Assembly (NCBI GenBank): GCA_903907905.1
Contig: CAIVPX010000033.1
Span: 62,001-126,000, forward strand
From: an uncultured bacterium
GTDB lineage: Bacteria; Pseudomonadota; Gammaproteobacteria; Burkholderiales; Burkholderiaceae_E
DNA: 64,000 bases
Reading direction: 5' to 3'
Part shown: positions 1 to 64,000 of the stretch, piece by piece
How the letters are laid out: every line of letters starts with the position of its first letter
How positions within the stretch are numbered: position 1 is the first letter of the stretch
Position numbers and translations under genes: made by a program
Notes under the pieces: generated by a model
What the model was told of the DNA's origin: nothing
Database searches by the model: none
What the model saw: the letters and a program-made list of their open reading frames with translations, nothing else

Positions 1-162
1 GCCTGTATTGGCCCAGGGCGCGATGGTGGGTGGGAAGCTCGACAGACCAAAGGTCAGATAGCCGGGTTTGGCGGCGCGGGCTTCAGGCAGGTGCACGAAG
101 GGCAGCACGGCCGAGGCCGCGGTGCCTGCCAGCAGGGTACGGCGTGAAACGCTGAGGGCCAT
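1..162 (-). CDS. ABC transporter substrate-binding protein, N-terminal part (cut by window edge)
   Basis: Only the first 54 codons are present; the gene runs off the left edge. The ATG at 162-160 is preceded by a strong AAGGAGA ribosome site. The N-terminus reads as an export signal with a twin-arginine-like SRRTLLAG stretch, an alanine-rich hydrophobic core and a probable cleavage after ARA. The next residues (YLTFGLSSFPPTIAPW) resemble the start of family 5 (peptide/nickel/opine type) binding proteins. It lies 46 bases downstream of hyuB on the same strand, so it probably supplies substrate to that operon. The family call rests on very little mature sequence. Confidence 0.6.
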   Translation of the reverse strand, partial: MALSVSRRTLLAGTAASAVLPFVHLPEARAAKPGYLTFGLSSFPPTIAPWANTG

Positions 163-208
163 CGATCTTCTCCTTGGGTTGAACGTGAGGGACTGTGTCG
201 AGCGGGGT

Positions 209-1858
209 TCAGGCGCTGAAATCGTAGGCGTCACGGGCGGTGGCGGCGCTGATCGCGCCTTCGGCCAGATCGCGTGCAACCATTTTCTTGTCGCGGGCTG
301 ACGCGGGGCCATAGCCGCCGGCGCCGGGACTCACGATGGCAAACCATTGACCGGCTTTGAGCGAGGCGCTGTCGCGATCGAAGACCACGCCGGGTCCGCA
401 CTCGATCGCGCCATGGCCGCCTGAGCCACCGCCCTGCAGCCCCCAGGATTTGGAGGTGACGCGCGAGACATCGACCCGCACCCGGCAGTCTGCATCGGCC
501 CGGTAGACGCGGCGCAGACCCATGCCACCCCGATTCATCCCCACGCCACCCGAGTCGTCCACCAGTTCGTAGCGCAGCAGCGTGAGCGGATACTCGTTTT
601 CGAGCGCCTCGACCGGCAGGTTGGAGGTGTTGGTCACGTGCATGTGAACGCCGTCGAGCCCGTCTTTGGTGGCACGCGCGCCGCCACCGCCGCCCATGGT
701 CTCGAGGTAGACCCAGATCGCGCCATCATCCTTGCGCTGGCCGATAAAGGTGGCCACGGTACACACCGAATTGGAGCAGGCCGTGACGCGCTCGGGCACG
801 GCCTGGGCCAGTGCACCGAGGATGAGGTCGGACACGCGCTGGCAGGTTTGCACGCGGCCATTGACCGCGGCCGGGTGGGTGCAGTTGAGGATGGTGCCCT
901 CGCGAGCACGAACCATGAGCGGACGCGACAGGCCCGAGTTGGGCAGGATGCTGGGGTCGACGACCGATTTGGCCACGTAATACACGGTGGCGAGCAGGGC
1001 CGTGTAAGTCATGTTCATACCCGCCCGGTACTGGTCGGGTGACTCGAAGTCGAAGTGCATTTCGTCGCCGCTGATGGTGACCTTCACCTTGAGCGGAATC
1101 TGGTGATCGACCTCGGAGCTTTCGAAGACGTCCTCGAAGGTCCAGCTGCCGTCGGGCATGGCGGCGATACCCGCCCGCATCTTGCGCTCGGCATAGTCGA
1201 GCAGGGCGGAGCCTGCGGCCATCACCGTGGGCACGCCGTACTTGGCGCAAAGCGCCTGAAAGCGCTGCACGCCCACGCGGTTGGCGGCCATTTGTGCGCG
1301 CAGGTCGGACAGGCGCTCGCGCGGTACCTGGCAGTTGAGCAGGATGAGGTCGAGCACATCCTTGTTGAGCTCGCCGGCTCGATAGAGTCGTACCGGGGGG
1401 ATACGCAGGCCTTCCTGGTAAATGTGCGCATGGCCCCGGTCCGCGAAGTCGGAGTGATGGGCAAGGTTCACCGTCCAGGCGACGATCTGTCCATCGACAA
1501 AGATGGGCTCAGCCAGCACGATATCCGGCAGGTGCGTGCCGCCCCCTGCGTAGGCATCGTTGCCGATGAAGACGTCGCCAGGGCGCATGTCCTCCAACGG
1601 ATGAAGCTTGAGGATATGCGGCACGATGCCGATGAAACTGCCCAGGTGAATGGGGATGTGTTCGGCCTGGCACAGGGTGTTGCCCGCCGTGTCGAAGAGC
1701 GCCGTGGAGCAGTCGCGCCGCTCCTTGATGTTGGTGGAATAACTGGCGCGGATCAGCGCCTCGCCGGTCTCTTCCACGATGGAGTGCAGCGCCGCGCTGA
1801 TCACCTCTACGGTGATCGGGTCGAGCGAGAGTGCACGGGGGTTCGGTGCGTGGTTCAT
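209..1858 (-). CDS. Hydantoinase B/oxoprolinase family protein (HyuB-like)
   Basis: The 549-residue product is full length for HyuB-type subunits. Hallmarks include DPITVEVISAAL near the N-terminus, SYSTNIKERRDCS, GDVFIGNDAYAGGGTHLPD with its acidic/His metal-site character, and the C-terminal GAGGYGPASAR. HyuB proteins pair with HyuA for ATP-dependent opening of 5-oxoproline or N-substituted hydantoins, or for ketone carboxylation in the acetone/acetophenone carboxylase branch; the substrate cannot be read from sequence. The start overlaps the hyuA stop by 4 bases (ATGA), so translation is probably coupled. A binding protein follows. Confidence 0.88.
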   Translation of the reverse strand: MNHAPNPRALSLDPITVEVISAALHSIVEETGEALIRASYSTNIKERRDCSTALFDTAGNTLCQAEHIPIHLGSFIGIVPHILKLHPLEDMRPGDVFIGNDAYAGGGTHLPDIVLAEPIFVDGQIVAWTVNLAHHSDFADRGHAHIYQEGLRIPPVRLYRAGELNKDVLDLILLNCQVPRERLSDLRAQMAANRVGVQRFQALCAKYGVPTVMAAGSALLDYAERKMRAGIAAMPDGSWTFEDVFESSEVDHQIPLKVKVTISGDEMHFDFESPDQYRAGMNMTYTALLATVYYVAKSVVDPSILPNSGLSRPLMVRAREGTILNCTHPAAVNGRVQTCQRVSDLILGALAQAVPERVTACSNSVCTVATFIGQRKDDGAIWVYLETMGGGGGARATKDGLDGVHMHVTNTSNLPVEALENEYPLTLLRYELVDDSGGVGMNRGGMGLRRVYRADADCRVRVDVSRVTSKSWGLQGGGSGGHGAIECGPGVVFDRDSASLKAGQWFAIVSPGAGGYGPASARDKKMVARDLAEGAISAATARDAYDFSA

Positions 1859-3924
1859 TCGGACACCTCGAGAATCAGGTTGAGCGTGGCATCGACGCGC
1901 GCATGCATGCCCGGCAGCACGACGGTGGTCGTGTCCATCTGCTCGACGATCGCCGGGCCGACGAAGCGGTTACCGGGCCGAAGCTTGTCGCGACTGTAGA
2001 GCGGGGTCTTCACGAATGCGCCCGACTCGGGGAACCAGACCTCGCGCTCACCGACGATGGCCGCTGAAGCATCCGGGCCTGCATCCGGATAGGACTTGAG
2101 CTCGGCCTTGCGGACCCGTCCCGCCGCCTCGAGCCTGAGTGTGACGAGTTGTACCGGCTCGTCCTCGGCGACAAACCCGTAGCGCTGCTTGTGCGTCTCG
2201 GCAAAGCCCGCAGCCAGTGCCGCAAGCGTTTGGGGCGTGACGGGGCCCGCCGGGAGCGGCACCGCGAGCTCATAGTTCTGGCCGGCATAGCGCATGTCGG
2301 CGGTGCGCTTGATGTGTTGATCGACTTCGGCGATCTCTTCGTGAGCGAACCACTCATGAGCCTGCTTCTCGAGCGCGACGAAGGCGCGCGCTACATCATC
2401 AACCGATTCCTGCGTCGCCGGCATCAGCCGCGTGGACGCAAAGTCGGCACGCAAGTCGGTGAGCAGCAGCCCCATGGCACAGAGAATGCCCGGGTTGCGG
2501 GGCACGAGCACCCGCTTCATGTCGAGTTCGCGCGCAAGCCTGGCGGCATGCAGGGGGCCGGCGCCGCCGAAGGCCATGAGCGTGTAGTCGCGCGGGTCGT
2601 AGCCGCGTTGCACCGAGATGACGCGGATGGCGCGGGCCATGTTGGCGGTGACCACCGAAATGATGCCCTGGGCGGTGTCCATCAGCGACAGACCGAGCTG
2701 GTCCGCGAGCCGGCCAATGGCCTGCCTGGCAAGATCCTGCCGGATTTTCATACGGCCGCCGAGCAGGTACTCGGGGTTGAGCGTTTGCAGCACCACGTTC
2801 GCATCGGTCGTGGCCGGCTCGGTGTTGCCGCGGTCGTAGCAGACCGGACCGGGGTCGGCGCCGCAGCTGCGCGGGCCCACCTTGAGCAGGCCGCCGGCGT
2901 CGATGTAGGCGATCGAGCCGCCGCCTGCGCCGACCGTATGAATGTCGAGCATCGGCGCCTTGATCGGGTAGCCATGCACCATGGCCTCGGCGGTGAGCTT
3001 GCATTCACCCTGATTGAGGAGCGCCACGTCCGTGGAGGTGCCGCCCATGTCGAAGGTGATGAGGTCGTTGAAGCCGGCAAGGGCGCCCACGGCCTGTGCA
3101 CCCACCACGCCCGTGGACGGCCCCGAGAGCACCGCGCGAACCGGCATGCGCGCCGCCGTGGAGAACCCGATGACGCCGCCGTTGGACTGCGTCAGGTGAG
3201 GCGTGGCCTCGACCCCGAGATCGCGCAGACGTGGCGTGAGCCGCTCGATGTAGCGATGCATGACCGGTCCGAGGTAGGCGTTGAGCACCACGGTGGACAG
3301 GCGCTCGAATTCGCGAAACTCGGGCGCCACCTCGTGACCGACACTTAGAAATACGTCGGGCATCTCTTCGCGCAGGATCTCGATGGCGCGCTGCTCGTGC
3401 TCGGGCCGGATGAACCCGTACAGAAAGGACACGGCAACGGCCTTGACGCCCGCAGCCTTGAGCGCTTTGGCCGCCTCGCGCATGCGGGCCTCGTCCAGCG
3501 GCTTGTCAATGCGCCCGTCGTGCATGACCCGCTCGGGTACTTCGTGCCGCAGGTCACGCGAGACCAGCGTGGGGGGCTTGTCGGCCTGCATGTCGTAGAG
3601 ATCGGGCCGCTTTTGCCGGCCGATCTCGAGCAGGTCGCGAAAGCCATCGGTGGTGACCAGGCCGGTCTTGACCCCCCGATGCTGGATCAGCGCGTTGGTG
3701 GCCACCGTGGTGCCGTGGCCGAAGTAGGACACGAGCTTGCCGGGAACGGGCGAGTCGGGGGCGACCCGTCGCATGCCTTCTTCCACGCCCTGCGCGATGC
3801 CGCGCGAGGGGTCATCCGGTGTGGAGGACACCTTCCAGACCTCGACACGACCTTCGTCCTCGTCGAACAGGCAGATATCGGTAAAGGTGCCACCCGAATC
3901 AACCCCGACCCGCCATCTCGCCAT
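1855..3924 (-). CDS. Hydantoinase A/oxoprolinase family protein (HyuA-like)
   Basis: The 689-residue product has the ASKHA-type ATPase features of HyuA: VGVDSGGTFTD near residue 6, GTTVATNAL at 71-79, FDMGGTSTDV at 291-300, and a later AFGGAGPLHA segment. These residues bind the ATP phosphates and the activated amide/enol. Length matches the family (about 680-720). It is third in a leftward operon after the IlvD/Edd dehydratase and SDR, 97 bases below the SDR, and overlaps hyuB by 4 bases. Likely an ATP-dependent cyclic amide hydrolase or a carboxylase subunit; context does not decide which. Confidence 0.88.
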   Translation of the reverse strand: MARWRVGVDSGGTFTDICLFDEDEGRVEVWKVSSTPDDPSRGIAQGVEEGMRRVAPDSPVPGKLVSYFGHGTTVATNALIQHRGVKTGLVTTDGFRDLLEIGRQKRPDLYDMQADKPPTLVSRDLRHEVPERVMHDGRIDKPLDEARMREAAKALKAAGVKAVAVSFLYGFIRPEHEQRAIEILREEMPDVFLSVGHEVAPEFREFERLSTVVLNAYLGPVMHRYIERLTPRLRDLGVEATPHLTQSNGGVIGFSTAARMPVRAVLSGPSTGVVGAQAVGALAGFNDLITFDMGGTSTDVALLNQGECKLTAEAMVHGYPIKAPMLDIHTVGAGGGSIAYIDAGGLLKVGPRSCGADPGPVCYDRGNTEPATTDANVVLQTLNPEYLLGGRMKIRQDLARQAIGRLADQLGLSLMDTAQGIISVVTANMARAIRVISVQRGYDPRDYTLMAFGGAGPLHAARLARELDMKRVLVPRNPGILCAMGLLLTDLRADFASTRLMPATQESVDDVARAFVALEKQAHEWFAHEEIAEVDQHIKRTADMRYAGQNYELAVPLPAGPVTPQTLAALAAGFAETHKQRYGFVAEDEPVQLVTLRLEAAGRVRKAELKSYPDAGPDASAAIVGEREVWFPESGAFVKTPLYSRDKLRPGNRFVGPAIVEQMDTTTVVLPGMHARVDATLNLILEVSE

Positions 3925-4021
3925 GCTGAGCTCCAGAATCCCGGTTTATCTGCAATCGGCGATTGTCTGGGGATTCGCCGGCCGAGGCAAGGCGGCGTTC
4001 TAGGAAGTGTGCTGCCGGGCC

Positions 4022-4759
4022 CTAGTGGAACAACCGCCCGCCGTCAACCACCAGGGTCGAACCCGTCATGAAGCTGGACTCGTCACTGAGGAGGAACACG
4101 ATGGCATCGGCGATCTCGCCGGCGCGCCCGAGGCGCTTGAGGGCGTAGCGCTCGACTACGCGATCGAGTGCCGCGCCAGAAAATACGTTCCGTACCATGG
4201 GGGTGTCGACCGCGCCGGGCAAGACGGCGTTGACCCGGATGCCAGGCGCCAGTTCCATCGCCATCACCTTGGTCATGGCCAGCAGCCCGCCTTTGGACGC
4301 GGCGTAGGCACTTCGCCCCGCAAGCGGTTGCACCGCGACACCCGACGAGACATTGACCACCGAGGCGTGGGCAGACTGCGCAAGCCACGGCAGGGCGGCC
4401 TGCAATACCACGAAGGGGCCGCTGAGGTTGACATCGAGGGCGCGGTCCCATTGCGCGTCGCTGGTCTGCGCAAAGGGTGCCGAGATGCTGACACCGGCCG
4501 CATTGACCACCGCATCGAGCCCGCCCAAGGCCTCGGCTGCGGCGCACACCGCAGCGCGCGCGGCGCTTCGGTCAGCGATGTCGGCGCGTCCCGTGTGGTG
4601 CAGGCGACGATGCAGCGCGTCAGCCGCCGGTCGGATATCCAGCCCGGCGACGCGTGCCCCGAGTTCCAGGCAACGTTCGGCGAGGGCCTCACCGATGCCG
4701 GAACTGGTCCCGGTAATTAGGACGCGCCGGCCCTGGAGTCGTGGAAGGGTTTCATTCAT
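4022..4759 (-). CDS. SDR family NAD(P)-dependent oxidoreductase
   Basis: A classical short-chain dehydrogenase of 245 residues. It has the cofactor motif TGTSSGIG near residue 16, a NAAG structural motif, a catalytic Ser in VNVSSG, the YAASK catalytic Tyr/Lys pair and a C-terminal VDGG. Acidic LDIRP after the second strand suggests NAD preference. It lies 52 bases downstream of the IlvD/Edd-type dehydratase and upstream of hyuAB, the arrangement often seen in sugar-acid or hydroxy-acid catabolism, where an SDR oxidises the sugar or polyol and the dehydratase removes water. The substrate is not defined. Confidence 0.88.
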   Translation of the reverse strand: MNETLPRLQGRRVLITGTSSGIGEALAERCLELGARVAGLDIRPAADALHRRLHHTGRADIADRSAARAAVCAAAEALGGLDAVVNAAGVSISAPFAQTSDAQWDRALDVNLSGPFVVLQAALPWLAQSAHASVVNVSSGVAVQPLAGRSAYAASKGGLLAMTKVMAMELAPGIRVNAVLPGAVDTPMVRNVFSGAALDRVVERYALKRLGRAGEIADAIVFLLSDESSFMTGSTLVVDGGRLFH

Positions 4760-4811
4760 GTCGCTTCAATCTCCCATTACAGCGCATGTGCACGCAGACT
4801 GGCGTGTGCGC

Positions 4812-6590
4812 TCAGGCGCGGGGCACCTTGCCACGCGCCTGCGCAGCCTTCAGAAAGTCGAAGTCGACCCCCTGGTCGGCCTGGGTGACCGACTTGAGAA
4901 AGAGCTGCCGGTAGCCGCGTTCGGCAGTCGGCTCGATGGCGGGCGCTTCGGCCATGCGGCGGGCCAGTTCGGCATCATCGACGAGCCATTGCAAGGAGCG
5001 CGCCGATACCGAGAGCCGGATCCGGTCGCCCGTGCGCACATAGGCCAGCGGTCCGCCCACCGCGGCCTCCGGCGTCGCGTGCAGCACGACCGTTCCGAAG
5101 GCCGTGCCGCTCATGCGGCCGTCAGAGATTCGCACGGCGTCCTTCACGCCCTGCCTGAGCAGCTTGCGCGGAATGGGGAAGGCGCCGGCCTCGGGCATGC
5201 CGGGCGTGCCCTTGGGGCCGATGTTTTGCAGCACCAGGATATCGCCGGGTTCGACATCGAGGTCGTCGCGATCGACCCGCTCGGCAAGATCGGCGGCATC
5301 GCGAAATACCACTGCCCGCCCTTCGTGCTCCATCAATGAGGGGTCGGCCGCCGATTGTTTGATGATCGCGCCGCCGGGTGCCAGGTTGCCGCGCAGGACC
5401 GCGATGCCGCCTTCCGGGTAAATCGGATTGGCAAGTGTTCGCACGGTCGATTGCGCGAAGGCCGGCCGGGCACGATCGATTTCTTCGCCCAGCGTGCGAC
5501 CCGTGACCGTGAGCGCATCGAGGTGCAGCAAGGGCTTGAGTTCGCGCAGCAGGGTGCTCATGCCGCCTGCCGCGTGGAAGTCTTCCATGTAGTGCTGACC
5601 GGAGGGCTTGAGATCGAGCAGGACGGGCGTCTCGCGCCCCATGCGATCGAGGGCGTCGAGGTCGAGCTGAAAGCCGACGCGGCCGGCGATCGCGGCCAGA
5701 TGCACGATGCCGTTGGTGGAGCCCCCGATGGCCAGCAACACCCGAATGGCATTCTCGAAGGCCTTTTCGGTGAGAATCTGATCAATGCCCGCGCCGCTTC
5801 GTGCCAGGCGCACGGCTTCGGTGCCGGTGAGCTCGGCGATCCGCATGCGCTCGGCCGTAACGGCCGGCGGTGAGGCCGCCCCAGGCACGCTCATGCCCAG
5901 GGCCTCGACGATGCAGGCCATGGTGCTGGCCGTACCCATGACCGAGCAGGTGCCGACGCTGGCCACCAGTTGGTCGTTGACCTCGGCGATCTCGGCGGCA
6001 TCGATCTCCTCGGCGCGATAGCGGCCCCAGAATTTCCGGCAATCGGTGCAGGCTCCTACCGTCTGTCCGCGGTGCGATCCGGTGAGCATCGAGCCCGTGA
6101 CCAGGGAAATGGCCGGCAGCCCCGCAGAGGCCGCGCCCATGAGTTGCGCGGGAACGGTCTTGTCGCAGCCACCGATCAGGACCACGGCGTCCATCGGTTG
6201 CGCGCGCAGCATCTCCTCGGTGTCGATGGACATGAGGTTGCGCAGGTACATGCTCGTGGGATGAGCGAAACTTTCATGCACCGAGATCGTGGGGAACTTC
6301 ACCGGCAGGCCGCCCGCCAGCAGGATGCCGCGCTGCACCGCTTCGATCAGTTGCGGCATGTTGCCGTGGCAGGGGTTATAGCCGCTGCCTGTGTCGGTGA
6401 TGCCGATGACGGGGCGGTCCAGCGCGTCGTCGGTGTAGCCGGCACCCTTGATGAAGGCCTTGCGCAGAAACAGCGAAAACCCCGCGTCGCCGTAGCTGGT
6501 GAGGCCCCGGCGCATGCCGCCCTCGCGCGTGGGCGCGGCGGGCGAATCGTCGCGGGGGCTGGGGTCGGTCGCGGGCTTCGGGGGCTTCAT
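4812..6590 (-). CDS. IlvD/Edd family dehydratase (probable sugar-acid dehydratase)
   Basis: An Fe-S dependent dehydratase converting a 2,3-dihydroxy acid to a 2-keto acid. Conserved features are YNPCHGN, GGCDKTVPA, VGTCSVMGTAS (the three cluster cysteines and the metal-site Lys), and DGRMSGTAFGT near the C-terminus. I chose the ATG at 6590 (592 residues). An in-frame GTG at 6635 would leave almost no leader after the predicted promoter. A third candidate is the ATG at 6515 behind a GAGGG, just before the conserved GLTSYGD. Not next to branched-chain amino acid genes, so a catabolic sugar-acid role is likelier than valine/isoleucine synthesis. First gene of the leftward operon. Confidence 0.85.
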   Translation of the reverse strand: MKPPKPATDPSPRDDSPAAPTREGGMRRGLTSYGDAGFSLFLRKAFIKGAGYTDDALDRPVIGITDTGSGYNPCHGNMPQLIEAVQRGILLAGGLPVKFPTISVHESFAHPTSMYLRNLMSIDTEEMLRAQPMDAVVLIGGCDKTVPAQLMGAASAGLPAISLVTGSMLTGSHRGQTVGACTDCRKFWGRYRAEEIDAAEIAEVNDQLVASVGTCSVMGTASTMACIVEALGMSVPGAASPPAVTAERMRIAELTGTEAVRLARSGAGIDQILTEKAFENAIRVLLAIGGSTNGIVHLAAIAGRVGFQLDLDALDRMGRETPVLLDLKPSGQHYMEDFHAAGGMSTLLRELKPLLHLDALTVTGRTLGEEIDRARPAFAQSTVRTLANPIYPEGGIAVLRGNLAPGGAIIKQSAADPSLMEHEGRAVVFRDAADLAERVDRDDLDVEPGDILVLQNIGPKGTPGMPEAGAFPIPRKLLRQGVKDAVRISDGRMSGTAFGTVVLHATPEAAVGGPLAYVRTGDRIRLSVSARSLQWLVDDAELARRMAEAPAIEPTAERGYRQLFLKSVTQADQGVDFDFLKAAQARGKVPRA

Positions 6591-6649
6591 GGTTTGGGTT
6601 CCGGGGGCTCGATGGGCGGTCGGGGGCGGTGGCACGGTGCGCAGCTTTC

Positions 6650-6678
6650 AGTCTAAGCTCGCGGGTGTCACTGGGCAA
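6650..6678 (-). promoter_or_regulatory. Possible sigma70 promoter for the leftward IlvD-SDR-hyuAB operon
   Basis: Read on the minus strand: TTGCCC, a 17-base spacer, then TAGACT. Both boxes are only partial matches to consensus, but spacing and position fit. It lies between the divergent dehydratase and alpha/beta hydrolase genes. Confidence 0.3.
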
Positions 6679-6756
6679 TCCATCGTGCCGGCGTCACGCA
6701 CGCAGCCTGTGCGCGGCCCCCGCGCGGTCCGTTTCGAGCGAAAGGGAGTTGAGACC

Positions 6757-7602
6757 TTGAATCATGCCGCCGCCGTTCGTCCTGCCCTCGAGGGCATCCA
6801 CTTCACCGATGCCGGTACGGGGTCGCCTGCGATCGTTTTCGTGCACGGCTGGTCGTGCAGTCACACTGACTGGGATGCGCAGGTGGCGGCCTTGTCCTCG
6901 CATCACCGCTGCATTGCGATCGATCTGCCCGGCCATGGCGCCTCGGCCCGGCCCCGCGAGATCACCATTGCCGCCATGGCCGAGGCGGTCAATGCGCTGG
7001 TCGATCATCTCGGACTCGACGAGGTGGTGCTCGTCGGCCACAGCATGGGCTGCCGGGTGTCGACGCAGGCGTGGTCCGCGGCTCGCGCAAGAATCCGCGG
7101 CATCGTCCATGTCGATGGCAGCCTGCTCGAGGGCGATCCCGAGGCAATGGTCGGTCGATTCAAGACACAGATCGCCGAGCAGGGGGCCGACGCCTTGCTC
7201 GATCGGCTCTATGCCGACTTCTGCGTGCCCGCCACGCCCGAGGCCCTCCGTCAGTCGATCGCGCGCCGCCGGGGCGGGTTGGACGCAGGGTTCTTCAGCG
7301 AACTCTTTCTCGATTTCGTGCGCTGGGACGCCACACACTCGCGCGAGCGGCTCGGTCGCCTGGACATCCCCGTCATGCTGATCCAGTCCTCCTCGCTCGA
7401 CGCCAGCGGCCGCCGCGTGCCCCTCGCACAAGGAGAGACCACACCTTGGACGCGCGCGGTCGCCCAGCGACTGCCGGGCGCGCGCATTGTCATTGTTTCG
7501 GGCGTGGGGCACTTCACGATGTTGGAGGCACCCGAGCGGGTCACCGCGCTCATCGAGTCTTTCGTGCACAGCCTGGCCGAGTGTTCCCACCCCGGGCATT
7601 GA
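6757..7602 (+). CDS. Alpha/beta-fold hydrolase
   Basis: A 281-residue hydrolase if started at the TTG at 6757, which has a GGGAG ribosome site 8 bases upstream. The open frame extends further left, but the earlier part looks non-coding and would overlap the divergent gene. Fold markers: FVHGWSCS (oxyanion hole), nucleophile Ser96 in VGHSMG, and His252 in GVGHFTMLE. The reaction may be ester, lactone or C-C hydrolysis; a carboxylic-acid substrate fits the neighbours. It opens the rightward operon, with 141 bases before the next gene, so the DadA-like gene may also have its own signals. Confidence 0.82.
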   Translation: MNHAAAVRPALEGIHFTDAGTGSPAIVFVHGWSCSHTDWDAQVAALSSHHRCIAIDLPGHGASARPREITIAAMAEAVNALVDHLGLDEVVLVGHSMGCRVSTQAWSAARARIRGIVHVDGSLLEGDPEAMVGRFKTQIAEQGADALLDRLYADFCVPATPEALRQSIARRRGGLDAGFFSELFLDFVRWDATHSRERLGRLDIPVMLIQSSSLDASGRRVPLAQGETTPWTRAVAQRLPGARIVIVSGVGHFTMLEAPERVTALIESFVHSLAECSHPGH

Positions 7603-7743
7603 GGTGCTCGAGCGACGCCGGGGGCCGTCTCGCTGCGTCGCCCGTCGATCGTCGCGTCTCGTTCCATCCCGGCCCGGCTTGACGTCCCCAGTCGAGCCCA
7701 CCTAGGATCCTCCGGCCCTTCAACTGGTTTTCGGAGATCGCCG

Positions 7744-9000
7744 ATGAGCGCCTCGTCGATGCAACGCCCGCGCGTGGCCGTGATCGGGGCGGGCATCATC
7801 GGCACCTGTACCGCGCTCGTACTTCAACGGCGCGGCTGCGCGGTGACGTTGATCGACCGGGATGAGCCCGGCATGGCCTGCTCTTTCGGTAATGGCGGGG
7901 CGATCAGTCCCGACTTCTGCGTGCCCTCGGCGCTTCCTGGCATGATCAAGCGTGTGCCGCGCTGGTTCGCCGACCCGCTGGGGCCGCTGGTCATTCGATG
8001 GGGGCATGTGCCGGCGGCGTTACCCTGGCTGTTGCGCTGGTTGAGTGCGAGCCGCATGAGCCGGGTTGATGCGCACTCGGCCGCGCTGCGTGCACTGCAC
8101 GCACCGTGTCTGTCACGCTATGCGAGCTTGCTGGGTACGCATTACGACGGGCTGATCGAAAACACCGGGCAGCTCTATGTCTGGAAAAGCCCCCATGCCA
8201 GCCCAACCGAGATGCTGGCGCGGGCGCTGCGTGAACGTCACGGCGTCGAGACTCAGGCGCTCGACGAGGCGCTGATCCGCGAGATCGACCCCGAGCTCGC
8301 GCCAGGGTATACGCGCGGCCTCTTCTTTCCCGACAACGGCCACACTGTCAACCCGCTGCGACTCACGCAAACGCTCGTGAGGCTGTTCCAGGAAACGGGC
8401 GGGGCTCTCGTCGCCGCGCAGGTGCGCGAATTCGAGCGGCAGGGCGCTGCGGTGCGTGCGCTGGTGGGTGATGCGGGCTGGCGGCTCGAGGTCGACACTG
8501 TGGTGCTGGCCGCCGGTATCCAGTCCGGGGCGTTGGCCCGATCGCTCGGGGATTTCGTGCCGCTGCAGGCCGAGCGAGGCTATCACGTGATGCTGCCCGA
8601 TCCCCGGGTGCGCCCGGCCGTCAAGATTGCCAATCGTGACCTGATGTTCGGCATGACGCCCATGGAACATGGGGTCCGCATCGCCGGCACTGCCGAGTAC
8701 GCCGGCATCGACGCACCCATGAACCCACGTCGGGCCGAGGTTCTGCTGGAGGCGGCCAAGCGCATGTATCCGCGCCTCAACGGCGAAGGGGCAAGCTTCT
8801 GGATGGGGTGCCGGCCTTCCACACCCGATAGTCTGCCGGTGGTGGGGCGCGCGACGCGTCTGTCCAACCTTTACTACGCATTCGGCCACGGCGGCACCGG
8901 TCTCACCGGCGCGCCCATGACCGCCGAACTCATCGGGCAGATGCTGGCGGGCGAAGCCTGCGGCATCGACGCCTCGCCCTACCGCGTCGACCGGTTCTGA
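7744..9000 (+). CDS. FAD-dependent D-amino-acid dehydrogenase-like oxidoreductase (DadA family)
   Basis: The 418-residue DAO-fold flavoprotein begins with the dinucleotide motif VIGAGIIG, followed by CSFGNGGAIS, typical of DadA relatives. The C-terminal FGHGGTGLTGAP is the second FAD-binding segment. Expected reaction: oxidative deamination of a D-amino acid or related secondary amine, with electrons passed to the respiratory chain. It sits 3 bases before hyuA, so it is co-transcribed. Hydantoinase-type enzymes often release D-amino acids, so oxidising such a product is a reasonable inference. Glycine- or sarcosine-oxidase-like specificity is an alternative. Confidence 0.85.
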   Translation: MSASSMQRPRVAVIGAGIIGTCTALVLQRRGCAVTLIDRDEPGMACSFGNGGAISPDFCVPSALPGMIKRVPRWFADPLGPLVIRWGHVPAALPWLLRWLSASRMSRVDAHSAALRALHAPCLSRYASLLGTHYDGLIENTGQLYVWKSPHASPTEMLARALRERHGVETQALDEALIREIDPELAPGYTRGLFFPDNGHTVNPLRLTQTLVRLFQETGGALVAAQVREFERQGAAVRALVGDAGWRLEVDTVVLAAGIQSGALARSLGDFVPLQAERGYHVMLPDPRVRPAVKIANRDLMFGMTPMEHGVRIAGTAEYAGIDAPMNPRRAEVLLEAAKRMYPRLNGEGASFWMGCRPSTPDSLPVVGRATRLSNLYYAFGHGGTGLTGAPMTAELIGQMLAGEACGIDASPYRVDRF

Positions 9001-9003
9001 GCC

Positions 9004-11121
9004 ATGTCCCCATCGAATTCCCTCGCCTCGCCCGTGTCCATCGGTGTCGACACGGGGGGTACGCATACCGACCTGGTGCTGGCGCAGGCGGGACGTCTGG
9101 TCACGCTCAAGGTGCCCAGCACGCCGCATGACCTCAGCCTCGGCATCATCGATGGGGTGAAGCGGATTTGCGAGCGCGCGGGCGTTCCGCTGTCCTCGGT
9201 CGGCCGCTTCGTGTACGCGAGCACCTTCGTCACCAACCTGTTCGTCGAGGGCAAGGCCGGGCGTATCGGTCTGCTCACGACCCAGGGCTTTCGTGACGTG
9301 CTCGAGATCGGTCGGGCTTCGCGCAAGCCCGATGTCTACGATATTCACTGGCGACCGGCGCGGCCCATCGTGCCCAGGCAACTGCGATTCGGGGTGCGCG
9401 AGCGCATGAGCGCCCGCGGCGAGGTGATCGAGGCTCTCGATGAAGCCTCGGCCCGCGAGGCGCTTGCCGCCATGGCGCACGCTGGGGTCGACTGCATTGC
9501 CATCTGTCTGCTGCACGCCTACGCCAACCCGGCCCACGAGCGTCGTCTGGCGGACATTGCGGCCGAGCTCTGTCCTGAGGTCGAGGTCTCGCTGTCGTCG
9601 GAGGTTGTGCGCGAATTCCGTGAGTACGAGCGCACCAGCACCACCTGTATCAGCGCTTTCATTCGGCGACCGATTCGGGCGCACCTGGACGGCCTGAAAG
9701 AGGCCCTGCGCGCCCAATCGGTACCGGCCAGCCCCTTCATCATGCGCGGCAACGGCGGCTTGTCTACCTTCGATGCTTCGCTGCGCTCACCCGTCGCGGT
9801 CACGCATTCGGGCGTGATGGGCGGCATCATCGGTGCGACCGCGCTGGCGGCGAGTTGCGGTATCTCGGATCTGATCACGCTTGACATGGGCGGCACCAGC
9901 GCAGACGTGTCGCTGGTCTCCGGGGGCGTGCCCGTGCTCACGCATCGCAGCCGTATCGGTGCGCATCCGCTGCTTGCGCCGACGCTGGACATGGTGACCA
10001 TTGGCGCCGGCGGCGGGTCAGTCGCCTGGGTCGACGGCGGTGTTGCCTTGCGGGTCGGGCCACACAGTGCGGGGTCGGTGCCGGGGCCGGCGTGCTATGG
10101 GCAGGGCGGAACCGCTCCCACCGTGACCGACGCCAATCTGGTCGCGGGGCGGCTCGATAGCGAGTATTTTCTCGGCGGCGCGCGTGCGTTGCGCGCTGAC
10201 CTGGCCCGCGAGGCGATCGGGCGCGTCGCCCGACCGCTCGGCATGACCGATGAGGCGACCGCGCTAGGGATTCTCGCGATCGCCGAGGCGCACATGGTCA
10301 ATGCCATCCGACTGGTGTCGGTCGAGCGCGGACTCGATCCTCGAGATTTCACCCTGGTGGCCTTCGGCGGCGCCGGGGCGCTGCATGCGGTGTCCTTGGC
10401 GCAGGCGCTGTCGATCAGGAAGGTGCTGATTCCACCCGCACCGGGCAATCTCTCGGCAATGGGCTTGCTCTGTGCCGACGTGCGACATGATCATGCGCGC
10501 ACCTTGTTCGCGCGCCTGGGTCCGGAGTTGTTGCCGCGGCTGGAGGCGCTTTATGACGAACTGATCGACGAGGCCACCGCCTCGCTCGATCAGGATGGCA
10601 TCGACATACCGGCGCGGCGCGTGCTCCTGTCGGCGGACCTGCGCTACGAGGGGCAGAATTATGAGCTGAATCTGCCGGTGTCCGGTGCTCAACTCGCCAG
10701 CGAATTCGCCGAACTGTCCGCGCGCTTCAACGCGCAACACCAACGTGTCTATGGCTACCAACTTGCCGGGCGCGAGGTGCAGGTGGTCAACCTGCGGGTG
10801 ACGGCACTGGGGACGACCCAAAAGGCCCGTTGGCCCGATCATCCACACCGAGCGGAAGACGCTCGGCCGCAGGGGGTGCGTTCGGTGCTCACGGCCGAGG
10901 GGCGGCGGGTCGAGGCGGCCGTTTGGCGTTTTGATGCGCTCGGGCCGGGGCAGCGGTTCGCAGGGCCCGCCGTGCTGGACTACTCGGGCGCCACCCTTTA
11001 CCTCCCGCCGGGGTGGGTGGCCCGGCTGGATGCCATGATGAATGCCCACGTCGCGCCTGCGAGCGATGCCGATTCGCCTGATGGCGGCGCGGCGGGGCGC
11101 GCGCAGGGGGAGACCGCCTGA
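9004..11121 (+). CDS. Hydantoinase A/oxoprolinase family protein (HyuA-like), second copy
   Basis: The 705-residue product has GVDTGGTHTD at about 14-23, LDMGGTSADVS in the second ATPase half, TIGAGGGSVAWVD and a C-terminal AFGGAGALHA. The first copy's GTTVATNAL is replaced by STFVTNLF here, so the two HyuA proteins are clearly diverged paralogs rather than a recent duplication. It follows the DadA-like gene by 3 bases and overlaps the hyuB start by one base (TGATG). Probable ATP-dependent ring opening of a cyclic amide, or a carboxylase subunit. Confidence 0.88.
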   Translation: MSPSNSLASPVSIGVDTGGTHTDLVLAQAGRLVTLKVPSTPHDLSLGIIDGVKRICERAGVPLSSVGRFVYASTFVTNLFVEGKAGRIGLLTTQGFRDVLEIGRASRKPDVYDIHWRPARPIVPRQLRFGVRERMSARGEVIEALDEASAREALAAMAHAGVDCIAICLLHAYANPAHERRLADIAAELCPEVEVSLSSEVVREFREYERTSTTCISAFIRRPIRAHLDGLKEALRAQSVPASPFIMRGNGGLSTFDASLRSPVAVTHSGVMGGIIGATALAASCGISDLITLDMGGTSADVSLVSGGVPVLTHRSRIGAHPLLAPTLDMVTIGAGGGSVAWVDGGVALRVGPHSAGSVPGPACYGQGGTAPTVTDANLVAGRLDSEYFLGGARALRADLAREAIGRVARPLGMTDEATALGILAIAEAHMVNAIRLVSVERGLDPRDFTLVAFGGAGALHAVSLAQALSIRKVLIPPAPGNLSAMGLLCADVRHDHARTLFARLGPELLPRLEALYDELIDEATASLDQDGIDIPARRVLLSADLRYEGQNYELNLPVSGAQLASEFAELSARFNAQHQRVYGYQLAGREVQVVNLRVTALGTTQKARWPDHPHRAEDARPQGVRSVLTAEGRRVEAAVWRFDALGPGQRFAGPAVLDYSGATLYLPPGWVARLDAMMNAHVAPASDADSPDGGAAGRAQGETA

Positions 11122-12932
11122 TGTCCGTTCTCAATCACTCGACTGTTCAGCCCCCCATGCCGGCGGCCCCTTCCGACAGGGTCTCGCGCGTCGATCCGGT
11201 CACGCTCGAAATCGTCCGTAACGCGCTGAAGGCGGTGGCCCAGCGCATCACCCGACGCATGATCCGCTCGGCCAACTCCTTCATCGTCAAGGAGATGGAA
11301 GACTGCTCGGCCTCCATTCTTGACGCGCAGGGGCAACTGCTTGCGGAGGAGGCAGGGCCACCGATTCAGCTCAATACCGTCGGGGTATGTCTGAAGACCA
11401 TCCTCGAGCACTACCTGCCGCCCGAGTCGTGGAAACCCGGCGACGTCGTAATCACCAATGACCCTTACGCCGGTGGAGAGTCGCTTGCGGCCACGCATAC
11501 CAACGACTACCTCGCGTTTCATCCACTGTTCTTCAAGGGCCGCCTGGTGGCGTTCTCGGGGCTGATGGTGCATCAGTTCGACATCGGCGGCATGAACATG
11601 GGCACGCGCGGCTGGGGCACAGAAATCTATCAGGAGGGCCTGCGGATTCCGCCGCTGCGCATCGTGGAGGCGGGCCAGCTCGACACCAAGGTGATGGCAA
11701 TCATCCTTACCAATACGCGCACCCGCGAGATGCTCGAAAACGACCTCATTTCGCAGATTTCCAGCGTGCAAGTGGCTGCCGGCGACGTGCTCGAACTATT
11801 CGAGAAGTACGGCGAAGACACCATGACGGCCTGTTTTGAGGAAATGATCGATTACTCCGAGCGGCGCACGCGTGAGGCGATCGCCGCCATTCCGGATGGC
11901 GTGTACGCGCACGAAGAGCCGCTGCTCGACGACGGTGCCGAGGGCGGACCTTACCGCCTTGCGCTCACGCTTACCAAGACCGGCAGCGAGATGGTGCTTG
12001 ACTTCACCGGCACCGACCCGCATGTCCGCGGGCCCATCAACAGTCCGCTCGCCACCACGCTGGCGGCGGTGTACTACGCGATTCGCTGCGTCACCGATGC
12101 GTCCATCCCCGCGACCGAGGGCTGCAAGCGGCCTATCCGGGTCATTGCGCCGCCCGGCACTCTGGTCAATGCCCGGTCGCCGGCCGCTTGCTACCAGCGG
12201 ATGATCGTTTGCCATTCCATCGTCGATCTGGTGATGGGGGCCTTGGCCCAGGCTGTTCCGCAGCAGGTGATGGCAGATTCTTGTGGTTGTCTATACAACT
12301 ATACGATCTGCACCCATCCGGCCACGGGCCGTCGCACCGTCTTCGGCGAAGTCGTGCCAGGGGGGATTGGTGCGACCGCGCATGAGGACGGCATTGAGGT
12401 GGTGGCCTGCCATGTCACCAACTGTCATATCCCGCCGACTGAGGCGATCGAGAACGAGGCGCCCGTGCTCTACCTGCGCCGGGAGTTGCGTACCGATTCG
12501 GGCGGTGCCGGGCGTTTTCGCGGCGGCGTCGGACAGGTGCTGAGTTATCGCGTGCTGGGCGATGACGCCGGCCTTCAGCACACCTCACAGAAGTCGGTGT
12601 CGCTGCCGCAGGGTGTCGCCGGTGGGCGACCGGGCGATGGCGGGCGCTGGGTCATCAACGAAGGATTGCCTGGCGAGCGCGTGCTCGAATACGCGATTGG
12701 CGATATCGAACCGCTCGCGACGGGCGATACGGTGACCCACTACACCCCCGGCGGGGGTGGCTATGGCGATCCCTTGTCTCGTGACCCGGAGCGGGTTCTG
12801 CGCGATGTGCTTGAGGGTAAGGTGTCGCGCGAGCAGGCTCGTCATGTGTACGGCGTGGAAATCGATGCCGAGCGTCTGACAATCGGGACCCTCGCGGGGC
12901 AGCGCCTGCGGGCGACGGTTAAGACGGGGTGA
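11121..12932 (+). CDS. Hydantoinase B/oxoprolinase family protein (HyuB-like), second copy
   Basis: The 603-residue partner of the preceding HyuA, longer than the first HyuB (549). Motifs: DPVTLEIVRNALKAV, MIRSANSFIVKEMEDCS, GDVVITNDPYAGGES, and a C-terminal TPGGGGYGDP. The segment PAACYQRMIVCHSI and the Cys-rich SCGCLYNYTICTH differ from the first copy. No membrane segments or signal peptide are seen, so it is cytoplasmic. Gene order A then B matches the leftward locus, but the orientation is opposite. Confidence 0.88.
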   Translation: MSVLNHSTVQPPMPAAPSDRVSRVDPVTLEIVRNALKAVAQRITRRMIRSANSFIVKEMEDCSASILDAQGQLLAEEAGPPIQLNTVGVCLKTILEHYLPPESWKPGDVVITNDPYAGGESLAATHTNDYLAFHPLFFKGRLVAFSGLMVHQFDIGGMNMGTRGWGTEIYQEGLRIPPLRIVEAGQLDTKVMAIILTNTRTREMLENDLISQISSVQVAAGDVLELFEKYGEDTMTACFEEMIDYSERRTREAIAAIPDGVYAHEEPLLDDGAEGGPYRLALTLTKTGSEMVLDFTGTDPHVRGPINSPLATTLAAVYYAIRCVTDASIPATEGCKRPIRVIAPPGTLVNARSPAACYQRMIVCHSIVDLVMGALAQAVPQQVMADSCGCLYNYTICTHPATGRRTVFGEVVPGGIGATAHEDGIEVVACHVTNCHIPPTEAIENEAPVLYLRRELRTDSGGAGRFRGGVGQVLSYRVLGDDAGLQHTSQKSVSLPQGVAGGRPGDGGRWVINEGLPGERVLEYAIGDIEPLATGDTVTHYTPGGGGYGDPLSRDPERVLRDVLEGKVSREQARHVYGVEIDAERLTIGTLAGQRLRATVKTG

Positions 12933-13053
12933 GTTCAGCGTCATCTCGTGCGAGGCAGTGGCGGCGGTATTCGGTCCCATCCGGCAGTTGCCGGTTCGTT
13001 TCCATATGGACGATTCAGACCTTAAATTTGACGACTCAATCCGGGAGAGCCTC

Positions 13054-13995
13054 ATGAACTTTTTTCGAGCGACCTTCGCAGCCTTGGTGCTCGGTGCGGC
13101 GGGCCTGTCCACCGCTTACGCCGCCGACTACCCGAACCGCACGGTGCGAATCATCGTGCCCTGGGCCGCTGGCGGCTTTACCGATGTCCTCGGTCGCGCC
13201 CTCGCGGAGAAATTCGCTAAAAGCCTGGGCCAACCCGTGATCGTGGAGAACCGTCCCGGTGCGAGCGGCGCGGTGGGCAGCGAGCACGTGGCGCGCTCGT
13301 CGGCCGATGGCTACACCCTGCTGATCACCACGTCCGACTCGACCGTGAGATTGATGAAGGACAAGGCGATCGATCCGGTCAGAGACTTCTCCCACGTTTC
13401 GCTCGTAGCGACCCAACCGGTTCTGCTGGCCGTAGGCAGTCGTGTGATTTCAAAGGATCTGGGTGAATTCATTACGATGGTGCGTGCGCAGCCCGATCGG
13501 GTGACCTATGCCTCCTCGGGCGAGGGCAGTGCCGTGCATCTGGCCATGGAGCTTTTCAGCCGAGCGGCAGGTATTCGAATGATCCACGTGCCCTACAAGG
13601 GCATGGGCCCCGCACTCACTGACCTGATCGGTGGACAGGTCGATTCGGTGTTCATCAGTATCCAGGGCGCAGGCGGGCACCTGGGGACCGGCAAACTGCG
13701 GCCGTTGGCCATTACCGCGCCCAAGCGCTCGCCGATTCAGCCCGAGGTGCCCACCCTGGCTGAGTCCGGCTTCTCAGATTTCCGGCTGATGCTCTGGTAC
13801 GCGCTCACCGGCCCCAAGGGCATCCCGCAGGACATCATCGACGTGCTTAATCGCGAGGTGAAGGCGGCGCTCGCATCGCCCGACCTGAACGAACGGCTGG
13901 TCAAGGGCGCGACCGACCCCGTGGGCAGCAGTTCCGAGCAGTTGCGTCAGTTCACCGTGGATGAGGTCGCGAAGTGGGGGCCGGTGGTGAACTGA
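13054..13995 (+). CDS. Bug family tripartite tricarboxylate transporter substrate-binding protein
   Basis: The 313-residue periplasmic receptor starts at the ATG at 13054 behind GGGAGAG; upstream in-frame codons lack a ribosome site. A signal peptide ends at AYA before ADYPNR. Family signatures are YPNRTVRIIVPWAAGG, VIVENRPGASG, HVPYKGMGPAL, DLIGGQVD and PEVPTLAESG. Bug proteins bind carboxylates or amides for TctAB-type permeases. No tctA or tctB lies nearby, so it is an orphan receptor that must share a permease elsewhere or act as a sensor. It ends 6 bases from a convergent gene. Confidence 0.92.
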   Translation: MNFFRATFAALVLGAAGLSTAYAADYPNRTVRIIVPWAAGGFTDVLGRALAEKFAKSLGQPVIVENRPGASGAVGSEHVARSSADGYTLLITTSDSTVRLMKDKAIDPVRDFSHVSLVATQPVLLAVGSRVISKDLGEFITMVRAQPDRVTYASSGEGSAVHLAMELFSRAAGIRMIHVPYKGMGPALTDLIGGQVDSVFISIQGAGGHLGTGKLRPLAITAPKRSPIQPEVPTLAESGFSDFRLMLWYALTGPKGIPQDIIDVLNREVKAALASPDLNERLVKGATDPVGSSSEQLRQFTVDEVAKWGPVVN

Positions 13996-14001
13996 GGGCA
14001 T

Positions 14002-14931
14002 TCAGTCGGCGCTACTCGGCGCACCCGGGTAGTCGCCCATCCGGCTCATTGGCGCCAGCCCCAACCCTGCTTCGCGAATCAACTCAATGGTGTCGTCTGC
14101 CTCCAGCACCGACATCTCGCTGCGCCGTGCGGCAAGCAGCGGGTCGGTTGTCGTGGCCTGCAGCGCGGGATGGCACATGAGCGCATCACCATCGCCCGCC
14201 AGCGCAAGCCAGGCCTGCAGCAGTTGCCGATAGCGGGCCGGATCGGGATGAAAGTTGTAGACGCCCAGCAGATGAGCGTTTTGCGCAAAGCGATGCTCAT
14301 TCGCGAGCCGCTCGAGTGCGTGCGCGCCGAGTGATTCGATCACCAGCGGCTTGATGCGCGTACCCCAGTCGAGCGCGGCGCAGCGCCAGAGCCCGGCCGG
14401 CGCTTGCGTGCCGCGCAGCCAGGGTCGTAAGCCGGCGGCGTAGCGACGGGCGAGCGCGGCGACAAGTTCGTCGCGAATTTGCGGAAACTGGTGAACGTGC
14501 TGATGACCGTCAACGTAGGCAGGCGGTCGGCCGGCGCAGTCCTCGAAGGCATCGAGCTGGGCTTCGATTTCGTCGCGCAGCGCCCGACGATCAAGGCGGC
14601 GCGAATAGGTGGTAAGGATGAGGCGCGACAGCGAGGCCTGGCGGGGCAGTCGCAGCGGCGTTTCGGTCACATCCAGATGCAGGCCGACATCGATTCTGGA
14701 TCGGTCGAGCGCGAACAGCGCAGGGGCCGATGGCCTGAATGAGCGACCGCCCACCATGCAGCCCGCTGCCTGGATGCGGCCCGCAGCAGCCAGCTTCATC
14801 ACGGCCGCATCGACCCCCTCGTGCAGTCCGAAATCATCGACCGTGATGCACAGTCGGCGTGCGGGCGCCCGATCGCGCGCTGAGTGATCCCGCTGCGCGG
14901 CTGCGAGGTTTATCGGGTCAGGGGCTTGCAC
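14002..14931 (-). CDS. ChbG/HpnK (YdjC-like) family carbohydrate deacetylase
   Basis: The 309-residue product has CITVDDFG (metal/acid Asp pair), VGLHLDVTE and VDGHQHVHQFP, the conserved His/Asp set of the ChbG/HpnK deacetylases that remove N-acetyl groups from sugars. The start overlaps the end of the GT39 gene by 22 bases; later in-frame starts before the DDFG motif are not obvious. Grouped with GT39 and GT2 genes, it probably deacetylates a lipid-linked or lipid A sugar, as an HpnK/ArnD analogue, rather than chitobiose. That role is inferred. Confidence 0.82.
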   Translation of the reverse strand: MQAPDPINLAAAQRDHSARDRAPARRLCITVDDFGLHEGVDAAVMKLAAAGRIQAAGCMVGGRSFRPSAPALFALDRSRIDVGLHLDVTETPLRLPRQASLSRLILTTYSRRLDRRALRDEIEAQLDAFEDCAGRPPAYVDGHQHVHQFPQIRDELVAALARRYAAGLRPWLRGTQAPAGLWRCAALDWGTRIKPLVIESLGAHALERLANEHRFAQNAHLLGVYNFHPDPARYRQLLQAWLALAGDGDALMCHPALQATTTDPLLAARRSEMSVLEADDTIELIREAGLGLAPMSRMGDYPGAPSSAD

Positions 14932-16496
14932 AGCATACGCCCGGAGTTACTGCCGGAATCAAAGCGCCAGAGCACCGAGCCCCGGCTGGCGTGCAGGCGC
15001 GCCGCATGGTCCAGCGCGCGCCATTGCGCCTCGGCGCCTTCGCCACCCACCAGCCAGCTCACGCCCGCCGAGCATAGTTGCTCGGGCAAGGTCTTGCTGT
15101 TGATCAATGTCTTGCGCGCGACCTCGGGGCTGAACTGCGTGGCGTCGGCGAGCTCCTTGCGCCAGTTGTCGCGGCGCCTGACTTCGGGGCTTTGCCATTC
15201 ATCCACGACCACCATCGGACGGGTGAGCTTCGCCTGCATGGGCAGATCGAAGTCGTAACGCCCCAGCATGATCACGGGATCGTCGGGCCCGCGTTGCTCA
15301 CCCAGTACACGCGCCAGCTCTTGAGTTGATCGCACGGGGTTGAGCCCGAAGGCGGCCACCGTGGCGAGACTGCCCAGGAGCGTCAGGCTTGCGATCAGCG
15401 TCCAAGCGCGCCGGGCGCGTATCCCTGGCCCGTCATCGGCCAGCAGACCGGTGACCACCAGCATCACCACGGGCGCCACGGCGGGCAGCACATAGCCCAG
15501 CAGCTTGGATTTCGGCAGCGAAAAGAAGGCGATCACGATGACCGCCCAGATCCACCACAGGCCAATCAGCGCGCGCTGCGCCGTATCGGCCCCTTCCTCG
15601 CGCGCGCGCACCCCTCGAACCACCCAATAGATCCATGGAGAAAAGCACAGGGTGATGACGGCGGGATAGAACCACAGGGGCTGCTGGTTGTTGAAGCCAC
15701 CGGTCGAAAAGCGCGTGAAGTGCTGGTAGACGAAGAAATAGTCAAAGAAGCCCGGGTGCAGGTGCTGCATGGCCATGAACCAGGGCGCGGCGATGGCCGC
15801 AAACAGCACCAGGCCCTCGGGACACCAGAGCAGGCGCGCGAGCACCCGCCACTGGCGTCGAATGAGCAGCCAGGCTCCGATGACGCCCATCGGAATCACG
15901 ATTCCGATCAGGCCTTTGGCCAGCACGCCGAGGGCTGCTGCGACCCAGGCCAAGCGCAGGGCCCCGCGCCAGGGCAGGCCCCGCTCGCAACTGAGGCCCG
16001 CATGGGCGAGTGCCACGATGGTGGCGGTGATAAGACCAGCCACCAGCATGTCGAGGTTGGCGTACTGGGCGGCGATGAAAAAGAGCGGTTGGGCGAGCAG
16101 CAGCTGAACCGCGCGCTGTGCCGCTTCGGCCGAGAGCCAGCGCCGCACCAGCGCGTGCAGGCTCAGTGCGGCCAGCGTGGCGCCCAGCGCCGGAGCCAGT
16201 CGGGCTGCCCAGGCGTTCTCGCCAAAGAGGCTCATCGAGCCAGCGGTGAGCCAATAGAAAAGTGGCGGCTTGTGAAAATAGGCCATGCCGTTCAGGGTGG
16301 GCGTCAGCCAGTCTCCCGAGCGAAGCATTTCCCAGGCGACGCCGACATAGCGCCCCTCGTCGGGCAGCATGAGGGGGCGCACCCACGAAGTGCCCGAGAA
16401 ACATGCGAAGAGCAACAACGCGGCGAGCAGCGGCCGATCCAGTAGCGCGTTCGTGCGTGCGCCCAGTGACGCCAGCCCTCGCGCGGCGCCGCTCAT
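14910..16496 (-). CDS. ArnT-like glycosyltransferase family 39 membrane protein
   Basis: The 528-residue polytopic membrane protein starts at the ATG at 16496, overlapping the GT2 stop by 4 bases; the longer frame upstream is the GT2 shadow. PDEGRYVG near residue 48 is the catalytic-loop signature of ArnT/GT39 enzymes, and about 12 hydrophobic helices follow, then a periplasmic C-terminal domain. These enzymes move a sugar from undecaprenyl phosphate to lipid A or another envelope acceptor. With ArnC-like GT2 upstream and a deacetylase downstream it forms a three-gene envelope glycosylation unit. Confidence 0.88.
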   Translation of the reverse strand: MSGAARGLASLGARTNALLDRPLLAALLLFACFSGTSWVRPLMLPDEGRYVGVAWEMLRSGDWLTPTLNGMAYFHKPPLFYWLTAGSMSLFGENAWAARLAPALGATLAALSLHALVRRWLSAEAAQRAVQLLLAQPLFFIAAQYANLDMLVAGLITATIVALAHAGLSCERGLPWRGALRLAWVAAALGVLAKGLIGIVIPMGVIGAWLLIRRQWRVLARLLWCPEGLVLFAAIAAPWFMAMQHLHPGFFDYFFVYQHFTRFSTGGFNNQQPLWFYPAVITLCFSPWIYWVVRGVRAREEGADTAQRALIGLWWIWAVIVIAFFSLPKSKLLGYVLPAVAPVVMLVVTGLLADDGPGIRARRAWTLIASLTLLGSLATVAAFGLNPVRSTQELARVLGEQRGPDDPVIMLGRYDFDLPMQAKLTRPMVVVDEWQSPEVRRRDNWRKELADATQFSPEVARKTLINSKTLPEQLCSAGVSWLVGGEGAEAQWRALDHAARLHASRGSVLWRFDSGSNSGRMLCKPLTR

Positions 16497-17461
16497 GGGT
16501 CCTTGACCGGTAGCCCGCGCCCCAGGCGTCTGGACACGAGGTAGAGGGGACGGTTCTTGACCTCTTCGAAGATGCGCCCGACGTATTCGCCCACGACACC
16601 CAGCGAGAACAACTGGATACCGGAAAACAGCATCAGACCGACGACGATCGTGGTCCAGCCGCCCACCTCGTGGCCGAACAGAAAATACCGCAGGGTCAGC
16701 AGGGCTCCATAGACCAGGGCCGGGATCGCCAGCATCAATCCGAACAGGCTCACGGCACGGAGCGGCCACTTGGTAAAGGCGGTAAGGCCGTCGAGCGACA
16801 GACGGATGAGGTCGAGGCTGCCGTAGCGCGTGGTGCCGCTGAATCGTTCGGCCGGTGCGTAGGGGAGGGCGACGGTGCGAAAGCCCACCCAGGCGTACAG
16901 GCCCTTCATGAACCGGTTGCGCTCGGGCAGTGCCAGCAGCGCATCGACCACCTTGCGGTCCATCAGGCGAAAGTCACCGGCACCTGCCGGCACCTCGAAG
17001 CGGTCGGCCGCGTTGAGCAGCCGATAGAACCACCGGGTGCCCCAGCGCTTGAACCGGGTCTCGTCGCTGCGGTCCTGCCGGACCGCGTAAACCATCTCGG
17101 CGCCCGCCCGCCAGTGACCCACGAACTGTTCGATCATGGCCGGCGGATGTTGCAGGTCGGCGTCCATCAGCACGACGACCTGACCGCGCGCCGCCTCGAG
17201 CCCCGCGCTGAGCGCCGCCTCCTTGCCGAAATTGCGTGACAGGCTCAGCAGCACGAAGCCCGGCTCGCTGGCGAGGCTGTCCAGCAATTCGACCGTGTTG
17301 TCGCGGCTGCCGTCGTCAACCACGATCACTTCCCAGGCCTCGGCGCAGGCAGGCAGCGCCTGTGCCAGCAGCGGCAGCAGCACGGCCAGATTTTTCGCCT
17401 CATTCTTGCAGGGAATGACGCAGGAAATCGAAGCAGGGCGAGGGAGTGTGGAAGCGGACAT
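16493..17461 (-). CDS. Glycosyltransferase family 2, polyisoprenyl-phosphate sugar transferase (ArnC/GtrB type)
   Basis: The 322-residue product starts at the ATG at 17461. N-terminal GT2 domain: SCVIPCKNEAKNL, IVVDDGSRDNT, and MDADLQHPP carrying the DxD-like metal site. Two C-terminal transmembrane helices (around SLFGLMLAIPALVYGALL and TIVVGLMLFSGIQLFSL) match ArnC/GtrB/DPM1-type enzymes that load a sugar onto undecaprenyl phosphate on the cytoplasmic face. It is the first gene of the leftward trio and overlaps the GT39 start by 4 bases, so it most likely makes the lipid-linked donor for that enzyme. Confidence 0.9.
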   Translation of the reverse strand: MSASTLPRPASISCVIPCKNEAKNLAVLLPLLAQALPACAEAWEVIVVDDGSRDNTVELLDSLASEPGFVLLSLSRNFGKEAALSAGLEAARGQVVVLMDADLQHPPAMIEQFVGHWRAGAEMVYAVRQDRSDETRFKRWGTRWFYRLLNAADRFEVPAGAGDFRLMDRKVVDALLALPERNRFMKGLYAWVGFRTVALPYAPAERFSGTTRYGSLDLIRLSLDGLTAFTKWPLRAVSLFGLMLAIPALVYGALLTLRYFLFGHEVGGWTTIVVGLMLFSGIQLFSLGVVGEYVGRIFEEVKNRPLYLVSRRLGRGLPVKDP

Positions 17462-17608
17462 CGCGTTGCGCTGGTCGCCATGTGACGAAAGGGGCGCCGC
17501 GTGCGGGGCCGTCGCCCTGGGTGCAAGGGAACGGTTTGCCCGAGCAGGCGAGCGGATTATAGACCCGGCAGATGTCGGGGCTCTTGATCGCACCGCGGCG
17601 GCAAGTGT

Positions 17609-17637
17609 TTGACAGCAAGGGGTTTGCTCCGTAAGTT
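17609..17637 (+). promoter_or_regulatory. Predicted sigma70 promoter for the opine dehydrogenase-TRAP operon
   Basis: TTGACA, a 17-base spacer, then TAAGTT, in the 269-base divergent gap between the GT2 gene and the opine-type dehydrogenase. The -35 box is perfect and the -10 box matches four of six bases. Transcription would start about 85 bases before the 17731 ATG. Confidence 0.5.
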
Positions 17638-17730
17638 TCGCCACCGGACGGCGTGGCCTGATCGTGCATACAGGGCCGCCCTTGATGGAGCCGATCCGTT
17701 GCGCCACAACATGTTCAGGACGGATGTGTC

Positions 17731-18807
17731 ATGGAGATCGCGGTACTGGGCGGGGGGCACGGCTGCTACGCAGCGGCGGCCGATCTGAGCGAGGCGGGCC
17801 ATCGGGTCCGCTTCTGGCGCCGGGACGCTGCGGCCCTGCGTGATCTGGCCCAGCGCGGCACGATCACGCTCAAGGATGCTGCCGGTGTCCGTGAGGTGGC
17901 GGTGCACGCGGTGTGCGCCGATCTGGGCGACGCGGTGCGTGGCGCCGAACTGATCGTGCTGCCCACGCCCGCCACGGCCCAGTCTGACATTGCCCGCCTG
18001 ATGGCGCCCCACCTGTCAGACGGCCAGGTGGTGTTTCTGGCTCCCGGGACCTTTGGCGCTTTCCTCATGCCGCGTCTGGTGCGTCAGATGGGCAAGCGCG
18101 CCCGGGTGCTCTGGGCCGAAACGGGCACGCTGCCCTATCTGGCGCGCAAGCACGGGCCCCAAGAGGTCAATGTCACGGTGCGGGCGGTCCGTCTGCCCAC
18201 CGGCGTCTACCCCGCGGCCCAGGCCGAGCGGGCGCTGGCGGTCATTCGCTCGGCGTACCCGTCTGTGAATGGCTGTGGCGATGCCCTCTCGGGCGCGCTC
18301 ATGAATGCCGGCCCCATCATCCATCCCCCGCTCATCGTCATGAATGCTGCGCCGCTGCAGCACCACGAGCGCTGGGACATCCACTCCGAGGGCACGCAGC
18401 CGTCGGTCCGGGCGGTGACCGACCGGCTCGACCAGGAGCGTATCGCGCTGCGCGAGGCACTTGCCTACGGCGCGCCGCACTTTCCGCTCGCCGATCACTA
18501 CACCAGCGACCGGTGGATGTACGGCGATGCCCACCGCAAGCTGCAGAAATCAGGCGACTGGCGTGAGCACATCGAGCTGGACCGGCACCGCTATGTCACC
18601 GAAGATATCGAGCTCGGGCTGGCCTTCCTGGCTTCGGTCGCCCGCTGGGCCGGGGTCGATGCGCCGATCGCGCAGGGCCTGCTGGCCATCGCAGGCGGCT
18701 GGCTCGGGCGTGATCTCAGACGTGGGGCGCGCACGCTCGAGGCACTCGGGCTCACCGGCCTGTCGGTCGCTGGCCTGCAGTCGCTGCTCAGCGCAGGCGA
18801 GTCATGA
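17731..18807 (+). CDS. NAD/NADP octopine/nopaline dehydrogenase family protein
   Basis: A 358-residue two-domain dehydrogenase: an N-terminal Rossmann fold beginning EIAVLGGGHGCYAAA with FWRRD after the second strand, and a C-terminal helical opine-dehydrogenase domain containing HPPLIVMNAAPL. Opine dehydrogenases reductively condense an amino acid with a 2-keto acid, or run the reverse when catabolic. The start has an AGGACGGA ribosome site. The gene overlaps the next one by 4 bases and is co-transcribed with a 3-hydroxyacyl-CoA dehydrogenase and a TRAP transporter, suggesting the catabolic direction. Ketopantoate-reductase-like specificity is less likely given the C-terminal domain. Confidence 0.8.
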   Translation: MEIAVLGGGHGCYAAAADLSEAGHRVRFWRRDAAALRDLAQRGTITLKDAAGVREVAVHAVCADLGDAVRGAELIVLPTPATAQSDIARLMAPHLSDGQVVFLAPGTFGAFLMPRLVRQMGKRARVLWAETGTLPYLARKHGPQEVNVTVRAVRLPTGVYPAAQAERALAVIRSAYPSVNGCGDALSGALMNAGPIIHPPLIVMNAAPLQHHERWDIHSEGTQPSVRAVTDRLDQERIALREALAYGAPHFPLADHYTSDRWMYGDAHRKLQKSGDWREHIELDRHRYVTEDIELGLAFLASVARWAGVDAPIAQGLLAIAGGWLGRDLRRGARTLEALGLTGLSVAGLQSLLSAGES

Positions 18808-19805
18808 GCGGCTCGCCACGAGCCCGGTTTGCTGCGGCCGGCGCGGGCCGGATGGGGCGTGGAATCGCCCTGGCCTTTGCCTGGGCGGGCTATCGGGTTT
18901 CGCTCATTGATCTGAAGCCGCGCTCGCCCGATGCCTGGCAGACGCTGTCCGGTGAGATCGAGGCCGAGTTGCGCGCCAGCCTGGGTGCTCTGGCGGATTT
19001 GGGCGCCCTGGACCCCGGGCAGATACCCGCGCTGCTCGATCGCATCACGCTGGTGGACGCGTCCGGGGCGGCTGAGGCACTGGCGGCGGCCGAACTGGTG
19101 TTCGAGGGCGTACCCGAAACGCTCGAGGCCAAGCGCGAGGCCCTTGAGTGGCTGAGCCGTGCCTGCGTGCCCGAGGCGATCATCACCTCCACCACCAGCA
19201 GCATTCTGGTGACGCAACTCGTCGGCTTTGTCAGCCATCCCGAGCGCTTTCTGAATATTCACTGGCTCAACCCGGCCTACCTCATTCCGGTGGTCGAACT
19301 GTCTACGCATCCTGGCACCTCGCCCCGGGTGCTCGAGCGGGCCCGCAGCCTGATGGCCGCTATCGGCAAGATGCCGGTGGTGTGTGGCGCGACACCCGGC
19401 TACATCGTCCCCCGACTCCAGGCGCTGGTGATGAACGAGGCAGCCCGGATGATCGAAGAGGGGGCGGCGACTGCCGAGGAAATCGACAAGGCCACCCGCT
19501 ACGGCATGGGCCTTCGCTTCGCCGCGCTTGGCGTGGTCGAATTCATCGACTTTGGTGGCGCCGACATCCTTCATCACGCCAGTCGCGAGATGTCGGCGTC
19601 GGTCGACGCGGGACGTTACCAGGCGCCGCCGGTGCTGGCTGGCATGATGGCCCGGGGTGAGTTGGGCCTGAAGTCAGGCAAGGGTTTCTACGACTACACC
19701 GGGGTCGATGTGGCGGCCTATCGTCGCGACGTACTGGCCCGAACACTGGGCATGCTGCGCCACGCCGGTGGCTTGCACCCCGCCTCCCGTGACACAATTT
19801 CGTGA
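18804..19805 (+). CDS. 3-hydroxyacyl-CoA dehydrogenase family protein
   Basis: A 333-residue protein with the Rossmann motif AAGAGRMGRGIA, an acidic LIDLK that selects NAD, TSTTSSI, and NIHWLNPAYLIPVVE, which aligns with the catalytic-His segment of 3-hydroxyacyl-CoA dehydrogenases (usually HFFNP). The C-terminal domain has ATPGYIVPRLQALVMNEA and GKGFYDY. The NPAYLIP variant also occurs in carnitine and other beta-hydroxy acid dehydrogenases, so the substrate may be a free beta-hydroxy acid rather than a CoA ester. Coupled to the opine-type dehydrogenase by an ATGA overlap and followed by TRAP genes. Confidence 0.82.
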   Translation: MSGSPRARFAAAGAGRMGRGIALAFAWAGYRVSLIDLKPRSPDAWQTLSGEIEAELRASLGALADLGALDPGQIPALLDRITLVDASGAAEALAAAELVFEGVPETLEAKREALEWLSRACVPEAIITSTTSSILVTQLVGFVSHPERFLNIHWLNPAYLIPVVELSTHPGTSPRVLERARSLMAAIGKMPVVCGATPGYIVPRLQALVMNEAARMIEEGAATAEEIDKATRYGMGLRFAALGVVEFIDFGGADILHHASREMSASVDAGRYQAPPVLAGMMARGELGLKSGKGFYDYTGVDVAAYRRDVLARTLGMLRHAGGLHPASRDTIS

Positions 19806-19860
19806 TGTCCTCTTTCCATGCCCGAGGCCGCAAGCGGCCCCTCAACCAGGAGTAACTGCG

Positions 19861-20826
19861 ATGAACATGATCCGCCGCTTCGGTCTGGCCGCTGCACTGG
19901 CGTTGGCTTTTGGAGCCCCGGTCAGTGCCCAGCAGGTCACGCTCAAGGCCGTCAACGCCTTTCAGGAAGGCACCACCTATGCGAAAAATTTCGAGCGTTT
20001 CATCGCGAAGGTGAACGACGAAGGCAAGGGCCTGGTGCAAATCAATTATCTTGGTGGGCCCAAGGCCATCCCCACCATGGAGCAGGGGGCCGCGCTGCGC
20101 AATGGTGTGGTGGATCTGTCCAACACCACCACGTCCTTCGTGGCGAGCGTGTCGCCCGAGTCACTGAGCGTCAACTACGCCAGCGTCCCCTGGGCCGAAA
20201 TGCGCCGCAACGGCACCGTCGAGTTCCTCAACAAGCTGATGATGGAAAAGGGGCTCTACTACTTCGCCCGCACAGGGGATGGCGTGCCTTACCACATCTA
20301 CCTGAACAAACGCATCGACCGGGCTGACCTGACCGGCCTCAAGATCCGCATTGCGCCCATTTATCGCGAGTTCTTCTCCCGGCTCGGCGCATCGGTCATG
20401 CAGGTGGCGCCGGGCGAGGTGTACACGGCACTCGATCGCGGGGTGGTCGACGGCTATGGCTGGCCGCTGCTGGGCATCTTCGACCTGGGCTGGCACGAGA
20501 AGACCAAGTACCGCGTCGACCCCGGTTTCTACAACATCGAACTGGGCGTGATCTTCAGTGCAAAGACCTGGAATGCCCTCACGCCGGCCCAGCGCGCCTT
20601 CCTTGACAAGCAGGGCGTCTGGCTTGAAAGCCTCAATGCCGACATGCCGCTCAATCAGGCGCCGGCCGAGATCAAGCGTCAGGCCGATGCCGGGATCGAA
20701 GTCATCCGCCTGCCCGAAGCGGAGGCGAAGAAACTTCTTCAGATGTCCCTGGATGCCGGCTGGGCGGGGGTCATTGCGACCAGCCCACAGCATGGTCCGA
20801 AGCTGCGCCAGTTGATGGCGCCCTGA
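19861..20826 (+). CDS. dctP: TRAP transporter substrate-binding protein (DctP-like)
   Basis: The 321-residue periplasmic binding protein starts at the ATG at 19861 with a CAGGAGT ribosome site; earlier in-frame codons belong to the previous gene. A Sec signal ends at SAQQ. DctP traits are NYLGGPKAIP, LKIRIAPIYREFFSRLGASVM with the ligand-carboxylate Arg, and APGEVYTALDRGVVDGYGWP. These receptors bind carboxylates for sodium-driven uptake. dctQ and dctM follow directly, so the transporter is complete; the adjacent enzymes suggest an N-(carboxyalkyl)amino acid or hydroxy acid ligand. Confidence 0.9.
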   Translation: MNMIRRFGLAAALALAFGAPVSAQQVTLKAVNAFQEGTTYAKNFERFIAKVNDEGKGLVQINYLGGPKAIPTMEQGAALRNGVVDLSNTTTSFVASVSPESLSVNYASVPWAEMRRNGTVEFLNKLMMEKGLYYFARTGDGVPYHIYLNKRIDRADLTGLKIRIAPIYREFFSRLGASVMQVAPGEVYTALDRGVVDGYGWPLLGIFDLGWHEKTKYRVDPGFYNIELGVIFSAKTWNALTPAQRAFLDKQGVWLESLNADMPLNQAPAEIKRQADAGIEVIRLPEAEAKKLLQMSLDAGWAGVIATSPQHGPKLRQLMAP

Positions 20827-20838
20827 GCGCAGCACGCC

Positions 20839-21324
20839 TTGTACGCGTTGCTGATGCGGGCCTGCGGGGCGCTCTCGGGCGCCACCGTCGGACTGATCAC
20901 GCTGCTGGTCTGCTTTGATGTGATCGGGCGCAATCTCGGCTTGCGTCCGCTTGTCTGGATCAACGAGGTCACCGAGTACGCCCTGCCGGTGGCCACCCTG
21001 GCCGCCGCGCCCTGGCTGATGTGGCGCAACCAGCATGTCCGTCTCGATCTGCTCGGGGTATTGCTCTCGCCCGAGGGGCAGAAGCGGCTTGACCGCGCGT
21101 CTGCCCTGCTGGGCCTGGTGGTGAGTGGGGTGCTGGTCTGGTATGGCGTGCTCACGGTCCTTGACAGCCGTGCGGCCGGTAGCCTGGTGCTCAAGGCGCT
21201 GGTCTTTCCCGAGTGGTGGCTCTACGTCCCCTTTCCCATTGGCTTTGCCCTGCTTGCGCTCGAATGCGGACGCCGGGTCCTGCACCCCGAGGGGCTCAGC
21301 TCCGAGAGCGGGAGCGCGGCATGA
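20839..21324 (+). CDS. dctQ: TRAP transporter small permease (DctQ-like)
   Basis: The 161-residue small membrane subunit has four predicted transmembrane helices. INEVTEYALPVATLAAAPWLMWRNQHVRLDLL includes the conserved acidic/Arg loop of DctQ proteins. The TTG at 20839 is taken as start; an in-frame ATG at 20854 is possible, and neither has a clear ribosome site, so translation may be coupled to dctP, whose stop lies 12 bases upstream. It overlaps dctM by 4 bases. Confidence 0.88.
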   Translation: MYALLMRACGALSGATVGLITLLVCFDVIGRNLGLRPLVWINEVTEYALPVATLAAAPWLMWRNQHVRLDLLGVLLSPEGQKRLDRASALLGLVVSGVLVWYGVLTVLDSRAAGSLVLKALVFPEWWLYVPFPIGFALLALECGRRVLHPEGLSSESGSAA

Positions 21325-22640
21325 TCTGGTGGCAGGGGCTGCTCCTGCTCTTTGGCATCCTGACGGTGCTGCTGCTGGTGGGGCTGCCAGCCGGCATCGC
21401 CTTTCTGGCCATCAACCTCGTTGGGGCGCTGGTGTTCCTGGGCGGCGAGGCTGGCCTCATGCAAACCGTCCGCAACGGGGTTGCCTCGATCACCAACTTT
21501 TCACTCACGCCCATTCCCTTCTTCATCCTGATGGGCGAGGTGCTCTTTCACACCGGTCTGGCCATGAAGGCCATCGACGGCTTTGACCGCGCCATCCGGG
21601 GCGTGCCGGCACGCCTGAGCGTGGTGGCCATTGTTGCGGGCACGGTGTTCTCGGCGATCTCGGGATCCACCATTGCCACGACCGCGCTGCTGGGCAGCCT
21701 GCTCCTGCCCGAGATGCTGCGGCGGGGTTATCACCCGCGCATGGCCATGGGGCCCATCATGGCCATTGGGGGGGTGGACATGCTCATCCCGCCTTCGGCG
21801 ATCACCGTGCTGCTGGGCAGCCTCGCCGGCATCTCGATTTCAGGGTTGCTCATTGCCGGCGTCGTACCCGGACTGCTGCTGGCGGTGATGTTCCTAGGCT
21901 GGATCACGCTCAGCGCCTGGCGCAACCCGGCCCTCGCGCCCAATTTCGCGCGTGACGAAGTCGAGGGCTGGGCACGCTGGGGGCCGCTCGTCGTCAACGT
22001 CACGCCGCTGGTTCTCATCTTCGTGCTGGTCATCGCAGCCATGTCGGCCGGGTGGGCCACACCCACCGAAAGCGCGGCGCTGGGGGCGCTGGCCACAGTG
22101 ATCGTCAGCGTGCTGTACCGTTCGCTCTCGGTCCGCGCGTTGGCGCAGTCGCTGATGGGTACGGCCGCCATCTCGGGTGTCATCCTGTTCATCATCATTG
22201 GCGCCACCACGTTTTCGCAGATCCTGTCATTTTCCGGTGCCACCAATGGCCTGGTGGCCTTGGTGCGAGAGGGGGGGCTGCCGCCCTGGGGGGTGCTCGC
22301 AGGCATGGTCGTCATCCTGCTCATCCTCGGCTGCTTCATCGACCAGGTGAGCATGATGCTGATCACGCTGCCTTTCTTCATGCCGCTGGTGCAGTTCTAC
22401 GGGTGGGATCCGCTCTGGTGGGGAGTGCTGTATCTCATCTGCATGCAACTCGGTCTGCTCACGCCGCCCTTTGGCATGCTGCTCTTCACCATGCGCAGTG
22501 TTGCGCCGGCTTCCATTCCCACCAGCGAAATCTTTGCCGCCGTCACGCCCTATGTGCTGATGGGCATGCTGATGGTCGCTCTGGTCTGGCTGCTTCCGCC
22601 GGTCGCCACGTGGCTGCCCTCGCTGCTGCTGGGCAAGTAG
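21321..22640 (+). CDS. dctM: TRAP transporter large permease (DctM-like)
   Basis: The 439-residue polytopic subunit starts at the ATG at 21321 overlapping the dctQ stop. DctM signatures include PIPFFILMGEVLFHTG, GSTIATTALLGSLLLPEML and MLIPPSAITVLLGSLAGISI, with about 12 helices. It forms the sodium-coupled channel of the TRAP system with DctQ. It closes the opine dehydrogenase operon; 67 bases later the oxygenase genes begin on the same strand, with a possible but weak promoter (TTGACA at 22646) between them. Confidence 0.92.
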   Translation: MIWWQGLLLLFGILTVLLLVGLPAGIAFLAINLVGALVFLGGEAGLMQTVRNGVASITNFSLTPIPFFILMGEVLFHTGLAMKAIDGFDRAIRGVPARLSVVAIVAGTVFSAISGSTIATTALLGSLLLPEMLRRGYHPRMAMGPIMAIGGVDMLIPPSAITVLLGSLAGISISGLLIAGVVPGLLLAVMFLGWITLSAWRNPALAPNFARDEVEGWARWGPLVVNVTPLVLIFVLVIAAMSAGWATPTESAALGALATVIVSVLYRSLSVRALAQSLMGTAAISGVILFIIIGATTFSQILSFSGATNGLVALVREGGLPPWGVLAGMVVILLILGCFIDQVSMMLITLPFFMPLVQFYGWDPLWWGVLYLICMQLGLLTPPFGMLLFTMRSVAPASIPTSEIFAAVTPYVLMGMLMVALVWLLPPVATWLPSLLLGK

Positions 22641-22707
22641 GCGGTTTGACATTCGTGTGTCGCCCCGGGAACGTATCGCCTTGACCCCACCCAGTTCAGG
22701 AGAGCGC

Positions 22708-24018
22708 TTGAACGAATCCGATCTGCTTGGGCTGGTGCGCGACGATCAGGTGCACCGCGACATCTATCTCAGCGCCCAGGTGTTCGAACTCGAGATGCAG
22801 CGCTTGTGGCGGCGGGCCTGGCTGTTCGTGGGGCACGAGAGCCAGATTCCCGAGGCTGGCGACTACGTCACCTGCGTGCTGGCGGGCCAGCCGGTCATCA
22901 TGCTTCGAGGCCTGGACGGTGCGATCGGCGTGTGGCTCAACCGCTGCGCGCACAAGGGTGCACCGCTCGTGGGCGACACCCAGGGTCGCAGCGCCCGCGT
23001 GCTGCGCTGCCCCTACCATGGATGGACCTTCAACCTGGATGGTTCCCTGGCCTCGACCCCGCTTCGAAGCGGCTACGAGGCAGGCGGCTTTGAGCAGAGT
23101 GCGGCCCGGGCGGGGCTCTCGCCCTGGGGCGAGGTGCAGGTGTATCGGGGGTTCGTGTTTGCCCGGGCCGAGCCAGGCGATCCGGGCTTTGCCGACCACC
23201 TGGGCGAATTGCTGCCAGCGCTTGATCTCCTGGCCGATCGTTCGCCGCGCGGCCGCCTCGTCGTGGCGGGCGGTGTCATTCGTACGAGCATTGCAGCCAA
23301 CTGGAAGATTTATCTCGAAAACATCAACGACGCCGTGCACCCCGTGACCACGCATGCCTCGGCCACCCTGTCGGCCCGCGCGGTCTGGGAGAGCGAGCCG
23401 CGCGAGGGCTCGCCGCCACTGGCCATGCGGCAGTTGCTGCCCTTTGGCTCGGGCTACTCGTTTTTCGAGCAGATGGGCGGGCGTGTGCTGCCCCATGGCC
23501 ACAGCCTGCTCGGCACCCAGCAAAGCCTGCACACCTCGTACACCGACCTGGGTGACTATGGCCTGGCCTTGCGCGAGGCCCACGGCGAGGCCCGGGCGTC
23601 GCAGGTGCTGGCCTTCACGCCGCAGAATGTTGTCTTCTACCCCTCGATGGCGCTCAAGGGCACGCCGCAGGTGATGCGGGTACTGCGCCCGGTCGCCGCC
23701 GACCGTACGGTCATCGAAGCCTGGGCCTTCCAGCCTGAGGGGGCGCCTGAGGCCTTGCTCGAGAGCGCGCTGCTTTACAACCGTCAGGTGTTCTCGCCAA
23801 TGTCGGTGGTGGCGCACGATGACCTGTATCTGTTCGAGGGCATCCAGCGAAGCCTCGTCGCCCGCGGCAACCCGTGGGTCAGCCTGCATCGGGGGGTACG
23901 GGGGGCGGGCGATGAGCGCCTGCCGCGCGATGTCAGCGGTGTCGATGAGGCGCTGCTGCGCAATCAATACCAGGCCTGGCGCGAGGCGATGGGCGAGCGC
24001 GCAGGAGCGTCGGCATGA
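22708..24018 (+). CDS. Aromatic ring-hydroxylating oxygenase, alpha subunit (first pair)
   Basis: The 436-residue catalytic subunit starts at the TTG at 22708, five bases after AGGAG; the frame reaches back to a GTG at 22657 without a ribosome site. The Rieske cluster ligands are Cys80/His82 and Cys101/His104 (CAH and CPYH). The mononuclear iron site is Asp208, His211 and His216 in NINDAVHPVTTH. Such enzymes insert O2 into aromatic acids using electrons from a reductase. The beta gene overlaps by 4 bases. No ferredoxin or reductase gene is nearby, so one must be shared. Confidence 0.92.
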   Translation: MNESDLLGLVRDDQVHRDIYLSAQVFELEMQRLWRRAWLFVGHESQIPEAGDYVTCVLAGQPVIMLRGLDGAIGVWLNRCAHKGAPLVGDTQGRSARVLRCPYHGWTFNLDGSLASTPLRSGYEAGGFEQSAARAGLSPWGEVQVYRGFVFARAEPGDPGFADHLGELLPALDLLADRSPRGRLVVAGGVIRTSIAANWKIYLENINDAVHPVTTHASATLSARAVWESEPREGSPPLAMRQLLPFGSGYSFFEQMGGRVLPHGHSLLGTQQSLHTSYTDLGDYGLALREAHGEARASQVLAFTPQNVVFYPSMALKGTPQVMRVLRPVAADRTVIEAWAFQPEGAPEALLESALLYNRQVFSPMSVVAHDDLYLFEGIQRSLVARGNPWVSLHRGVRGAGDERLPRDVSGVDEALLRNQYQAWREAMGERAGASA

Positions 24019-24503
24019 GCGCGGTGGCCTTCGATCCTGCGGAATTGATCCGCTTCATCCTTCGGGAGGCCCGGCTGCTCGATGAACAGCGTTTCGACGA
24101 GTGGAACGACCTGTTTGCCCCTGAGGGCATGTACTGGCTGCCGGCCCGTCCGGATGCGACCGATCCGCTTCGGCAAGCTTCGCATCTGTACGACGACGAC
24201 ACGCTACGCAAGGTTCATCTGGCCCGCCTGCGCAGCCCCCATGCCCACTCGCAACAGCCAGCCGGTCGCTGCCATCACCTGCTGCAGACGCCGGAGCTGA
24301 TCACGGCGGATCCCGTCGCGGGCCGCTACCATTTGCGGACCCCTTTCCTGTACACCGAGCTGCGCGCGCAGCGCACTGTGACGCTGCCCGGGGTGGCCTG
24401 GCATCACCTTGTCCGAGTCGATGGGGCCCTGAGAATTCATCTGAAGCGGGTCGACCTGCTCCATGCCGATCAGGCGCTTCCCGCCCTGGAGTTCTACGTA
24501 TGA
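24015..24503 (+). CDS. Aromatic ring-hydroxylating oxygenase, beta subunit (first pair)
   Basis: The 162-residue NTF2-fold structural subunit. It has FILREARLLDEQRFDEWNDLF at the N-terminus, WLPARPDATDP, and the RCHHLLQTPELI region typical of benzoate/anthranilate-type beta subunits. It forms the alpha3beta3 core and has no redox centre. It overlaps the alpha stop (ATGA) and is followed by the second alpha gene 28 bases later. Confidence 0.9.
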   Translation: MSAVAFDPAELIRFILREARLLDEQRFDEWNDLFAPEGMYWLPARPDATDPLRQASHLYDDDTLRKVHLARLRSPHAHSQQPAGRCHHLLQTPELITADPVAGRYHLRTPFLYTELRAQRTVTLPGVAWHHLVRVDGALRIHLKRVDLLHADQALPALEFYV

Positions 24504-24531
24504 ACGGCATTCTTGTCGGAGGAGGCGGGCG

Positions 24532-25860
24532 ATGACAGGCAGGTCGGGAGCCTGGACCGCCAGGTCGATCCGTGAACTGGTCCGCGAGACTGAGGTGCAC
24601 AAGGCCGTCTACACCGATCCCGGGCTGTTCGATCTCGAGATGCGGCAACTCTTTGCCAACACCTGGGTGTTTGTCGGGCACGCAAGCCAGGTACCGGCGG
24701 CGGGCGACTACTTCACCACCACCGTCGGGACCGAGCCCGTGATCATGGTTCGGCACGACGACGGCGGCATTGGCGTGCTGATCAATCGCTGTGCGCACAA
24801 GGGCGTGAGACTGGTGAGTGAAGGGCGCGGAAATGCCGGTAAATTTTTCCGCTGTCCCTACCACGCCTGGACCTACTCCACCGACGGCAGCATCCGGCAT
24901 ATTCCGCTGCGCGATGAGGGCTACGGGGGGCGAGGCCTCGATGCCGCCGAAGCCTCCCAAGGATTGGCCCGCGCGGGGGCGGTACAGGTTTACCGCGATT
25001 TTGTCTTCTGCCGGCTGTCGGCGTCGGGCATCGGCTTTGAAGACTACTTTGGCGAATCGCTCTCCACCCTCGACAACATGGTGGACCGCTCGCCGGCGGG
25101 GCGCCTGGAGGTGGCCGGAGGGGTGCTGCGCTATCTGCACGGCTGCAACTGGAAGATGCTGGTTGAAAACCAGACCGACACCTGTCACCCGATGGTGGCG
25201 CATGAGTCGTCGGCCGGTACCACGGTGCGCATCTGGGGCGAGCAGCCACCGGGTACGCCCAAGCCCATGGCGGTCGAGCAGTTCGCGCCCTTCGTCAATT
25301 CCTACCGGTTCTTCGACAGCATGGGGATCCGGGTCTGGCGCAACGGGCACGGCCACACCGGCGTGTCTGATTCCATCCATGCAGCCTACTCGACGATTCC
25401 TGGCTACCAGGAGGCGATGGTCGCCGCCTACGGCGAGTCGCGCACCGCCAAGATCCTCGGCGAGGTGCGCCACAACACGATCTATTTTCCGAACATCATG
25501 GTCAAGGGGCCCATCCAGACCCTGAGGGTGTTCAAGCCGCTCGCGGCTGACCGGACCCTGGTGGAGAGCTGGACCTTCCGCCTCGTGGGCGCACCCGATG
25601 CGCTCTTCGAACGCACCTGCATGTACAACCGCCTGATCAATGCGCCCACCTCGATCGTCGGTCATGATGATCTGGAGGTCTATGAACGGGCACAACAGGG
25701 CCTGGGTGCGGCCGGGCGCGATTGGGTCAACCTCGGTCGGCTCCATGCGCCCGACGAGGCTGCGGCCGCCACCGTCGTCACGCCAGGAACCAGCGAAGTG
25801 CAGATGCGCAATCAGTTTCGCGCGTGGGTGCGCTTCATGACCGCCGGCATGGAGGACTGA
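24532..25860 (+). CDS. Aromatic ring-hydroxylating oxygenase, alpha subunit (second pair)
   Basis: The 442-residue subunit starts at the ATG at 24532 behind GGAGG. Rieske ligands are Cys87/His89 and Cys108/His111; the catalytic iron ligands are Asp216, His219 and His224 in DTCHPMVAH. It is clearly paralogous to the first alpha subunit (both share a VFVGH/LFVGH-Q-P-AGDY stretch and CAHKG), yet the substrate-pocket region differs. The pair may act on different substrates or on successive ring positions. One base separates its stop from the second beta gene. Confidence 0.92.
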   Translation: MTGRSGAWTARSIRELVRETEVHKAVYTDPGLFDLEMRQLFANTWVFVGHASQVPAAGDYFTTTVGTEPVIMVRHDDGGIGVLINRCAHKGVRLVSEGRGNAGKFFRCPYHAWTYSTDGSIRHIPLRDEGYGGRGLDAAEASQGLARAGAVQVYRDFVFCRLSASGIGFEDYFGESLSTLDNMVDRSPAGRLEVAGGVLRYLHGCNWKMLVENQTDTCHPMVAHESSAGTTVRIWGEQPPGTPKPMAVEQFAPFVNSYRFFDSMGIRVWRNGHGHTGVSDSIHAAYSTIPGYQEAMVAAYGESRTAKILGEVRHNTIYFPNIMVKGPIQTLRVFKPLAADRTLVESWTFRLVGAPDALFERTCMYNRLINAPTSIVGHDDLEVYERAQQGLGAAGRDWVNLGRLHAPDEAAAATVVTPGTSEVQMRNQFRAWVRFMTAGMED

Positions 25861-25861
25861 C

Positions 25862-26344
25862 ATGAGTTTCCCCTCGCGTGATCAGCTGATCGATTTCGTG
25901 CTCGACGAGGCGCAGCTGCTCGATACGCGCCAATATGCGGCATGGCTCGACCTGTTCACCGACGACGCCCGCTACTGGATGCCGCTCGAGCCCGGGCAGA
26001 CCGACCCGTTGCTGCACAATTCGCTGATGTACGAGGACAAGCTGCTACTGCGCATTCGTATCGAGCGGCTGGCGGGCAGCCGAACATTTTCCGAGCAACC
26101 GGCGACGCGCTGCCACCATCTGCTGCAGACGCCTCGCATCGAGTCCATGGATGAGCAGGCGGGCGAGTGCCAGCTGCGTACTGCGTTTCACTACGTCGAG
26201 ACGCGGCTCGATCGACAGACGCTGTTCGCCGGTTGGGCGACGCATCACCTGGTGCTGCACGAGGGCGCCCTGCGGATCCGTCTCAAGCGCATCGACCTGG
26301 TCAACAGCGATGCGGCCTTCGGCAACATCAGTCTTTTCATGTAG
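25862..26344 (+). CDS. Aromatic ring-hydroxylating oxygenase, beta subunit (second pair)
   Basis: The 160-residue NTF2-fold beta subunit resembles the first (DEAQLLDTRQYAAWLDLF, RCHHLLQTPRIE, RIRLKRIDLVN). The order alpha-beta-alpha-beta and the matching motifs point to tandem duplication of an ancestral pair followed by divergence. The next gene, a CoA ligase, starts 3 bases after its stop. Confidence 0.9.
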   Translation: MSFPSRDQLIDFVLDEAQLLDTRQYAAWLDLFTDDARYWMPLEPGQTDPLLHNSLMYEDKLLLRIRIERLAGSRTFSEQPATRCHHLLQTPRIESMDEQAGECQLRTAFHYVETRLDRQTLFAGWATHHLVLHEGALRIRLKRIDLVNSDAAFGNISLFM

Positions 26345-26347
26345 CGG

Positions 26348-28012
26348 GTGAGGCGCGTGAGCCAGAACATTCCCTCTTTCACCGGACAGCCGCTCACGGT
26401 GGCGCAGGCCCTCGAGCAGGCGGCCGCGCGCTGGCCCGATCAGCCTTTCGTCAATGTGCTGAGCGAGACGGCCCGTGCCTACGGGATCGATGCTGGCGAA
26501 CTCGGCTACCGCGACGCCCTGGAACGGGTCACGACCCTGCGGCAGCAGTACGCCGGAGCGGGCTACGGCCATGGACATCGTGTCGGGCTCATGCTCGACA
26601 ACCGGCCCGCCTTTCTGTTGCACTGGCTCGCGCTCAATGGCCTGGGGGTGTCGGTGGTGCCGGTCAGTTCGGAGTTGCGCTCGGCCGAACTCGAGTACCT
26701 CATCGCTCATTCCGAGCTGCTGCTCGTCGTTGCGCCACCGGCGCGTCATGCGCTGCTCGAGGCCTCGGCGCGCGCGGCCGCTCAGGCGGTCGCCCTCATG
26801 GGTGACGGCGATCAGCCGCCACGGGCACGGCGCCCCGCGCCGGCCCTCGGCGAGCCTGTCGGGCTGGCCACCGAGTGCGGTCTGCTCTACACCTCGGGCA
26901 CCACCGGGCGGCCGAAGGGCTGCATGCTGAGCAATCGCTATTACCTGCTGGCGGGGGCGTGGTATGCCTCGCTGGGGGGGCATGTGTCCTTGCAGCCCGG
27001 GCGCGAGCGCATGCTGACACCGCTGCCGCTGGTGCACATGAACGCGATGGCGTTTTCCGTCACCGCCATGATGCTCACCGGCGGCTGCATCAGCCTGGTC
27101 GATCGATTTCATCCGGACAGCTGGTGGGCGAGCGTGCGAGAGTCGAAGGCCACGGTCATCCATTATCTGGGTGTGATGCCCGCCATGCTGATGAAGGCGC
27201 CCGAGTCCGCCCCCGACCGTGACCACAGCGTGCGCTTCGGTTTCGGTGCGGGCGTCAACCGCAGTCTGCATCAGCCGTTCGAAGCTCGCTTCGGGTTTCC
27301 GCTGATCGAAGCCTGGGCCATGACCGAAACCGGCGCGGGCGGGGTCATCATTGCGCATGACGAGCCGCGTGAGGTGGGGAGCAACTGTTTTGGTCGCGAG
27401 GCCGCCGATCTCGAGGTGCGTATCGTTGCCGATTCCGGCAGCCCAGCCGGGGTCGACGAGCCGGGTGAACTGCTGGTGCGGCATGCAGGGGCCGACCCGC
27501 GTGACGGCTTCTTCTCCGGCTACCTCAAGGACGAGCAGGCTACGGCCGAGGCCTGGGCGGGCGGCTGGTTCCACACCGGCGATGTGGTGCGGCGCGATGC
27601 GCAGGGACTGCTCCACTTCATCGACCGGCGCAAGAATGTGATTCGCCGCAGCGGTGAGAACATCGCCGCCATCGAGGTCGAGAGCGTGCTGCTGCAGCAT
27701 CCGGCCGTACGCGCCGTGGCGGTGGCGGCCACCCCCGATGCCTTACGCGGCGATGAGGTGCTGGCCTGCGTCATCACCGATTCCGACCCCGCCCCCGGGG
27801 CGCCACGCGATGCGCTCGCGCACGACCTGGTCCGCTGGTGTCTGGCGCGGCTGGCCTACTACAAGGCGCCGGGCTATGTGGCCTTCGTCGACAGTCTGCC
27901 GCTCACCAGTTCACAGAAAGTGCAGCGCGGCGAGTTGAAGCGGATGGCGGCGACGCTCCCCGGACAGTCCCATTGCGTCGACACGCGGGCCCTCAAGAAG
28001 CGTCAGAGCTGA
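26348..28012 (+). CDS. AMP-dependent acyl-CoA synthetase/ligase
   Basis: The 554-residue ANL-superfamily enzyme activates a carboxylic acid via acyl-AMP to the CoA thioester. The phosphate loop YTSGTTGRPKG is at 181-191, AMTETG lies in the adenine/acyl pocket, WFHTGDVV carries the ribose-binding Asp, and Lys524 (SQKVQR) is the catalytic lysine of the mobile C-domain. GTG at 26348 is assumed; a GTG at 26357 with GGGTGAGG upstream is equally possible. It lies between the oxygenases and the thiolase-like gene, so it probably activates a hydroxylated or ring-opened acid. Confidence 0.9.
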   Translation: MRRVSQNIPSFTGQPLTVAQALEQAAARWPDQPFVNVLSETARAYGIDAGELGYRDALERVTTLRQQYAGAGYGHGHRVGLMLDNRPAFLLHWLALNGLGVSVVPVSSELRSAELEYLIAHSELLLVVAPPARHALLEASARAAAQAVALMGDGDQPPRARRPAPALGEPVGLATECGLLYTSGTTGRPKGCMLSNRYYLLAGAWYASLGGHVSLQPGRERMLTPLPLVHMNAMAFSVTAMMLTGGCISLVDRFHPDSWWASVRESKATVIHYLGVMPAMLMKAPESAPDRDHSVRFGFGAGVNRSLHQPFEARFGFPLIEAWAMTETGAGGVIIAHDEPREVGSNCFGREAADLEVRIVADSGSPAGVDEPGELLVRHAGADPRDGFFSGYLKDEQATAEAWAGGWFHTGDVVRRDAQGLLHFIDRRKNVIRRSGENIAAIEVESVLLQHPAVRAVAVAATPDALRGDEVLACVITDSDPAPGAPRDALAHDLVRWCLARLAYYKAPGYVAFVDSLPLTSSQKVQRGELKRMAATLPGQSHCVDTRALKKRQS

Positions 28013-28014
28013 AC

Positions 28015-29184
28015 ATGCCATCCCGTCGACAATCCTATGAGGGCGTGGCGGTGGCGGTGCCGGTCACGGTGCCCTACCGGCGCTACTCCACGCGCGGGGC
28101 GCACTGGTTCCTGGGTCAGTCGCTGAGGCGACTGCTGGACGAGTCCGGGCTGGACAAGGCGCAGATCGACGGGCTGACAGTCAGCAGCTTTTCGCTGGGC
28201 CCGGATACTGCGGTGGGTATCACCCAGCACCTGGGCCTGTCGCCACGCTGGCTTGATTACCTGCCCAATGGCGGTGCCTCAGGCGTCATGGCTTTGCGTC
28301 GCGCAGCCCGGGCGGTTCAGGCGGGCGATGCGGACATCGTGGCCTGCGTGGCGGCGGACACCAACCATGTCGACTCATTCAGGCAGATGCTGGGCGGGTT
28401 CAGCTACTTCGCGCGTGACGCCAGTTACCCCTACGGGGCAGGCGGTCCCAATTCAATTTTCGCGCTGGTCACCGCGAACTACATGCGGCGCTATGGGGCC
28501 CGGCGTGACGACTTCGGGCGCATCGCGGTGAGCCAGCGGATCAACGCAATGAAGAACCCGTTGGCGTTGTTCAAGCAAGCGCTTTCGCTGGATGACTACA
28601 TGGCCGCGCGTGCCATTTCCGATCCCATCCATCTGTTTGATTGCGTGATGCCCTGCGCAGGCGGCGAAGCCTTTCTCGTGATGAGCGAGCAGCGCGCGCG
28701 TGAGCTTGCGCTCCCTCATGCCACGCTGCGTGGCGCGATCGAGCGCCACAACGCCTTTTCCGACGATCCGGTGATGGAGCGGGGCGGTTGGCGGGTCGAC
28801 CGCGATGATCTGTATGCCCAGGCCGGCGTTGCGCCCGGGGCGATCGATTTCATCCAGACCTATGACGACTACCCCGTGATCGTGATGCTGCAGTTCGAGG
28901 ACCTGGGCTTTTGTGACAAGGGTGAAGGCCCCGAGTTTGTCCGCTCGCGCGATCTCACCTACGCAGGCGATTTTCCGAACAACACCGGAGGCGGGCAACT
29001 GTCGGCGGGCCAGGCCGGTGCGGCGGGTGGTTTCATCGGCATGAACGAAGCCCTGCGACAACTCACCGGTCAGGCGGGCGAGCGTCAGGTGGCCGATGCG
29101 GAACTGGGTCTGGTCTGCGGCTTCGGGATGGTCACCTACGATCGCTGCCTGTGCACCGGCGCAGCGATTCTCGGGAGGTCCTGA
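28015..29184 (+). CDS. Thiolase-like (SCP-x/Ltp type) protein lacking the nucleophilic Cys
   Basis: The 389-residue protein starts at the ATG at 28015; the earlier frame overlaps the ligase. The thiolase fold is evident, but the nucleophile position reads NGGASG (85-90), Gly in place of Cys, and the usual GHP motif near the C-terminus reads GQAG. The final CGFG keeps the second Cys. Such proteins (Ltp2, BbsB) work with a DUF35 partner in retro-aldol or C-C forming reactions on CoA esters. The next gene is a DUF35 fusion, starting at the last base of the stop codon, consistent with a complex. Confidence 0.82.
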   Translation: MPSRRQSYEGVAVAVPVTVPYRRYSTRGAHWFLGQSLRRLLDESGLDKAQIDGLTVSSFSLGPDTAVGITQHLGLSPRWLDYLPNGGASGVMALRRAARAVQAGDADIVACVAADTNHVDSFRQMLGGFSYFARDASYPYGAGGPNSIFALVTANYMRRYGARRDDFGRIAVSQRINAMKNPLALFKQALSLDDYMAARAISDPIHLFDCVMPCAGGEAFLVMSEQRARELALPHATLRGAIERHNAFSDDPVMERGGWRVDRDDLYAQAGVAPGAIDFIQTYDDYPVIVMLQFEDLGFCDKGEGPEFVRSRDLTYAGDFPNNTGGGQLSAGQAGAAGGFIGMNEALRQLTGQAGERQVADAELGLVCGFGMVTYDRCLCTGAAILGRS

Positions 29185-30437
29185 TGTCCATGCCCATGAT
29201 GCGGCCGCGTCGCAAGAACCCGGTCCTGCGCACGCGCACCATCAATCTGCCGCCGGTCGCGCGCGGTCGCACGGCGCTGGGGCTGACCTCGGCTGCGGCC
29301 GAAGGGCGCTTTGCGCTGCAGGTCTGCGCCGACTGTCAGGCGGTTCAGTATCCGCCGCGCGAGGCCTGTCATCGCTGTCTGTCGGCGAAGCTGGTCTGGC
29401 GCGGGCAGCCCGGTGAGGGCGAGTTGCTGGCGGTGACCACACTGCGTCACAGCAACGACTTGTTCTTTCGTGAGCGCCTGCCCTGGCGCGTCGGTCTGGT
29501 ACGGCTCGACAGCGGGCCCTCTCTCATCGTGCACCTGCACGGCGACATCGGCGAGGCGCCCGCGCGCGTTCGGGTCGGCGCTCGACTCGATCGGGCGGGC
29601 CAGGCCGTTCTGATCGCTTTTCCCGAACTGGAGCAAGCCCACATGGCAGACGACCCGATCTTGCGCGAGATGGCCAGCGATCCCAAATTCAGGAAGGTGC
29701 TCGTCACCGATGGCAAGACGGCGGTCGGCCAGGCCATTGCCCGGGCCTTGGTCAAGGCCGGGGCCGACATCGTGTGGGTGGGGGTCGCCGAGCCCTGGAA
29801 GAAGACCGGCGGGCTTGAGCCGCTGCTGGCCTTGCCGCAGATCACTCAGGTGCCGCTCGATCTGACCAACAGTCGCTCGGTGCAGGCGCTGGCTGGCGAA
29901 CTGGCGGGCAAGGTCGACATCGTCATCAACAACGCCGAGGTGCACCGGGCCTTTGGCATCAGTGCGCGGCGAGGCACCGACGTGGCGCGCGACGAGATGG
30001 AGGTCAACTACTTCGGTCTGTTGCGGCTGTCGCAGGCGTTTGGCCCGGCGCTGCGGGCGCGCGCAGCCGACGGCGACGCCGGTGCCACGGCCTGGGTGAA
30101 CCTGCTGTCCATCTATGCGCTCAGCAATTTCCCGCCGCACGGCACTTTTTCAGCCTCCAAGGCGGCGGCGCTCTCGCTCTCGCAGTGCCTGCGCTCGGAA
30201 ATGCGTCAGGCGGGTATCCGGGTGATCAACCTCTTTCCCGGTCCGATTGATGACGAGTGGAATCAGAACGTTCAGCCACCGAAGCTCGCACCCGCCGCGC
30301 TGGCCTCGGCCCTCGTCAAGGCGCTGCGCGATGGCGTGGAAGATGTGTACCCCGGGGACGTGGCGCAGGAGTGGCTCGAGCGTTGGCGTGAGGATCCCAA
30401 GGTGCTTGAGCGCGAGTTGGCGCTCGGAGGGTCCTGA
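29184..30437 (+). CDS. DUF35 (Zn ribbon/OB-fold) - SDR fusion protein
   Basis: A 417-residue fusion. Residues about 25-150 form a DUF35 module with zinc ligands Cys48, Cys51, Cys62 and Cys65 (CADC, CHRC) followed by an OB fold. Residues about 168-400 form an SDR domain, but its motifs are damaged: TDGKTAVG in place of TGxxxGIG, NNAE in place of NNAG, and Phe322 where the catalytic Tyr should be (FSASK); Ser309 and Lys326 remain. The SDR half may therefore bind a nucleotide or CoA ester without classical hydride transfer. Directly follows its presumed thiolase-like partner. No frameshift is seen at the domain junction, so the fusion looks genuine. Confidence 0.82.
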   Translation: MSMPMMRPRRKNPVLRTRTINLPPVARGRTALGLTSAAAEGRFALQVCADCQAVQYPPREACHRCLSAKLVWRGQPGEGELLAVTTLRHSNDLFFRERLPWRVGLVRLDSGPSLIVHLHGDIGEAPARVRVGARLDRAGQAVLIAFPELEQAHMADDPILREMASDPKFRKVLVTDGKTAVGQAIARALVKAGADIVWVGVAEPWKKTGGLEPLLALPQITQVPLDLTNSRSVQALAGELAGKVDIVINNAEVHRAFGISARRGTDVARDEMEVNYFGLLRLSQAFGPALRARAADGDAGATAWVNLLSIYALSNFPPHGTFSASKAAALSLSQCLRSEMRQAGIRVINLFPGPIDDEWNQNVQPPKLAPAALASALVKALRDGVEDVYPGDVAQEWLERWREDPKVLERELALGGS

Positions 30438-30440
30438 ACC

Positions 30441-31238
30441 ATGAGTGCCTCCAATACGCCCGTGCTGTCGGCGCTGGTCCAGGCGCTATCGAGTTCGCGC
30501 GTGCGGGTGATCGACCTCACCCAGGTGCTGTCGCCCGAGTTTCCGCAGATCACCCTGCCGCCTGAAATGGGCCAGTGCTGGCCCTTTCGTATCGAAGAGG
30601 TGTCGCGCTATGACGAGCGCGGGCCGGGCTGGTACTGGAACAATTTTTCCTGCGGCGAGCATACCGGCACCCACTTCGATGCCCCCATCCACTGGGTCTC
30701 GGGACGCGACCTGCCGAACAACTCGGTCGACACCATTCCGGTCGGCCAGTTCATCGCGCCGGCAGTCGTCATCGACTGCCACGAGCAGGCGCTGGCTGAC
30801 CCCGATTACCTGCTGACGGTGGCGGACATCGAGGCCTTCGAGGCGGCGCATGGCCGCATTCCCAAAGGGGCCTGGGTGCTGATGCGCACCGACTGGTCCA
30901 AGCGCCAAGACCCTGAGGCCTATCAGAACTTCGACGAAACCGGCCAGCATACGCCCGGACCCAGCGCCGAGGCCGTGCGGTTTATGGTCGAGCAGCGCGA
31001 TGTCATCGGCTTTGGCTCGGAGGCCATCGGCACCGACGCCGGGCAGGGCTATCACCTGCGCCCGCCCTATCCCTGTCACTACTACATGCACGGTGCCGGG
31101 CGCTATGGTCTGCAATGCTTGTGCAACCTCGACCTGTTGCCACCCACGGGAGCGGTACTGGTGTGCCCGCCGCTCAAGATTCAGCAGGGCAGCGGCAGTC
31201 CCTTGCGCGTGCTGGCGCTGGTCGAGGAAAGCATTTGA
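30441..31238 (+). CDS. Cyclase family protein (kynurenine formamidase-like metal hydrolase)
   Basis: The 265-residue product has the signature HTGTHFDAPIHW at 74-85, the metal-binding HxGTHxDxPxH motif of the cyclase/kynurenine formamidase family. Members hydrolyse amides, lactones or cyclic esters using divalent metal. The start follows GGAGGG, 3 bases after the fusion gene stop. In this operon it could open a ring or lactone produced after oxygenation; isatin-hydrolase-like activity is another option in the family. No signal peptide. Confidence 0.85.
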   Translation: MSASNTPVLSALVQALSSSRVRVIDLTQVLSPEFPQITLPPEMGQCWPFRIEEVSRYDERGPGWYWNNFSCGEHTGTHFDAPIHWVSGRDLPNNSVDTIPVGQFIAPAVVIDCHEQALADPDYLLTVADIEAFEAAHGRIPKGAWVLMRTDWSKRQDPEAYQNFDETGQHTPGPSAEAVRFMVEQRDVIGFGSEAIGTDAGQGYHLRPPYPCHYYMHGAGRYGLQCLCNLDLLPPTGAVLVCPPLKIQQGSGSPLRVLALVEESI

Positions 31239-31322
31239 TGGGCGCCGCTGTGGGCGTCAGGTCAAAGCTGACCGGGGCGCGCGAATGAGCGCGGGCGCAG
31301 CCTGCGCAGCGGAGGGCTGTTG

Positions 31323-32045
31323 ATGGCGGGGGTATCACTGGTCACCGGCGGCAGTGCCGGCATCGGTCTGGAGATCTGCCGGCGTCTGCTGGCAAGGGGT
31401 GACGAGGTCATTTCCCTGTCGCTCGAGCCCAGCCCGCTTCGGCATGAGCGTCTGCACAGCTGGCAGATCGATCTTAGCGATCGTGCGGCGACGCAGGCCC
31501 TCGCCGCCGAGCTTGCCCAGCGCTTCGAAATCCTCACGCTGGTGCATAACGCGGGCGTGGTGCGCGAGGCTCGTCTGGCCGATGCCCGACCCGAGGTGCT
31601 GGACGAGTTGGTCAATCTGCACCTGGCGGCCCCAATCGTTCTGGCTCAGGCGGCCCTGCCCGCCATGCGCGCCCACCGCTTCGGGCGCATCGTGCTCATT
31701 TCGTCCCGCGCGGCCCTGGGGCTGCCCGGACGTACCCACTACTCGGCGACCAAGGCCGGGCTGATCGGGTTGGCCCGCACCTGGGCGCTCGAGTTGGCAG
31801 GGGAGGGCATCACCGTCAACGTGGTGGCGCCAGGTCCGGTTCGTACCGACATGTTCCATGCCGTGATTGAGCCGGGCAGCGCCCGCGAGCGCGCGATTGC
31901 TGCGGCCATCCCGGTGGGCCGGCTCGGCGAGGTGGCCGATGTGGCCCGCGCGGTCGATTTTTTCGTGGCGCCGGACGCGGGCTTTGTCACCGGCCAGGTG
32001 CTCTACGTCTGTGGTGGTTCAAGCGTGGGGACGCTGACGATCTGA
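31323..32045 (+). CDS. SDR family oxidoreductase
   Basis: A classical 240-residue SDR with an intact active site: VTGGSAGIG near residue 6, HNAGVV, SSRAALG with catalytic Ser, and YSATK with Tyr/Lys. A GGAGG ribosome site precedes the ATG at 31323. It ends the oxygenase operon, 84 bases after the cyclase gene. Function may be oxidation of a cis-dihydrodiol or beta-hydroxyacyl-CoA; an intact SDR here contrasts with the degenerate SDR domain upstream and may supply the real dehydrogenase step. Confidence 0.86.
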   Translation: MAGVSLVTGGSAGIGLEICRRLLARGDEVISLSLEPSPLRHERLHSWQIDLSDRAATQALAAELAQRFEILTLVHNAGVVREARLADARPEVLDELVNLHLAAPIVLAQAALPAMRAHRFGRIVLISSRAALGLPGRTHYSATKAGLIGLARTWALELAGEGITVNVVAPGPVRTDMFHAVIEPGSARERAIAAAIPVGRLGEVADVARAVDFFVAPDAGFVTGQVLYVCGGSSVGTLTI

Positions 32046-32131
32046 GTGCAGACGCGGGCCGAGCACGCCAGCCGGCTGGTTCACCGAGCATCGCCGAGTG
32101 CGGTGCGTGGCGACGGCGGGCGGGCTCGAGT

Positions 32132-32932
32132 TCAGTCGGCCAGCGCGGTGAGGCAGTTGTCGGCGGCGGCCTCCAGGGGGCGAAAATCGCGCGCCGCCAG
32201 GTACTCGGGCCGCTGGAACGAAGTGCCTCGATTGTCGATCGTGCAGACGTTCAGGTAGAGGATGACGCGTTTGAGCGGCGTGATATTGACGGTGGACCCG
32301 TGAACCACCTGCATGTTCATGAAGACGACCGAACCAGCGGGGCCGGTGATGTGCTCGAGCCCGTAGCGGTCGATGAGCTGGGTCATTCGCTGCGTGGTGA
32401 TGTCATAGCGGTATTTTGACGCCCGATCGCGGTCTTCAGCCTCGGTCTCGGTGCTGGCCTCGGACACCACCCCTTCGACATGCGAGCCCGGAACCGCCAT
32501 CAGCGGGGCGTTGAAGTCGTTCACGTCGTTGAGAAACACGGCAATCATGATGCCGTCGGGACGCGGCACGCCATCCACCCGGTGATAGGTGCCGAAATCC
32601 TGATGCCAGTTCACGATTGCGCCGCCCGTCTGCTTGGCGTTGACCCGCGACTGATGCACGTAAACCGGCTGCCCGAGCAACTGCTCGCAAATGCCCACCA
32701 GGCGCGGATGGCGGGCGAGTGTCGCGAGCCGCTCATCGAGCAGATGCATGCCGTAGATCACGTGCGGAAGCCCATTGCGCTCGCGCATGACCTGGGGGCC
32801 CTCCAGACCGATCACGCGTTCCGTACCCGCATTCAGCACCTCGACTTCGCGGGCGCTCAGCAAGCCGGGCAGGCAGATGTAGCCCTTGCGGCGGTACTCG
32901 TCGGCGAGGGCAGGATCGATGGTGTGCGGCAT
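32132..32932 (-). CDS. Phytanoyl-CoA dioxygenase (PhyH) family Fe(II)/2-oxoglutarate oxygenase
   Basis: The 266-residue product starts at the ATG at 32932 with GAAGGAG upstream. Iron ligands are His110 and Asp112 (NWHQDF) and distal His211 (VVHGS); Arg222 is placed to bind 2-oxoglutarate. PhyH enzymes hydroxylate CoA esters or small amines and acids. It is the last gene of the leftward Dpp operon, 20 bases after the ATPase gene, so it probably oxidises the imported compound. Convergent with the SDR; the 86-base gap has no clear terminator. Confidence 0.88.
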   Translation of the reverse strand: MPHTIDPALADEYRRKGYICLPGLLSAREVEVLNAGTERVIGLEGPQVMRERNGLPHVIYGMHLLDERLATLARHPRLVGICEQLLGQPVYVHQSRVNAKQTGGAIVNWHQDFGTYHRVDGVPRPDGIMIAVFLNDVNDFNAPLMAVPGSHVEGVVSEASTETEAEDRDRASKYRYDITTQRMTQLIDRYGLEHITGPAGSVVFMNMQVVHGSTVNITPLKRVILYLNVCTIDNRGTSFQRPEYLAARDFRPLEAAADNCLTALAD

Positions 32933-32952
32933 CGTAGGTCTCCTTCGTGATG

Positions 32953-33957
32953 TCAGGGGGCGGTTGCGGTGACCCGTGCGGGGTCTGAAACGGGTGTGAG
33001 CTCGGTGCGTCGGTGACAGGCGATCCAGTGGTTCGCCCCATGCTCGGTGAGTTCGGGCGCTGCAAGCCGGCATGCGTCCAGGGCCATCGGGCAACGCGTG
33101 TGAAAGCGGCAGCCGGATGGCGGGTTGGCCGGGTCGGGCATGTCCCCGGCGAGCAAGCTGCCGCCCTGGACCCGCGCGGGATCGGGCACCGGGATCGCCT
33201 CGATCAGTGCGCGGGTGTAGGGATGCAGGGGGGCGACATGCAGTGCGGCGGTCGGCACGATCTCCATCACCTTGCCCAGATACAGCACCACGACACGCTC
33301 GCAGCTGTGTTCGACGATGGCCAGATTGTGGGAGATGAAGAGGTAAGCGATCCCCTGCTCGCGTCGGATTTCCATCAGCAGATTGATCACCTGCGCCTGA
33401 ATGGATACATCGAGCGCCGAGACCGGTTCGTCGAGTACGATGAAGCGGGGCCGCACGCTGATGGCCCGGGCGATCCCGATGCGCTGGCGCTGACCGCCGC
33501 TGAACTGATGCGGGTAGCGATCCAGGTCGCGTGCATGCAGGCCCACGCGCTCGAGGGCGCGCACGGCGAGGCCTTCGAGTTCGTCGCGGGTGTGTCGCTG
33601 GAGGTGGCGTACCGGCTCGGTCAGGATGGCGCGTACCGTTTGCCGGGGGCTGAGCGCGTCGTAGGGGTCCTGAAACACGGCCTGCGCCTGCCCGCGAAGG
33701 GCGGCCACGGCGGCGCGCCCCTGGGGCAGTTGCCGGCCGTCGAGCAAGACGCTGCCTGAAGTGGGCGCCGTCAGGCCGAGCAGCATCTGGCCCAGCGTCG
33801 ACTTGCCCGAGCCTGATTCGCCGACCAATCCTACGGACTCGCCCGGGGCGATGCTGAAACTGACCTCATCGACGGCACGTACCCACTGCCGGGTCATGGG
33901 CCACGCAACGCTGCGCGCGGCCCGGTAGTGCTTGGAGAGCTGACGCAACTCGATCAT
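32953..33957 (-). CDS. dppF: Dipeptide/oligopeptide ABC transporter ATP-binding protein (DppF/OppF-like)
   Basis: The 334-residue ATPase starts at the ATG at 33957, overlapping the dppD stop by 4 bases. Walker A GESGSGKST, signature SGGQRQRIGIARA, Walker B FIVLDEPVSALD and the C-terminal oligopeptide-type extension with CRFHTRCPMA cysteines are present. It pairs with DppD to energise import through DppBC. Substrate may be peptides, opines, nickel or other small molecules. Confidence 0.93.
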   Translation of the reverse strand: MIELRQLSKHYRAARSVAWPMTRQWVRAVDEVSFSIAPGESVGLVGESGSGKSTLGQMLLGLTAPTSGSVLLDGRQLPQGRAAVAALRGQAQAVFQDPYDALSPRQTVRAILTEPVRHLQRHTRDELEGLAVRALERVGLHARDLDRYPHQFSGGQRQRIGIARAISVRPRFIVLDEPVSALDVSIQAQVINLLMEIRREQGIAYLFISHNLAIVEHSCERVVVLYLGKVMEIVPTAALHVAPLHPYTRALIEAIPVPDPARVQGGSLLAGDMPDPANPPSGCRFHTRCPMALDACRLAAPELTEHGANHWIACHRRTELTPVSDPARVTATAP

Positions 33958-34973
33958 GCGAGGGGCGCTCCACTCACCGACCGTCCAGCACTGACCGGAC
34001 ACCGGTGGCCGAATGCAGGCTCGAGCGGGATCCACGGCGGCGTCTCGCGATGACAGGCCTCGCGGGTGTCGCCGCAGCGGGGCGCGAACGCGCAGCCCGG
34101 CGGCATGGCCAACAGGTCGGGCGGCTGGCCCGGCATGGCCGCGAGAACCTCGCGCCGCTGCCCGAAAACGGGGTTCGAGGCGAGCAGCCCCCGGGTATAC
34201 GGATGCATCGGACGGGCGAACAACTCGCTGGCGCGTGTGTACTCCACCACCCGGCCCGCATACATCACCGCGACCGTATCGCACAGCCGGGCCACCACCC
34301 CGAGGTCGTGGGTGATCAGGATGACGGCGGTGCCGTGTGTGTGCCGAACGTGCCGGATCAGTTCAAGAATCTGCGCTTGAATCGTCACATCGAGCGCCGT
34401 GGTCGGTTCGTCTGCGATCAGCAGTTCGGGCTCTGCCATCAAGGCCATCGCGATCGCCACGCGCTGCTTCATGCCGCCGCTCAATTGAAAGGGGTAACTG
34501 CGGGCCACGCGCGCCGGCGCGGGGATGCGCACCTCCGCCAGCAATTCGAGCATGCGGCTTTCGGCGGACCGCCCCCCCGGGACGCCGCGCTCGGGGTGCA
34601 GGCGCAGCGCCTCGAGCATCTGGGCGCGGATGGTGAGCACCGGGTTGAGCGCCGTGCTGGGGTTTTGCGTGACCATCGCGATACGGGCACCCCGGACACG
34701 CCGCATCGCGTGCGGGTCTAGGCGCATGAGGTCGAGGCCATCGAAGCGCACTGTGCCGTCTGACAGGGCGAACGGCGCGCCGGGCACCACCCGCAGGATC
34801 GATTGCGCCAGCACGCTCTTGCCTGAGCCCGACTCGCCGACGATACCGAGAATCTCGCCCCGGTTGACCCGCAAACTGACGCCATCGACCGCGCGCAGGA
34901 CCCCGAGCGGCGTGGCGAAATGCGTACGCAGGTGCTCGAGCTCGAGCAATGGGGGTGGGGGGCCGGCGCTCAT
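33954..34973 (-). CDS. dppD: Dipeptide/oligopeptide ABC transporter ATP-binding protein (DppD-like)
   Basis: The 339-residue ATPase starts at the ATG at 34973, overlapping dppC by 4 bases. Walker A GESGSGKSV, signature LSGGMKQRVAIAMA, Walker B LLIADEPTTALD, and the C-terminal GCAFAPRCGDTREAC cluster typical of the DppD/OppD group. It is the first of two ATPases of the importer; the longer frame to the left of the start overlaps dppC and is not used. Confidence 0.93.
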   Translation of the reverse strand: MSAGPPPPLLELEHLRTHFATPLGVLRAVDGVSLRVNRGEILGIVGESGSGKSVLAQSILRVVPGAPFALSDGTVRFDGLDLMRLDPHAMRRVRGARIAMVTQNPSTALNPVLTIRAQMLEALRLHPERGVPGGRSAESRMLELLAEVRIPAPARVARSYPFQLSGGMKQRVAIAMALMAEPELLIADEPTTALDVTIQAQILELIRHVRHTHGTAVILITHDLGVVARLCDTVAVMYAGRVVEYTRASELFARPMHPYTRGLLASNPVFGQRREVLAAMPGQPPDLLAMPPGCAFAPRCGDTREACHRETPPWIPLEPAFGHRCPVSAGRSVSGAPLA

Positions 34974-35812
34974 GTCGATGACCGGGGATCGGTGCGCAGC
35001 CGGACCCAGTTGCCCGCGTAGTTGACGCACAAGACGACGATGAAAATCGCCAGCCCCGGAAAGAGTGAGGTCCAGTAGGCGATGTTGATGTATTTGCGCC
35101 CGTCGGCCAGCATCGAGCCCCAGGAGGGCGTAGGCGGCTGCACGCCCAGTCCGAGAAAGCTCAGCGCCGACTCGAAGATGATCACCTTGCCGACATCGAG
35201 CGTCACCAGCACGACCACCGAGTTCAACACATTGGGCAGCAGATGCCGGGTAAACAGCGCCGGCCAGGGGGTGCCACAAAGCCTGGCGAAGCGGACGAAA
35301 TCACGCTCGCGAAGGCGTGCGGTTTCGGTGCGAACGAGTTTGGCGTACGCCACCCAGTTGCTGATCGCAATCACCAGAATCACGTTGCCGAGGCTGGGTC
35401 CGAGCGCACCGATCAGGGCGATGGCGAGCAGGATGAAGGGAATCGACATCTGGATGTCGGTGAGACGCATCAGGAGCGCATCCAGCCAGCCGCCGACGTA
35501 GCCTGCGACCAGACCCACGATCACGCCCAGCGTGCCCGACAGTCCGACCGCGCAGAGGGCGACCAGCAGCGACACCCGAGCCCCGGCCAGTAGTCCGCTC
35601 AGCACATCCTGCCCAAGTGCCGTGGTCCCGAGCAGGTGGCTGGCGTCACCCTCCGGGTGCCAGGCCGGAGGCTTGAGGGTCTGGGCCAGATCCTGCTGCG
35701 CCGGATCATGGGGGGCGAGCCAGCCCCCGAGGGCGCCTGCGAGCACAAAAAGTCCGATCACGGACAACGCGAAGAAAAACTGGAGGTCGAGGCGCTGACG
35801 CATGGCGGGCAT
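34970..35812 (-). CDS. dppC: Dipeptide-type ABC transporter permease (DppC-like)
   Basis: The 280-residue inner-membrane permease starts at the ATG at 35812, overlapping the dppB stop by one base; an ATG three codons later is possible. It has six predicted helices, the DppC-type HLLGTTALGQDVLSGLLAGARVSL entry segment and a coupling-loop EAA-like region around RFARLCGTPWPALFTRHLLPN. The length fits the family. Confidence 0.92.
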   Translation of the reverse strand: MPAMRQRLDLQFFFALSVIGLFVLAGALGGWLAPHDPAQQDLAQTLKPPAWHPEGDASHLLGTTALGQDVLSGLLAGARVSLLVALCAVGLSGTLGVIVGLVAGYVGGWLDALLMRLTDIQMSIPFILLAIALIGALGPSLGNVILVIAISNWVAYAKLVRTETARLRERDFVRFARLCGTPWPALFTRHLLPNVLNSVVVLVTLDVGKVIIFESALSFLGLGVQPPTPSWGSMLADGRKYINIAYWTSLFPGLAIFIVVLCVNYAGNWVRLRTDPRSST

Positions 35813-36738
35813 CAGGCCGACGCGCGCAGACGCGGATCGAGCGCAAACTGGAGCAGATCGGTGCACAGTTGGACGATCACGAAGGCAACGGACAGCAGCA
35901 GGGTGATGCCCTGAACCACCGGGTAATCGCCTCCGCTTGCCGACTGCACGAGCAGGCGCCCGATACCCGGCCATGAAAACACGGTCTCGGTGACCACCGC
36001 GCCCGCGAGCAGGGTGACGAATTGCAGCGCGATGATGGTGACCAGGGCCGGCAGGACGTATCGCATGCAGTGCACGAACAGGATCACCCGCTCGGGGGCC
36101 CCCTTCAGCACAGCGGTGCGGACGAAATCCTCGCCGAGGGCTTCAAGCAGGGTCGAGCGGGTCATACGGGAGATGACCGCCGCCGTATAGAGGCCGAGGG
36201 TCACTGCGGGCAGGATCAGTGACATCGGCCCTGACCGACCGGAGCTCGGAAACCATTGCCATTCCACCGCGAACAGCCAGATGAGCATGATGCCGACCCA
36301 GAAGGTGGGTGCGGCCATGCCTGAGAGGGCCACCAGTTCGATCAACCGGTCGGCGACGCTGCGTGGGCGCACGGCGGAAAGCACCCCCGAGCCCACGCCC
36401 AGCACGATCGCAAAGCCGATGGCGGCGAGCGCGAGTTCGAGGGTGGCGGGGAAGCGCTCGGCGACCAGTTCGAGCACCGGCATGTGAAAGCGGTACGACT
36501 GCCCCAGATCACCCCGGGCCGCACTGAGCAGGAATCGCCCGAAGCGCTCCAGCGCCGGGCGGTCCATGCCGAGCGCTGTCCGGAAGGCCTCGCGATCAGC
36601 GCCCGAGGCCTCGGGCGGCATCAGCAGGTGAACCGGGTCCCCGATCAGGAAGGTGATGCCGAAGACCAGGGCTGCTATGCCCAGTATGCAGACAACCGCC
36701 TGAGCGATCCGCTCGAAAAGGTAGGCGGCGCCAGGCAT
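35812..36738 (-). CDS. dppB: Dipeptide-type ABC transporter permease (DppB-like)
   Basis: The 308-residue permease has an N-terminal helix, a DppB-type periplasmic loop (GDPVHLLMPPEAS, LGMDRP) and five further helices; the FVRTAVLKGAPERVI segment is the ATPase-contacting EAA loop. The start codon abuts the dppA stop with no gap. It forms the channel with DppC. Confidence 0.92.
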   Translation of the reverse strand: MPGAAYLFERIAQAVVCILGIAALVFGITFLIGDPVHLLMPPEASGADREAFRTALGMDRPALERFGRFLLSAARGDLGQSYRFHMPVLELVAERFPATLELALAAIGFAIVLGVGSGVLSAVRPRSVADRLIELVALSGMAAPTFWVGIMLIWLFAVEWQWFPSSGRSGPMSLILPAVTLGLYTAAVISRMTRSTLLEALGEDFVRTAVLKGAPERVILFVHCMRYVLPALVTIIALQFVTLLAGAVVTETVFSWPGIGRLLVQSASGGDYPVVQGITLLLSVAFVIVQLCTDLLQFALDPRLRASA

Positions 36739-38268
36739 TTACTTGGTCACGCTCGCCGTCCAGAATTTGTAGATATTGTCGCCGGGGCGGGGGCGCCAGT
36801 TGACCCGGTCACGCAGGCCGATGAGGATCTTGCTCTCCCAGAGGAAGGCGTGCGAGGCGTCATCGTGCAGCGCGCGGTCGATTTTCTGAAAGTGGAGGTC
36901 GCGGGCCGCCGCATCGGTGATGCTCAGCGATTCATCGATCAGCTTGTCCACGCCTTCATTGCGATAGAACGACCAGAAGGCCTTGCTGTGCACGCCGAAG
37001 ATCATCAGGCCTTCAGGATCGAAAATCGTGTTGCCGAAGGCCTGGTAGCTGATCGGGTAATACTTTTTCGGCAATTCGCCCACCCACTTCGCCGAGTCCC
37101 AGAGATTGAGGTTGACCTCGATGCCCACGGCCTTGAGCTGGTTGGCGATGGCCAGCGAAATATCCCGGTCCAGGGTGTAACGACCCACCGAGCTGTACAT
37201 GTCGATCCGAAAGCCGTTGGGATAGCCCGCCTCGGCCAGCAGCTTGCGGGCAAGCGCTGGGTCGTGGGCATAGGGTTTGAGTTGGGGGTCGACGGCAGCG
37301 ACCGACGGCGCCAGGGCGCCCGGAATCAGTTCAGCCTGGCCGCGCAGCACGTTGGTGATGATGGCCTGCCGGTCGATGGCGTGGTTGAGGGCCATCCGAA
37401 CCTGGCGGTTGAGAAGCGGGCTGTCCTTGGCGGCATCCTTGATGTTCAGCACCAGCCAGTAAATTTCGCCGCTCGGATGAGACAGAGCCTTCGCACCGCG
37501 GATGGCGTTGATGCGGTCGAGCAGGGGCGGCGGCATCTCGGCCACGATATCGGCCTCGCCCGTCTGAAGCATGCCCAACCGGACCGCGTCCTCGGGCACG
37601 GTGCGCAGCACCAGATGGCGAACCTTGGGTACCCAGCCCCAGTGCTGCTCATGGGCCTGCATCTCGATGCGTTCGTTGATCGAGCGCGAGACGAAGCGGA
37701 ATGGGCCCGTGCCGACGGGGCGTTTGGCGAAGCCGTCTTCGCCGACCGACTGCATGTAGTCGCGCGGCACGATCCAGCCGGCGAAGGCGAGCTTCTTCAG
37801 AAAGATGGCGTCCTTTTCCTTCAGGCGCAGTGCGACCTGATTCGGCCCGAGGATCTCCACCTTGTCGATGGTCCGAATAAAGGACAGCAGCGGGTTTTTC
37901 GTGGCGGGATTGGTCGCCCGCTCCAGCGAAAACTTCACGTCTTCCGCCGTGAAGGGCGAGCCGTCGTGGAACCTGACGCCCTTGCGCAGGTTGAACGTAT
38001 AGGTGAGGCCGTCGGGCGATACCGTGTACGACTCGGCCAGCCCCGGCACCAGTTCCGCCTGATCATTTCTCAGGACCAGGCCCTCGAACATGTTCGAGTT
38101 GAACAGGTAGTTGTAGCGGGTGTTGCCCTTGTGCGGGTCCAGGGTAGCGGGTTCGGACGGGAGCGCCACGGTCAGGCGGTCAGCCGGTTGGGCGAAGGTG
38201 AGCGCGGGCACCATCGCAATGATGGACGCGAGCAGGGCACGCGTCGCACGGCGCAGAAAAGCGGTCAT
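36739..38268 (-). CDS. dppA: ABC transporter substrate-binding protein, family 5 (DppA-like)
   Basis: The 509-residue periplasmic receptor has a Sec signal ending near TFAQP, then the family 5 opening PATLDPHKGN and the hallmark GLTYTFNLRKGVRFHDGSPFTAEDVKFSLER. GAGGAGA upstream of the ATG is a strong ribosome site. First gene of the dppABCDF-phyH operon. The family includes receptors for peptides, nickel, opines, glutathione and oligosaccharides; the PhyH enzyme in the operon argues for a small organic or amino compound. Confidence 0.92.
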   Translation of the reverse strand: MTAFLRRATRALLASIIAMVPALTFAQPADRLTVALPSEPATLDPHKGNTRYNYLFNSNMFEGLVLRNDQAELVPGLAESYTVSPDGLTYTFNLRKGVRFHDGSPFTAEDVKFSLERATNPATKNPLLSFIRTIDKVEILGPNQVALRLKEKDAIFLKKLAFAGWIVPRDYMQSVGEDGFAKRPVGTGPFRFVSRSINERIEMQAHEQHWGWVPKVRHLVLRTVPEDAVRLGMLQTGEADIVAEMPPPLLDRINAIRGAKALSHPSGEIYWLVLNIKDAAKDSPLLNRQVRMALNHAIDRQAIITNVLRGQAELIPGALAPSVAAVDPQLKPYAHDPALARKLLAEAGYPNGFRIDMYSSVGRYTLDRDISLAIANQLKAVGIEVNLNLWDSAKWVGELPKKYYPISYQAFGNTIFDPEGLMIFGVHSKAFWSFYRNEGVDKLIDESLSITDAAARDLHFQKIDRALHDDASHAFLWESKILIGLRDRVNWRPRPGDNIYKFWTASVTK

Positions 38269-38571
38269 GGGGTCTCCTCGTGACGATTGGGGGCAGGGGC
38301 CTCTGCGGGCCCTGATGGACGGTAACGGATCGGCGGCGACCGCCCGGGCGGAACGCGGTCGATCCTAGTCCTGGCCCCGAGGGGCGTCAAGGCAAGGTGA
38401 CAGCGAGCGGACCGGTTCCGGTGTGCTCGCGGACCTGTACCGAAGGCGCCTCACCTGGCGAACTTCGGGGGCGGGCCGGGTCAGCGGTTACCTAGGGAAA
38501 TCCCTGCTTCGCGGCCTCGCCAAGGGCTTCGTGGCACACTTAAGGGTTAAGTCAAACGAGTCAACAGGCGC
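38269..38571. other. Divergent intergenic region between dppA and the second TRAP operon
   Basis: This 303-base gap has no convincing gene. It contains a strong leftward promoter (38362-38390) and, close to the TRAP start, the inverted repeat CTTAA-GGG-TTAAG at 38539-38551, which could be an operator for a regulator coded elsewhere. I could not find a good rightward sigma70 promoter. Confidence 0.5.
38362..38390 (-). promoter_or_regulatory. Predicted sigma70 promoter for the dpp-phyH operon
   Basis: On the minus strand: TTGACG, 17-base spacer, TAGGAT. Five of six bases match at -35 and four of six at -10. Transcription would start roughly 85 bases before the dppA ATG. Confidence 0.5.
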
Positions 38572-39072
38572 ATGAAGCTGCTTGAAATGCTGGCGCGAGT
38601 GTGCGCCGTCGTCGCGGGCGTGCTGCTGGTCCTCATCACCGGGCTCACGGTGGTCAGCGTGGTCGGGCGGAGTTTTTTTGCCAGCGCCATCAATGGCGAC
38701 TTCGAACTCGCCGGCTTTGCGGCGGGCGCGGCCATCGCGCTGTTCATGCCTTGGTGTCAGGCCAAGCGCGGCAACATCATCGTCGACTTCTTCACCAGTC
38801 GGGCCTCGGTAGCCTCGCAGCGTCGCATGGATCGCCTGGGGGCCTTGCTCTATGCGGCGGTGATGGGGCTCATGACCTGGCGCACCACGCTGGGCGGGTT
38901 GAGCGCCTGGAGCACCCACTCCGGCTCGATGATGCTCGATTTTCCCGAGTGGGTCGTCTATGTGTTCATGGTGCCGCCGCTCGCACTCAGCACCCTCATT
39001 GGCCTGCACCAGGCGGTCTTTGGCTTCGATGAGCGCCTGGTGCCCGAAGACAACCCGGAGTTGAGCGTATGA
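38572..39072 (+). CDS. dctQ: TRAP transporter small permease (DctQ-like), second system
   Basis: The 166-residue subunit has four predicted helices and the DctQ-type loop GDFELAGFAAGAAIALFMPW followed by QAKRGNIIVDFF. The ribosome site is weak (ACAGG). Here the order is Q-M-P, unlike P-Q-M in the first TRAP system, so the two are not recent copies of each other. It overlaps dctM by 4 bases. Confidence 0.9.
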   Translation: MKLLEMLARVCAVVAGVLLVLITGLTVVSVVGRSFFASAINGDFELAGFAAGAAIALFMPWCQAKRGNIIVDFFTSRASVASQRRMDRLGALLYAAVMGLMTWRTTLGGLSAWSTHSGSMMLDFPEWVVYVFMVPPLALSTLIGLHQAVFGFDERLVPEDNPELSV

Positions 39073-40400
39073 GCCCGATCGCGCTCGCGCTATCCATCTT
39101 CGGCATCATGCTCGTACTGATGGCGTTTCGTGTGCCGATCGCCGTCACCATGTTTGTGGCGGGTGGCGTCGGCTACATCAGCCAGACCGGTTGGGCGCCG
39201 CTCGCCAGCTTTCTCAACGCTCAGGCTTTCGCGCGCTTTGCCAGCTACGACCTCTCGGTCATTCCGCTGTTCATTCTCATGGGTCACTTTGCAACCCAGG
39301 GGGGAATCAGCAAGGCGCTGTTCGCCTTTGCGGCGGGCGTGATGGGGCGCATGCGTGGTGGTCTGGCCATGGGGGCGGTGTTCGCCTGTGCGGCCTTCGG
39401 CGCCATCTGTGGGTCGTCCGTTGCCACCGCAGCCACCATCACCAACGTGGCGTACGATGAAATGCGCCGCCACGGGTATTCGGGGCGACTCACCACGGGC
39501 ACGCTGGCAGCGGGCGGCACCCTGGGCATCCTCATTCCGCCTTCGGTCCCTCTGGTCATCTACGCCATTCTCACCGAGCAGAACATCGCCAAGCTGTTCG
39601 CCGCTGCCATGATCCCCGGCATCATCGCCATGCTGGGCTACATGATTGCCATCGCGCTGTACGTCCGTCTGGTGCCGGGTCATGCGCCCGAGCACGATGA
39701 CGTCGCCGAGAGCAACATCCTCGAGGCCCTGCGTGGCATCGGTCCGATCGGCGCCATCTTTCTGCTGGTGTTTGGCGGCATCTATGGTGGGCTGTTCACA
39801 CCCACCGAAGGCGCGGCAGTTGGTGCTTTCGCGACCTTCATCGCGGCGCTGCTCAAGGGCGAGATGACCCTCGCCAAGTTTCGGGACTGCTTTTATGCCA
39901 CGGCCGAAAGTTCGGCGCTGATCTTCCTTATTTTCCTGGGCGCCGATCTCATGAATGCGGCACTCGCGCTCACTCAGGTGCCTAACCAGTTGGCGCAGGT
40001 GGTGGGGGGGTGGGGGCTGCCGCCGGTGGCCGTCGTCGCGGTCATTCTCGCGTTTTACGTCGTGCTGGGCGCCGTCATGGATGAGTTGTCCATGATCCTG
40101 CTGACCGTCCCGATCTTCTTTCCGCTCATCATGGGGCTCGACTTCGGCCTCAGCAAGGAGCACACCGCGATCTGGTTCGGCATCATGGTGCTCATGACCG
40201 TGGGCTTTGGCATGCTGGCGCCCCCGGTCGGCCTGAACGTCTACGTGGTCAACGGCATTATCAAGGGACGTGGCCGGCCTGTGCCCATCAGCGAGAGCTA
40301 TCGCGGGGTCATGCCCTTTCTGGTCAGTGATACGCTGAGAACGCTCGTGCTGCTTTTCTTTCCTGGCCTCTCGCTCTGGCTCGTCCGTTACATGAGCTGA
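39069..40400 (+). CDS. dctM: TRAP transporter large permease (DctM-like), second system
   Basis: The 443-residue membrane protein carries DctM hallmarks: VIPLFILMGHFATQGG, GSSVATAATITNVAYDEM, GTLAAGGTLGILIPPSVPLVIYAIL. About 12 helices are expected. It forms the transport channel with the preceding DctQ. The receptor gene follows after 86 bases, a gap that holds a small palindrome. Confidence 0.93.
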   Translation: MSPIALALSIFGIMLVLMAFRVPIAVTMFVAGGVGYISQTGWAPLASFLNAQAFARFASYDLSVIPLFILMGHFATQGGISKALFAFAAGVMGRMRGGLAMGAVFACAAFGAICGSSVATAATITNVAYDEMRRHGYSGRLTTGTLAAGGTLGILIPPSVPLVIYAILTEQNIAKLFAAAMIPGIIAMLGYMIAIALYVRLVPGHAPEHDDVAESNILEALRGIGPIGAIFLLVFGGIYGGLFTPTEGAAVGAFATFIAALLKGEMTLAKFRDCFYATAESSALIFLIFLGADLMNAALALTQVPNQLAQVVGGWGLPPVAVVAVILAFYVVLGAVMDELSMILLTVPIFFPLIMGLDFGLSKEHTAIWFGIMVLMTVGFGMLAPPVGLNVYVVNGIIKGRGRPVPISESYRGVMPFLVSDTLRTLVLLFFPGLSLWLVRYMS

Positions 40401-40439
40401 AGCGGGCGCATCGCGGCCTTCGTCCTACCGATCCTCGCC

Positions 40440-40453
40440 CAGTCAAGTGACTG
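40440..40453. other. Short palindrome between dctM and dctP
   Basis: A perfect 14-base palindrome, CAGTCAAGTGACTG apart from the central AG, lies in the 86-base gap. It may form a small hairpin that adjusts relative expression of permease and receptor, but it is too short to call a terminator. Confidence 0.25.
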
Positions 40454-40486
40454 CCTTATCCAATCCCACCAGACAGGAGACACCCC

Positions 40487-41527
40487 ATGACCTCGCGCCG
40501 CTCACTTCTGAAAGCCTCCGCCGGCATCGCGCTGGCCGCGCCAGCCGTGCACCTTCGTGCCCAGCAGACGGTCACGCTGAAGTTCCACACCTTCATGGCA
40601 CCTCAATCGGCGGTCTGGCTGACCATGCACAAGGCCTGGATGGACAAGGTTGAAAAAGACTCGGGCGGTCGCATCAAGTTCGAGGGCTATCCCGCTATGC
40701 AACTGGGCGGCACGCCCGTTCAGCTTTACGACCAGGCGCGCGACGGCGTGGTCGATATCGTCTGGACACTGCCCGGCAACACCGCCGGCCGTTTCCCGCG
40801 TATCGAGGCATTCGAGCTGCCCTTCATGATGAACAACTCCGAAGCCACCTCGAAAGCCTTGTGGGAGTACGTTCAAACCGTTGCGACCGACGAGTTCAAG
40901 GACACCCACGTGCTGGCCCTGCATGTGCATGGCCCGGGTATGTTCCATACCGTCGACCGTCAGGTGAAAACGGTCAATGACCTCAAGGGGCTCAAGGTGC
41001 GCGGCCCCACGCGGCAGGTCACCAAAATGCTGGCCTCGGTGGGCGCCACGCCAGTCGGCATGCCGCTGCCAGCCATTCCCGATGCGCTGAGCAAAGGTAC
41101 GATCAATGGCTGCGCCATTCCCTGGGAGGTGGTGCCCTCGGTACGCGTGCACGAGCTCACCAAGTTTCACAGCGAGTTTCCTGCCAATGCGCCGGCGCTC
41201 TACACGACTACCTTTGTCATGACCATGAACAAGGCGCGCTACGAGTCTTTGCCACCCGATTTGAAGAAGGTGATCGATGACAACTCGGGCATGGCGACCT
41301 CGGCCTGGCTCGGCAAGACCCAACAGGGTAATGACCCGGCGGGGCGCAAGGCTGCGGCTGATCGCGGCAATACCATTTATCAGATCACGCCTGCCGACGC
41401 TGCCGAGTTCGTCAAGCGCTCTAGCCTGGTGGATGACGAATGGGCGGCCGATATGAACAAGCGTGGCTTTGACGGGCAGAAGCTGCTTAACACCGCCAAG
41501 GCGCTGATCGCCAAGCACGGGGCCTGA
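40487..41527 (+). CDS. dctP: TRAP transporter substrate-binding protein (DctP-like), second system
   Basis: The 346-residue receptor begins with a twin-arginine signal (MTSRRSLLKASAG) cleaved near LRAQQ. DctP traits are DLKGLKVRGPTRQVTKMLASVGATPVGMP with ligand-binding Arg, and LSKGTINGCAIPWEVVP. Tat export is unusual compared with the Sec signal of the first DctP. The gene ends 18 bases before a bidirectional terminator shared with the opposing BKACE gene. Confidence 0.92.
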   Translation: MTSRRSLLKASAGIALAAPAVHLRAQQTVTLKFHTFMAPQSAVWLTMHKAWMDKVEKDSGGRIKFEGYPAMQLGGTPVQLYDQARDGVVDIVWTLPGNTAGRFPRIEAFELPFMMNNSEATSKALWEYVQTVATDEFKDTHVLALHVHGPGMFHTVDRQVKTVNDLKGLKVRGPTRQVTKMLASVGATPVGMPLPAIPDALSKGTINGCAIPWEVVPSVRVHELTKFHSEFPANAPALYTTTFVMTMNKARYESLPPDLKKVIDDNSGMATSAWLGKTQQGNDPAGRKAAADRGNTIYQITPADAAEFVKRSSLVDDEWAADMNKRGFDGQKLLNTAKALIAKHGA

Positions 41528-41544
41528 GCCGCCAGGGGAAGCGA

Positions 41545-41581
41545 GCGATCAATGGGGCCTGGCTACAGCCCCGTTGATCGC
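41545..41581. terminator. Bidirectional hairpin terminator between dctP and the BKACE gene
   Basis: GCGATCAATGGGGC, a 9-base loop, then GCCCCGTTGATCGC: a 14-base-pair stem with one G-T type mismatch, between two convergent genes. There is no long T-run on either side, so termination may rely on the strong stem. Confidence 0.65.
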
Positions 41582-41601
41582 CTCTCAGGTCGCCTCTCAG
41601 A
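41578..41601. repeat. Two-copy 12-base tandem repeat at the 3' end of the BKACE gene
   Basis: TCGCCTCTCAGG is followed immediately by TCGCCTCTCAGA. The second copy includes the BKACE stop codon (TGA on the minus strand) and the first sits in the terminator's outer arm. Probably a slippage duplication that does not change the protein. Confidence 0.55.
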
Positions 41602-42547
41602 TCGCCACGCCCGCTTTGCCCTTCAGTTGCAGCATGGCGCGGGCCTCGTCCGGGGTGGCCACCTGCAGCCCCAGGCGCTCGATCAGTTGTCGTGCGGCAC
41701 TCACTTGCTCGGCGTTTTTCGTGGCGAGTTGTCCCGGCGCAATCCAGAGCGAGTCTTCCAGGCCGACCCGCACGTTGCCGCCCAAGGTGAGTGACTGCGC
41801 GGCGATGGCGAGCTGGCTCTTGCCCGCTCCGAGCACGCTCCAGAGGTAATCGCCGCCAAACAGCCGATCGGCCGTGCGACGCATGTGCGCCACGTCCTCG
41901 GGGTGGGTGCCGATGCCGCCCAGAATGCCGAACACCGACTGCACGAAGAAGGGCGGTTTGACCAGGCCGCGATCGACGAAGTGCGCAAGCGTGTAGAGGT
42001 GGCCGATGTCGTAGCACTCGATCTCGAAGCGGGTGCCATTGTCGGCGCAGGTGCGCAGGATCTTCTCGATGTCCTTGAAGGTGTTTTTGAAAATTCGGTC
42101 ATCGGATCCGGCCAGATACGCCGTCTCCCACTCATGCGCAAACGACTTGTAGCGATTGAGCATCGGAAACAGGCCGAAGTTCATCGACCCCATGTTGAGC
42201 GAGGCCACCTCGGGCTTGAAGAGGGCGCAGGGCTTGAGCCGCTCGTCCACGGTCATCGTGGCCGCACCGCCAGTGGTGATGTTGATCACCACGTCCGATT
42301 TCGCGTGAATCGTCTTCAGGAAGGGCTCGAACAACTCGGGGCTCTGATCGGGCCGACCGTCAACCGGGTGTCGCGCATGCAGGTGCACGATGGCCGCCCC
42401 TGCGTCAGCCGCCTCGATCGCGGCCGTTGCGATCTGCTCGGCGGTGACCGGCAGATACGGTGACATCGAGGGCGTGTGGATGGAACCGGTGACGGCGCAG
42501 GTGATGATCACCTTGCGCGAGGACCTTGGGGCGGCGGGCTGATTCAT
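41597..42547 (-). CDS. BKACE (DUF849) family beta-keto acid cleavage enzyme
   Basis: The 316-residue protein has VHLHARHP with zinc ligands His55 and His57, and the C-terminal VGLEDSLW Glu that completes the zinc site. BKACE enzymes condense a beta-keto acid with acetyl-CoA, giving acetoacetate and a new acyl-CoA (as in 3-keto-5-aminohexanoate cleavage of lysine fermentation). The gene opposes the flanking TRAP and enoyl-CoA hydratase genes, and is probably monocistronic. A TRAP-imported beta-keto or beta-hydroxy acid is a plausible substrate; subfamily specificity cannot be assigned by eye. Confidence 0.88.
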   Translation of the reverse strand: MNQPAAPRSSRKVIITCAVTGSIHTPSMSPYLPVTAEQIATAAIEAADAGAAIVHLHARHPVDGRPDQSPELFEPFLKTIHAKSDVVINITTGGAATMTVDERLKPCALFKPEVASLNMGSMNFGLFPMLNRYKSFAHEWETAYLAGSDDRIFKNTFKDIEKILRTCADNGTRFEIECYDIGHLYTLAHFVDRGLVKPPFFVQSVFGILGGIGTHPEDVAHMRRTADRLFGGDYLWSVLGAGKSQLAIAAQSLTLGGNVRVGLEDSLWIAPGQLATKNAEQVSAARQLIERLGLQVATPDEARAMLQLKGKAGVAI

Positions 42548-42727
42548 GGCAGTGGGCGGGGGGCAGTGGTTTGCGGAATCGCGAGTCTACGCGTCGGGCC
42601 GCAAGCGTTCCAGCATGCGCTGCGTCGCCTTGTTGGCGGGGGGCGTCTGTGGTCTACTCGGTCGCCATCATGCGGGGGGCTTGTGGCCGAGTTCGCCGGG
42701 GCGCGCAGATTGACGGGGAATGATGAC

Positions 42728-43543
42728 GTGACCGAGCTGGTGCTGACCGAATTTCACGACTTGAAGAATGGGCGAGCGGCGGTCTTGCGACTGAACCGGC
42801 CGCAGGACCTCAACCCGCTCGACAAGGACACCGTCGCCGCGCTCAACCGCAGCATGGATGCACTGCTGGCCGATGCCAGCGTGGGGGCGGTGATCGTCAC
42901 CGGCGAGGGATCGGCCTTCTCGGCCGGTGGCGACCTCAAGGGCTACCTCGATCTCTACCTCGATGAGCCCGCCTTTCGGCGCTTTCTCGCGGGACTGAAG
43001 ACCTTCTTTGACAAGCTGGAGAACGGTCGTCTCATTTCGGTGGCGGCGGTCAATGGCGCCTGCGTGGCGGGGGGCTTCGAGTTGGCGCTCGCCTGCGACC
43101 TGATCGTCATGTCCAGTTCTGCGCGCATGGGGGACGGGCACCTGCGCTACTGGCAGTTGCCCGGCGCGGGCGGCTCGCAGCGCCTCACCCGTGCCGTGGG
43201 CTTGAACCTTGCGAAGCAGATTCTCTACAGCTATCAGATTTACGATGCGCAACGCTGCCAGGCGATCGGCTTGAGCGCCGCGAGCTTCGAGCCCGATCAG
43301 TTGCTCGCCGGAGCGCTGGCGATGGTCGACCGGATGATGACCACGCCCTCCGAGACCGTGACCGTCATGAAGCGCCTGCTCAAGGCCTCTGTCGAGATGC
43401 CACTCGAGCAGGGGCTCGACTACGAGATCGAAGAAGTCGTGCGTCACGCCATCGGCCAGGATGCGCCCGCCTACAAGGGGCTGCTGCGCTTTACCGAGCG
43501 CCCGCGAGCCGCCAATCCCACCTCAGACAGGGACAAGACATGA
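42728..43543 (+). CDS. Enoyl-CoA hydratase/isomerase (crotonase) family protein
   Basis: The 271-residue protein starts at the GTG at 42728 behind GGGGAA; the frame extends left but without support. Oxyanion-hole segments are FSAGGDL (64-70) and ACVAGGFELALACDL (111-125), with catalytic-type Glu118 retained. The second crotonase Glu (usually PE before GxIPGAGG) aligns with His138 (GHLRYWQLPGAGG), so simple hydration may not be the reaction; isomerase, decarboxylase or hydrolase activity is possible. It overlaps the thiolase-like gene by 4 bases. Confidence 0.85.
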   Translation: MTELVLTEFHDLKNGRAAVLRLNRPQDLNPLDKDTVAALNRSMDALLADASVGAVIVTGEGSAFSAGGDLKGYLDLYLDEPAFRRFLAGLKTFFDKLENGRLISVAAVNGACVAGGFELALACDLIVMSSSARMGDGHLRYWQLPGAGGSQRLTRAVGLNLAKQILYSYQIYDAQRCQAIGLSAASFEPDQLLAGALAMVDRMMTTPSETVTVMKRLLKASVEMPLEQGLDYEIEEVVRHAIGQDAPAYKGLLRFTERPRAANPTSDRDKT

Positions 43544-44700
43544 GCACACCGCATACAGCCATCGTGGGGGTGGGCTACACGCCGCTCAGTTCGCGGTCAG
43601 GCACGACCACCCTCGATCTGGCCCTGCAGGCCTGCCGGGCCGCCATCGCCGATGCGGGGCTCAAGCCCTCGGAGGTCGACGGGGTCGCCTCGTATTCCAT
43701 GGGTGACTCATCGCCCGCGCAGGCGGTGGCGACGGGGCTGGCGATGGAGCCGATCAATTACCTGCTCGACCTCAGTCTGGGCGGGCAGGCGCCCTGTTAT
43801 CTGGTGCTGCTGGCCGATGCGGCCATCCGTGCAGGCATGGCCCACACCATCGTCATCTACCGTGCGCTGAACGGGCGCTCGGGCATGCGCGTCGGTCGGG
43901 CCGACACCCATGGCAGCAGCACGATATCTACCGACTACCGCAATGCGCTGGGCTTCACCGCGTATCCGCAGTTCATCGCGATGTGGGCGCGCCGTTTCAT
44001 GATCGAAACCGGCGCGACTGAAGACGATCTTGCCGAGGTGGTAATGGCACAGCGCTGGTACTCGCAGCGCAATCCGCGTGCGGTGGTTCGCGAGCCGCTC
44101 ACGCGTGAGGCCTACTTTGCAGCGCCCATGATTGCCTCGCCCTTTCGCAGTGTCGACTGCACCCGCGAGGTCGATGGCGGCTGCGCCATTGTCATCACCT
44201 CGCTCGATCGGGCGAAAGATCTGCGCCACAAGCCAGCCATCTTGCTGGGGGGCGCCTATCAGTCGGGCGCCCGCCCCGGCCTCGACATGGGCGATGCCCT
44301 GCTCACCGCCAACTTCGCAGAGAACTGCCAGCATGCGCTGCGCGACAAGCTCTGGAAAAACGCCGGGATCAGCCCGCAGGACGTCGGGGCTGCCGAAATT
44401 TATGACTGCTTCAGTAGCGTCGTGCTCTTCGGTCTCGAGGGGTTGGGGCTCGTTCCCAAGGGTGGGGCGGGCGATCTGATTCGCTCGGGCGAGACCCGAC
44501 CCACGGGCCGACTGCCCGTCAACACCCACGGCGGTCTGCTGTGTGAGGGCTATCTGCACGGCATGAACACCGTCGCCGAAGCGGTGTTGCAGTTGCGTGG
44601 CGATGCTGGTGAGCGGACGGTGCCCAATCTGGAGTCGGTGGTGGTGTCCTCCGGCGCGCTGATGGATGGGTCGGCCATGGTGCTGGCCAGTCACACCTGA
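43540..44700 (+). CDS. Thiolase-like (Ltp type) protein lacking the nucleophilic Cys
   Basis: A 386-residue thiolase-fold protein. The nucleophile region reads LSLGGQAPC (79-86), with no Cys at the canonical position, and the C-terminal core reads NTHGGLLCEGYLHGMN, the Ltp-type variant, followed by VSSGA instead of CGGG. These are the changes seen in Ltp/aldolase-like members that need a DUF35 partner. A DUF35 gene follows 11 bases later and a crotonase precedes it, giving a hydratase plus C-C lyase cassette. Confidence 0.83.
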   Translation: MSTPHTAIVGVGYTPLSSRSGTTTLDLALQACRAAIADAGLKPSEVDGVASYSMGDSSPAQAVATGLAMEPINYLLDLSLGGQAPCYLVLLADAAIRAGMAHTIVIYRALNGRSGMRVGRADTHGSSTISTDYRNALGFTAYPQFIAMWARRFMIETGATEDDLAEVVMAQRWYSQRNPRAVVREPLTREAYFAAPMIASPFRSVDCTREVDGGCAIVITSLDRAKDLRHKPAILLGGAYQSGARPGLDMGDALLTANFAENCQHALRDKLWKNAGISPQDVGAAEIYDCFSSVVLFGLEGLGLVPKGGAGDLIRSGETRPTGRLPVNTHGGLLCEGYLHGMNTVAEAVLQLRGDAGERTVPNLESVVVSSGALMDGSAMVLASHT

Positions 44701-44711
44701 GGAGTTCGCAG

Positions 44712-45053
44712 ATGACCCAAGCGTCCGTGCTGGTTCCCATGCAAGGCTGCAAGGCCTGTGAGCGGCTGTGGCACACGCCCTTGCCGAGTTGCCCCTTCTG
44801 CGCGAGCACCGATTGCAAGCCGGTCGAGGTGGGCGGTCGCGGCCGGGTCTACGCCTGGACGACGGTGGCCCGCTCGCTTGAGAGCCCGCCCCGACCAACG
44901 CCCTACACCATCGTCACCGTAGACCTGGAGGCGGGCGGGCGAGTGTTCGGGCGTTATGAGGGGACAGCCGAGCCGCAGCCGGACGAGCCCGTGGTGTGTA
45001 CCCGTGTCGACCGCGATGCGCAGGGGGCGCTCAGCTTTTCGCCGGCGCGCTAA
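44712..45053 (+). CDS. DUF35 Zn-ribbon/OB-fold protein
   Basis: A 113-residue, stand-alone DUF35 protein. Zinc ligands Cys13, Cys16, Cys27 and Cys30 (CKAC, CPFC) are complete, followed by a short OB fold (GRGRVYAWTTVARS, PYTIVTVDLEAGGRVFGRYEG). An AGGAG ribosome site precedes the ATG. It is the expected partner of the preceding thiolase-like protein. Its stop codon overlaps the opposing livF stop by 4 bases. Confidence 0.86.
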   Translation: MTQASVLVPMQGCKACERLWHTPLPSCPFCASTDCKPVEVGGRGRVYAWTTVARSLESPPRPTPYTIVTVDLEAGGRVFGRYEGTAEPQPDEPVVCTRVDRDAQGALSFSPAR

Positions 45054-45766
45054 CGCTTGCCCAGATAGAGCCGGGCCACCCGCTCATCGTCGATCAGATC
45101 CGTAGCGCGATCCTGCAGGCGTACCGCGCCCAGTTCCATGACGCAGCCCCGGTCTGAGATCGACAAGGCCTTGCGCACGTTCTGTTCCACCATCAGGACC
45201 GCCTTGCCCTGATCGCGCAGGCGTTGCACGGTGCTGAACACCGCGTCGACCATGCGAGGAGCGAGGCCGATCGAGGGCTCATCCAGCATGATGAGCTGGG
45301 GGTCGGTGATCAGGGTGCGGGCGATTTCCAGCATGCGCTGTTCGCCGCCAGAGAGGGCGCCTGCAAGCTGGCTGCGCCGCGAGCTCAGAATGGGAAACAG
45401 TTCGAGCACGCCTTGCGTGCGCTCGCGTAGCAGCTGGGCGTCGCGCACCTGATAGCCGCCCATCCGCAGGTTTTCCTCGATGGTGAGCCTTGGAAAGACG
45501 CTGCGATGCTGCGGCACGTAGGCAATGCCGGCGGCCAGCAGACGCTCGGAGGGCAGAGCGGTTACATCCTCGCCCCGCAGTTCGATCTGGCCACTGCGCC
45601 AAGGCACCAGATTGAAGATGGCGCGCAGCAGGGTGGACTTGCCGGCACCGTTGTGCCCGATGACTGTGGCGATTTCGCCAGCACTCACCGCAAGCTCGAC
45701 GCCATCAAGAATGTGACGGCCACCGTAGCCGGCGCTGAGCGCGCGAATCGACAGGACGGTGCTCAT
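45050..45766 (-). CDS. livF: Branched-chain amino acid-type ABC transporter ATP-binding protein (LivF)
   Basis: The 238-residue ATPase: Walker A GHNGAGKST, Q-loop VPQHRSVFPRLTIEENL, signature LSGGEQRMLEIARTL, Walker B IMLDEPSIGLAP. Last gene of a complete leftward livKHMGF set. It overlaps livG by 4 bases and ends in a tail-to-tail overlap with the DUF35 gene. Such systems import branched-chain amino acids, but also aromatic acids and amides. Confidence 0.92.
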   Translation of the reverse strand: MSTVLSIRALSAGYGGRHILDGVELAVSAGEIATVIGHNGAGKSTLLRAIFNLVPWRSGQIELRGEDVTALPSERLLAAGIAYVPQHRSVFPRLTIEENLRMGGYQVRDAQLLRERTQGVLELFPILSSRRSQLAGALSGGEQRMLEIARTLITDPQLIMLDEPSIGLAPRMVDAVFSTVQRLRDQGKAVLMVEQNVRKALSISDRGCVMELGAVRLQDRATDLIDDERVARLYLGKR

Positions 45767-46512
45767 CCCAGATAGGCCTCGAGCACACGCTCGCTCGCCT
45801 GCACCTGCTTGGGCGTGCCCCGCTCGAGCACTGTCCCCTGATGCATCACGATGATGTCCTGTGCAAGCGACATGACAAACTCCATGTTGTGCTCGACCAG
45901 TAAAAATATGCGCGGCTGCTCGCGAAACATGCTGCGAATGAAGTCGGCGAGAACCTCGAGCAGCGCGGGATTGACCCCGGCGGCCGGCTCATCCAGCAGC
46001 ATGACGCGCGATGGAACGATGAAGCTGCAGACGATTTCGAGCAGACGGCGCTGACCGAACGAGAGTTGGGCGGCCGGCGCATCCGCATAGTCGTGCAGAT
46101 TGACCCGACGCAACAGATCAAGGGCCTGATCGCGCACCCGCCGGTGATGGGCACCGGATCGGCTGAGCGTCTGCGACAGGACGGCAAGCAGCCCCTTGGG
46201 CTGGGCTGCGAAGCGCAGATTGTCCAGGCAGCTCTCCTCAAGCAGGATGCGGCATTCCTGAAAGGTACGGGTGATGCCAAGACGAGCGATCTGGTGCGAT
46301 GCCTGGCCAGTCACCGCGACCCCCTCGATGATGACCTGGCCGCTGTCGGGTCTGACGGCGCCCGCGATCACATCGAACAGCGTGGTCTTGCCCGCGCCGT
46401 TGGGGCCGATCAGGCCGTAGATGCCCGGGCCGTCGATATCGATACTGACCCGGTCGAGCGCCACGATGCCGCCGTAGCGCTTGCTGACCGACTGCAGGCG
46501 AAGCGCGCTCAT
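45763..46512 (-). CDS. livG: Branched-chain amino acid-type ABC transporter ATP-binding protein (LivG)
   Basis: The 249-residue ATPase starts at the ATG at 46512, overlapping livM by 4 bases. Walker A GPNGAGKTT, signature LSFGQRRLLEIV (a variant of LSxGQ), Walker B VMLLDEPAAGVNP. The LivG-type insertion is slightly short, but the fold is complete. Works with LivF on the LivHM channel. Confidence 0.92.
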   Translation of the reverse strand: MSALRLQSVSKRYGGIVALDRVSIDIDGPGIYGLIGPNGAGKTTLFDVIAGAVRPDSGQVIIEGVAVTGQASHQIARLGITRTFQECRILLEESCLDNLRFAAQPKGLLAVLSQTLSRSGAHHRRVRDQALDLLRRVNLHDYADAPAAQLSFGQRRLLEIVCSFIVPSRVMLLDEPAAGVNPALLEVLADFIRSMFREQPRIFLLVEHNMEFVMSLAQDIIVMHQGTVLERGTPKQVQASERVLEAYLG

Positions 46513-47483
46513 GGTCGGGTGCCGCCGTTCGGGTTGCGGCGCAGGCGCCGCGTGGCGGCGCGCAACAGCCCGGCGAGTCCGCTGGGCGCGTAAAGCGTGA
46601 TCAGCACGAGCATGGCGCCGAAGATCACCAGCCGCCACTCGTTGGCGAGTCGGAGAATTTCAGGCAGCCCGACGTAGAGCAGCGCGCCCAGCACCGGGCC
46701 CGCCTGCGAGCCCGCGCCGCCGATGATGACGATCAGCACGGTGTTGATGCTCTCGAGCATGGTGAACGTGGACGGCGCTGCCACGCGCAGGAAGGACACA
46801 TGGAGCACGCCGCCGAGCCCCGCGACCGCACTGCCGATCGCGAAGATCAGGGTCTTGAAGGCGAGCACGTTGACGCCGCGGGCGCTGGCCAGCCGCTCAT
46901 CCTGCCGGATGGCCGAGAGCGTTCGCCCCAGATCGGATCGGACGATGAGGTGCTGCAGCCCGAGCATCAGCACACTGAGCGCGAGCGCAAGCCAGTAGAA
47001 GTGACGCATCGGTCCAAAGGAGATGACCGTGTCGCCCCAGTTGAGCGGCGTCGGTCTGGGGATGCCCGGAAAGCCCGCCGCTCCCCGAGTGACCTCGTCC
47101 CAGTTGTTCATGACCGCGTGCAGCATGAGCCCGAACGCCAGGGTGACAATCATGAAAAAGTGGCCGCGAAAGCGAAAGCAGATCAAGCCGATAAGCGCGC
47201 CGGCGGCCCCGGCGGCAAGGCTGCCCGCGACCAGCGCCGCCCAGAAATTCAGTCCCGTGTCGACCATCAGCACGGCGGCCACGTAGCCGCCGACGCCGGC
47301 AAAGCCCATGTGTCCCAGCGATACCAGGCCCGCGTAGCCCAGCATGAGGTTGAGGCCAATGGCCGGAATGACCAGCACGCAGCTGAGCACCAGCAGGTGC
47401 AGCAGATAGGGCTGATCGGCGGTCAGGAAGGGCGCACTTGCGAACAGGGCGAGCACGAACAGGACAGCGGTCGCGCGGGTCAT
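46509..47483 (-). CDS. livM: Branched-chain amino acid-type ABC transporter permease (LivM)
   Basis: The 324-residue permease has about nine helices and the LivM signature GLNLMLGYAGLVSLGHMGFAGVGGY, plus the ATPase-contact loop RSDLGRTLSAIRQDERLASARGVN. It starts 8 bases after livH. Its C-terminal tail is basic and extends slightly into livG. Confidence 0.92.
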   Translation of the reverse strand: MTRATAVLFVLALFASAPFLTADQPYLLHLLVLSCVLVIPAIGLNLMLGYAGLVSLGHMGFAGVGGYVAAVLMVDTGLNFWAALVAGSLAAGAAGALIGLICFRFRGHFFMIVTLAFGLMLHAVMNNWDEVTRGAAGFPGIPRPTPLNWGDTVISFGPMRHFYWLALALSVLMLGLQHLIVRSDLGRTLSAIRQDERLASARGVNVLAFKTLIFAIGSAVAGLGGVLHVSFLRVAAPSTFTMLESINTVLIVIIGGAGSQAGPVLGALLYVGLPEILRLANEWRLVIFGAMLVLITLYAPSGLAGLLRAATRRLRRNPNGGTRP

Positions 47484-47491
47484 GGATGGGC

Positions 47492-48367
47492 TCAGGCTTC
47501 GCCACGCAGGCGAAATCCGAACAGGCCCTGCGGGCGCAGCAGCAGGATGCCGATCATGACGAGGAAGGCGATCGAGTCCCGGTAGTCAGTCGGCAGCCAG
47601 ATCGAGGAGATCGATTCGGTGACGCCCAGAATGAGGCCGCCGGCCACGGCCCCCGGCACGCTACCCATGCCGCCCAGCAAGATGCCGGCAAGCCCCTTGA
47701 CGAGGGGCACATCGCCCATCTGGGGGAAGACCAGAAAGAGGGGGCCGATCAGGCAACCGCCGAGTGCGGCCAGCATGCAGCCGATTGCGAAACTGCTCCA
47801 TTGAACCCTTGCAACCGGGATGCCCACCACGCGCGCGGCCTCCTGGCTCTGGCTGGTGGCGCGGATCGCAGTACCGAAGCGCGTGTACTTGAGAAAGAGG
47901 CCGAGCGTGGCGACCATGGTCAGCGTGATGGCAATGCTGCCCAGGTGCAGCACGCTGAAGCGAAGCTCGCCGATCTGGATCAGTTGCTCGGTACCCGGCA
48001 CACGCCACTGCAGTGCGTTGGGTCCCCATAGGGCGATGACCAGATTTTCGAGGGCCAGGATGAGGCCGAGCGATGCGATGACCTGATTGCGAAGGTTGCC
48101 GGTGAGGGGGCGGAACACGGCGCGTTCGAGGGCGATGCCGATGGCTGCGAGTGTCAGCATCGACAGCAGGACCGATGCGGGATAGCTGTCGGTCAGCCGG
48201 GTATAAAAGAAGTGACCCAGGTAGCCGCCGATGGTGAACAACACGCCGTGGGCAAAGTTCACCACATGCATGACGCCGTAGATGAGCACCATGCCGAGCG
48301 CGACCAGCACATAAATGGCGCCCATCATCAGCCCGTTGATGAGCTGTTCGAGCAGGATTTCGCTCAT
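47492..48367 (-). CDS. livH: Branched-chain amino acid-type ABC transporter permease (LivH)
   Basis: The 291-residue permease starts at the ATG at 48367. LivH features: GLMMGAIYVLVALGMVLIYGVMHVVNFAHG and the loop TRFGTAIRATSQSQEAARVVGIP. Partner of LivM. It follows the receptor gene by 11 bases. Confidence 0.92.
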   Translation of the reverse strand: MSEILLEQLINGLMMGAIYVLVALGMVLIYGVMHVVNFAHGVLFTIGGYLGHFFYTRLTDSYPASVLLSMLTLAAIGIALERAVFRPLTGNLRNQVIASLGLILALENLVIALWGPNALQWRVPGTEQLIQIGELRFSVLHLGSIAITLTMVATLGLFLKYTRFGTAIRATSQSQEAARVVGIPVARVQWSSFAIGCMLAALGGCLIGPLFLVFPQMGDVPLVKGLAGILLGGMGSVPGAVAGGLILGVTESISSIWLPTDYRDSIAFLVMIGILLLRPQGLFGFRLRGEA

Positions 48368-48378
48368 CTCAGCGGGCG

Positions 48379-49542
48379 TCAGCCTGCGCCGCAGCCGGCC
48401 TTGGCGCTCTCCGGGTAAAGGATTCGGCGTTTGCCGTCGGCGCACCACTCGGTGACATAGACGCTGGGACTCGCCTGGCCCTTGCTGTCGAACCGGAGCG
48501 TGCCGGTGACCCCAGTGTGCTCGATCCGGACCAGGGCCTCGCGGATGGCCTTACCGTTGCTCACGCTGCCTGCGGCCTGCATGGCCGCGACCGCGACCAT
48601 CAGGCCATCGTACGACTGCGCTGCGAAGCCATGCGCCTCTTCACCGAACCGGGTCTTGTAGCGCTGGCTGAACTGGCGGATGCGCGGCACATCGGCATTG
48701 GGCGGAAAGGCGTTGTACTGCACCATGCCCTCGAGCTTTTGCGCGTCGAGCCGCTTGAGGAAGCGATCCGAGCCCATGGCCAGCGTTCCGATCAGTTGGA
48801 TCTTGAGGCCCGCGTCGCGAATCTGCCGGATCGCCAGACTGCCCGGTTCTTCGTCCATGAACAACATGACCGCCTGAGACTTATTGTTGCGCAGGTTGGC
48901 GATATGGCTGGCGAAGTCGACCTCGCCCACGTTGAAGTAGCCAACGTAGCCGCCCTTGGCTGCCGGTAGCAGTTCGCGAATGCCGGTGACGCCCCCGCGC
49001 CCGGCGTCGTTGTTCCAGGCGATAAAGGACAGGGGCGACCAGCCCTGCTTGGCGAGGAACTCGGCAAGTGCCACATTGAGCTGGTGGTTGTGGGCGTTGA
49101 CCCGGAACAGAAACGGGTTCTTCTGCTCGGTGAGGTTGGGCCCGGTCGGGACGGTGAGGATGAGCGGCAGGGCGTGATCCTGTGCGATCGGGGCGATGGC
49201 CGCCGCCACGGCCGAGGACAGTTCGCCGAGGACCACGGGCACTTTGTCCACGCTGGCCAGCCGCTGCATGGCCGAGGCGCCATCGCTTGGATTGGCCCGC
49301 GTATCGTAGACCTTGAGTTCCACCGTGTAGCGTGTGCCGCCTACTGTGATACCGCCGCCGTCGTTGAGCTCTTCCACCGCGAGCTTGAAGCCATTCATCT
49401 GAAAGACGCCCGGGGCGGCCATCGGACCCGTCAGCGCGGTGACGATGCCGATCTGCAGTCGGGTCTGTGCATGCGCCAGCGAGCTGGCGCCCAGGGCGAG
49501 CGCGGTGAGGGCTGACAGCGTCCAGGTGAGCGGGCGTTTCAT
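48379..49542 (-). CDS. livK: Branched-chain amino acid-type ABC transporter substrate-binding protein (LivK)
   Basis: The 387-residue periplasmic receptor starts at the ATG at 49542 behind AGGAG. A Sec signal ends at AHAQ; then IGIVTALTGPMAAPG and the ELNDGGGITVGG segment mark the LivK/amide-binding fold, and a late GTLRFDSKGQ follows. First of the livKHMGF genes, 14 bases after an amidohydrolase gene, so transporter and enzyme probably share a transcript. Confidence 0.9.
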   Translation of the reverse strand: MKRPLTWTLSALTALALGASSLAHAQTRLQIGIVTALTGPMAAPGVFQMNGFKLAVEELNDGGGITVGGTRYTVELKVYDTRANPSDGASAMQRLASVDKVPVVLGELSSAVAAAIAPIAQDHALPLILTVPTGPNLTEQKNPFLFRVNAHNHQLNVALAEFLAKQGWSPLSFIAWNNDAGRGGVTGIRELLPAAKGGYVGYFNVGEVDFASHIANLRNNKSQAVMLFMDEEPGSLAIRQIRDAGLKIQLIGTLAMGSDRFLKRLDAQKLEGMVQYNAFPPNADVPRIRQFSQRYKTRFGEEAHGFAAQSYDGLMVAVAAMQAAGSVSNGKAIREALVRIEHTGVTGTLRFDSKGQASPSVYVTEWCADGKRRILYPESAKAGCGAG

Positions 49543-49556
49543 GAAGGGCTCCTTGC

Positions 49557-50420
49557 TCAGGGCAGTTTGTAGAGATTGCGGGCGTTGTCGCGCAGCAATT
49601 TCACGAGCGCCTCGGGTTTCAGGCCCAGCGCTTCGATCTCCTTTCTCGTGCGCTCGAAGTCGAGGACGGGGTAATCGGTGCCGAAGATGACCTTGTCCTG
49701 CCCGTAGCTGTTGATGTAGTGCACGAAGGATTGCGGCCAGTACTTGGGGCTGTGGGCGTCGCAGCCGATGAAGATGTTCTTGTGCTTCCAGGACATGGCG
49801 ATCATCTCCTCGGTCCAGGGGATGCCCACGTGAATGCCGACCAGCTTGAGTTCGGGAAAGTCGCAGGCCACGGCGTCGAGCGTGATCGGGCGGCCCACGC
49901 TTCGAAGCGGGCGCGCGGGGTCGTAGACCAGCGACTGGCCCACCTGCAGTTGTACGGGAATGTCGAGCTCGACGCATTTGGCGTAGAAGGGGTACCAGCG
50001 TGCGTGATCGGCGGGCAGTTCAAACCAGTGCGGGTAATAGTGGGCACCGATGAATCCGTCATCGCGAACCGCGCGCTCGAGGGCCCGGACGCCGTTCATG
50101 CCCTCGGTGGGGTCGAGTCCGGCCAGTCCGCTGAAGCGGTCGGGGTACTGCTGAACCGCCTCGGCCACCAACGAGTAGGGCAGATGCCAACTACCGGGAA
50201 TCCCCATCTGTCCGGTCTTGGTTGCGATGAGCATGGAGCGCTCGATGCCCGCTTTGTCCATGAGTTCGAGCATCTGCTTATGGCTGAGCCCCTCGCCGAC
50301 CGAGGCATCGCGGCCGATCTTTCCGTGCCAGAATGCTTTTGACCAGGCTGGGCGAAGGCGCATGACTTCGGGGGTGATGGGGTTGACCACGCAGTCGATG
50401 GCCTTGATGGTGTAGGTCAT
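49557..50420 (-). CDS. Amidohydrolase family protein (ACMSD-type), atypical metal site
   Basis: The 287-residue TIM-barrel protein keeps VGIHVG and a C-terminal FGTDYP Asp, but the N-terminal HxH metal motif is absent: the strand reads IDCVVNPITP. ACMSD-type members decarboxylate or hydrolyse carboxylic acids. The missing pair suggests a changed metal site or metal-free lyase chemistry. First gene before livK, and divergent from the ThDP enzyme with only 61 bases between starts, which must hold both promoters unless one lies inside a gene. Confidence 0.8.
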   Translation of the reverse strand: MTYTIKAIDCVVNPITPEVMRLRPAWSKAFWHGKIGRDASVGEGLSHKQMLELMDKAGIERSMLIATKTGQMGIPGSWHLPYSLVAEAVQQYPDRFSGLAGLDPTEGMNGVRALERAVRDDGFIGAHYYPHWFELPADHARWYPFYAKCVELDIPVQLQVGQSLVYDPARPLRSVGRPITLDAVACDFPELKLVGIHVGIPWTEEMIAMSWKHKNIFIGCDAHSPKYWPQSFVHYINSYGQDKVIFGTDYPVLDFERTRKEIEALGLKPEALVKLLRDNARNLYKLP

Positions 50421-50481
50421 GATGTCTTTCAGGTGACGGCCTTCGGGCCGGAGTGGGTCGATACAGCGGGCGGATGCGATC

Positions 50482-52182
50482 GTGAGCGCAATTCAGAACA
50501 CCGGTGAACAATTGCTGCGCCTTCTGGCCAGCCGTGGCGTCGCTTTCTTCTTCGTCAATTCTGGCACGGATTTTCCGTCGCTGGTCGAGGCGCTGGCCCG
50601 TTCGCGAGACGAGAGCCTGCCCGCGCCGAAAACACTACTGGTGCCCCACGAGAATGTAGCGGTCGGCATGGCCTATGGCGTGACGCTGGTGAGCGGCACC
50701 CCGCAGGCGGTGATGGTGCATGTCAACGTTGGCACGGCCAATGCGCTCTGCGGTCTGATCAATGCCTCGCGTGAAAACATTCCGATGTTGCTCGCCGCGG
50801 GGCGTACGCCCTGGATGGAAAAGGGCTCGCCGGCCAGCCGGTCGCTCAACATTCACTGGGCTCAGGAAATGTTCGACCAGGCGGGCATCGTGCGTGAGCA
50901 TGTGAAGTGGGATTACGAGTTACGCAGCGGCGAACAACTCGAGACAGTACTCGACCGCGCGTTGGCGATCGCGCAGAGCGAGCCGCAGGGCCCCGTGTAC
51001 CTGAGCCTGCCGCGCGAAGTGCTGGCTCAGCCTGCGCCCATGGCTGCTGACACGCCTGTTCAGCGGGCGGCGCTGCCGCCCAACCCGAACCCCGCGGTCA
51101 TGACCGAACTTGCCCGCCAGTTCGCGCAGGCGAGCAAGCCGTTGATCATTACCTCACGGGCCGGCCGCGAGCCCGAGGCGGTCGGTCTGCTCGCGCGGCT
51201 GGCCTCCGAGTGGGCCGTGCCGGTGGTCGAGTTCCGGCCACGGCATCTGTCGCTGCCCAATACCCACGCCATGCACGGTGGCTACGAAGTCGGCCCCTGG
51301 CTGGGCACGGCCGATCTGATCGTGGTACTCGATTGCGACGTGCCCTGGATTCCTTCGCAGGGCGAGCCTGCGCTGGGCGTGCCGATCATCCAGGTGGGCA
51401 GCGACCCGCTGTTTGCACGCTATCCGGTGCGCGGCTTCCGGTCGGATCAAACCATCCAGGCCAGCCCAGCTGCCTTTCTGCGGGGCTTGCTTGAGGCGGT
51501 GGCTACGGAGCAACCGGATGCCGGGCGGCTTGAGGCGCGTCGTCAACGCGTCATCGAAGCGGGTCGGTCGCGCCGGGCGGCTCTGGCGTCGGCGATCGAG
51601 ACCGGGCGTGCGCGCTCGCCGATGAGCATGGTGGCGGTGAGCCATGCCATCGGCCAGGCGCTGGAGGCGGCTGGCGGTGAGGCCGTTGTGGTCAACGAAT
51701 ATTCCCTGCAGCCGGCGGCCTTGCGGCTCGAACAGCCGGGCAGCTATTTCGGCTCCAGCCCCGTGGGCGGGCTCGGTTGGGGATTGCCCGCGGCCCTCGG
51801 TGTGAAGCTTGCTCGCCCGCAGGCGCTGGTGGTGGCGGCGCTGGGCGATGGTTGCTATGCGTTCGCGAACCCGCTGGCCTGCCATCACGCAGCGGCCATG
51901 CACGGCATTGCGGTGCTCACGGTGGTGATGGACAACGGCGGCTATGGCGCGGTCGAACGAGCGACCCGTGCCATGTATCCGCAGGGGCACGCGGCCTCGG
52001 GCGGTGACATGCCACTCGTGTCCTTGTCGCCCATGCCCGACTTTGCCCGGGTGATCGAATCGTGTGGCGGCTGGGGCGAGCGGGTGGATCATGCGCAGGA
52101 TCTGCCCGGGGCGCTGCAGCGCGCGATCCATCAGGTATCTCGCGAAAAAAGACAGGCCTTGCTGCACGTGCGCTGCAGTTGA
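50482..52182 (+). CDS. Thiamine diphosphate-dependent enzyme (acetolactate synthase/decarboxylase family)
   Basis: The 566-residue three-domain enzyme has catalytic Glu57 in VPHENVAVG, which activates the cofactor's aminopyrimidine, a central Rossmann-like domain, and the C-terminal GDGCYAF...MDNGGYG ThDP/Mg motif. The GTG at 50482 is the only start near the domain boundary. It might decarboxylate a 2-keto acid or form an acyloin; clade members include benzoylformate decarboxylase-like enzymes. Divergent from the amidohydrolase-liv operon, so it may process the same imported acid. Confidence 0.85.
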   Translation: MSAIQNTGEQLLRLLASRGVAFFFVNSGTDFPSLVEALARSRDESLPAPKTLLVPHENVAVGMAYGVTLVSGTPQAVMVHVNVGTANALCGLINASRENIPMLLAAGRTPWMEKGSPASRSLNIHWAQEMFDQAGIVREHVKWDYELRSGEQLETVLDRALAIAQSEPQGPVYLSLPREVLAQPAPMAADTPVQRAALPPNPNPAVMTELARQFAQASKPLIITSRAGREPEAVGLLARLASEWAVPVVEFRPRHLSLPNTHAMHGGYEVGPWLGTADLIVVLDCDVPWIPSQGEPALGVPIIQVGSDPLFARYPVRGFRSDQTIQASPAAFLRGLLEAVATEQPDAGRLEARRQRVIEAGRSRRAALASAIETGRARSPMSMVAVSHAIGQALEAAGGEAVVVNEYSLQPAALRLEQPGSYFGSSPVGGLGWGLPAALGVKLARPQALVVAALGDGCYAFANPLACHHAAAMHGIAVLTVVMDNGGYGAVERATRAMYPQGHAASGGDMPLVSLSPMPDFARVIESCGGWGERVDHAQDLPGALQRAIHQVSREKRQALLHVRCS

Positions 52183-52218
52183 CCTCCGGCCTGTGGGGCG
52201 GTGAGCGCACGGTGCCGA

Positions 52219-52905
52219 TCAGGCGCCGGCGCCGATCATGCTCAGCAACTCGTCGGTCGAGCGCACGTCGGCGAAGAACTGCACCAGGGTGGCCAGCGCG
52301 GCGAGGTGCTCGGCATCCGAGCGCGCGGCGTTGGCGTCACTCACCATCACCGTCTTGAAGTCGGCCATCATCGCGTCGCGGGCCGACGCCTCGCAGCACA
52401 CGTTGGTGAGCGTGCCCGTGATCAGCACCGTATCGATCTTGCGCGCCCTGAGCTGATCGGGAATCGCGCAGGCGCCGGGGAAGAACGCGCTGTAGCGCTT
52501 CTTGGCGCAGACGATGTCGCCGGGCAGCACCTCGAGTTCGGGCCAGAGCGCATGATCCGGACGACCTGGGGTCAGCGCCTCGAGGATGGCCGCCGCATAG
52601 GTCGGGTTGACCATGTGATCGAAGAACAGCGGCCACGATTCCGGACCCGCGGCCTGAAAGGAGGCCTGCGCGAAAGCCACGGTACCGCCGCGTGCCCGCA
52701 AGGCGCGCGCCAGCCGGTTGATGTGGGGCACGATCGCGCGCGCGGCGGGCGTCTCGGAGGGCGATCCGGGCCGCAGAAACGCGTTCTGCATGTCGATCAC
52801 CACCAGGGCGGTTCTCGAGGGGTCGAGCGATGGGTAGAGGTGCAGGGCGCCACGGCGGATCATCAGCCGGTCGATGATGTCCTGAGGCAGGGTGCTGGGG
52901 TGCAT
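52219..52905 (-). CDS. Isochorismatase-like cysteine hydrolase
   Basis: A 228-residue protein started at the ATG at 52905; a longer frame to 52965 has no better start signals. The catalytic triad is Asp38 (VVIDMQNAF), Lys136 (KKRYSAF) and Cys170 (TNVCCEASARDA), typical of isochorismatase-type amidohydrolases (nicotinamidase, N-carbamoylsarcosine or biuret hydrolases). The amide substrate is undefined. Convergent with the ThDP enzyme, 36 bases apart, and divergent from the thiolase operon. Confidence 0.88.
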   Translation of the reverse strand: MHPSTLPQDIIDRLMIRRGALHLYPSLDPSRTALVVIDMQNAFLRPGSPSETPAARAIVPHINRLARALRARGGTVAFAQASFQAAGPESWPLFFDHMVNPTYAAAILEALTPGRPDHALWPELEVLPGDIVCAKKRYSAFFPGACAIPDQLRARKIDTVLITGTLTNVCCEASARDAMMADFKTVMVSDANAARSDAEHLAALATLVQFFADVRSTDELLSMIGAGA

Positions 52906-53061
52906 GGGGCGGTGTGTGGGAAGAGTGGATCGGTCCAGTGTGCCCTCGCAGCGCTCGAGTGGCAAGACAACCCTGCCAGACGCGATGCGCAGGCCACCCG
53001 CTTGGGCGTGCCTGCGCGGATTGATCGCGCTTGCAGTGAGCCGAAAAAGCGCGTCGCGTGT

Positions 53062-53090
53062 TTGATCAACGCGAGTGTTGATGCTAGGAT
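53062..53090 (+). promoter_or_regulatory. Predicted sigma70 promoter for the thiolase-DUF35-SDR operon
   Basis: TTGATC, 17-base spacer, TAGGAT. A palindromic operator occupies the spacer (53066-53081), so a bound repressor would block polymerase. The start lies about 40 bases before the 53136 ATG. Confidence 0.55.
53066..53081. promoter_or_regulatory. Palindromic operator, copy 1 (TCAACGC-N2-GTGTTGA)
   Basis: A 16-base near-perfect palindrome (TCAACGCGAGTGTTGA, one mismatch) between the -35 and -10 boxes. Two perfect copies of the same pattern lie near 61.3 kb. The size and symmetry suit a dimeric TetR-type repressor; the regulator itself is not in the window. Confidence 0.55.
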
Positions 53091-53135
53091 CGAATCGTCT
53101 ATTGCCCTTGCAACGATTGTCCTCCCCAAGAAGCG

Positions 53136-54191
53136 ATGATGCCCAGACCCGTGTACGTCCATGGTGCCGCAGTCCGGATGTCCTGGGCCGATGCCAGCTT
53201 CAGTCTCGAAGAGCTTGTCTTTCAGACGGTTCGCGCGGCGCTGGCCGATTCGGGGGTGTCCATTGAATCCGTGCAGTCGGTGGTTCTGGCGGCGCACGAT
53301 CTGGTGGATGGGCGCTCCCTTTCCAGTATGGTGACCGCGCCCGCTGCGGGGGCCTACCTTCGCGATGAAATCCGGGTAGCCGAAGATGGGCTGGTGGCCT
53401 TGTCGTTGGCAGGTGCCCGCGTGGCGGCAGGTGAGTGCGAATTCTCAATCGTGGCGGCCTGGGGGCGAGCGAGTGAGGGTGATCTGCTGCGCGATTCCAG
53501 GGTGGCGATGGATCCCTTCATGGTTCAGCCCTTCGGGTTGACCGAGGCCGGGATCTCGGCAATGCGGCTCTCGCGATGGATGGGTGAGCACGGCGCTCAG
53601 CTTGAGGCGAGGCAGGCGGCGGTCGAGGCGCGAAACTGGCGTGCGGCGGCGAATCCTCGTTCGCTGCTGCACGCCTCGGTCCAGGTACCCATGCCAGGGC
53701 CGCTCCTTCAAACAGAGGGGCCGCGCCTGGCTGACGTGGTCTCGGCAGTGATCATCGGCGCACCGGTCTCGCGAGCTTGCCTCGCGGGCGTCGGACATGG
53801 CACCGACAGCCCGGCACTGGGTGATCGCAACTGGCTTGCTCGCCCGGCGCTCTCGGCGGCCGTCAGTCAGGCGCTGAGCGAGGCCCGCTGGCGTCTGTCA
53901 GACATCAACCTGTTCGAAATCGACGGCATGACGCTGGCCGATGAAGCGCTCGCCCTTGAGGCGCTGGGTCTGGCGCAGGCGGGGCAGGGCTTTGAGGTTT
54001 ACGCCGGGTCGGCGCAGATCAACCCCGCTGGTGGTTCGGCTGCGGGCTGGTGTTATCCAGCCATGGGCCTGGTCCGATTTGCAGAATGCCTGTTCCGGCT
54101 GCGCGCCTCGGGGGCCGGACGTGGTTTGGCGGTGGGCGCCTCGCCCATTGGGGCTCAGACACACACCGCAGCGGCGCTGGAGCTTTCATGA
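53136..54191 (+). CDS. Thiolase-like protein lacking catalytic Cys (short form)
   Basis: The 351-residue thiolase-fold protein is shorter than usual (about 380-400). The nucleophile strand reads RVAEDGLVALS (80-90) without a Cys, and the C-terminal core reads INPAGGSAAGWCYP where GHP would be expected, so classical thiolysis is unlikely. An adjacent ATG at 53139 could also be used. It overlaps the second thiolase-like gene by 4 bases; the two may form a heteromer together with the DUF35 protein. First gene of an operon under the palindromic operator. Confidence 0.78.
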   Translation: MMPRPVYVHGAAVRMSWADASFSLEELVFQTVRAALADSGVSIESVQSVVLAAHDLVDGRSLSSMVTAPAAGAYLRDEIRVAEDGLVALSLAGARVAAGECEFSIVAAWGRASEGDLLRDSRVAMDPFMVQPFGLTEAGISAMRLSRWMGEHGAQLEARQAAVEARNWRAAANPRSLLHASVQVPMPGPLLQTEGPRLADVVSAVIIGAPVSRACLAGVGHGTDSPALGDRNWLARPALSAAVSQALSEARWRLSDINLFEIDGMTLADEALALEALGLAQAGQGFEVYAGSAQINPAGGSAAGWCYPAMGLVRFAECLFRLRASGAGRGLAVGASPIGAQTHTAAALELS

Positions 54192-55351
54192 GCGATCCAA
54201 TCGCCATCATCGGCGTGGGACAGACCCGTTACCGGCGCAAGCATGCTGACCTGAATACCGCCGAACTGGTGCGGCAGGCGGTGCTGGCCGCCCTCGAAGA
54301 CGCCGGACTGGGGATGGATGCGATCGGGCTGGTGGTCGGCGGCGTTGCGCCAGATGCGTTGGCCGGTATCAACCACCTGGACATGCACGCCATCGCACGC
54401 CCGGGGGTCCCCTATTTTCGGGTGAACACCGGCGGCGCGACGGGCTCGTCAGCCCTGCTCGCGGCAATGAGTTGTATCCACGCGGGTCGCTGCGACACCG
54501 CGCTGGTGGTGGCCGCGGAGCGCATGGGGCACGCCACCGCTGCGCAGAATATCTTCAACTCAATCTTCGACCCGATCTACGAAAAGGACATCAGCATGTC
54601 CACCATCAGCATGGTCGCGCTTCGGGCGACCCTGCTGATGCAGCAGCATGGCTACACGCTCGAGCACTGGGCGGGCCTCGCCGCCCGCAACTCGGCGGCC
54701 TCCATGCTCAACGACACGATCGAAAATCCGCGCTTCTTCACGGTCGATGATGTGTTGCAGTCCAAGTACCTGGCCTGGCCCATTCACTGGCTCGAGGCCT
54801 GTCCGACCAGCGAGGGCGCCTGCGCGGTGGTGGTGACCCGTGGCAATCGGGTCGGCGCCCGCAACGCTGCCTGGGTACGAGGCGCCCGCGGATTGAGCGA
54901 CACCTACGCCATGGGTGATCGGATGCACCGGCCTGAGGGCTCGCTGGTCGATCTCATCACGCTGCGACGATCGGCCGAGGCGGCTTGCCGCGATGCGGGC
55001 ATTACCGATCCGCGGCACGCTTTCGACGTGGTCGAGATTCAGGCGCCGTTCGCCAGCTCCGAGGTCATGGCTTATGCCGCTCTGGGCTTGTGCGAGGCCC
55101 ACGAGGGCGTCGCGTTCACCGAGAAGGCGATCGAGCAGCGTGCGGGCGCGACCATCAACCCGTCGGGGGGGCCGCAGGCCAACAATCCGGTGAGCGCAAC
55201 CGCGCTGATTCGAATTGCCGAGTGTGCGCAGCAGGTGAGGGGGCTGGCAGGGCGCCGTCAGGTGGATGGTGCCCGCATGGCCGTTGCCACCGGCCAGGGC
55301 GGCGCCACGCAGTTTTCAACGGCGGTCATCGTGAGCAGTGAGAAACCCTGA
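54188..55351 (+). CDS. Thiolase-like (Ltp/acetyl-CoA acetyltransferase) protein lacking the nucleophilic Cys
   Basis: The 387-residue protein starts at the ATG at 54188. The nucleophile motif reads TGGATGSS (81-88), Gly in place of Cys, and the C-terminal segment reads INPSGGPQANNPVSATALIRI. HAFDVVEIQAPFASSEVM is the region that normally carries a catalytic His/NEAFA-type motif. These losses suit an aldolase or Claisen-type complex with DUF35 rather than thiolase chemistry. The DUF35 gene begins 12 bases later. Confidence 0.82.
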   Translation: MSDPIAIIGVGQTRYRRKHADLNTAELVRQAVLAALEDAGLGMDAIGLVVGGVAPDALAGINHLDMHAIARPGVPYFRVNTGGATGSSALLAAMSCIHAGRCDTALVVAAERMGHATAAQNIFNSIFDPIYEKDISMSTISMVALRATLLMQQHGYTLEHWAGLAARNSAASMLNDTIENPRFFTVDDVLQSKYLAWPIHWLEACPTSEGACAVVVTRGNRVGARNAAWVRGARGLSDTYAMGDRMHRPEGSLVDLITLRRSAEAACRDAGITDPRHAFDVVEIQAPFASSEVMAYAALGLCEAHEGVAFTEKAIEQRAGATINPSGGPQANNPVSATALIRIAECAQQVRGLAGRRQVDGARMAVATGQGGATQFSTAVIVSSEKP

Positions 55352-55363
55352 GGGTCTGCAGTC

Positions 55364-55831
55364 ATGGCAAGCGAATTCGATCTGATCACTATTCCCGGCA
55401 AGTGGGACTTCGACTACAAGTATTTCGCGGGGGCGGCCGCAAGCCGTTTCTTCGCCGAAATTCGCGACAATCAGCGCATCATGGGAACGCGATGTGCCCA
55501 ATCCGGGCGGGTGCTGGTCCCCGCGCGCAGCTTCTCCGACGCCGAGTTCGAGCCAACGACCGACTGGGTGGAGACCGGTCCGGGGGGCGTGCTTGAAGTG
55601 TTTACGATCGTCGGCACCAAGTTTCCGGGTCTGCCTGACCCGCCTTTCGTGCTGGGCTATGTCACGCCCGATGGGGCCGATACCGCCATACTCAACCATA
55701 TCCGGGGCGTCGATCTCAGCAATCTCGACGAGGCCGCCCGCATCATGATGGCCAGGCCCCGGGTGCTCGCGGTCTTCAACGAGCACCGCGAAGGGCGGAT
55801 TACCGATTTTCATTTCCGGGTCGTGGGCTGA
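55364..55831 (+). CDS. DUF35 OB-fold protein with degenerate zinc ribbon
   Basis: The 155-residue product has the DUF35 layout: an N-terminal helix (FDYKYFAGAAASRFFAEIRD), a ribbon, then an OB fold. Only Cys44 (GTRCAQSG) of the four zinc cysteines remains, so the ribbon probably does not bind zinc. The other two DUF35 modules in this window keep all four. It sits between the thiolase-like pair and the SDR and is likely their structural partner. Confidence 0.78.
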   Translation: MASEFDLITIPGKWDFDYKYFAGAAASRFFAEIRDNQRIMGTRCAQSGRVLVPARSFSDAEFEPTTDWVETGPGGVLEVFTIVGTKFPGLPDPPFVLGYVTPDGADTAILNHIRGVDLSNLDEAARIMMARPRVLAVFNEHREGRITDFHFRVVG

Positions 55832-55868
55832 GCCTGTCAGGCTGCCTGCGTCTTCAAAGGTCATTGAC

Positions 55869-56618
55869 ATGAGCGCGACGCCTCGCAGAGCGGCGATTGT
55901 CACGGGTGCGGCCGGCGGTCTGGGTGTCGCCATTTCCCAGTACCTGCATCGGCAGGGTTGCAGGGTGTACGGCGTCGACCTCGATGAAGGGCGCCTGGCG
56001 GAACTTTCCAAGCAGTTCTCGGATGGCCACTTCGTGGGGGTTTGTGCCGATGTCACCGATCCGCAGGCTATCCGGCGCGCGGTAGACCGTATTCAGCTCG
56101 AGTTCGGTCCGCCCCTGGTGCTGGTCAACAATGCGGGTCTTACCGATAAGGCGGCGCGGATCGAGCAACTTTCGATCGAGCACTGGAACACCGAGATGTC
56201 GGTTCACGCCAGCGCCTCATTTCTCTGGACGCAGGCCTGCTTCGGGCCCATGCGCGAGGCCGCTTGGGGCCGGATCATCAACATCTCCTCGATCGCAGCC
56301 AGCATGGGCGACTTTGCCCACGCCGCTTACGCCGCCAGCAAGGCGGCCCTCCTGGGGCTGACTCGGGCCAGCGCGCTCGAAGGCGCGCGGTTCGGCATCA
56401 CGGTCAATGCGGTGCTACCTGGAATGGTGATGACGCCTGCGTATGACAAGATCCGGCCCGACATACGTGACCGGGTTGAGTCGAGAACCGCCATGAAGCG
56501 TTCAGGAAAGCCTCACGAAATTGCCGCGCTGGTGGCGTTTCTCGCGTCCGACGATGCGTCGTTCATCACCGGCCAGGCGATTACGGCCGATGGCGGGCTG
56601 GGTCTGTTCGTGTTCTGA
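55869..56618 (+). CDS. SDR family NAD(P)-dependent oxidoreductase
   Basis: A 249-residue classical SDR with TGAAGGLG at 12-19, VNNAGLTD, ISSIAAS, and YAASK intact, plus the C-terminal ITADGG. VDLDEG after strand two suggests NAD. Last gene of the operon; a 3-hydroxyacyl-CoA or alcohol oxidation step is plausible. Its last 38 bases overlap, tail to tail, the 3' end of the DUF2889 gene. Confidence 0.88.
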   Translation: MSATPRRAAIVTGAAGGLGVAISQYLHRQGCRVYGVDLDEGRLAELSKQFSDGHFVGVCADVTDPQAIRRAVDRIQLEFGPPLVLVNNAGLTDKAARIEQLSIEHWNTEMSVHASASFLWTQACFGPMREAAWGRIINISSIAASMGDFAHAAYAASKAALLGLTRASALEGARFGITVNAVLPGMVMTPAYDKIRPDIRDRVESRTAMKRSGKPHEIAALVAFLASDDASFITGQAITADGGLGLFVF

Positions 56619-57195
56619 TCGGCGCGGTCTCGGCCGCCTGCTCGTGCGAAGCCTTGGTTGCCTCCAGATAGCGTTTGGCGTTCACGATGACCGGCGACTC
56701 TGACGTCAGGGCGATGCAGGCGTTCTCAAGCCTTGGCTCCATCTTCAGCCCGGTGCCGATCCAGGCGCCATCAGGTGAATGGCGTCCTTCGAAGGCGATC
56801 TTGGCGCGCATCCTGAGAAACGTGATGAGTGTATGCGTGGCGGCCAGGTCAAGTGCCAGGGTCAGAAAGTGCGAGCAGCATTTGACGCCGCCCAGCAGAG
56901 CCATGACCTTGGACCGATAGCCGGGGCCGATGGTCAGCCCGACCAGCCCCTCCATGGGCGCGACGCTCTCAAGGCAGGCTGTGTAAGGTTGATGCACTGA
57001 CTCGGCGTCGATCTCGCGGATGATCAGATCGGGCAGTGACACCACCCCGCTCAGCCGCAAGGAATGGATGAGCTCGTTGCCCGCTTCATCGATGCTGGTA
57101 TCGATCAGGCTCGCGTGAAAGCGGACCCGACTGTCGTCGACTGGTTCGATCCTGAGTTTCTTCTCGCGCTCGGCGCAGCGTTCCGGGCCCAACAC
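56581..57195 (-). CDS. DUF2889 domain protein
   Basis: The 204-residue product matches the DUF2889 pattern: FHASLIDTSIDEAGNE, the DLIIREIDAESVHQPYTAC strand block, GLTIGPGYRSKV and GGVKCCSHFL. The domain's function is unknown, but it is often found next to aromatic acid-CoA catabolic genes. A GGAGGAG ribosome site lies just upstream; the start may be the GTG at 57195 or the TTG at 57192. It follows livM by 14 bases on the same strand, so it is the last gene of the Liv operon. The C-terminal 40 residues are poorly conserved and overlap the SDR. Confidence 0.75.
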   Translation of the reverse strand: MLGPERCAEREKKLRIEPVDDSRVRFHASLIDTSIDEAGNELIHSLRLSGVVSLPDLIIREIDAESVHQPYTACLESVAPMEGLVGLTIGPGYRSKVMALLGGVKCCSHFLTLALDLAATHTLITFLRMRAKIAFEGRHSPDGAWIGTGLKMEPRLENACIALTSESPVIVNAKRYLEATKASHEQAAETAPIRTRTDPARHRP

Positions 57196-57209
57196 GCTCC
57201 TCCGTAGGT

Positions 57210-58265
57210 TCAGTAAGGAAAGGGCCAGACCCGGCTGTAGCGCTCTCCGCGGCGGTAAAGGTGGGCAAGCCCGCGCGGCTGGTAAATCAGGAAGACAATG
57301 ATCAGCACCCCGAGTACGACGTTGACCATGGGGAAGGCGATGTCGTAGCGCGCACCGGGCAGCAACTGCGCAATCCAGGGGCCCACGACGGTGAGCAACT
57401 CCTGCACCAGTCGCAACGAGATCGCTCCGAGCACCGCGCCCAAAATGGAGCCGATACCCCCGACGATCAGCATGCCGAGGTACCAGATGGATTCAAAGAG
57501 CGTGAACTGCTCAAAATGTGCCAGCCGGTTTTCATAGGCAAGCAAACCTCCTGCCAGCCCAGCAAAAAACGAGGCCATGCCAAACGCTGCGATCTTGTAG
57601 TAGGTGACGTTGATGCCGGTGACCTCGGCGGCGAGATCATTATCCCGCACCGAGATGAGCGCGCGACCGACCCGGCTGCGCAGGATGAAGAGCGCCGCGA
57701 AAACCGACATGACGACGAAGGGCAGCACCAGAAAGTAGAAGTCTGTGGCCGTGCGGATTTCGTGGCCGAGGATGACTGGTGCCGATACGGAGATGCCCGC
57801 CGAGCCGCCAAACCAGTGCTCGGGCAGCCGCACCACCGTGAATTGAAAGACAAACTGCGCAGCGAGGGTGGTCAGGGCCAGATAGAAACCCTTGATGCGT
57901 GCCGCCGGCAGTCCGAACATGACGCCAACCAGCGCGGCCCCGCCCGCGCCGATCAGCAGGGGCAGGGGAAAGGGGAGGTTGAGTTTCATCGCGGCGATCG
58001 CGGTGAAATACGCGCCGATTCCCATGAAGGCCGATTGTCCGACACTCACCTGCCCGGCCAGGCCGACTAGGATCTGCAGTCCTATGACCGAGATGATGGT
58101 GATACCGGAGACCGTCGCGAAACGGATCCATGAATTGGACACAAGAAAGGGGTAGGCCAGCAGGGTCACCAAGAGCAGGGCAAGCGCCAGCCACTGCCAA
58201 CGCGTACGCAGCAACGCCATATCGTCCTGGTAAGTCTCGGAAAACGAACCGCAGGCCCGGTACAT
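57210..58265 (-). CDS. livM: Branched-chain amino acid-type ABC transporter permease (LivM), second system
   Basis: The 351-residue permease has about nine helices with LivM signature GLQILVGLAGQVSVGQSAFMGIGAY and loop SRVGRALISVRDNDLAAEVTGIN. The first 16 residues are poorly conserved and an ATG at residue 16 (MALLRTRW) is possible. It starts 2 bases before the livH stop region. Substrate probably an aromatic or acyl acid rather than leucine, given the operon. Confidence 0.9.
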   Translation of the reverse strand: MYRACGSFSETYQDDMALLRTRWQWLALALLLVTLLAYPFLVSNSWIRFATVSGITIISVIGLQILVGLAGQVSVGQSAFMGIGAYFTAIAAMKLNLPFPLPLLIGAGGAALVGVMFGLPAARIKGFYLALTTLAAQFVFQFTVVRLPEHWFGGSAGISVSAPVILGHEIRTATDFYFLVLPFVVMSVFAALFILRSRVGRALISVRDNDLAAEVTGINVTYYKIAAFGMASFFAGLAGGLLAYENRLAHFEQFTLFESIWYLGMLIVGGIGSILGAVLGAISLRLVQELLTVVGPWIAQLLPGARYDIAFPMVNVVLGVLIIVFLIYQPRGLAHLYRRGERYSRVWPFPY

Positions 58266-58267
58266 GG

Positions 58268-59152
58268 TCAGATCCTTTCCACCCGCTTCCAGCCGAACAG
58301 TCCCTGGGGCTTGAACACCAGGATGAGCATCATCAGGGCGAAGGGAAACAGCAGCGACGCGCCACCCTCAAAGTAGGGGTCGAGCCATGCCGCCGCCATG
58401 CTCTGGCCGACGCCAACAATGATGCCCCCCAGCATGACACCGCCCACCGTTTCGAGCCCGGACAACAGCACCACCGGGAGTGCGACAAAGGCGATGCTGG
58501 CGATCTCGGGACTGACGCTGCGACCGCTCATGAAGGCCACCGCTGCAATAGTGGCTACCAAGCCGGACAACGCCCAGGACAAGCCGATACTGCGCCGCAC
58601 GTTGACCCCCAGCGAGCGCGCGATCTGGTGGCTTTCGGCGACCGCCGTCATGAAGAGCCCGGTCCGTGTTGACCGGAAGAACCAGGCGAGCAGCGCGACG
58701 GCGGCCGCGATGAGCAGCGTGCCGATGAGCGCGGGTTGCTTGATCGTGACCCCGGCCACTCGCCAGCGCTCGGTGCCCAGAATGTCCGGAAACATCTGCG
58801 GTTCTGTGCCGAATACGATCGTGCCCAGGCCGTTGAGAATGAGCAGCAAACCGAGCGTCGCCATGAAGAGCGCCATTTCGCTTTGGCCAACCAGGGGCCG
58901 GAGCACAAAGCGCTCGACCGCAAGTCCGAGCAGGGCCATGCACGTGGCGGTGAGCAGAATGGCCACCCAGTGGTTCATGCCTAGCCCGAAGAAAGTCATG
59001 GCCATGAAGGTGGCCAACATCAGCATCTCACCCTGGGCGATATTGAACACTCGGCCCGAACGATAAATGATGCTGAATCCGACCGCTACCGACGCGTAGA
59101 TCGCGCCGTTGGCGATGCCATTGACCAGAACCCGGGGCAGTGCGTCGATCAT
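58268..59152 (-). CDS. livH: Branched-chain amino acid-type ABC transporter permease (LivH), second system
   Basis: The 294-residue permease starts at the ATG at 59152 behind GAGG. LivH features: GIANGAIYASVAVGFSIIYRSGRVFNIAQGE and the coupling loop RTGLFMTAVAESHQIARSLGVN. It lies between livF and livM. The longer frame upstream overlaps livF and is not supported. Confidence 0.9.
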   Translation of the reverse strand: MIDALPRVLVNGIANGAIYASVAVGFSIIYRSGRVFNIAQGEMLMLATFMAMTFFGLGMNHWVAILLTATCMALLGLAVERFVLRPLVGQSEMALFMATLGLLLILNGLGTIVFGTEPQMFPDILGTERWRVAGVTIKQPALIGTLLIAAAVALLAWFFRSTRTGLFMTAVAESHQIARSLGVNVRRSIGLSWALSGLVATIAAVAFMSGRSVSPEIASIAFVALPVVLLSGLETVGGVMLGGIIVGVGQSMAAAWLDPYFEGGASLLFPFALMMLILVFKPQGLFGWKRVERI

Positions 59153-59159
59153 GGGAGCC

Positions 59160-60026
59160 TCAACCGAGCCAGCGCCGCCGGCGCCGGTACTGTTTGACGT
59201 CCTTGAAGCTCTTGCGCCGGCCATCGGCGCTCATTCCAAGGTAGAACTCGCGCAGGTCATCGTTGCCGAGCAGCTCGTCGCGGCTGCCTTCCATGACGAT
59301 GCGGCCGTTTTCCAGCACATAGCCTCGGGCAGCCACGCCCAGCGCGACCCGTGCGTTCTGCTCCACCAGCAGGATGGATGTGCCGAGTTCACGATTGATC
59401 TGGGCGATGGATTCGAAGATACGGCTCACGAGGAGCGGCGACAAGCCGAGCGAGGGCTCGTCGAGCAGGAGCAGTCGGGGCTTGGCCATGAGGGCGCGTC
59501 CGATGACCAGCATCTGCTGCTGACCGCCCGACAGGTAGCCTGACTCGCGCTGCCGGAATTCGGCGAGGATGGGGAAAATGCCGTAAACCTGGTCGAGCGA
59601 TTCACGAAGCTGAGCGCGGCTCGCGCTGCGGATGGGCGCGGAGGCGACGATCAGGTTCTGCTCGACGCTGAGGTGCTCGAGTACCCGACGGCCCTCCATC
59701 ACCTGAACCAGGCCACGCCGAACGGTGGCGACCGGGTCATGGTTATGGACCGCCTGGTCCTCGAACAGTATTTGCCCCTCGCTGACACGCCCTTCTTCGT
59801 CTTGGATCAGGCTAGAGATGGATTTGAGTGTGGTGGTCTTGCCGGCACCGTTGCTGCCCAGCAGCGCCACGATCTCACCGCGATTGACGGTTAGCGAGAC
59901 GTTCTTGAGCACCAGGATGCTTCCCTGGTACCGCACCTCGATGTTGTTGACCGCTAGAAGAGGCGACGACAGGCCGGCCGCCGGAGCGACCGGCCGGGCT
60001 GCCGCAGGCTGCGGGGCCAGCATCAC
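59160..60026 (-). CDS. livF: Branched-chain amino acid-type ABC transporter ATP-binding protein (LivF), second system
   Basis: The 288-residue ATPase: Walker A GSNGAGKTT, signature LSGGQQQMLVIGRAL, Walker B LLLLDEPSLGLSP. It is longer than the first LivF (238) because of an N-terminal Ala/Pro-rich lead and a very basic C-terminal tail (KSFKDVKQYRRRRRW). No livG lies in this operon, so the partner ATPase must be elsewhere. It follows livK by 21 bases. Confidence 0.9.
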   Translation of the reverse strand: MMLAPQPAAARPVAPAAGLSSPLLAVNNIEVRYQGSILVLKNVSLTVNRGEIVALLGSNGAGKTTTLKSISSLIQDEEGRVSEGQILFEDQAVHNHDPVATVRRGLVQVMEGRRVLEHLSVEQNLIVASAPIRSASRAQLRESLDQVYGIFPILAEFRQRESGYLSGGQQQMLVIGRALMAKPRLLLLDEPSLGLSPLLVSRIFESIAQINRELGTSILLVEQNARVALGVAARGYVLENGRIVMEGSRDELLGNDDLREFYLGMSADGRRKSFKDVKQYRRRRRWLG

Positions 60027-60047
60027 TGAAACGCTCGGGATCGCGGC

Positions 60048-61250
60048 TTACTTCACCAGAGGCATGAACTCGCTCGCCTTGGTGATCTTGCCGCCCTTTT
60101 GCTGCAAGATGACGACTGAATCGGCGCCCTGAGTGGGATCCTTGTCGATGTCGAACTGGATTTTGCCAAGCAAGCCGTAGCCGTTGAAGCTGCCCGCACG
60201 CATCTCCTGGAAGACAGCAGCGCCGTTGATGCGCCCGCTGCCCGCCTTGGCTTGGGCCCGCTCGATGGCTTCCAGCAGCACCATGACTGACGGAAAGTGC
60301 AGCAGGGTGTCAGCCGACCAGCGGGTGCTGTATTTGGCCGCGCGCGACTGATAGATCTTGTAGGCCTCGGTGTTCGGGTCAGCGTAGCTCTGGCTGGTGA
60401 CCTCGAAGGTACCCTCGTAGACGTCTTTGGGAACGTTGAGAAGTTCGAGAAGGCCCAGGCCCTCGTGCTGCGAGTTGACCACACGGGTCATGTCGAACTT
60501 GCTCGCCTTGAGCTCCTTCAGGAGTGCCGGCTGGAGCTGATCGGTGGTGGCGAGGTAAACGATATCGGGCTTGGCCGCTAAGATGTGTTCAACATTGGCT
60601 GACACATCCAGCGCGCGGGGGGAGACGAACTCGTTAAGCACGACCTGGGCGTTCATGCCCTTGATGAGGCCACCGAAACTGCCTGCCCAGTCTCGCCCGG
60701 AGCTGCCGTCAAAGGTCACGAAAGCAATCCGCAGCGGGCGGCTCTCCTTCCAGGTCTCGAGCCGCCACTTGGTGGCGGTAGCGAAGTAACGGGCATAGTC
60801 GCCCAGCGGCGTGAATACCCAGTTGCCTGGCTTCATCAGGCTGTAGGAGGGGCCCCCGTGGACCGCAGGGATTCGGTCTTGCGAGAGGCGGTTCTGCAGA
60901 GCGATGACATTGGGCGAGCCGAAGGTGACGATGCCCACCATGGTCTTGTCTTCGAGCGAGCGCTCGTAGGCCTGAACCGTTTTGGCCTGGTCGTAGCCCG
61001 TGTCGATGGGTTTGTACTCGAGCTTGATGCCCGCCTTGGCGCCGCGTGTTTCGTTGAACCAGTCGACCAGCAGTCGCTGCATCTGCTCGACGGGCTTGCC
61101 GCGATTGGCGAAGGGACCGGAGTAATCAAGCAGGCTGACGATGGTGTAGGTGTTGACTGCCTGTGCGCAGGCCACGCCGGCGCCCATGGTGGCGCTCAGG
61201 CCGCCGAGCAGCGCACCGAGCGTGAATGATCGTCTGGAAGTGTGGAACAT
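60048..61250 (-). CDS. livK: ABC transporter substrate-binding protein (LivK-like), second system
   Basis: The 400-residue receptor starts at the ATG at 61250 with GAGGAGA upstream. The signal is twin-arginine-like (SRRSFTLGALLGG), cleaved near CAQA. LDYSGPFANRGKP, DRIPAVHGGPSYSL and DQLQPALLKEL mark a LivK-fold branch distinct from the first LivK. First gene of the leftward Liv-DUF2889 operon. Two operators and a predicted promoter lie directly upstream, shared with the divergent flavin monooxygenase. Confidence 0.88.
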   Translation of the reverse strand: MFHTSRRSFTLGALLGGLSATMGAGVACAQAVNTYTIVSLLDYSGPFANRGKPVEQMQRLLVDWFNETRGAKAGIKLEYKPIDTGYDQAKTVQAYERSLEDKTMVGIVTFGSPNVIALQNRLSQDRIPAVHGGPSYSLMKPGNWVFTPLGDYARYFATATKWRLETWKESRPLRIAFVTFDGSSGRDWAGSFGGLIKGMNAQVVLNEFVSPRALDVSANVEHILAAKPDIVYLATTDQLQPALLKELKASKFDMTRVVNSQHEGLGLLELLNVPKDVYEGTFEVTSQSYADPNTEAYKIYQSRAAKYSTRWSADTLLHFPSVMVLLEAIERAQAKAGSGRINGAAVFQEMRAGSFNGYGLLGKIQFDIDKDPTQGADSVVILQQKGGKITKASEFMPLVK

Positions 61251-61288
61251 GGGTCTCCTCCATATTATTTGGGAACTGCAAGCGATCA

Positions 61289-61317
61289 ATCGGAACACAG
61301 CGCCGCAGCGCTGTCAA
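61289..61317 (-). promoter_or_regulatory. Possible sigma70 promoter for the second livK operon
   Basis: Minus strand: perfect TTGACA, 17-base spacer, weak TCCGAT. The -35 box overlaps operator copy 2. Confidence 0.35.
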
Positions 61318-61329
61318 CGCTTGCGTTGA
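61314..61329. promoter_or_regulatory. Palindromic operator, copy 2 (perfect TCAACGC-TT-GCGTTGA)
   Basis: A perfect 16-base palindrome, 26 bases centre to centre from copy 3, overlapping the leftward -35 box. The near-integral helical spacing (about 2.5 turns) places the copies on opposite helix faces. Confidence 0.65.
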
Positions 61330-61339
61330 AACGCCGAAG

Positions 61340-61355
61340 TCAACGCGAGCGTTGA
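61340..61355. promoter_or_regulatory. Palindromic operator, copy 3 (perfect TCAACGC-GA-GCGTTGA)
   Basis: A perfect palindrome that extends to 18 bases (GTCAACGCGAGCGTTGAC) and overlaps the rightward -35 box at 61352. Same pattern as copies 1 and 2. Confidence 0.65.
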
Positions 61356-61380
61356 CGAGAGCAGAGTGGCTGCTTAAGAT
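61352..61380 (+). promoter_or_regulatory. Predicted sigma70 promoter for the flavin monooxygenase gene
   Basis: TTGACG, 17-base spacer, TAAGAT: five of six at -35 and four of six at -10. The -35 box is part of operator copy 3. Leader of about 108 bases to the 61495 ATG. Confidence 0.55.
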
Positions 61381-61494
61381 TCGGCTCGGGGGATTGAGCA
61401 GCCGAGCGCGGGGGCACCGGCGGTGTGGCGTCGATCGGTCGGTTCGTCGAACAGCGCCTGTGCGTCAAGGTCCACCCGTCAGGAGAGCTGCACC

Positions 61495-63312
61495 ATGGGA
61501 ACGAGGGAGATCGACGCCTTGACCGGCGAGCAGACGGTGTTTTCGTCCTGGCTGCAGCGCTTCGGCGAGTGGGTCGAGAGCGGTGATTTCCGCCAGTTTC
61601 AGGCGATGTTCAGCGACGAGGCCTATTGGCGGGATTTGCTGGCGTTCACCTGGGAGCACCGCACCTTTGCGGGGCCCGCCGCGATCGCTGCGGCCTTTGC
61701 CCAGGCCTGGCAGCGCGTCGCGCCGAAATCGCTTCGGGCGGCGGGGGGACGGTCAGCGCCACGACGGGTCAAACGCAGCGGCCGTTGGGTGATCGAGGGC
61801 TACTTTGACTTTGATTGTGCCGCTGGGCGCGGTGTCGGGTTTGTCCGCCTCCTGGTCGACACCGAGCCTCAGGTCATGCCACGGGTCTGGCTGCTGCTCA
61901 CGTCGCTGCACGACATTTCGGGTGCTGAGGAAAAGACCGGCCGGCGCAGACCCACGGGCGACGAGTTCTCGCAGATCGTGGCGCCCTTCAGCTGGGCTCA
62001 GTTGCGCGACAAGGAAAAGCGCTTCGAGGACCGTGATCCGCAGGTGCTGATCGTGGGGGCGGGCCAGGGCGGGCTGATCCTCGCGGCGCGCCTGCGCCAG
62101 ATGGGGGTGGATGCGCTGGTGATCGACCGAATCGCCAAAGTAGGCGACAACTGGCGCGATCGCTACAACAATCTCACCCTGCACAACGAGATCGTCGCCA
62201 ACCATTTCCCCTATCTTCCCTTCCCGGAAACCTGGCCGCTCTGGCTTCCCAAGGACATGCTGGGCAACTGGCTCGAGTCCTACGCCGAGTTCCTCGAACT
62301 CAACGTCTGGACGGCGACCGAACTGACCCAGGCGGTGCGCGATGAGGCCTCGGGGCAGTGGCTGCTTGAACTCAAGCGGGCGGATGGGTCGATGCGTCGC
62401 ATGCGCTGCCCGCACCTGGTCATGGCAACGGGCGTGTCGGGGGGCGCACCAAGAAGGCCGGCGCTCCCCGGGCTCGATGGGTTCAAGGGTCGGGTGATGC
62501 ATTCGAGCGAATTTGGTAGCGGTGTTGAATTCGCTGACAAACGGGCGCTCGTGATCGGCACCGGCAACAGTGGGCACGATGTGGCCCAGGACCTGTATGT
62601 CAGCGGTGCGGCTGCAGTGCACATCATGCAACGCGGCCCAACCTGTGTCGTGAGCCTCGACCCGAGTGCGCGCATCAGCTACGGCATTTACACGGAAGGG
62701 CGTCCGGTCGAGGACGTTGACCTGATGACGGCGGCGATCCCTTACGACATTCTGATCGACACCTACCAGTGGGTGACGCGGCGCACGGCCGAGTACGATC
62801 GTACCCTGCTCGAGGGCCTGCATTCGGTGGGGTTCAAGACCCACGACGGCGAGGACGGGACAGGCTTTCAGTTGCTGTACCTGCGAGGCGGGGGCGGCTA
62901 CTACATCGACGTGGGGTGTTGCCAACTGGTCATTGATCGAAAGATCGGTCTGGTTCAGGCCGAGGACACCGAAGGGTTCGAGGTCGACGGTCTTCGAATG
63001 AGGGCTGGGTCATTCATGCCGCTCGACCTGGTGGTGCTCGCGACCGGTTTCGAGGGCATGGAAAGTTCGGTGCGCAAGCTCCTGGGCAACGATGTCGCCG
63101 ACCGGGTCGGGCCGGTGTGGGGATTCGACCAGGACAAGGTCATGCGCAACATGTGGCGTCGCACCGCTCAGGACGGGCTCTGGCTCATGGGCGGCGCCAT
63201 CATCGAGGCGAGGCTCTATTCGCGTTTTCTGGCGCTTGAAATTCTGGCTTCGCTCAAAGGGGTGCTGCCCCCCCGCGAAGCGATGCCACTGGTGAGTCGC
63301 CCGCCAGCGTGA
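61495..63312 (+). CDS. Flavin-containing monooxygenase with N-terminal NTF2-like domain
   Basis: A 605-residue protein; ATG at 61495 behind AGGAGAG. Residues about 10-145 look like an NTF2/SnoaL-type domain (WLQRFGEWVESGDF, AYWRDLLAF). A class B flavoprotein follows: FAD motif GAGQGG at 188-193, FMO-type fingerprint FKGRVMHSSEF at 329-339, NADPH motif GTGNSG at 354-359 and C-terminal LATGF. Class B enzymes perform Baeyer-Villiger oxidation or N/S-oxygenation. Divergent from the livK operon under shared operators. Its last 59 bases overlap, tail to tail, the ligase gene. Confidence 0.85.
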   Translation: MGTREIDALTGEQTVFSSWLQRFGEWVESGDFRQFQAMFSDEAYWRDLLAFTWEHRTFAGPAAIAAAFAQAWQRVAPKSLRAAGGRSAPRRVKRSGRWVIEGYFDFDCAAGRGVGFVRLLVDTEPQVMPRVWLLLTSLHDISGAEEKTGRRRPTGDEFSQIVAPFSWAQLRDKEKRFEDRDPQVLIVGAGQGGLILAARLRQMGVDALVIDRIAKVGDNWRDRYNNLTLHNEIVANHFPYLPFPETWPLWLPKDMLGNWLESYAEFLELNVWTATELTQAVRDEASGQWLLELKRADGSMRRMRCPHLVMATGVSGGAPRRPALPGLDGFKGRVMHSSEFGSGVEFADKRALVIGTGNSGHDVAQDLYVSGAAAVHIMQRGPTCVVSLDPSARISYGIYTEGRPVEDVDLMTAAIPYDILIDTYQWVTRRTAEYDRTLLEGLHSVGFKTHDGEDGTGFQLLYLRGGGGYYIDVGCCQLVIDRKIGLVQAEDTEGFEVDGLRMRAGSFMPLDLVVLATGFEGMESSVRKLLGNDVADRVGPVWGFDQDKVMRNMWRRTAQDGLWLMGGAIIEARLYSRFLALEILASLKGVLPPREAMPLVSRPPA

Positions 63313-64000
63313 GCCGGCAGACGCGAACTTTCGCTTCGATCATGCGAGAGCGCCCGTCCTGCAGGCGTACTTCGACTGCACTATCGACTGTTGGCGCGTC
63401 GCCGTAGAGGCCGTCGATCAGGCTGCGATACTTCTGCTCGACGAACCCCCGGCGAATCTTGCGACTGCGCGTCAGTTCGCCTTCGTCGGCATCAAATGAC
63501 TTGAACAGATTCACGAAGCGAAGAATTCGGCAGTGGCCCGGCAGCGTTGAATTGATGCGCTCGATCTCCGCTCGAACGAGGTCGATCACCTCTGGTTTTT
63601 GCGAGAGGTCGGCGTGGGCCGAGAATGAAATTTGCCGTTGCTCGGCCCATTTCCCGACCAGGTCGATATCGATGTCGATGAGTGCGCCGACGAAGTGCCG
63701 GGTGTCATCGCCAATGACGACGGCATCGCGAAGGTAAGGGCTCAGCCGAAGCCGTGTCTCGATGAACTGCGGGGCGATGGTCTGTCCGGTGGCGAGCTTT
63801 CGAAGATCATCGAGGCGATCGAGGTAAACCAGGTAGCCGTCTTCCTCGAAGTAGCCGGCATCACCGCTTCGCATCCAGCCGTCCGGCGTGAGGCGGGCAG
63901 CCATGGCATCGGGCTTGCCGTAGTAGCCGTCGAAGATGACCCCGCCTTTCACCTGGATCTCGGCCTCCTGAATGCGCACCTCCAGCGGGGCGGCCCCAAG
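63254..64000 (-). CDS. AMP-dependent acyl-CoA ligase, C-terminal part (cut by window edge)
   Basis: The last 249 residues of a long-chain-type acyl-CoA synthetase; the frame is open to the right edge, so the start lies outside. WMRSGDAGYFEEDGYLVYLDRLDD carries the ribose-binding Asp and hinge, and later GELTRSRKIRRGFVEQKY is the C-terminal lysine region of the FadD15-like class. Ligases of this type often lie beside Liv genes and a livG. Its tail overlaps the flavin monooxygenase gene by 59 bases. Confidence 0.82.
   Translation of the reverse strand, partial: LGAAPLEVRIQEAEIQVKGGVIFDGYYGKPDAMAARLTPDGWMRSGDAGYFEEDGYLVYLDRLDDLRKLATGQTIAPQFIETRLRLSPYLRDAVVIGDDTRHFVGALIDIDIDLVGKWAEQRQISFSAHADLSQKPEVIDLVRAEIERINSTLPGHCRILRFVNLFKSFDADEGELTRSRKIRRGFVEQKYRSLIDGLYGDAPTVDSAVEVRLQDGRSRMIEAKVRVCRLTLAGDSPVASLRGGAAPL

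Follow-up and report, generated by a model that had tools for sequence, protein, structure and literature searches.

A DUF35-SDR fusion protein, IadH, as predicted partner of a candidate thiolase-fold retro-aldolase in an iad-type auxin degradation locus

The 64,000-nucleotide stretch analysed here (the window; contig CAIVPX010000033.1, positions 62,001 to 126,000, from an uncultured member of the Burkholderiaceae_E) encodes a protein that joins a DUF35 module to a short-chain dehydrogenase (SDR) domain. Judged by sequence comparison, this protein, IadH, and the thiolase-like protein IadG encoded just before it are likely to form a retro-aldolase that converts dioxindole-3-acetyl-CoA to isatin plus acetyl-CoA, with the SDR half of IadH a pseudoenzyme that carries out no hydride transfer. 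This suggests that the side-chain removal published as reductive may really be a retro-aldol cleavage to isatin. A preliminary description of this DNA had recognized the fusion, and lacked the identity of the gene as iadH, the likeness of the thiolase-like gene to retro-aldolases, and the presence of an isatin hydrolase as the next gene; it is these three that together suggest a reaction.

The iad locus and its fusion gene

The fusion itself stands as first described. Its 417-residue frame is open throughout (Table 1), the product scores above the Pfam cut-offs for zf-ChsH2 (residues 36-70), OB_ChsH2_C (72-136) and adh_short (171-364), and a search for the same domain pair in other proteins finds it widespread, with 107 fused sequences examined. 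The iadG stop and the iadH start share the overlap TGATG, which suggests that the two genes are probably translated together. The gene set iadDEFGHIJ is present in the window. Homologues of the neighbouring CoA ligase, thiolase-like, cyclase-family, SDR and Rieske genes are found in 69 of 69 long loci, mostly from Variovorax and its relatives; these conserved neighbours, with the match of the Rieske alpha subunit to the solved Variovorax IadD, identify the locus by homology as one of iad type, for degradation of the auxin IAA, and the fusion gene as the orthologue of iadH.

Table 1. Features of the iad-type locus, in window coordinates
Feature	Position	Strand	Basis
Second IadDE-like Rieske alpha/beta pair	22657-24018, 24015-24503 (22657..24503)	+	PDB 9o71 (Variovorax IadDE), E 3.2e-127, alpha subunit
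iadD: Rieske oxygenase alpha subunit	24463..25860	+	PDB 9o71 (Variovorax IadDE), E 1.7e-174
iadE: Rieske oxygenase beta subunit	25862..26344	+	Homology, conserved neighbour
iadF: acyl-CoA synthetase	26348..28012	+	Pfam AMP-binding; conserved neighbour, 69/69
iadG: candidate thiolase-fold retro-aldolase, 389 aa	28015..29184	+	Closest PDB entries CtSal 9myr, TcLtp2 6ok1
YDDY motif of IadG, residues 283-286	28861..28872	+	Invariant, 96/96; aligns with YDCY (CtSal), YDHF (Ltp2)
iadH: DUF35-pseudoSDR fusion (predicted), 417 aa	29184..30437	+	Open frame, Pfam, orthologues
DUF35 half, residues 29-150: zinc ribbon Cys48/51/62/65 and OB fold	29268..29633	+	Pfam zf-ChsH2, OB_ChsH2_C; PDB matches
SDR half, residues 169-413, predicted catalytically disabled	29688..30422	+	Pfam adh_short, fold match 5u4s, motif table
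TDGKTAVG in place of TGxxxGxG (Asp176, Ala180)	29706..29729	+	Sequence
NNAE in place of NNAG (Glu252)	29928..29939	+	Sequence
Phe322 codon TTC at catalytic Tyr position	30147..30149	+	Sequence, homologous codons
iadI: isatin hydrolase (by homology)	30441..31238	+	PDB 5nna/5nnb/5nmp, E 3e-109 to 7e-107
iadJ: intact SDR dehydrogenase	31320..32045	+	Pfam; conserved neighbour

The same gene order (oxygenase, CoA ligase, IadG, IadH, IadI, IadJ) is known from the iad locus of Variovorax paradoxus CL14/CL014 (PMC12633357, PMC9613470, PMC10374108), where the homologues of the window's IadH, about 80% identical to it, are annotated as alcohol dehydrogenase. The window differs from that locus in having a TRAP transporter upstream and no adjacent iadC or iadAB. 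The markers iadA and iadB have no match within the window; an IadB-like indolepyruvate ferredoxin oxidoreductase (49%) is encoded on a different contig (G000:C26:5370-6866, L159). The TRAP transporter genes (19708-22640) immediately precede the iad genes; in Variovorax the corresponding place is taken by IadK binding proteins of the ABC type. TRAP transporters accompany iad genes in Roseibium and Sulfitobacter too. With their Variovorax counterparts the window's oxygenases share only about 55% identity, a distance at which the starting substrate could differ from IAA and perhaps be an analogue of it. Elsewhere in the window, a second thiolase-like gene (43540-44700), whose product carries the motif YDCF and has a Tyr within a GYLHGMN stretch resembling the one in Ltp2, is followed by a small zinc-ribbon protein (44712-45053) that looks like a stand-alone DUF35, possibly making a second aldolase pair. 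A minus-strand gene (41597-42547) adjoins an enoyl-CoA hydratase-like gene and this second thiolase-like gene; we take it to resemble the DUF849/BKACE family.

The SDR half of IadH

The residues singled out in the preliminary description (Cys48, 51, 62 and 65; TDGKTAVG; NNAE; Phe322; Ser309; Lys326) were read correctly, and they are conserved. Among 92 aligned homologues, Phe322 is found in 87, Asp176 and Glu252 in 88, Ser309 in 92 and Lys326 in 91; the four zinc Cys are kept in 88/88 of those covering them, and Asn275 is invariant in the alignment of close IadH homologues. At codon 322, 85 of the 88 homologous genes read TTC or TTT (Phe) and the other 3 read TAC. Substitutions common to the members of a family are not sequencing errors, and an error at the Tyr codon, which would have undone the original claim, is excluded.

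Wider searches show that the fusion recurs across many families of the host phylum, Pseudomonadota, and that plasmids of Roseibium, Sulfitobacter and Azospirillum carry it too (in the first two genera the records name an SDR oxidoreductase). In the fusion set of 107 sequences, a few entries of which are one locus taken from two collections, position 176 is Asp in 102, Asn in 4 and Ala in 1, so the TGxxxGxG cofactor motif is missing from all of them. Not one combines Gly176, Tyr322 and Lys326. Three keep both Tyr and Lys, all with Asp176, and the Tyr322 members are L006, L090 and L092; the YxxxK catalytic pair, absent from the window's own IadH (Phe322), is broken in ten different combinations across the fusions (FK, FN, FQ, YQ, HC, HH, AA, AQ, TQ, EQ). 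At position 180 most have Glu, Pro or Ala. Single-domain SDR relatives have TGxxxGxG in nearly all cases and YxxxK in most, and 90% of them have at position 202 an Arg that is presumably a ligand of the NADP 2'-phosphate, whereas 92% of the fusions have Ala. On our reading, Asp or Asn at 176, Glu or Pro at 180 and Ala202 would oppose the binding of a dinucleotide, contrary to the retained NAD binding that had been suggested for the SDR half. It is therefore unlikely, in our estimate, that this half still binds NAD(P), or performs some other chemistry on a CoA ester (e.g. proton transfer by Ser309 and Lys326) that feeds the IadG site: the near-invariance of Ser309 and Lys326 in the close set, the invariance of Asn275 and the purifying selection on the SDR half all favor such activity, but Lys326 is replaced in many distant fusions (by Gln, Cys, His, Ala or Asn) and older loci carry DUF35 alone.

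The SDR Rossmann fold is present in an alignment-based AF2 model of moderate quality (mean pLDDT 72.9), used after a single-sequence AlphaFold model of IadH (pLDDT 40) had been set aside. This model matches 5u4s, a Burkholderia cenocepacia SDR, with Z 21.2 and rmsd 3.3 over 219 residues; the structure-search matches listed are SDR folds only, because the SDR half takes up the whole list, and the test of the DUF35 half was accordingly one of sequence. 5u4s and the PRK08264-type SDRs are closest to the SDR half in both fold and sequence, and in 5u4s too the catalytic Tyr is gone (Leu). Unlike the SDR half of IadH, 5u4s is a single domain that keeps TGxxxGxG and has NADP bound. Loss of the Tyr alone is thus not unique, and the distinctive point is that cofactor and catalytic motifs are both lost.

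There is reason to think that a disabled SDR half is nevertheless a maintained one. It is about 80% identical across genera, dN/dS is 0.126 for the SDR half vs 0.173 for the DUF35 half (rough figures, dS being partly saturated), and the SDR half has new fusion-specific invariant residues (W359, Q361, R255, R293, D296). These observations make it very unlikely that the SDR half is a functionless relic, a view that could draw on its strong degeneration in one genome (L105) and its absence from the distant loci L170 and L180-L183, although that absence looks ancestral rather than a loss. Those distant loci have a YDDY-type IadG followed by a stand-alone DUF35 protein, and in the IadG tree the loci with stand-alone DUF35 fall outside one fused clade (82/84; moderate support), while the SDR halves taken from fusions cluster as a single group (97% SH-aLRT). 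Given such outgroups and a single fused clade, the SDR was most likely joined in one event to an older DUF35 that stood alone, and the pairing of IadG with DUF35 most likely does not require it. The preliminary description had named separate domains with an intact Tyr as a case that would count against it: outgroups with DUF35 alone do exist, but no separate orthologue of the SDR half was seen in the operons of the stand-alone-DUF35 outgroup loci. One locus with stand-alone DUF35 (L153) retains iadD, iadE, iadF, iadG and iadJ. The idea that IadH is DUF35 joined to the pathway's own IadJ was rejected, as IadJ and IadH co-occur and differ, and a link between loss of the SDR half and loss of IadI (L153, L154) was dropped, an IadI being found about 14 kb away in G262.

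IadG, IadI and the fate of the side chain

The DUF35 half of IadH has a CxxC-x10-CxxC zinc ribbon followed by an OB fold (Pfam, with the four Cys in the fusions examined), and its best PDB matches in a sequence search are ChsH2(DUF35) 6ok1_B, PhlB and the DUF35 domain of Shy, 9myr_B; by these matches it resembles aldolase-docking DUF35 chains. For IadG the best PDB match is 9myr (E 1.7e-52), then 4u4e and TcLtp2 6ok1 (E 2.1e-41). We take 9myr to be CtSal from its name, YDCY motif and DUF35 partner chain. In alignments to solved thiolase-fold chains the position of the thiolase nucleophile is Gly87 in IadG, Gly in 95 of 96 homologues with one gap. The gene is therefore thiolase-like, as had been noted, but not Cys-less as had also been claimed: only the catalytic Cys is missing (Gly87, with Asp285 in the HDCF/YDCY motif). 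The catalytic Tyr of aldolases (YDxY/F) is present in all 96 homologues, as YDDY, and Gln328 and Gln333 (CtSal Gln347 and Gln352) are invariant as well, 96/96.

CtSal, a proven aldolase crystallised with its DUF35 partner, and Ltp2 catalyze retro-aldol cleavage of beta-hydroxyacyl-CoA thioesters by way of the Tyr in their YDCY or YDHF motif, and the DUF35 domain that each binds has another domain fused to it (PMC12329534, PMC11321319). The sequence of IadG points to a retro-aldolase rather than a thiolase. It is Sal-like only, and by sequence neither a Sal nor an Ltp2, because Asp285 replaces the Cys of YDCY and the Gln333-Gly335 region has no Tyr such as the general acid Tyr344 of Ltp2. An Asp as proton donor is without precedent in the characterised aldolases, which use Cys or Tyr, and this counts against the proposal; replacement of CtSal Cys304 with Ala, Ser or His abolishes activity, and Asp is not among the listed variants (PMC12329534). 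The genes of IadG and IadH are adjacent and their pairing is conserved; the two proteins are predicted to form a complex, in line with the earlier suggestion of a thiolase-like partner of the Ltp2 or BbsB kind.

The gene after iadH encodes, by homology, an isatin hydrolase. IadI shares with isatin hydrolase A of Labrenzia (Roseibium) aggregata (LaIHA; 5nna, 5nnb) the metal and active-site residues named for that enzyme (HxxxHxD, an Asp-His dyad and Gln; PMC6117287). Crystallised LaIHA (5nnb) and the product of the gene that directly follows the fusion in R. aggregatum differ at only about 10 of 257 positions. LaIHA was characterised as an isolated enzyme, where IadI sits within an iad operon; no statement on the place of LaIHA in an iad operon with IadG-IadH was found in the literature searched.

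From these parts we infer the following route. The Rieske oxygenase and IadJ (the intact SDR already proposed as available for a redox step) would make dioxindole-3-acetate, which IadF would convert to dioxindole-3-acetyl-CoA. Since this is a beta-hydroxyacyl-CoA with a tertiary alcohol, retro-aldol cleavage would give isatin plus acetyl-CoA: Tyr283 of the YDDY motif would deprotonate the alcohol, the IadG-IadH complex would cut the C-C bond with the side chain departing as the acetyl-CoA enolate, and Asp285 (in place of Cys in CtSal and His in Ltp2) would reprotonate the enolate as isatin is released. IadI would then hydrolyze isatin to isatinate, en route to anthranilate. The SDR half would be retained for a structural role or to hold a ligand.

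Deleting iadF, iadG, iadH or iadI in V. paradoxus CL014 reduces anthranilate and increases C10H9NO4; loss of iadH blocks anthranilate formation, with build-up of C10H9NO4 (dioxindole-3-acetate), and published genetics finds iadF, iadG, iadH, iadI and iadJ all needed for anthranilate (PMC12633357). The same preprint assigns ketothiolase activity to IadG and alcohol dehydrogenase activity to IadH, and has the side chain lost reductively. In that scheme IadG, an active IadH and IadF would yield dioxindole (C8H7NO2) for IadI. The C3 of dioxindole-3-acetate is quaternary and cannot yield a beta-ketone, so thiolysis is impossible there; moreover, hydrolysis of dioxindole would give C8H9NO3, while the formula reported is C8H7NO3. 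By contrast, C10H9NO4 less acetic acid is isatin, adding water gives C8H7NO3, loss of CO2 gives C7H7NO, and C7H7NO2, anthranilate, follows; the reported C8H7NO3, C7H7NO and C7H7NO2 (PMC12633357) fit isatinate, 2-aminobenzaldehyde and anthranilate, and isatin has been detected in Variovorax (PMC9613470). The lack of a nucleophilic Cys in IadG and its match to aldolases, the SDR motifs missing from IadH in all 107 fusions, and the match of IadI to isatin hydrolases likewise speak against the published assignment, which we consider quite unlikely even with the existing annotation and an accumulation result on its side. That result, the main conflict with a retro-aldol step, is that the iadI mutant, like the iadCDEFGH_JK2 strain, accumulates C8H7NO2 (the dioxindole formula), not isatin, the step being called reductive (PMC12633357). 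A retro-aldol account needs the hypothesis that this C8H7NO2 is dioxindole made from accumulated isatin by other reductases of the cell. A search of the open-licence literature on retro-aldol cleavage with isatin and IAA found no paper on point.

Related systems and implications

The pairs CtSal-Shy and TcLtp2-ChsH2 (PMC12329534, PMC11321319) resemble IadG-IadH in combining a thiolase fold without the nucleophilic Cys, a YDxY/F motif, and DUF35 fused to a second domain. IadG-IadH differs from them in its YDDY (vs YDCY and YDHF), in an SDR where they have MaoC, and in a predicted oxindole rather than steroid substrate. In the benzoylsuccinyl-CoA thiolase BbsAB, too, DUF35 partners a thiolase-like protein belonging to this broad superfamily, but BbsAB has an HDAF motif and thiolytic chemistry and is a weaker match to IadG (7pxp, E 1e-27). 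A term search of the three Variovorax papers (PMC12633357, PMC9613470, PMC10374108) found neither DUF35 nor a thiolase-fold aldolase mentioned, and no paper on a DUF35 fusion to a short-chain dehydrogenase was found in the open-licence literature.

ChsH2, like IadH, carries a catalytically inert domain, a MaoC domain that holds the steroid rings while the DUF35 domain docks the aldolase (PMC11321319). By analogy, the SDR half of IadH, probably a constrained pseudoenzyme, may serve as cradle or scaffold. More specifically, and only tentatively, a dead dehydrogenase added to an aldolase-docking domain might cradle the oxindole part of the substrate, or take isatin from IadG and hand it to IadI or IadJ, in parallel with the inert MaoC of ChsH2.

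Plant roots are protected when iad systems remove IAA, and this ability is now being built into root bacteria by engineering. Should IadG-IadH prove to be a retro-aldolase and IadI to be an isatin hydrolase, the middle of this pathway would be filled in, with acetyl-CoA released rather than a reduced product and the annotations of three enzymes changed. DUF35-partnered aldolases would then extend from steroids to oxindoles, and IadH would provide a tree-ordered example of how a docking domain came to recruit a dead enzyme domain.
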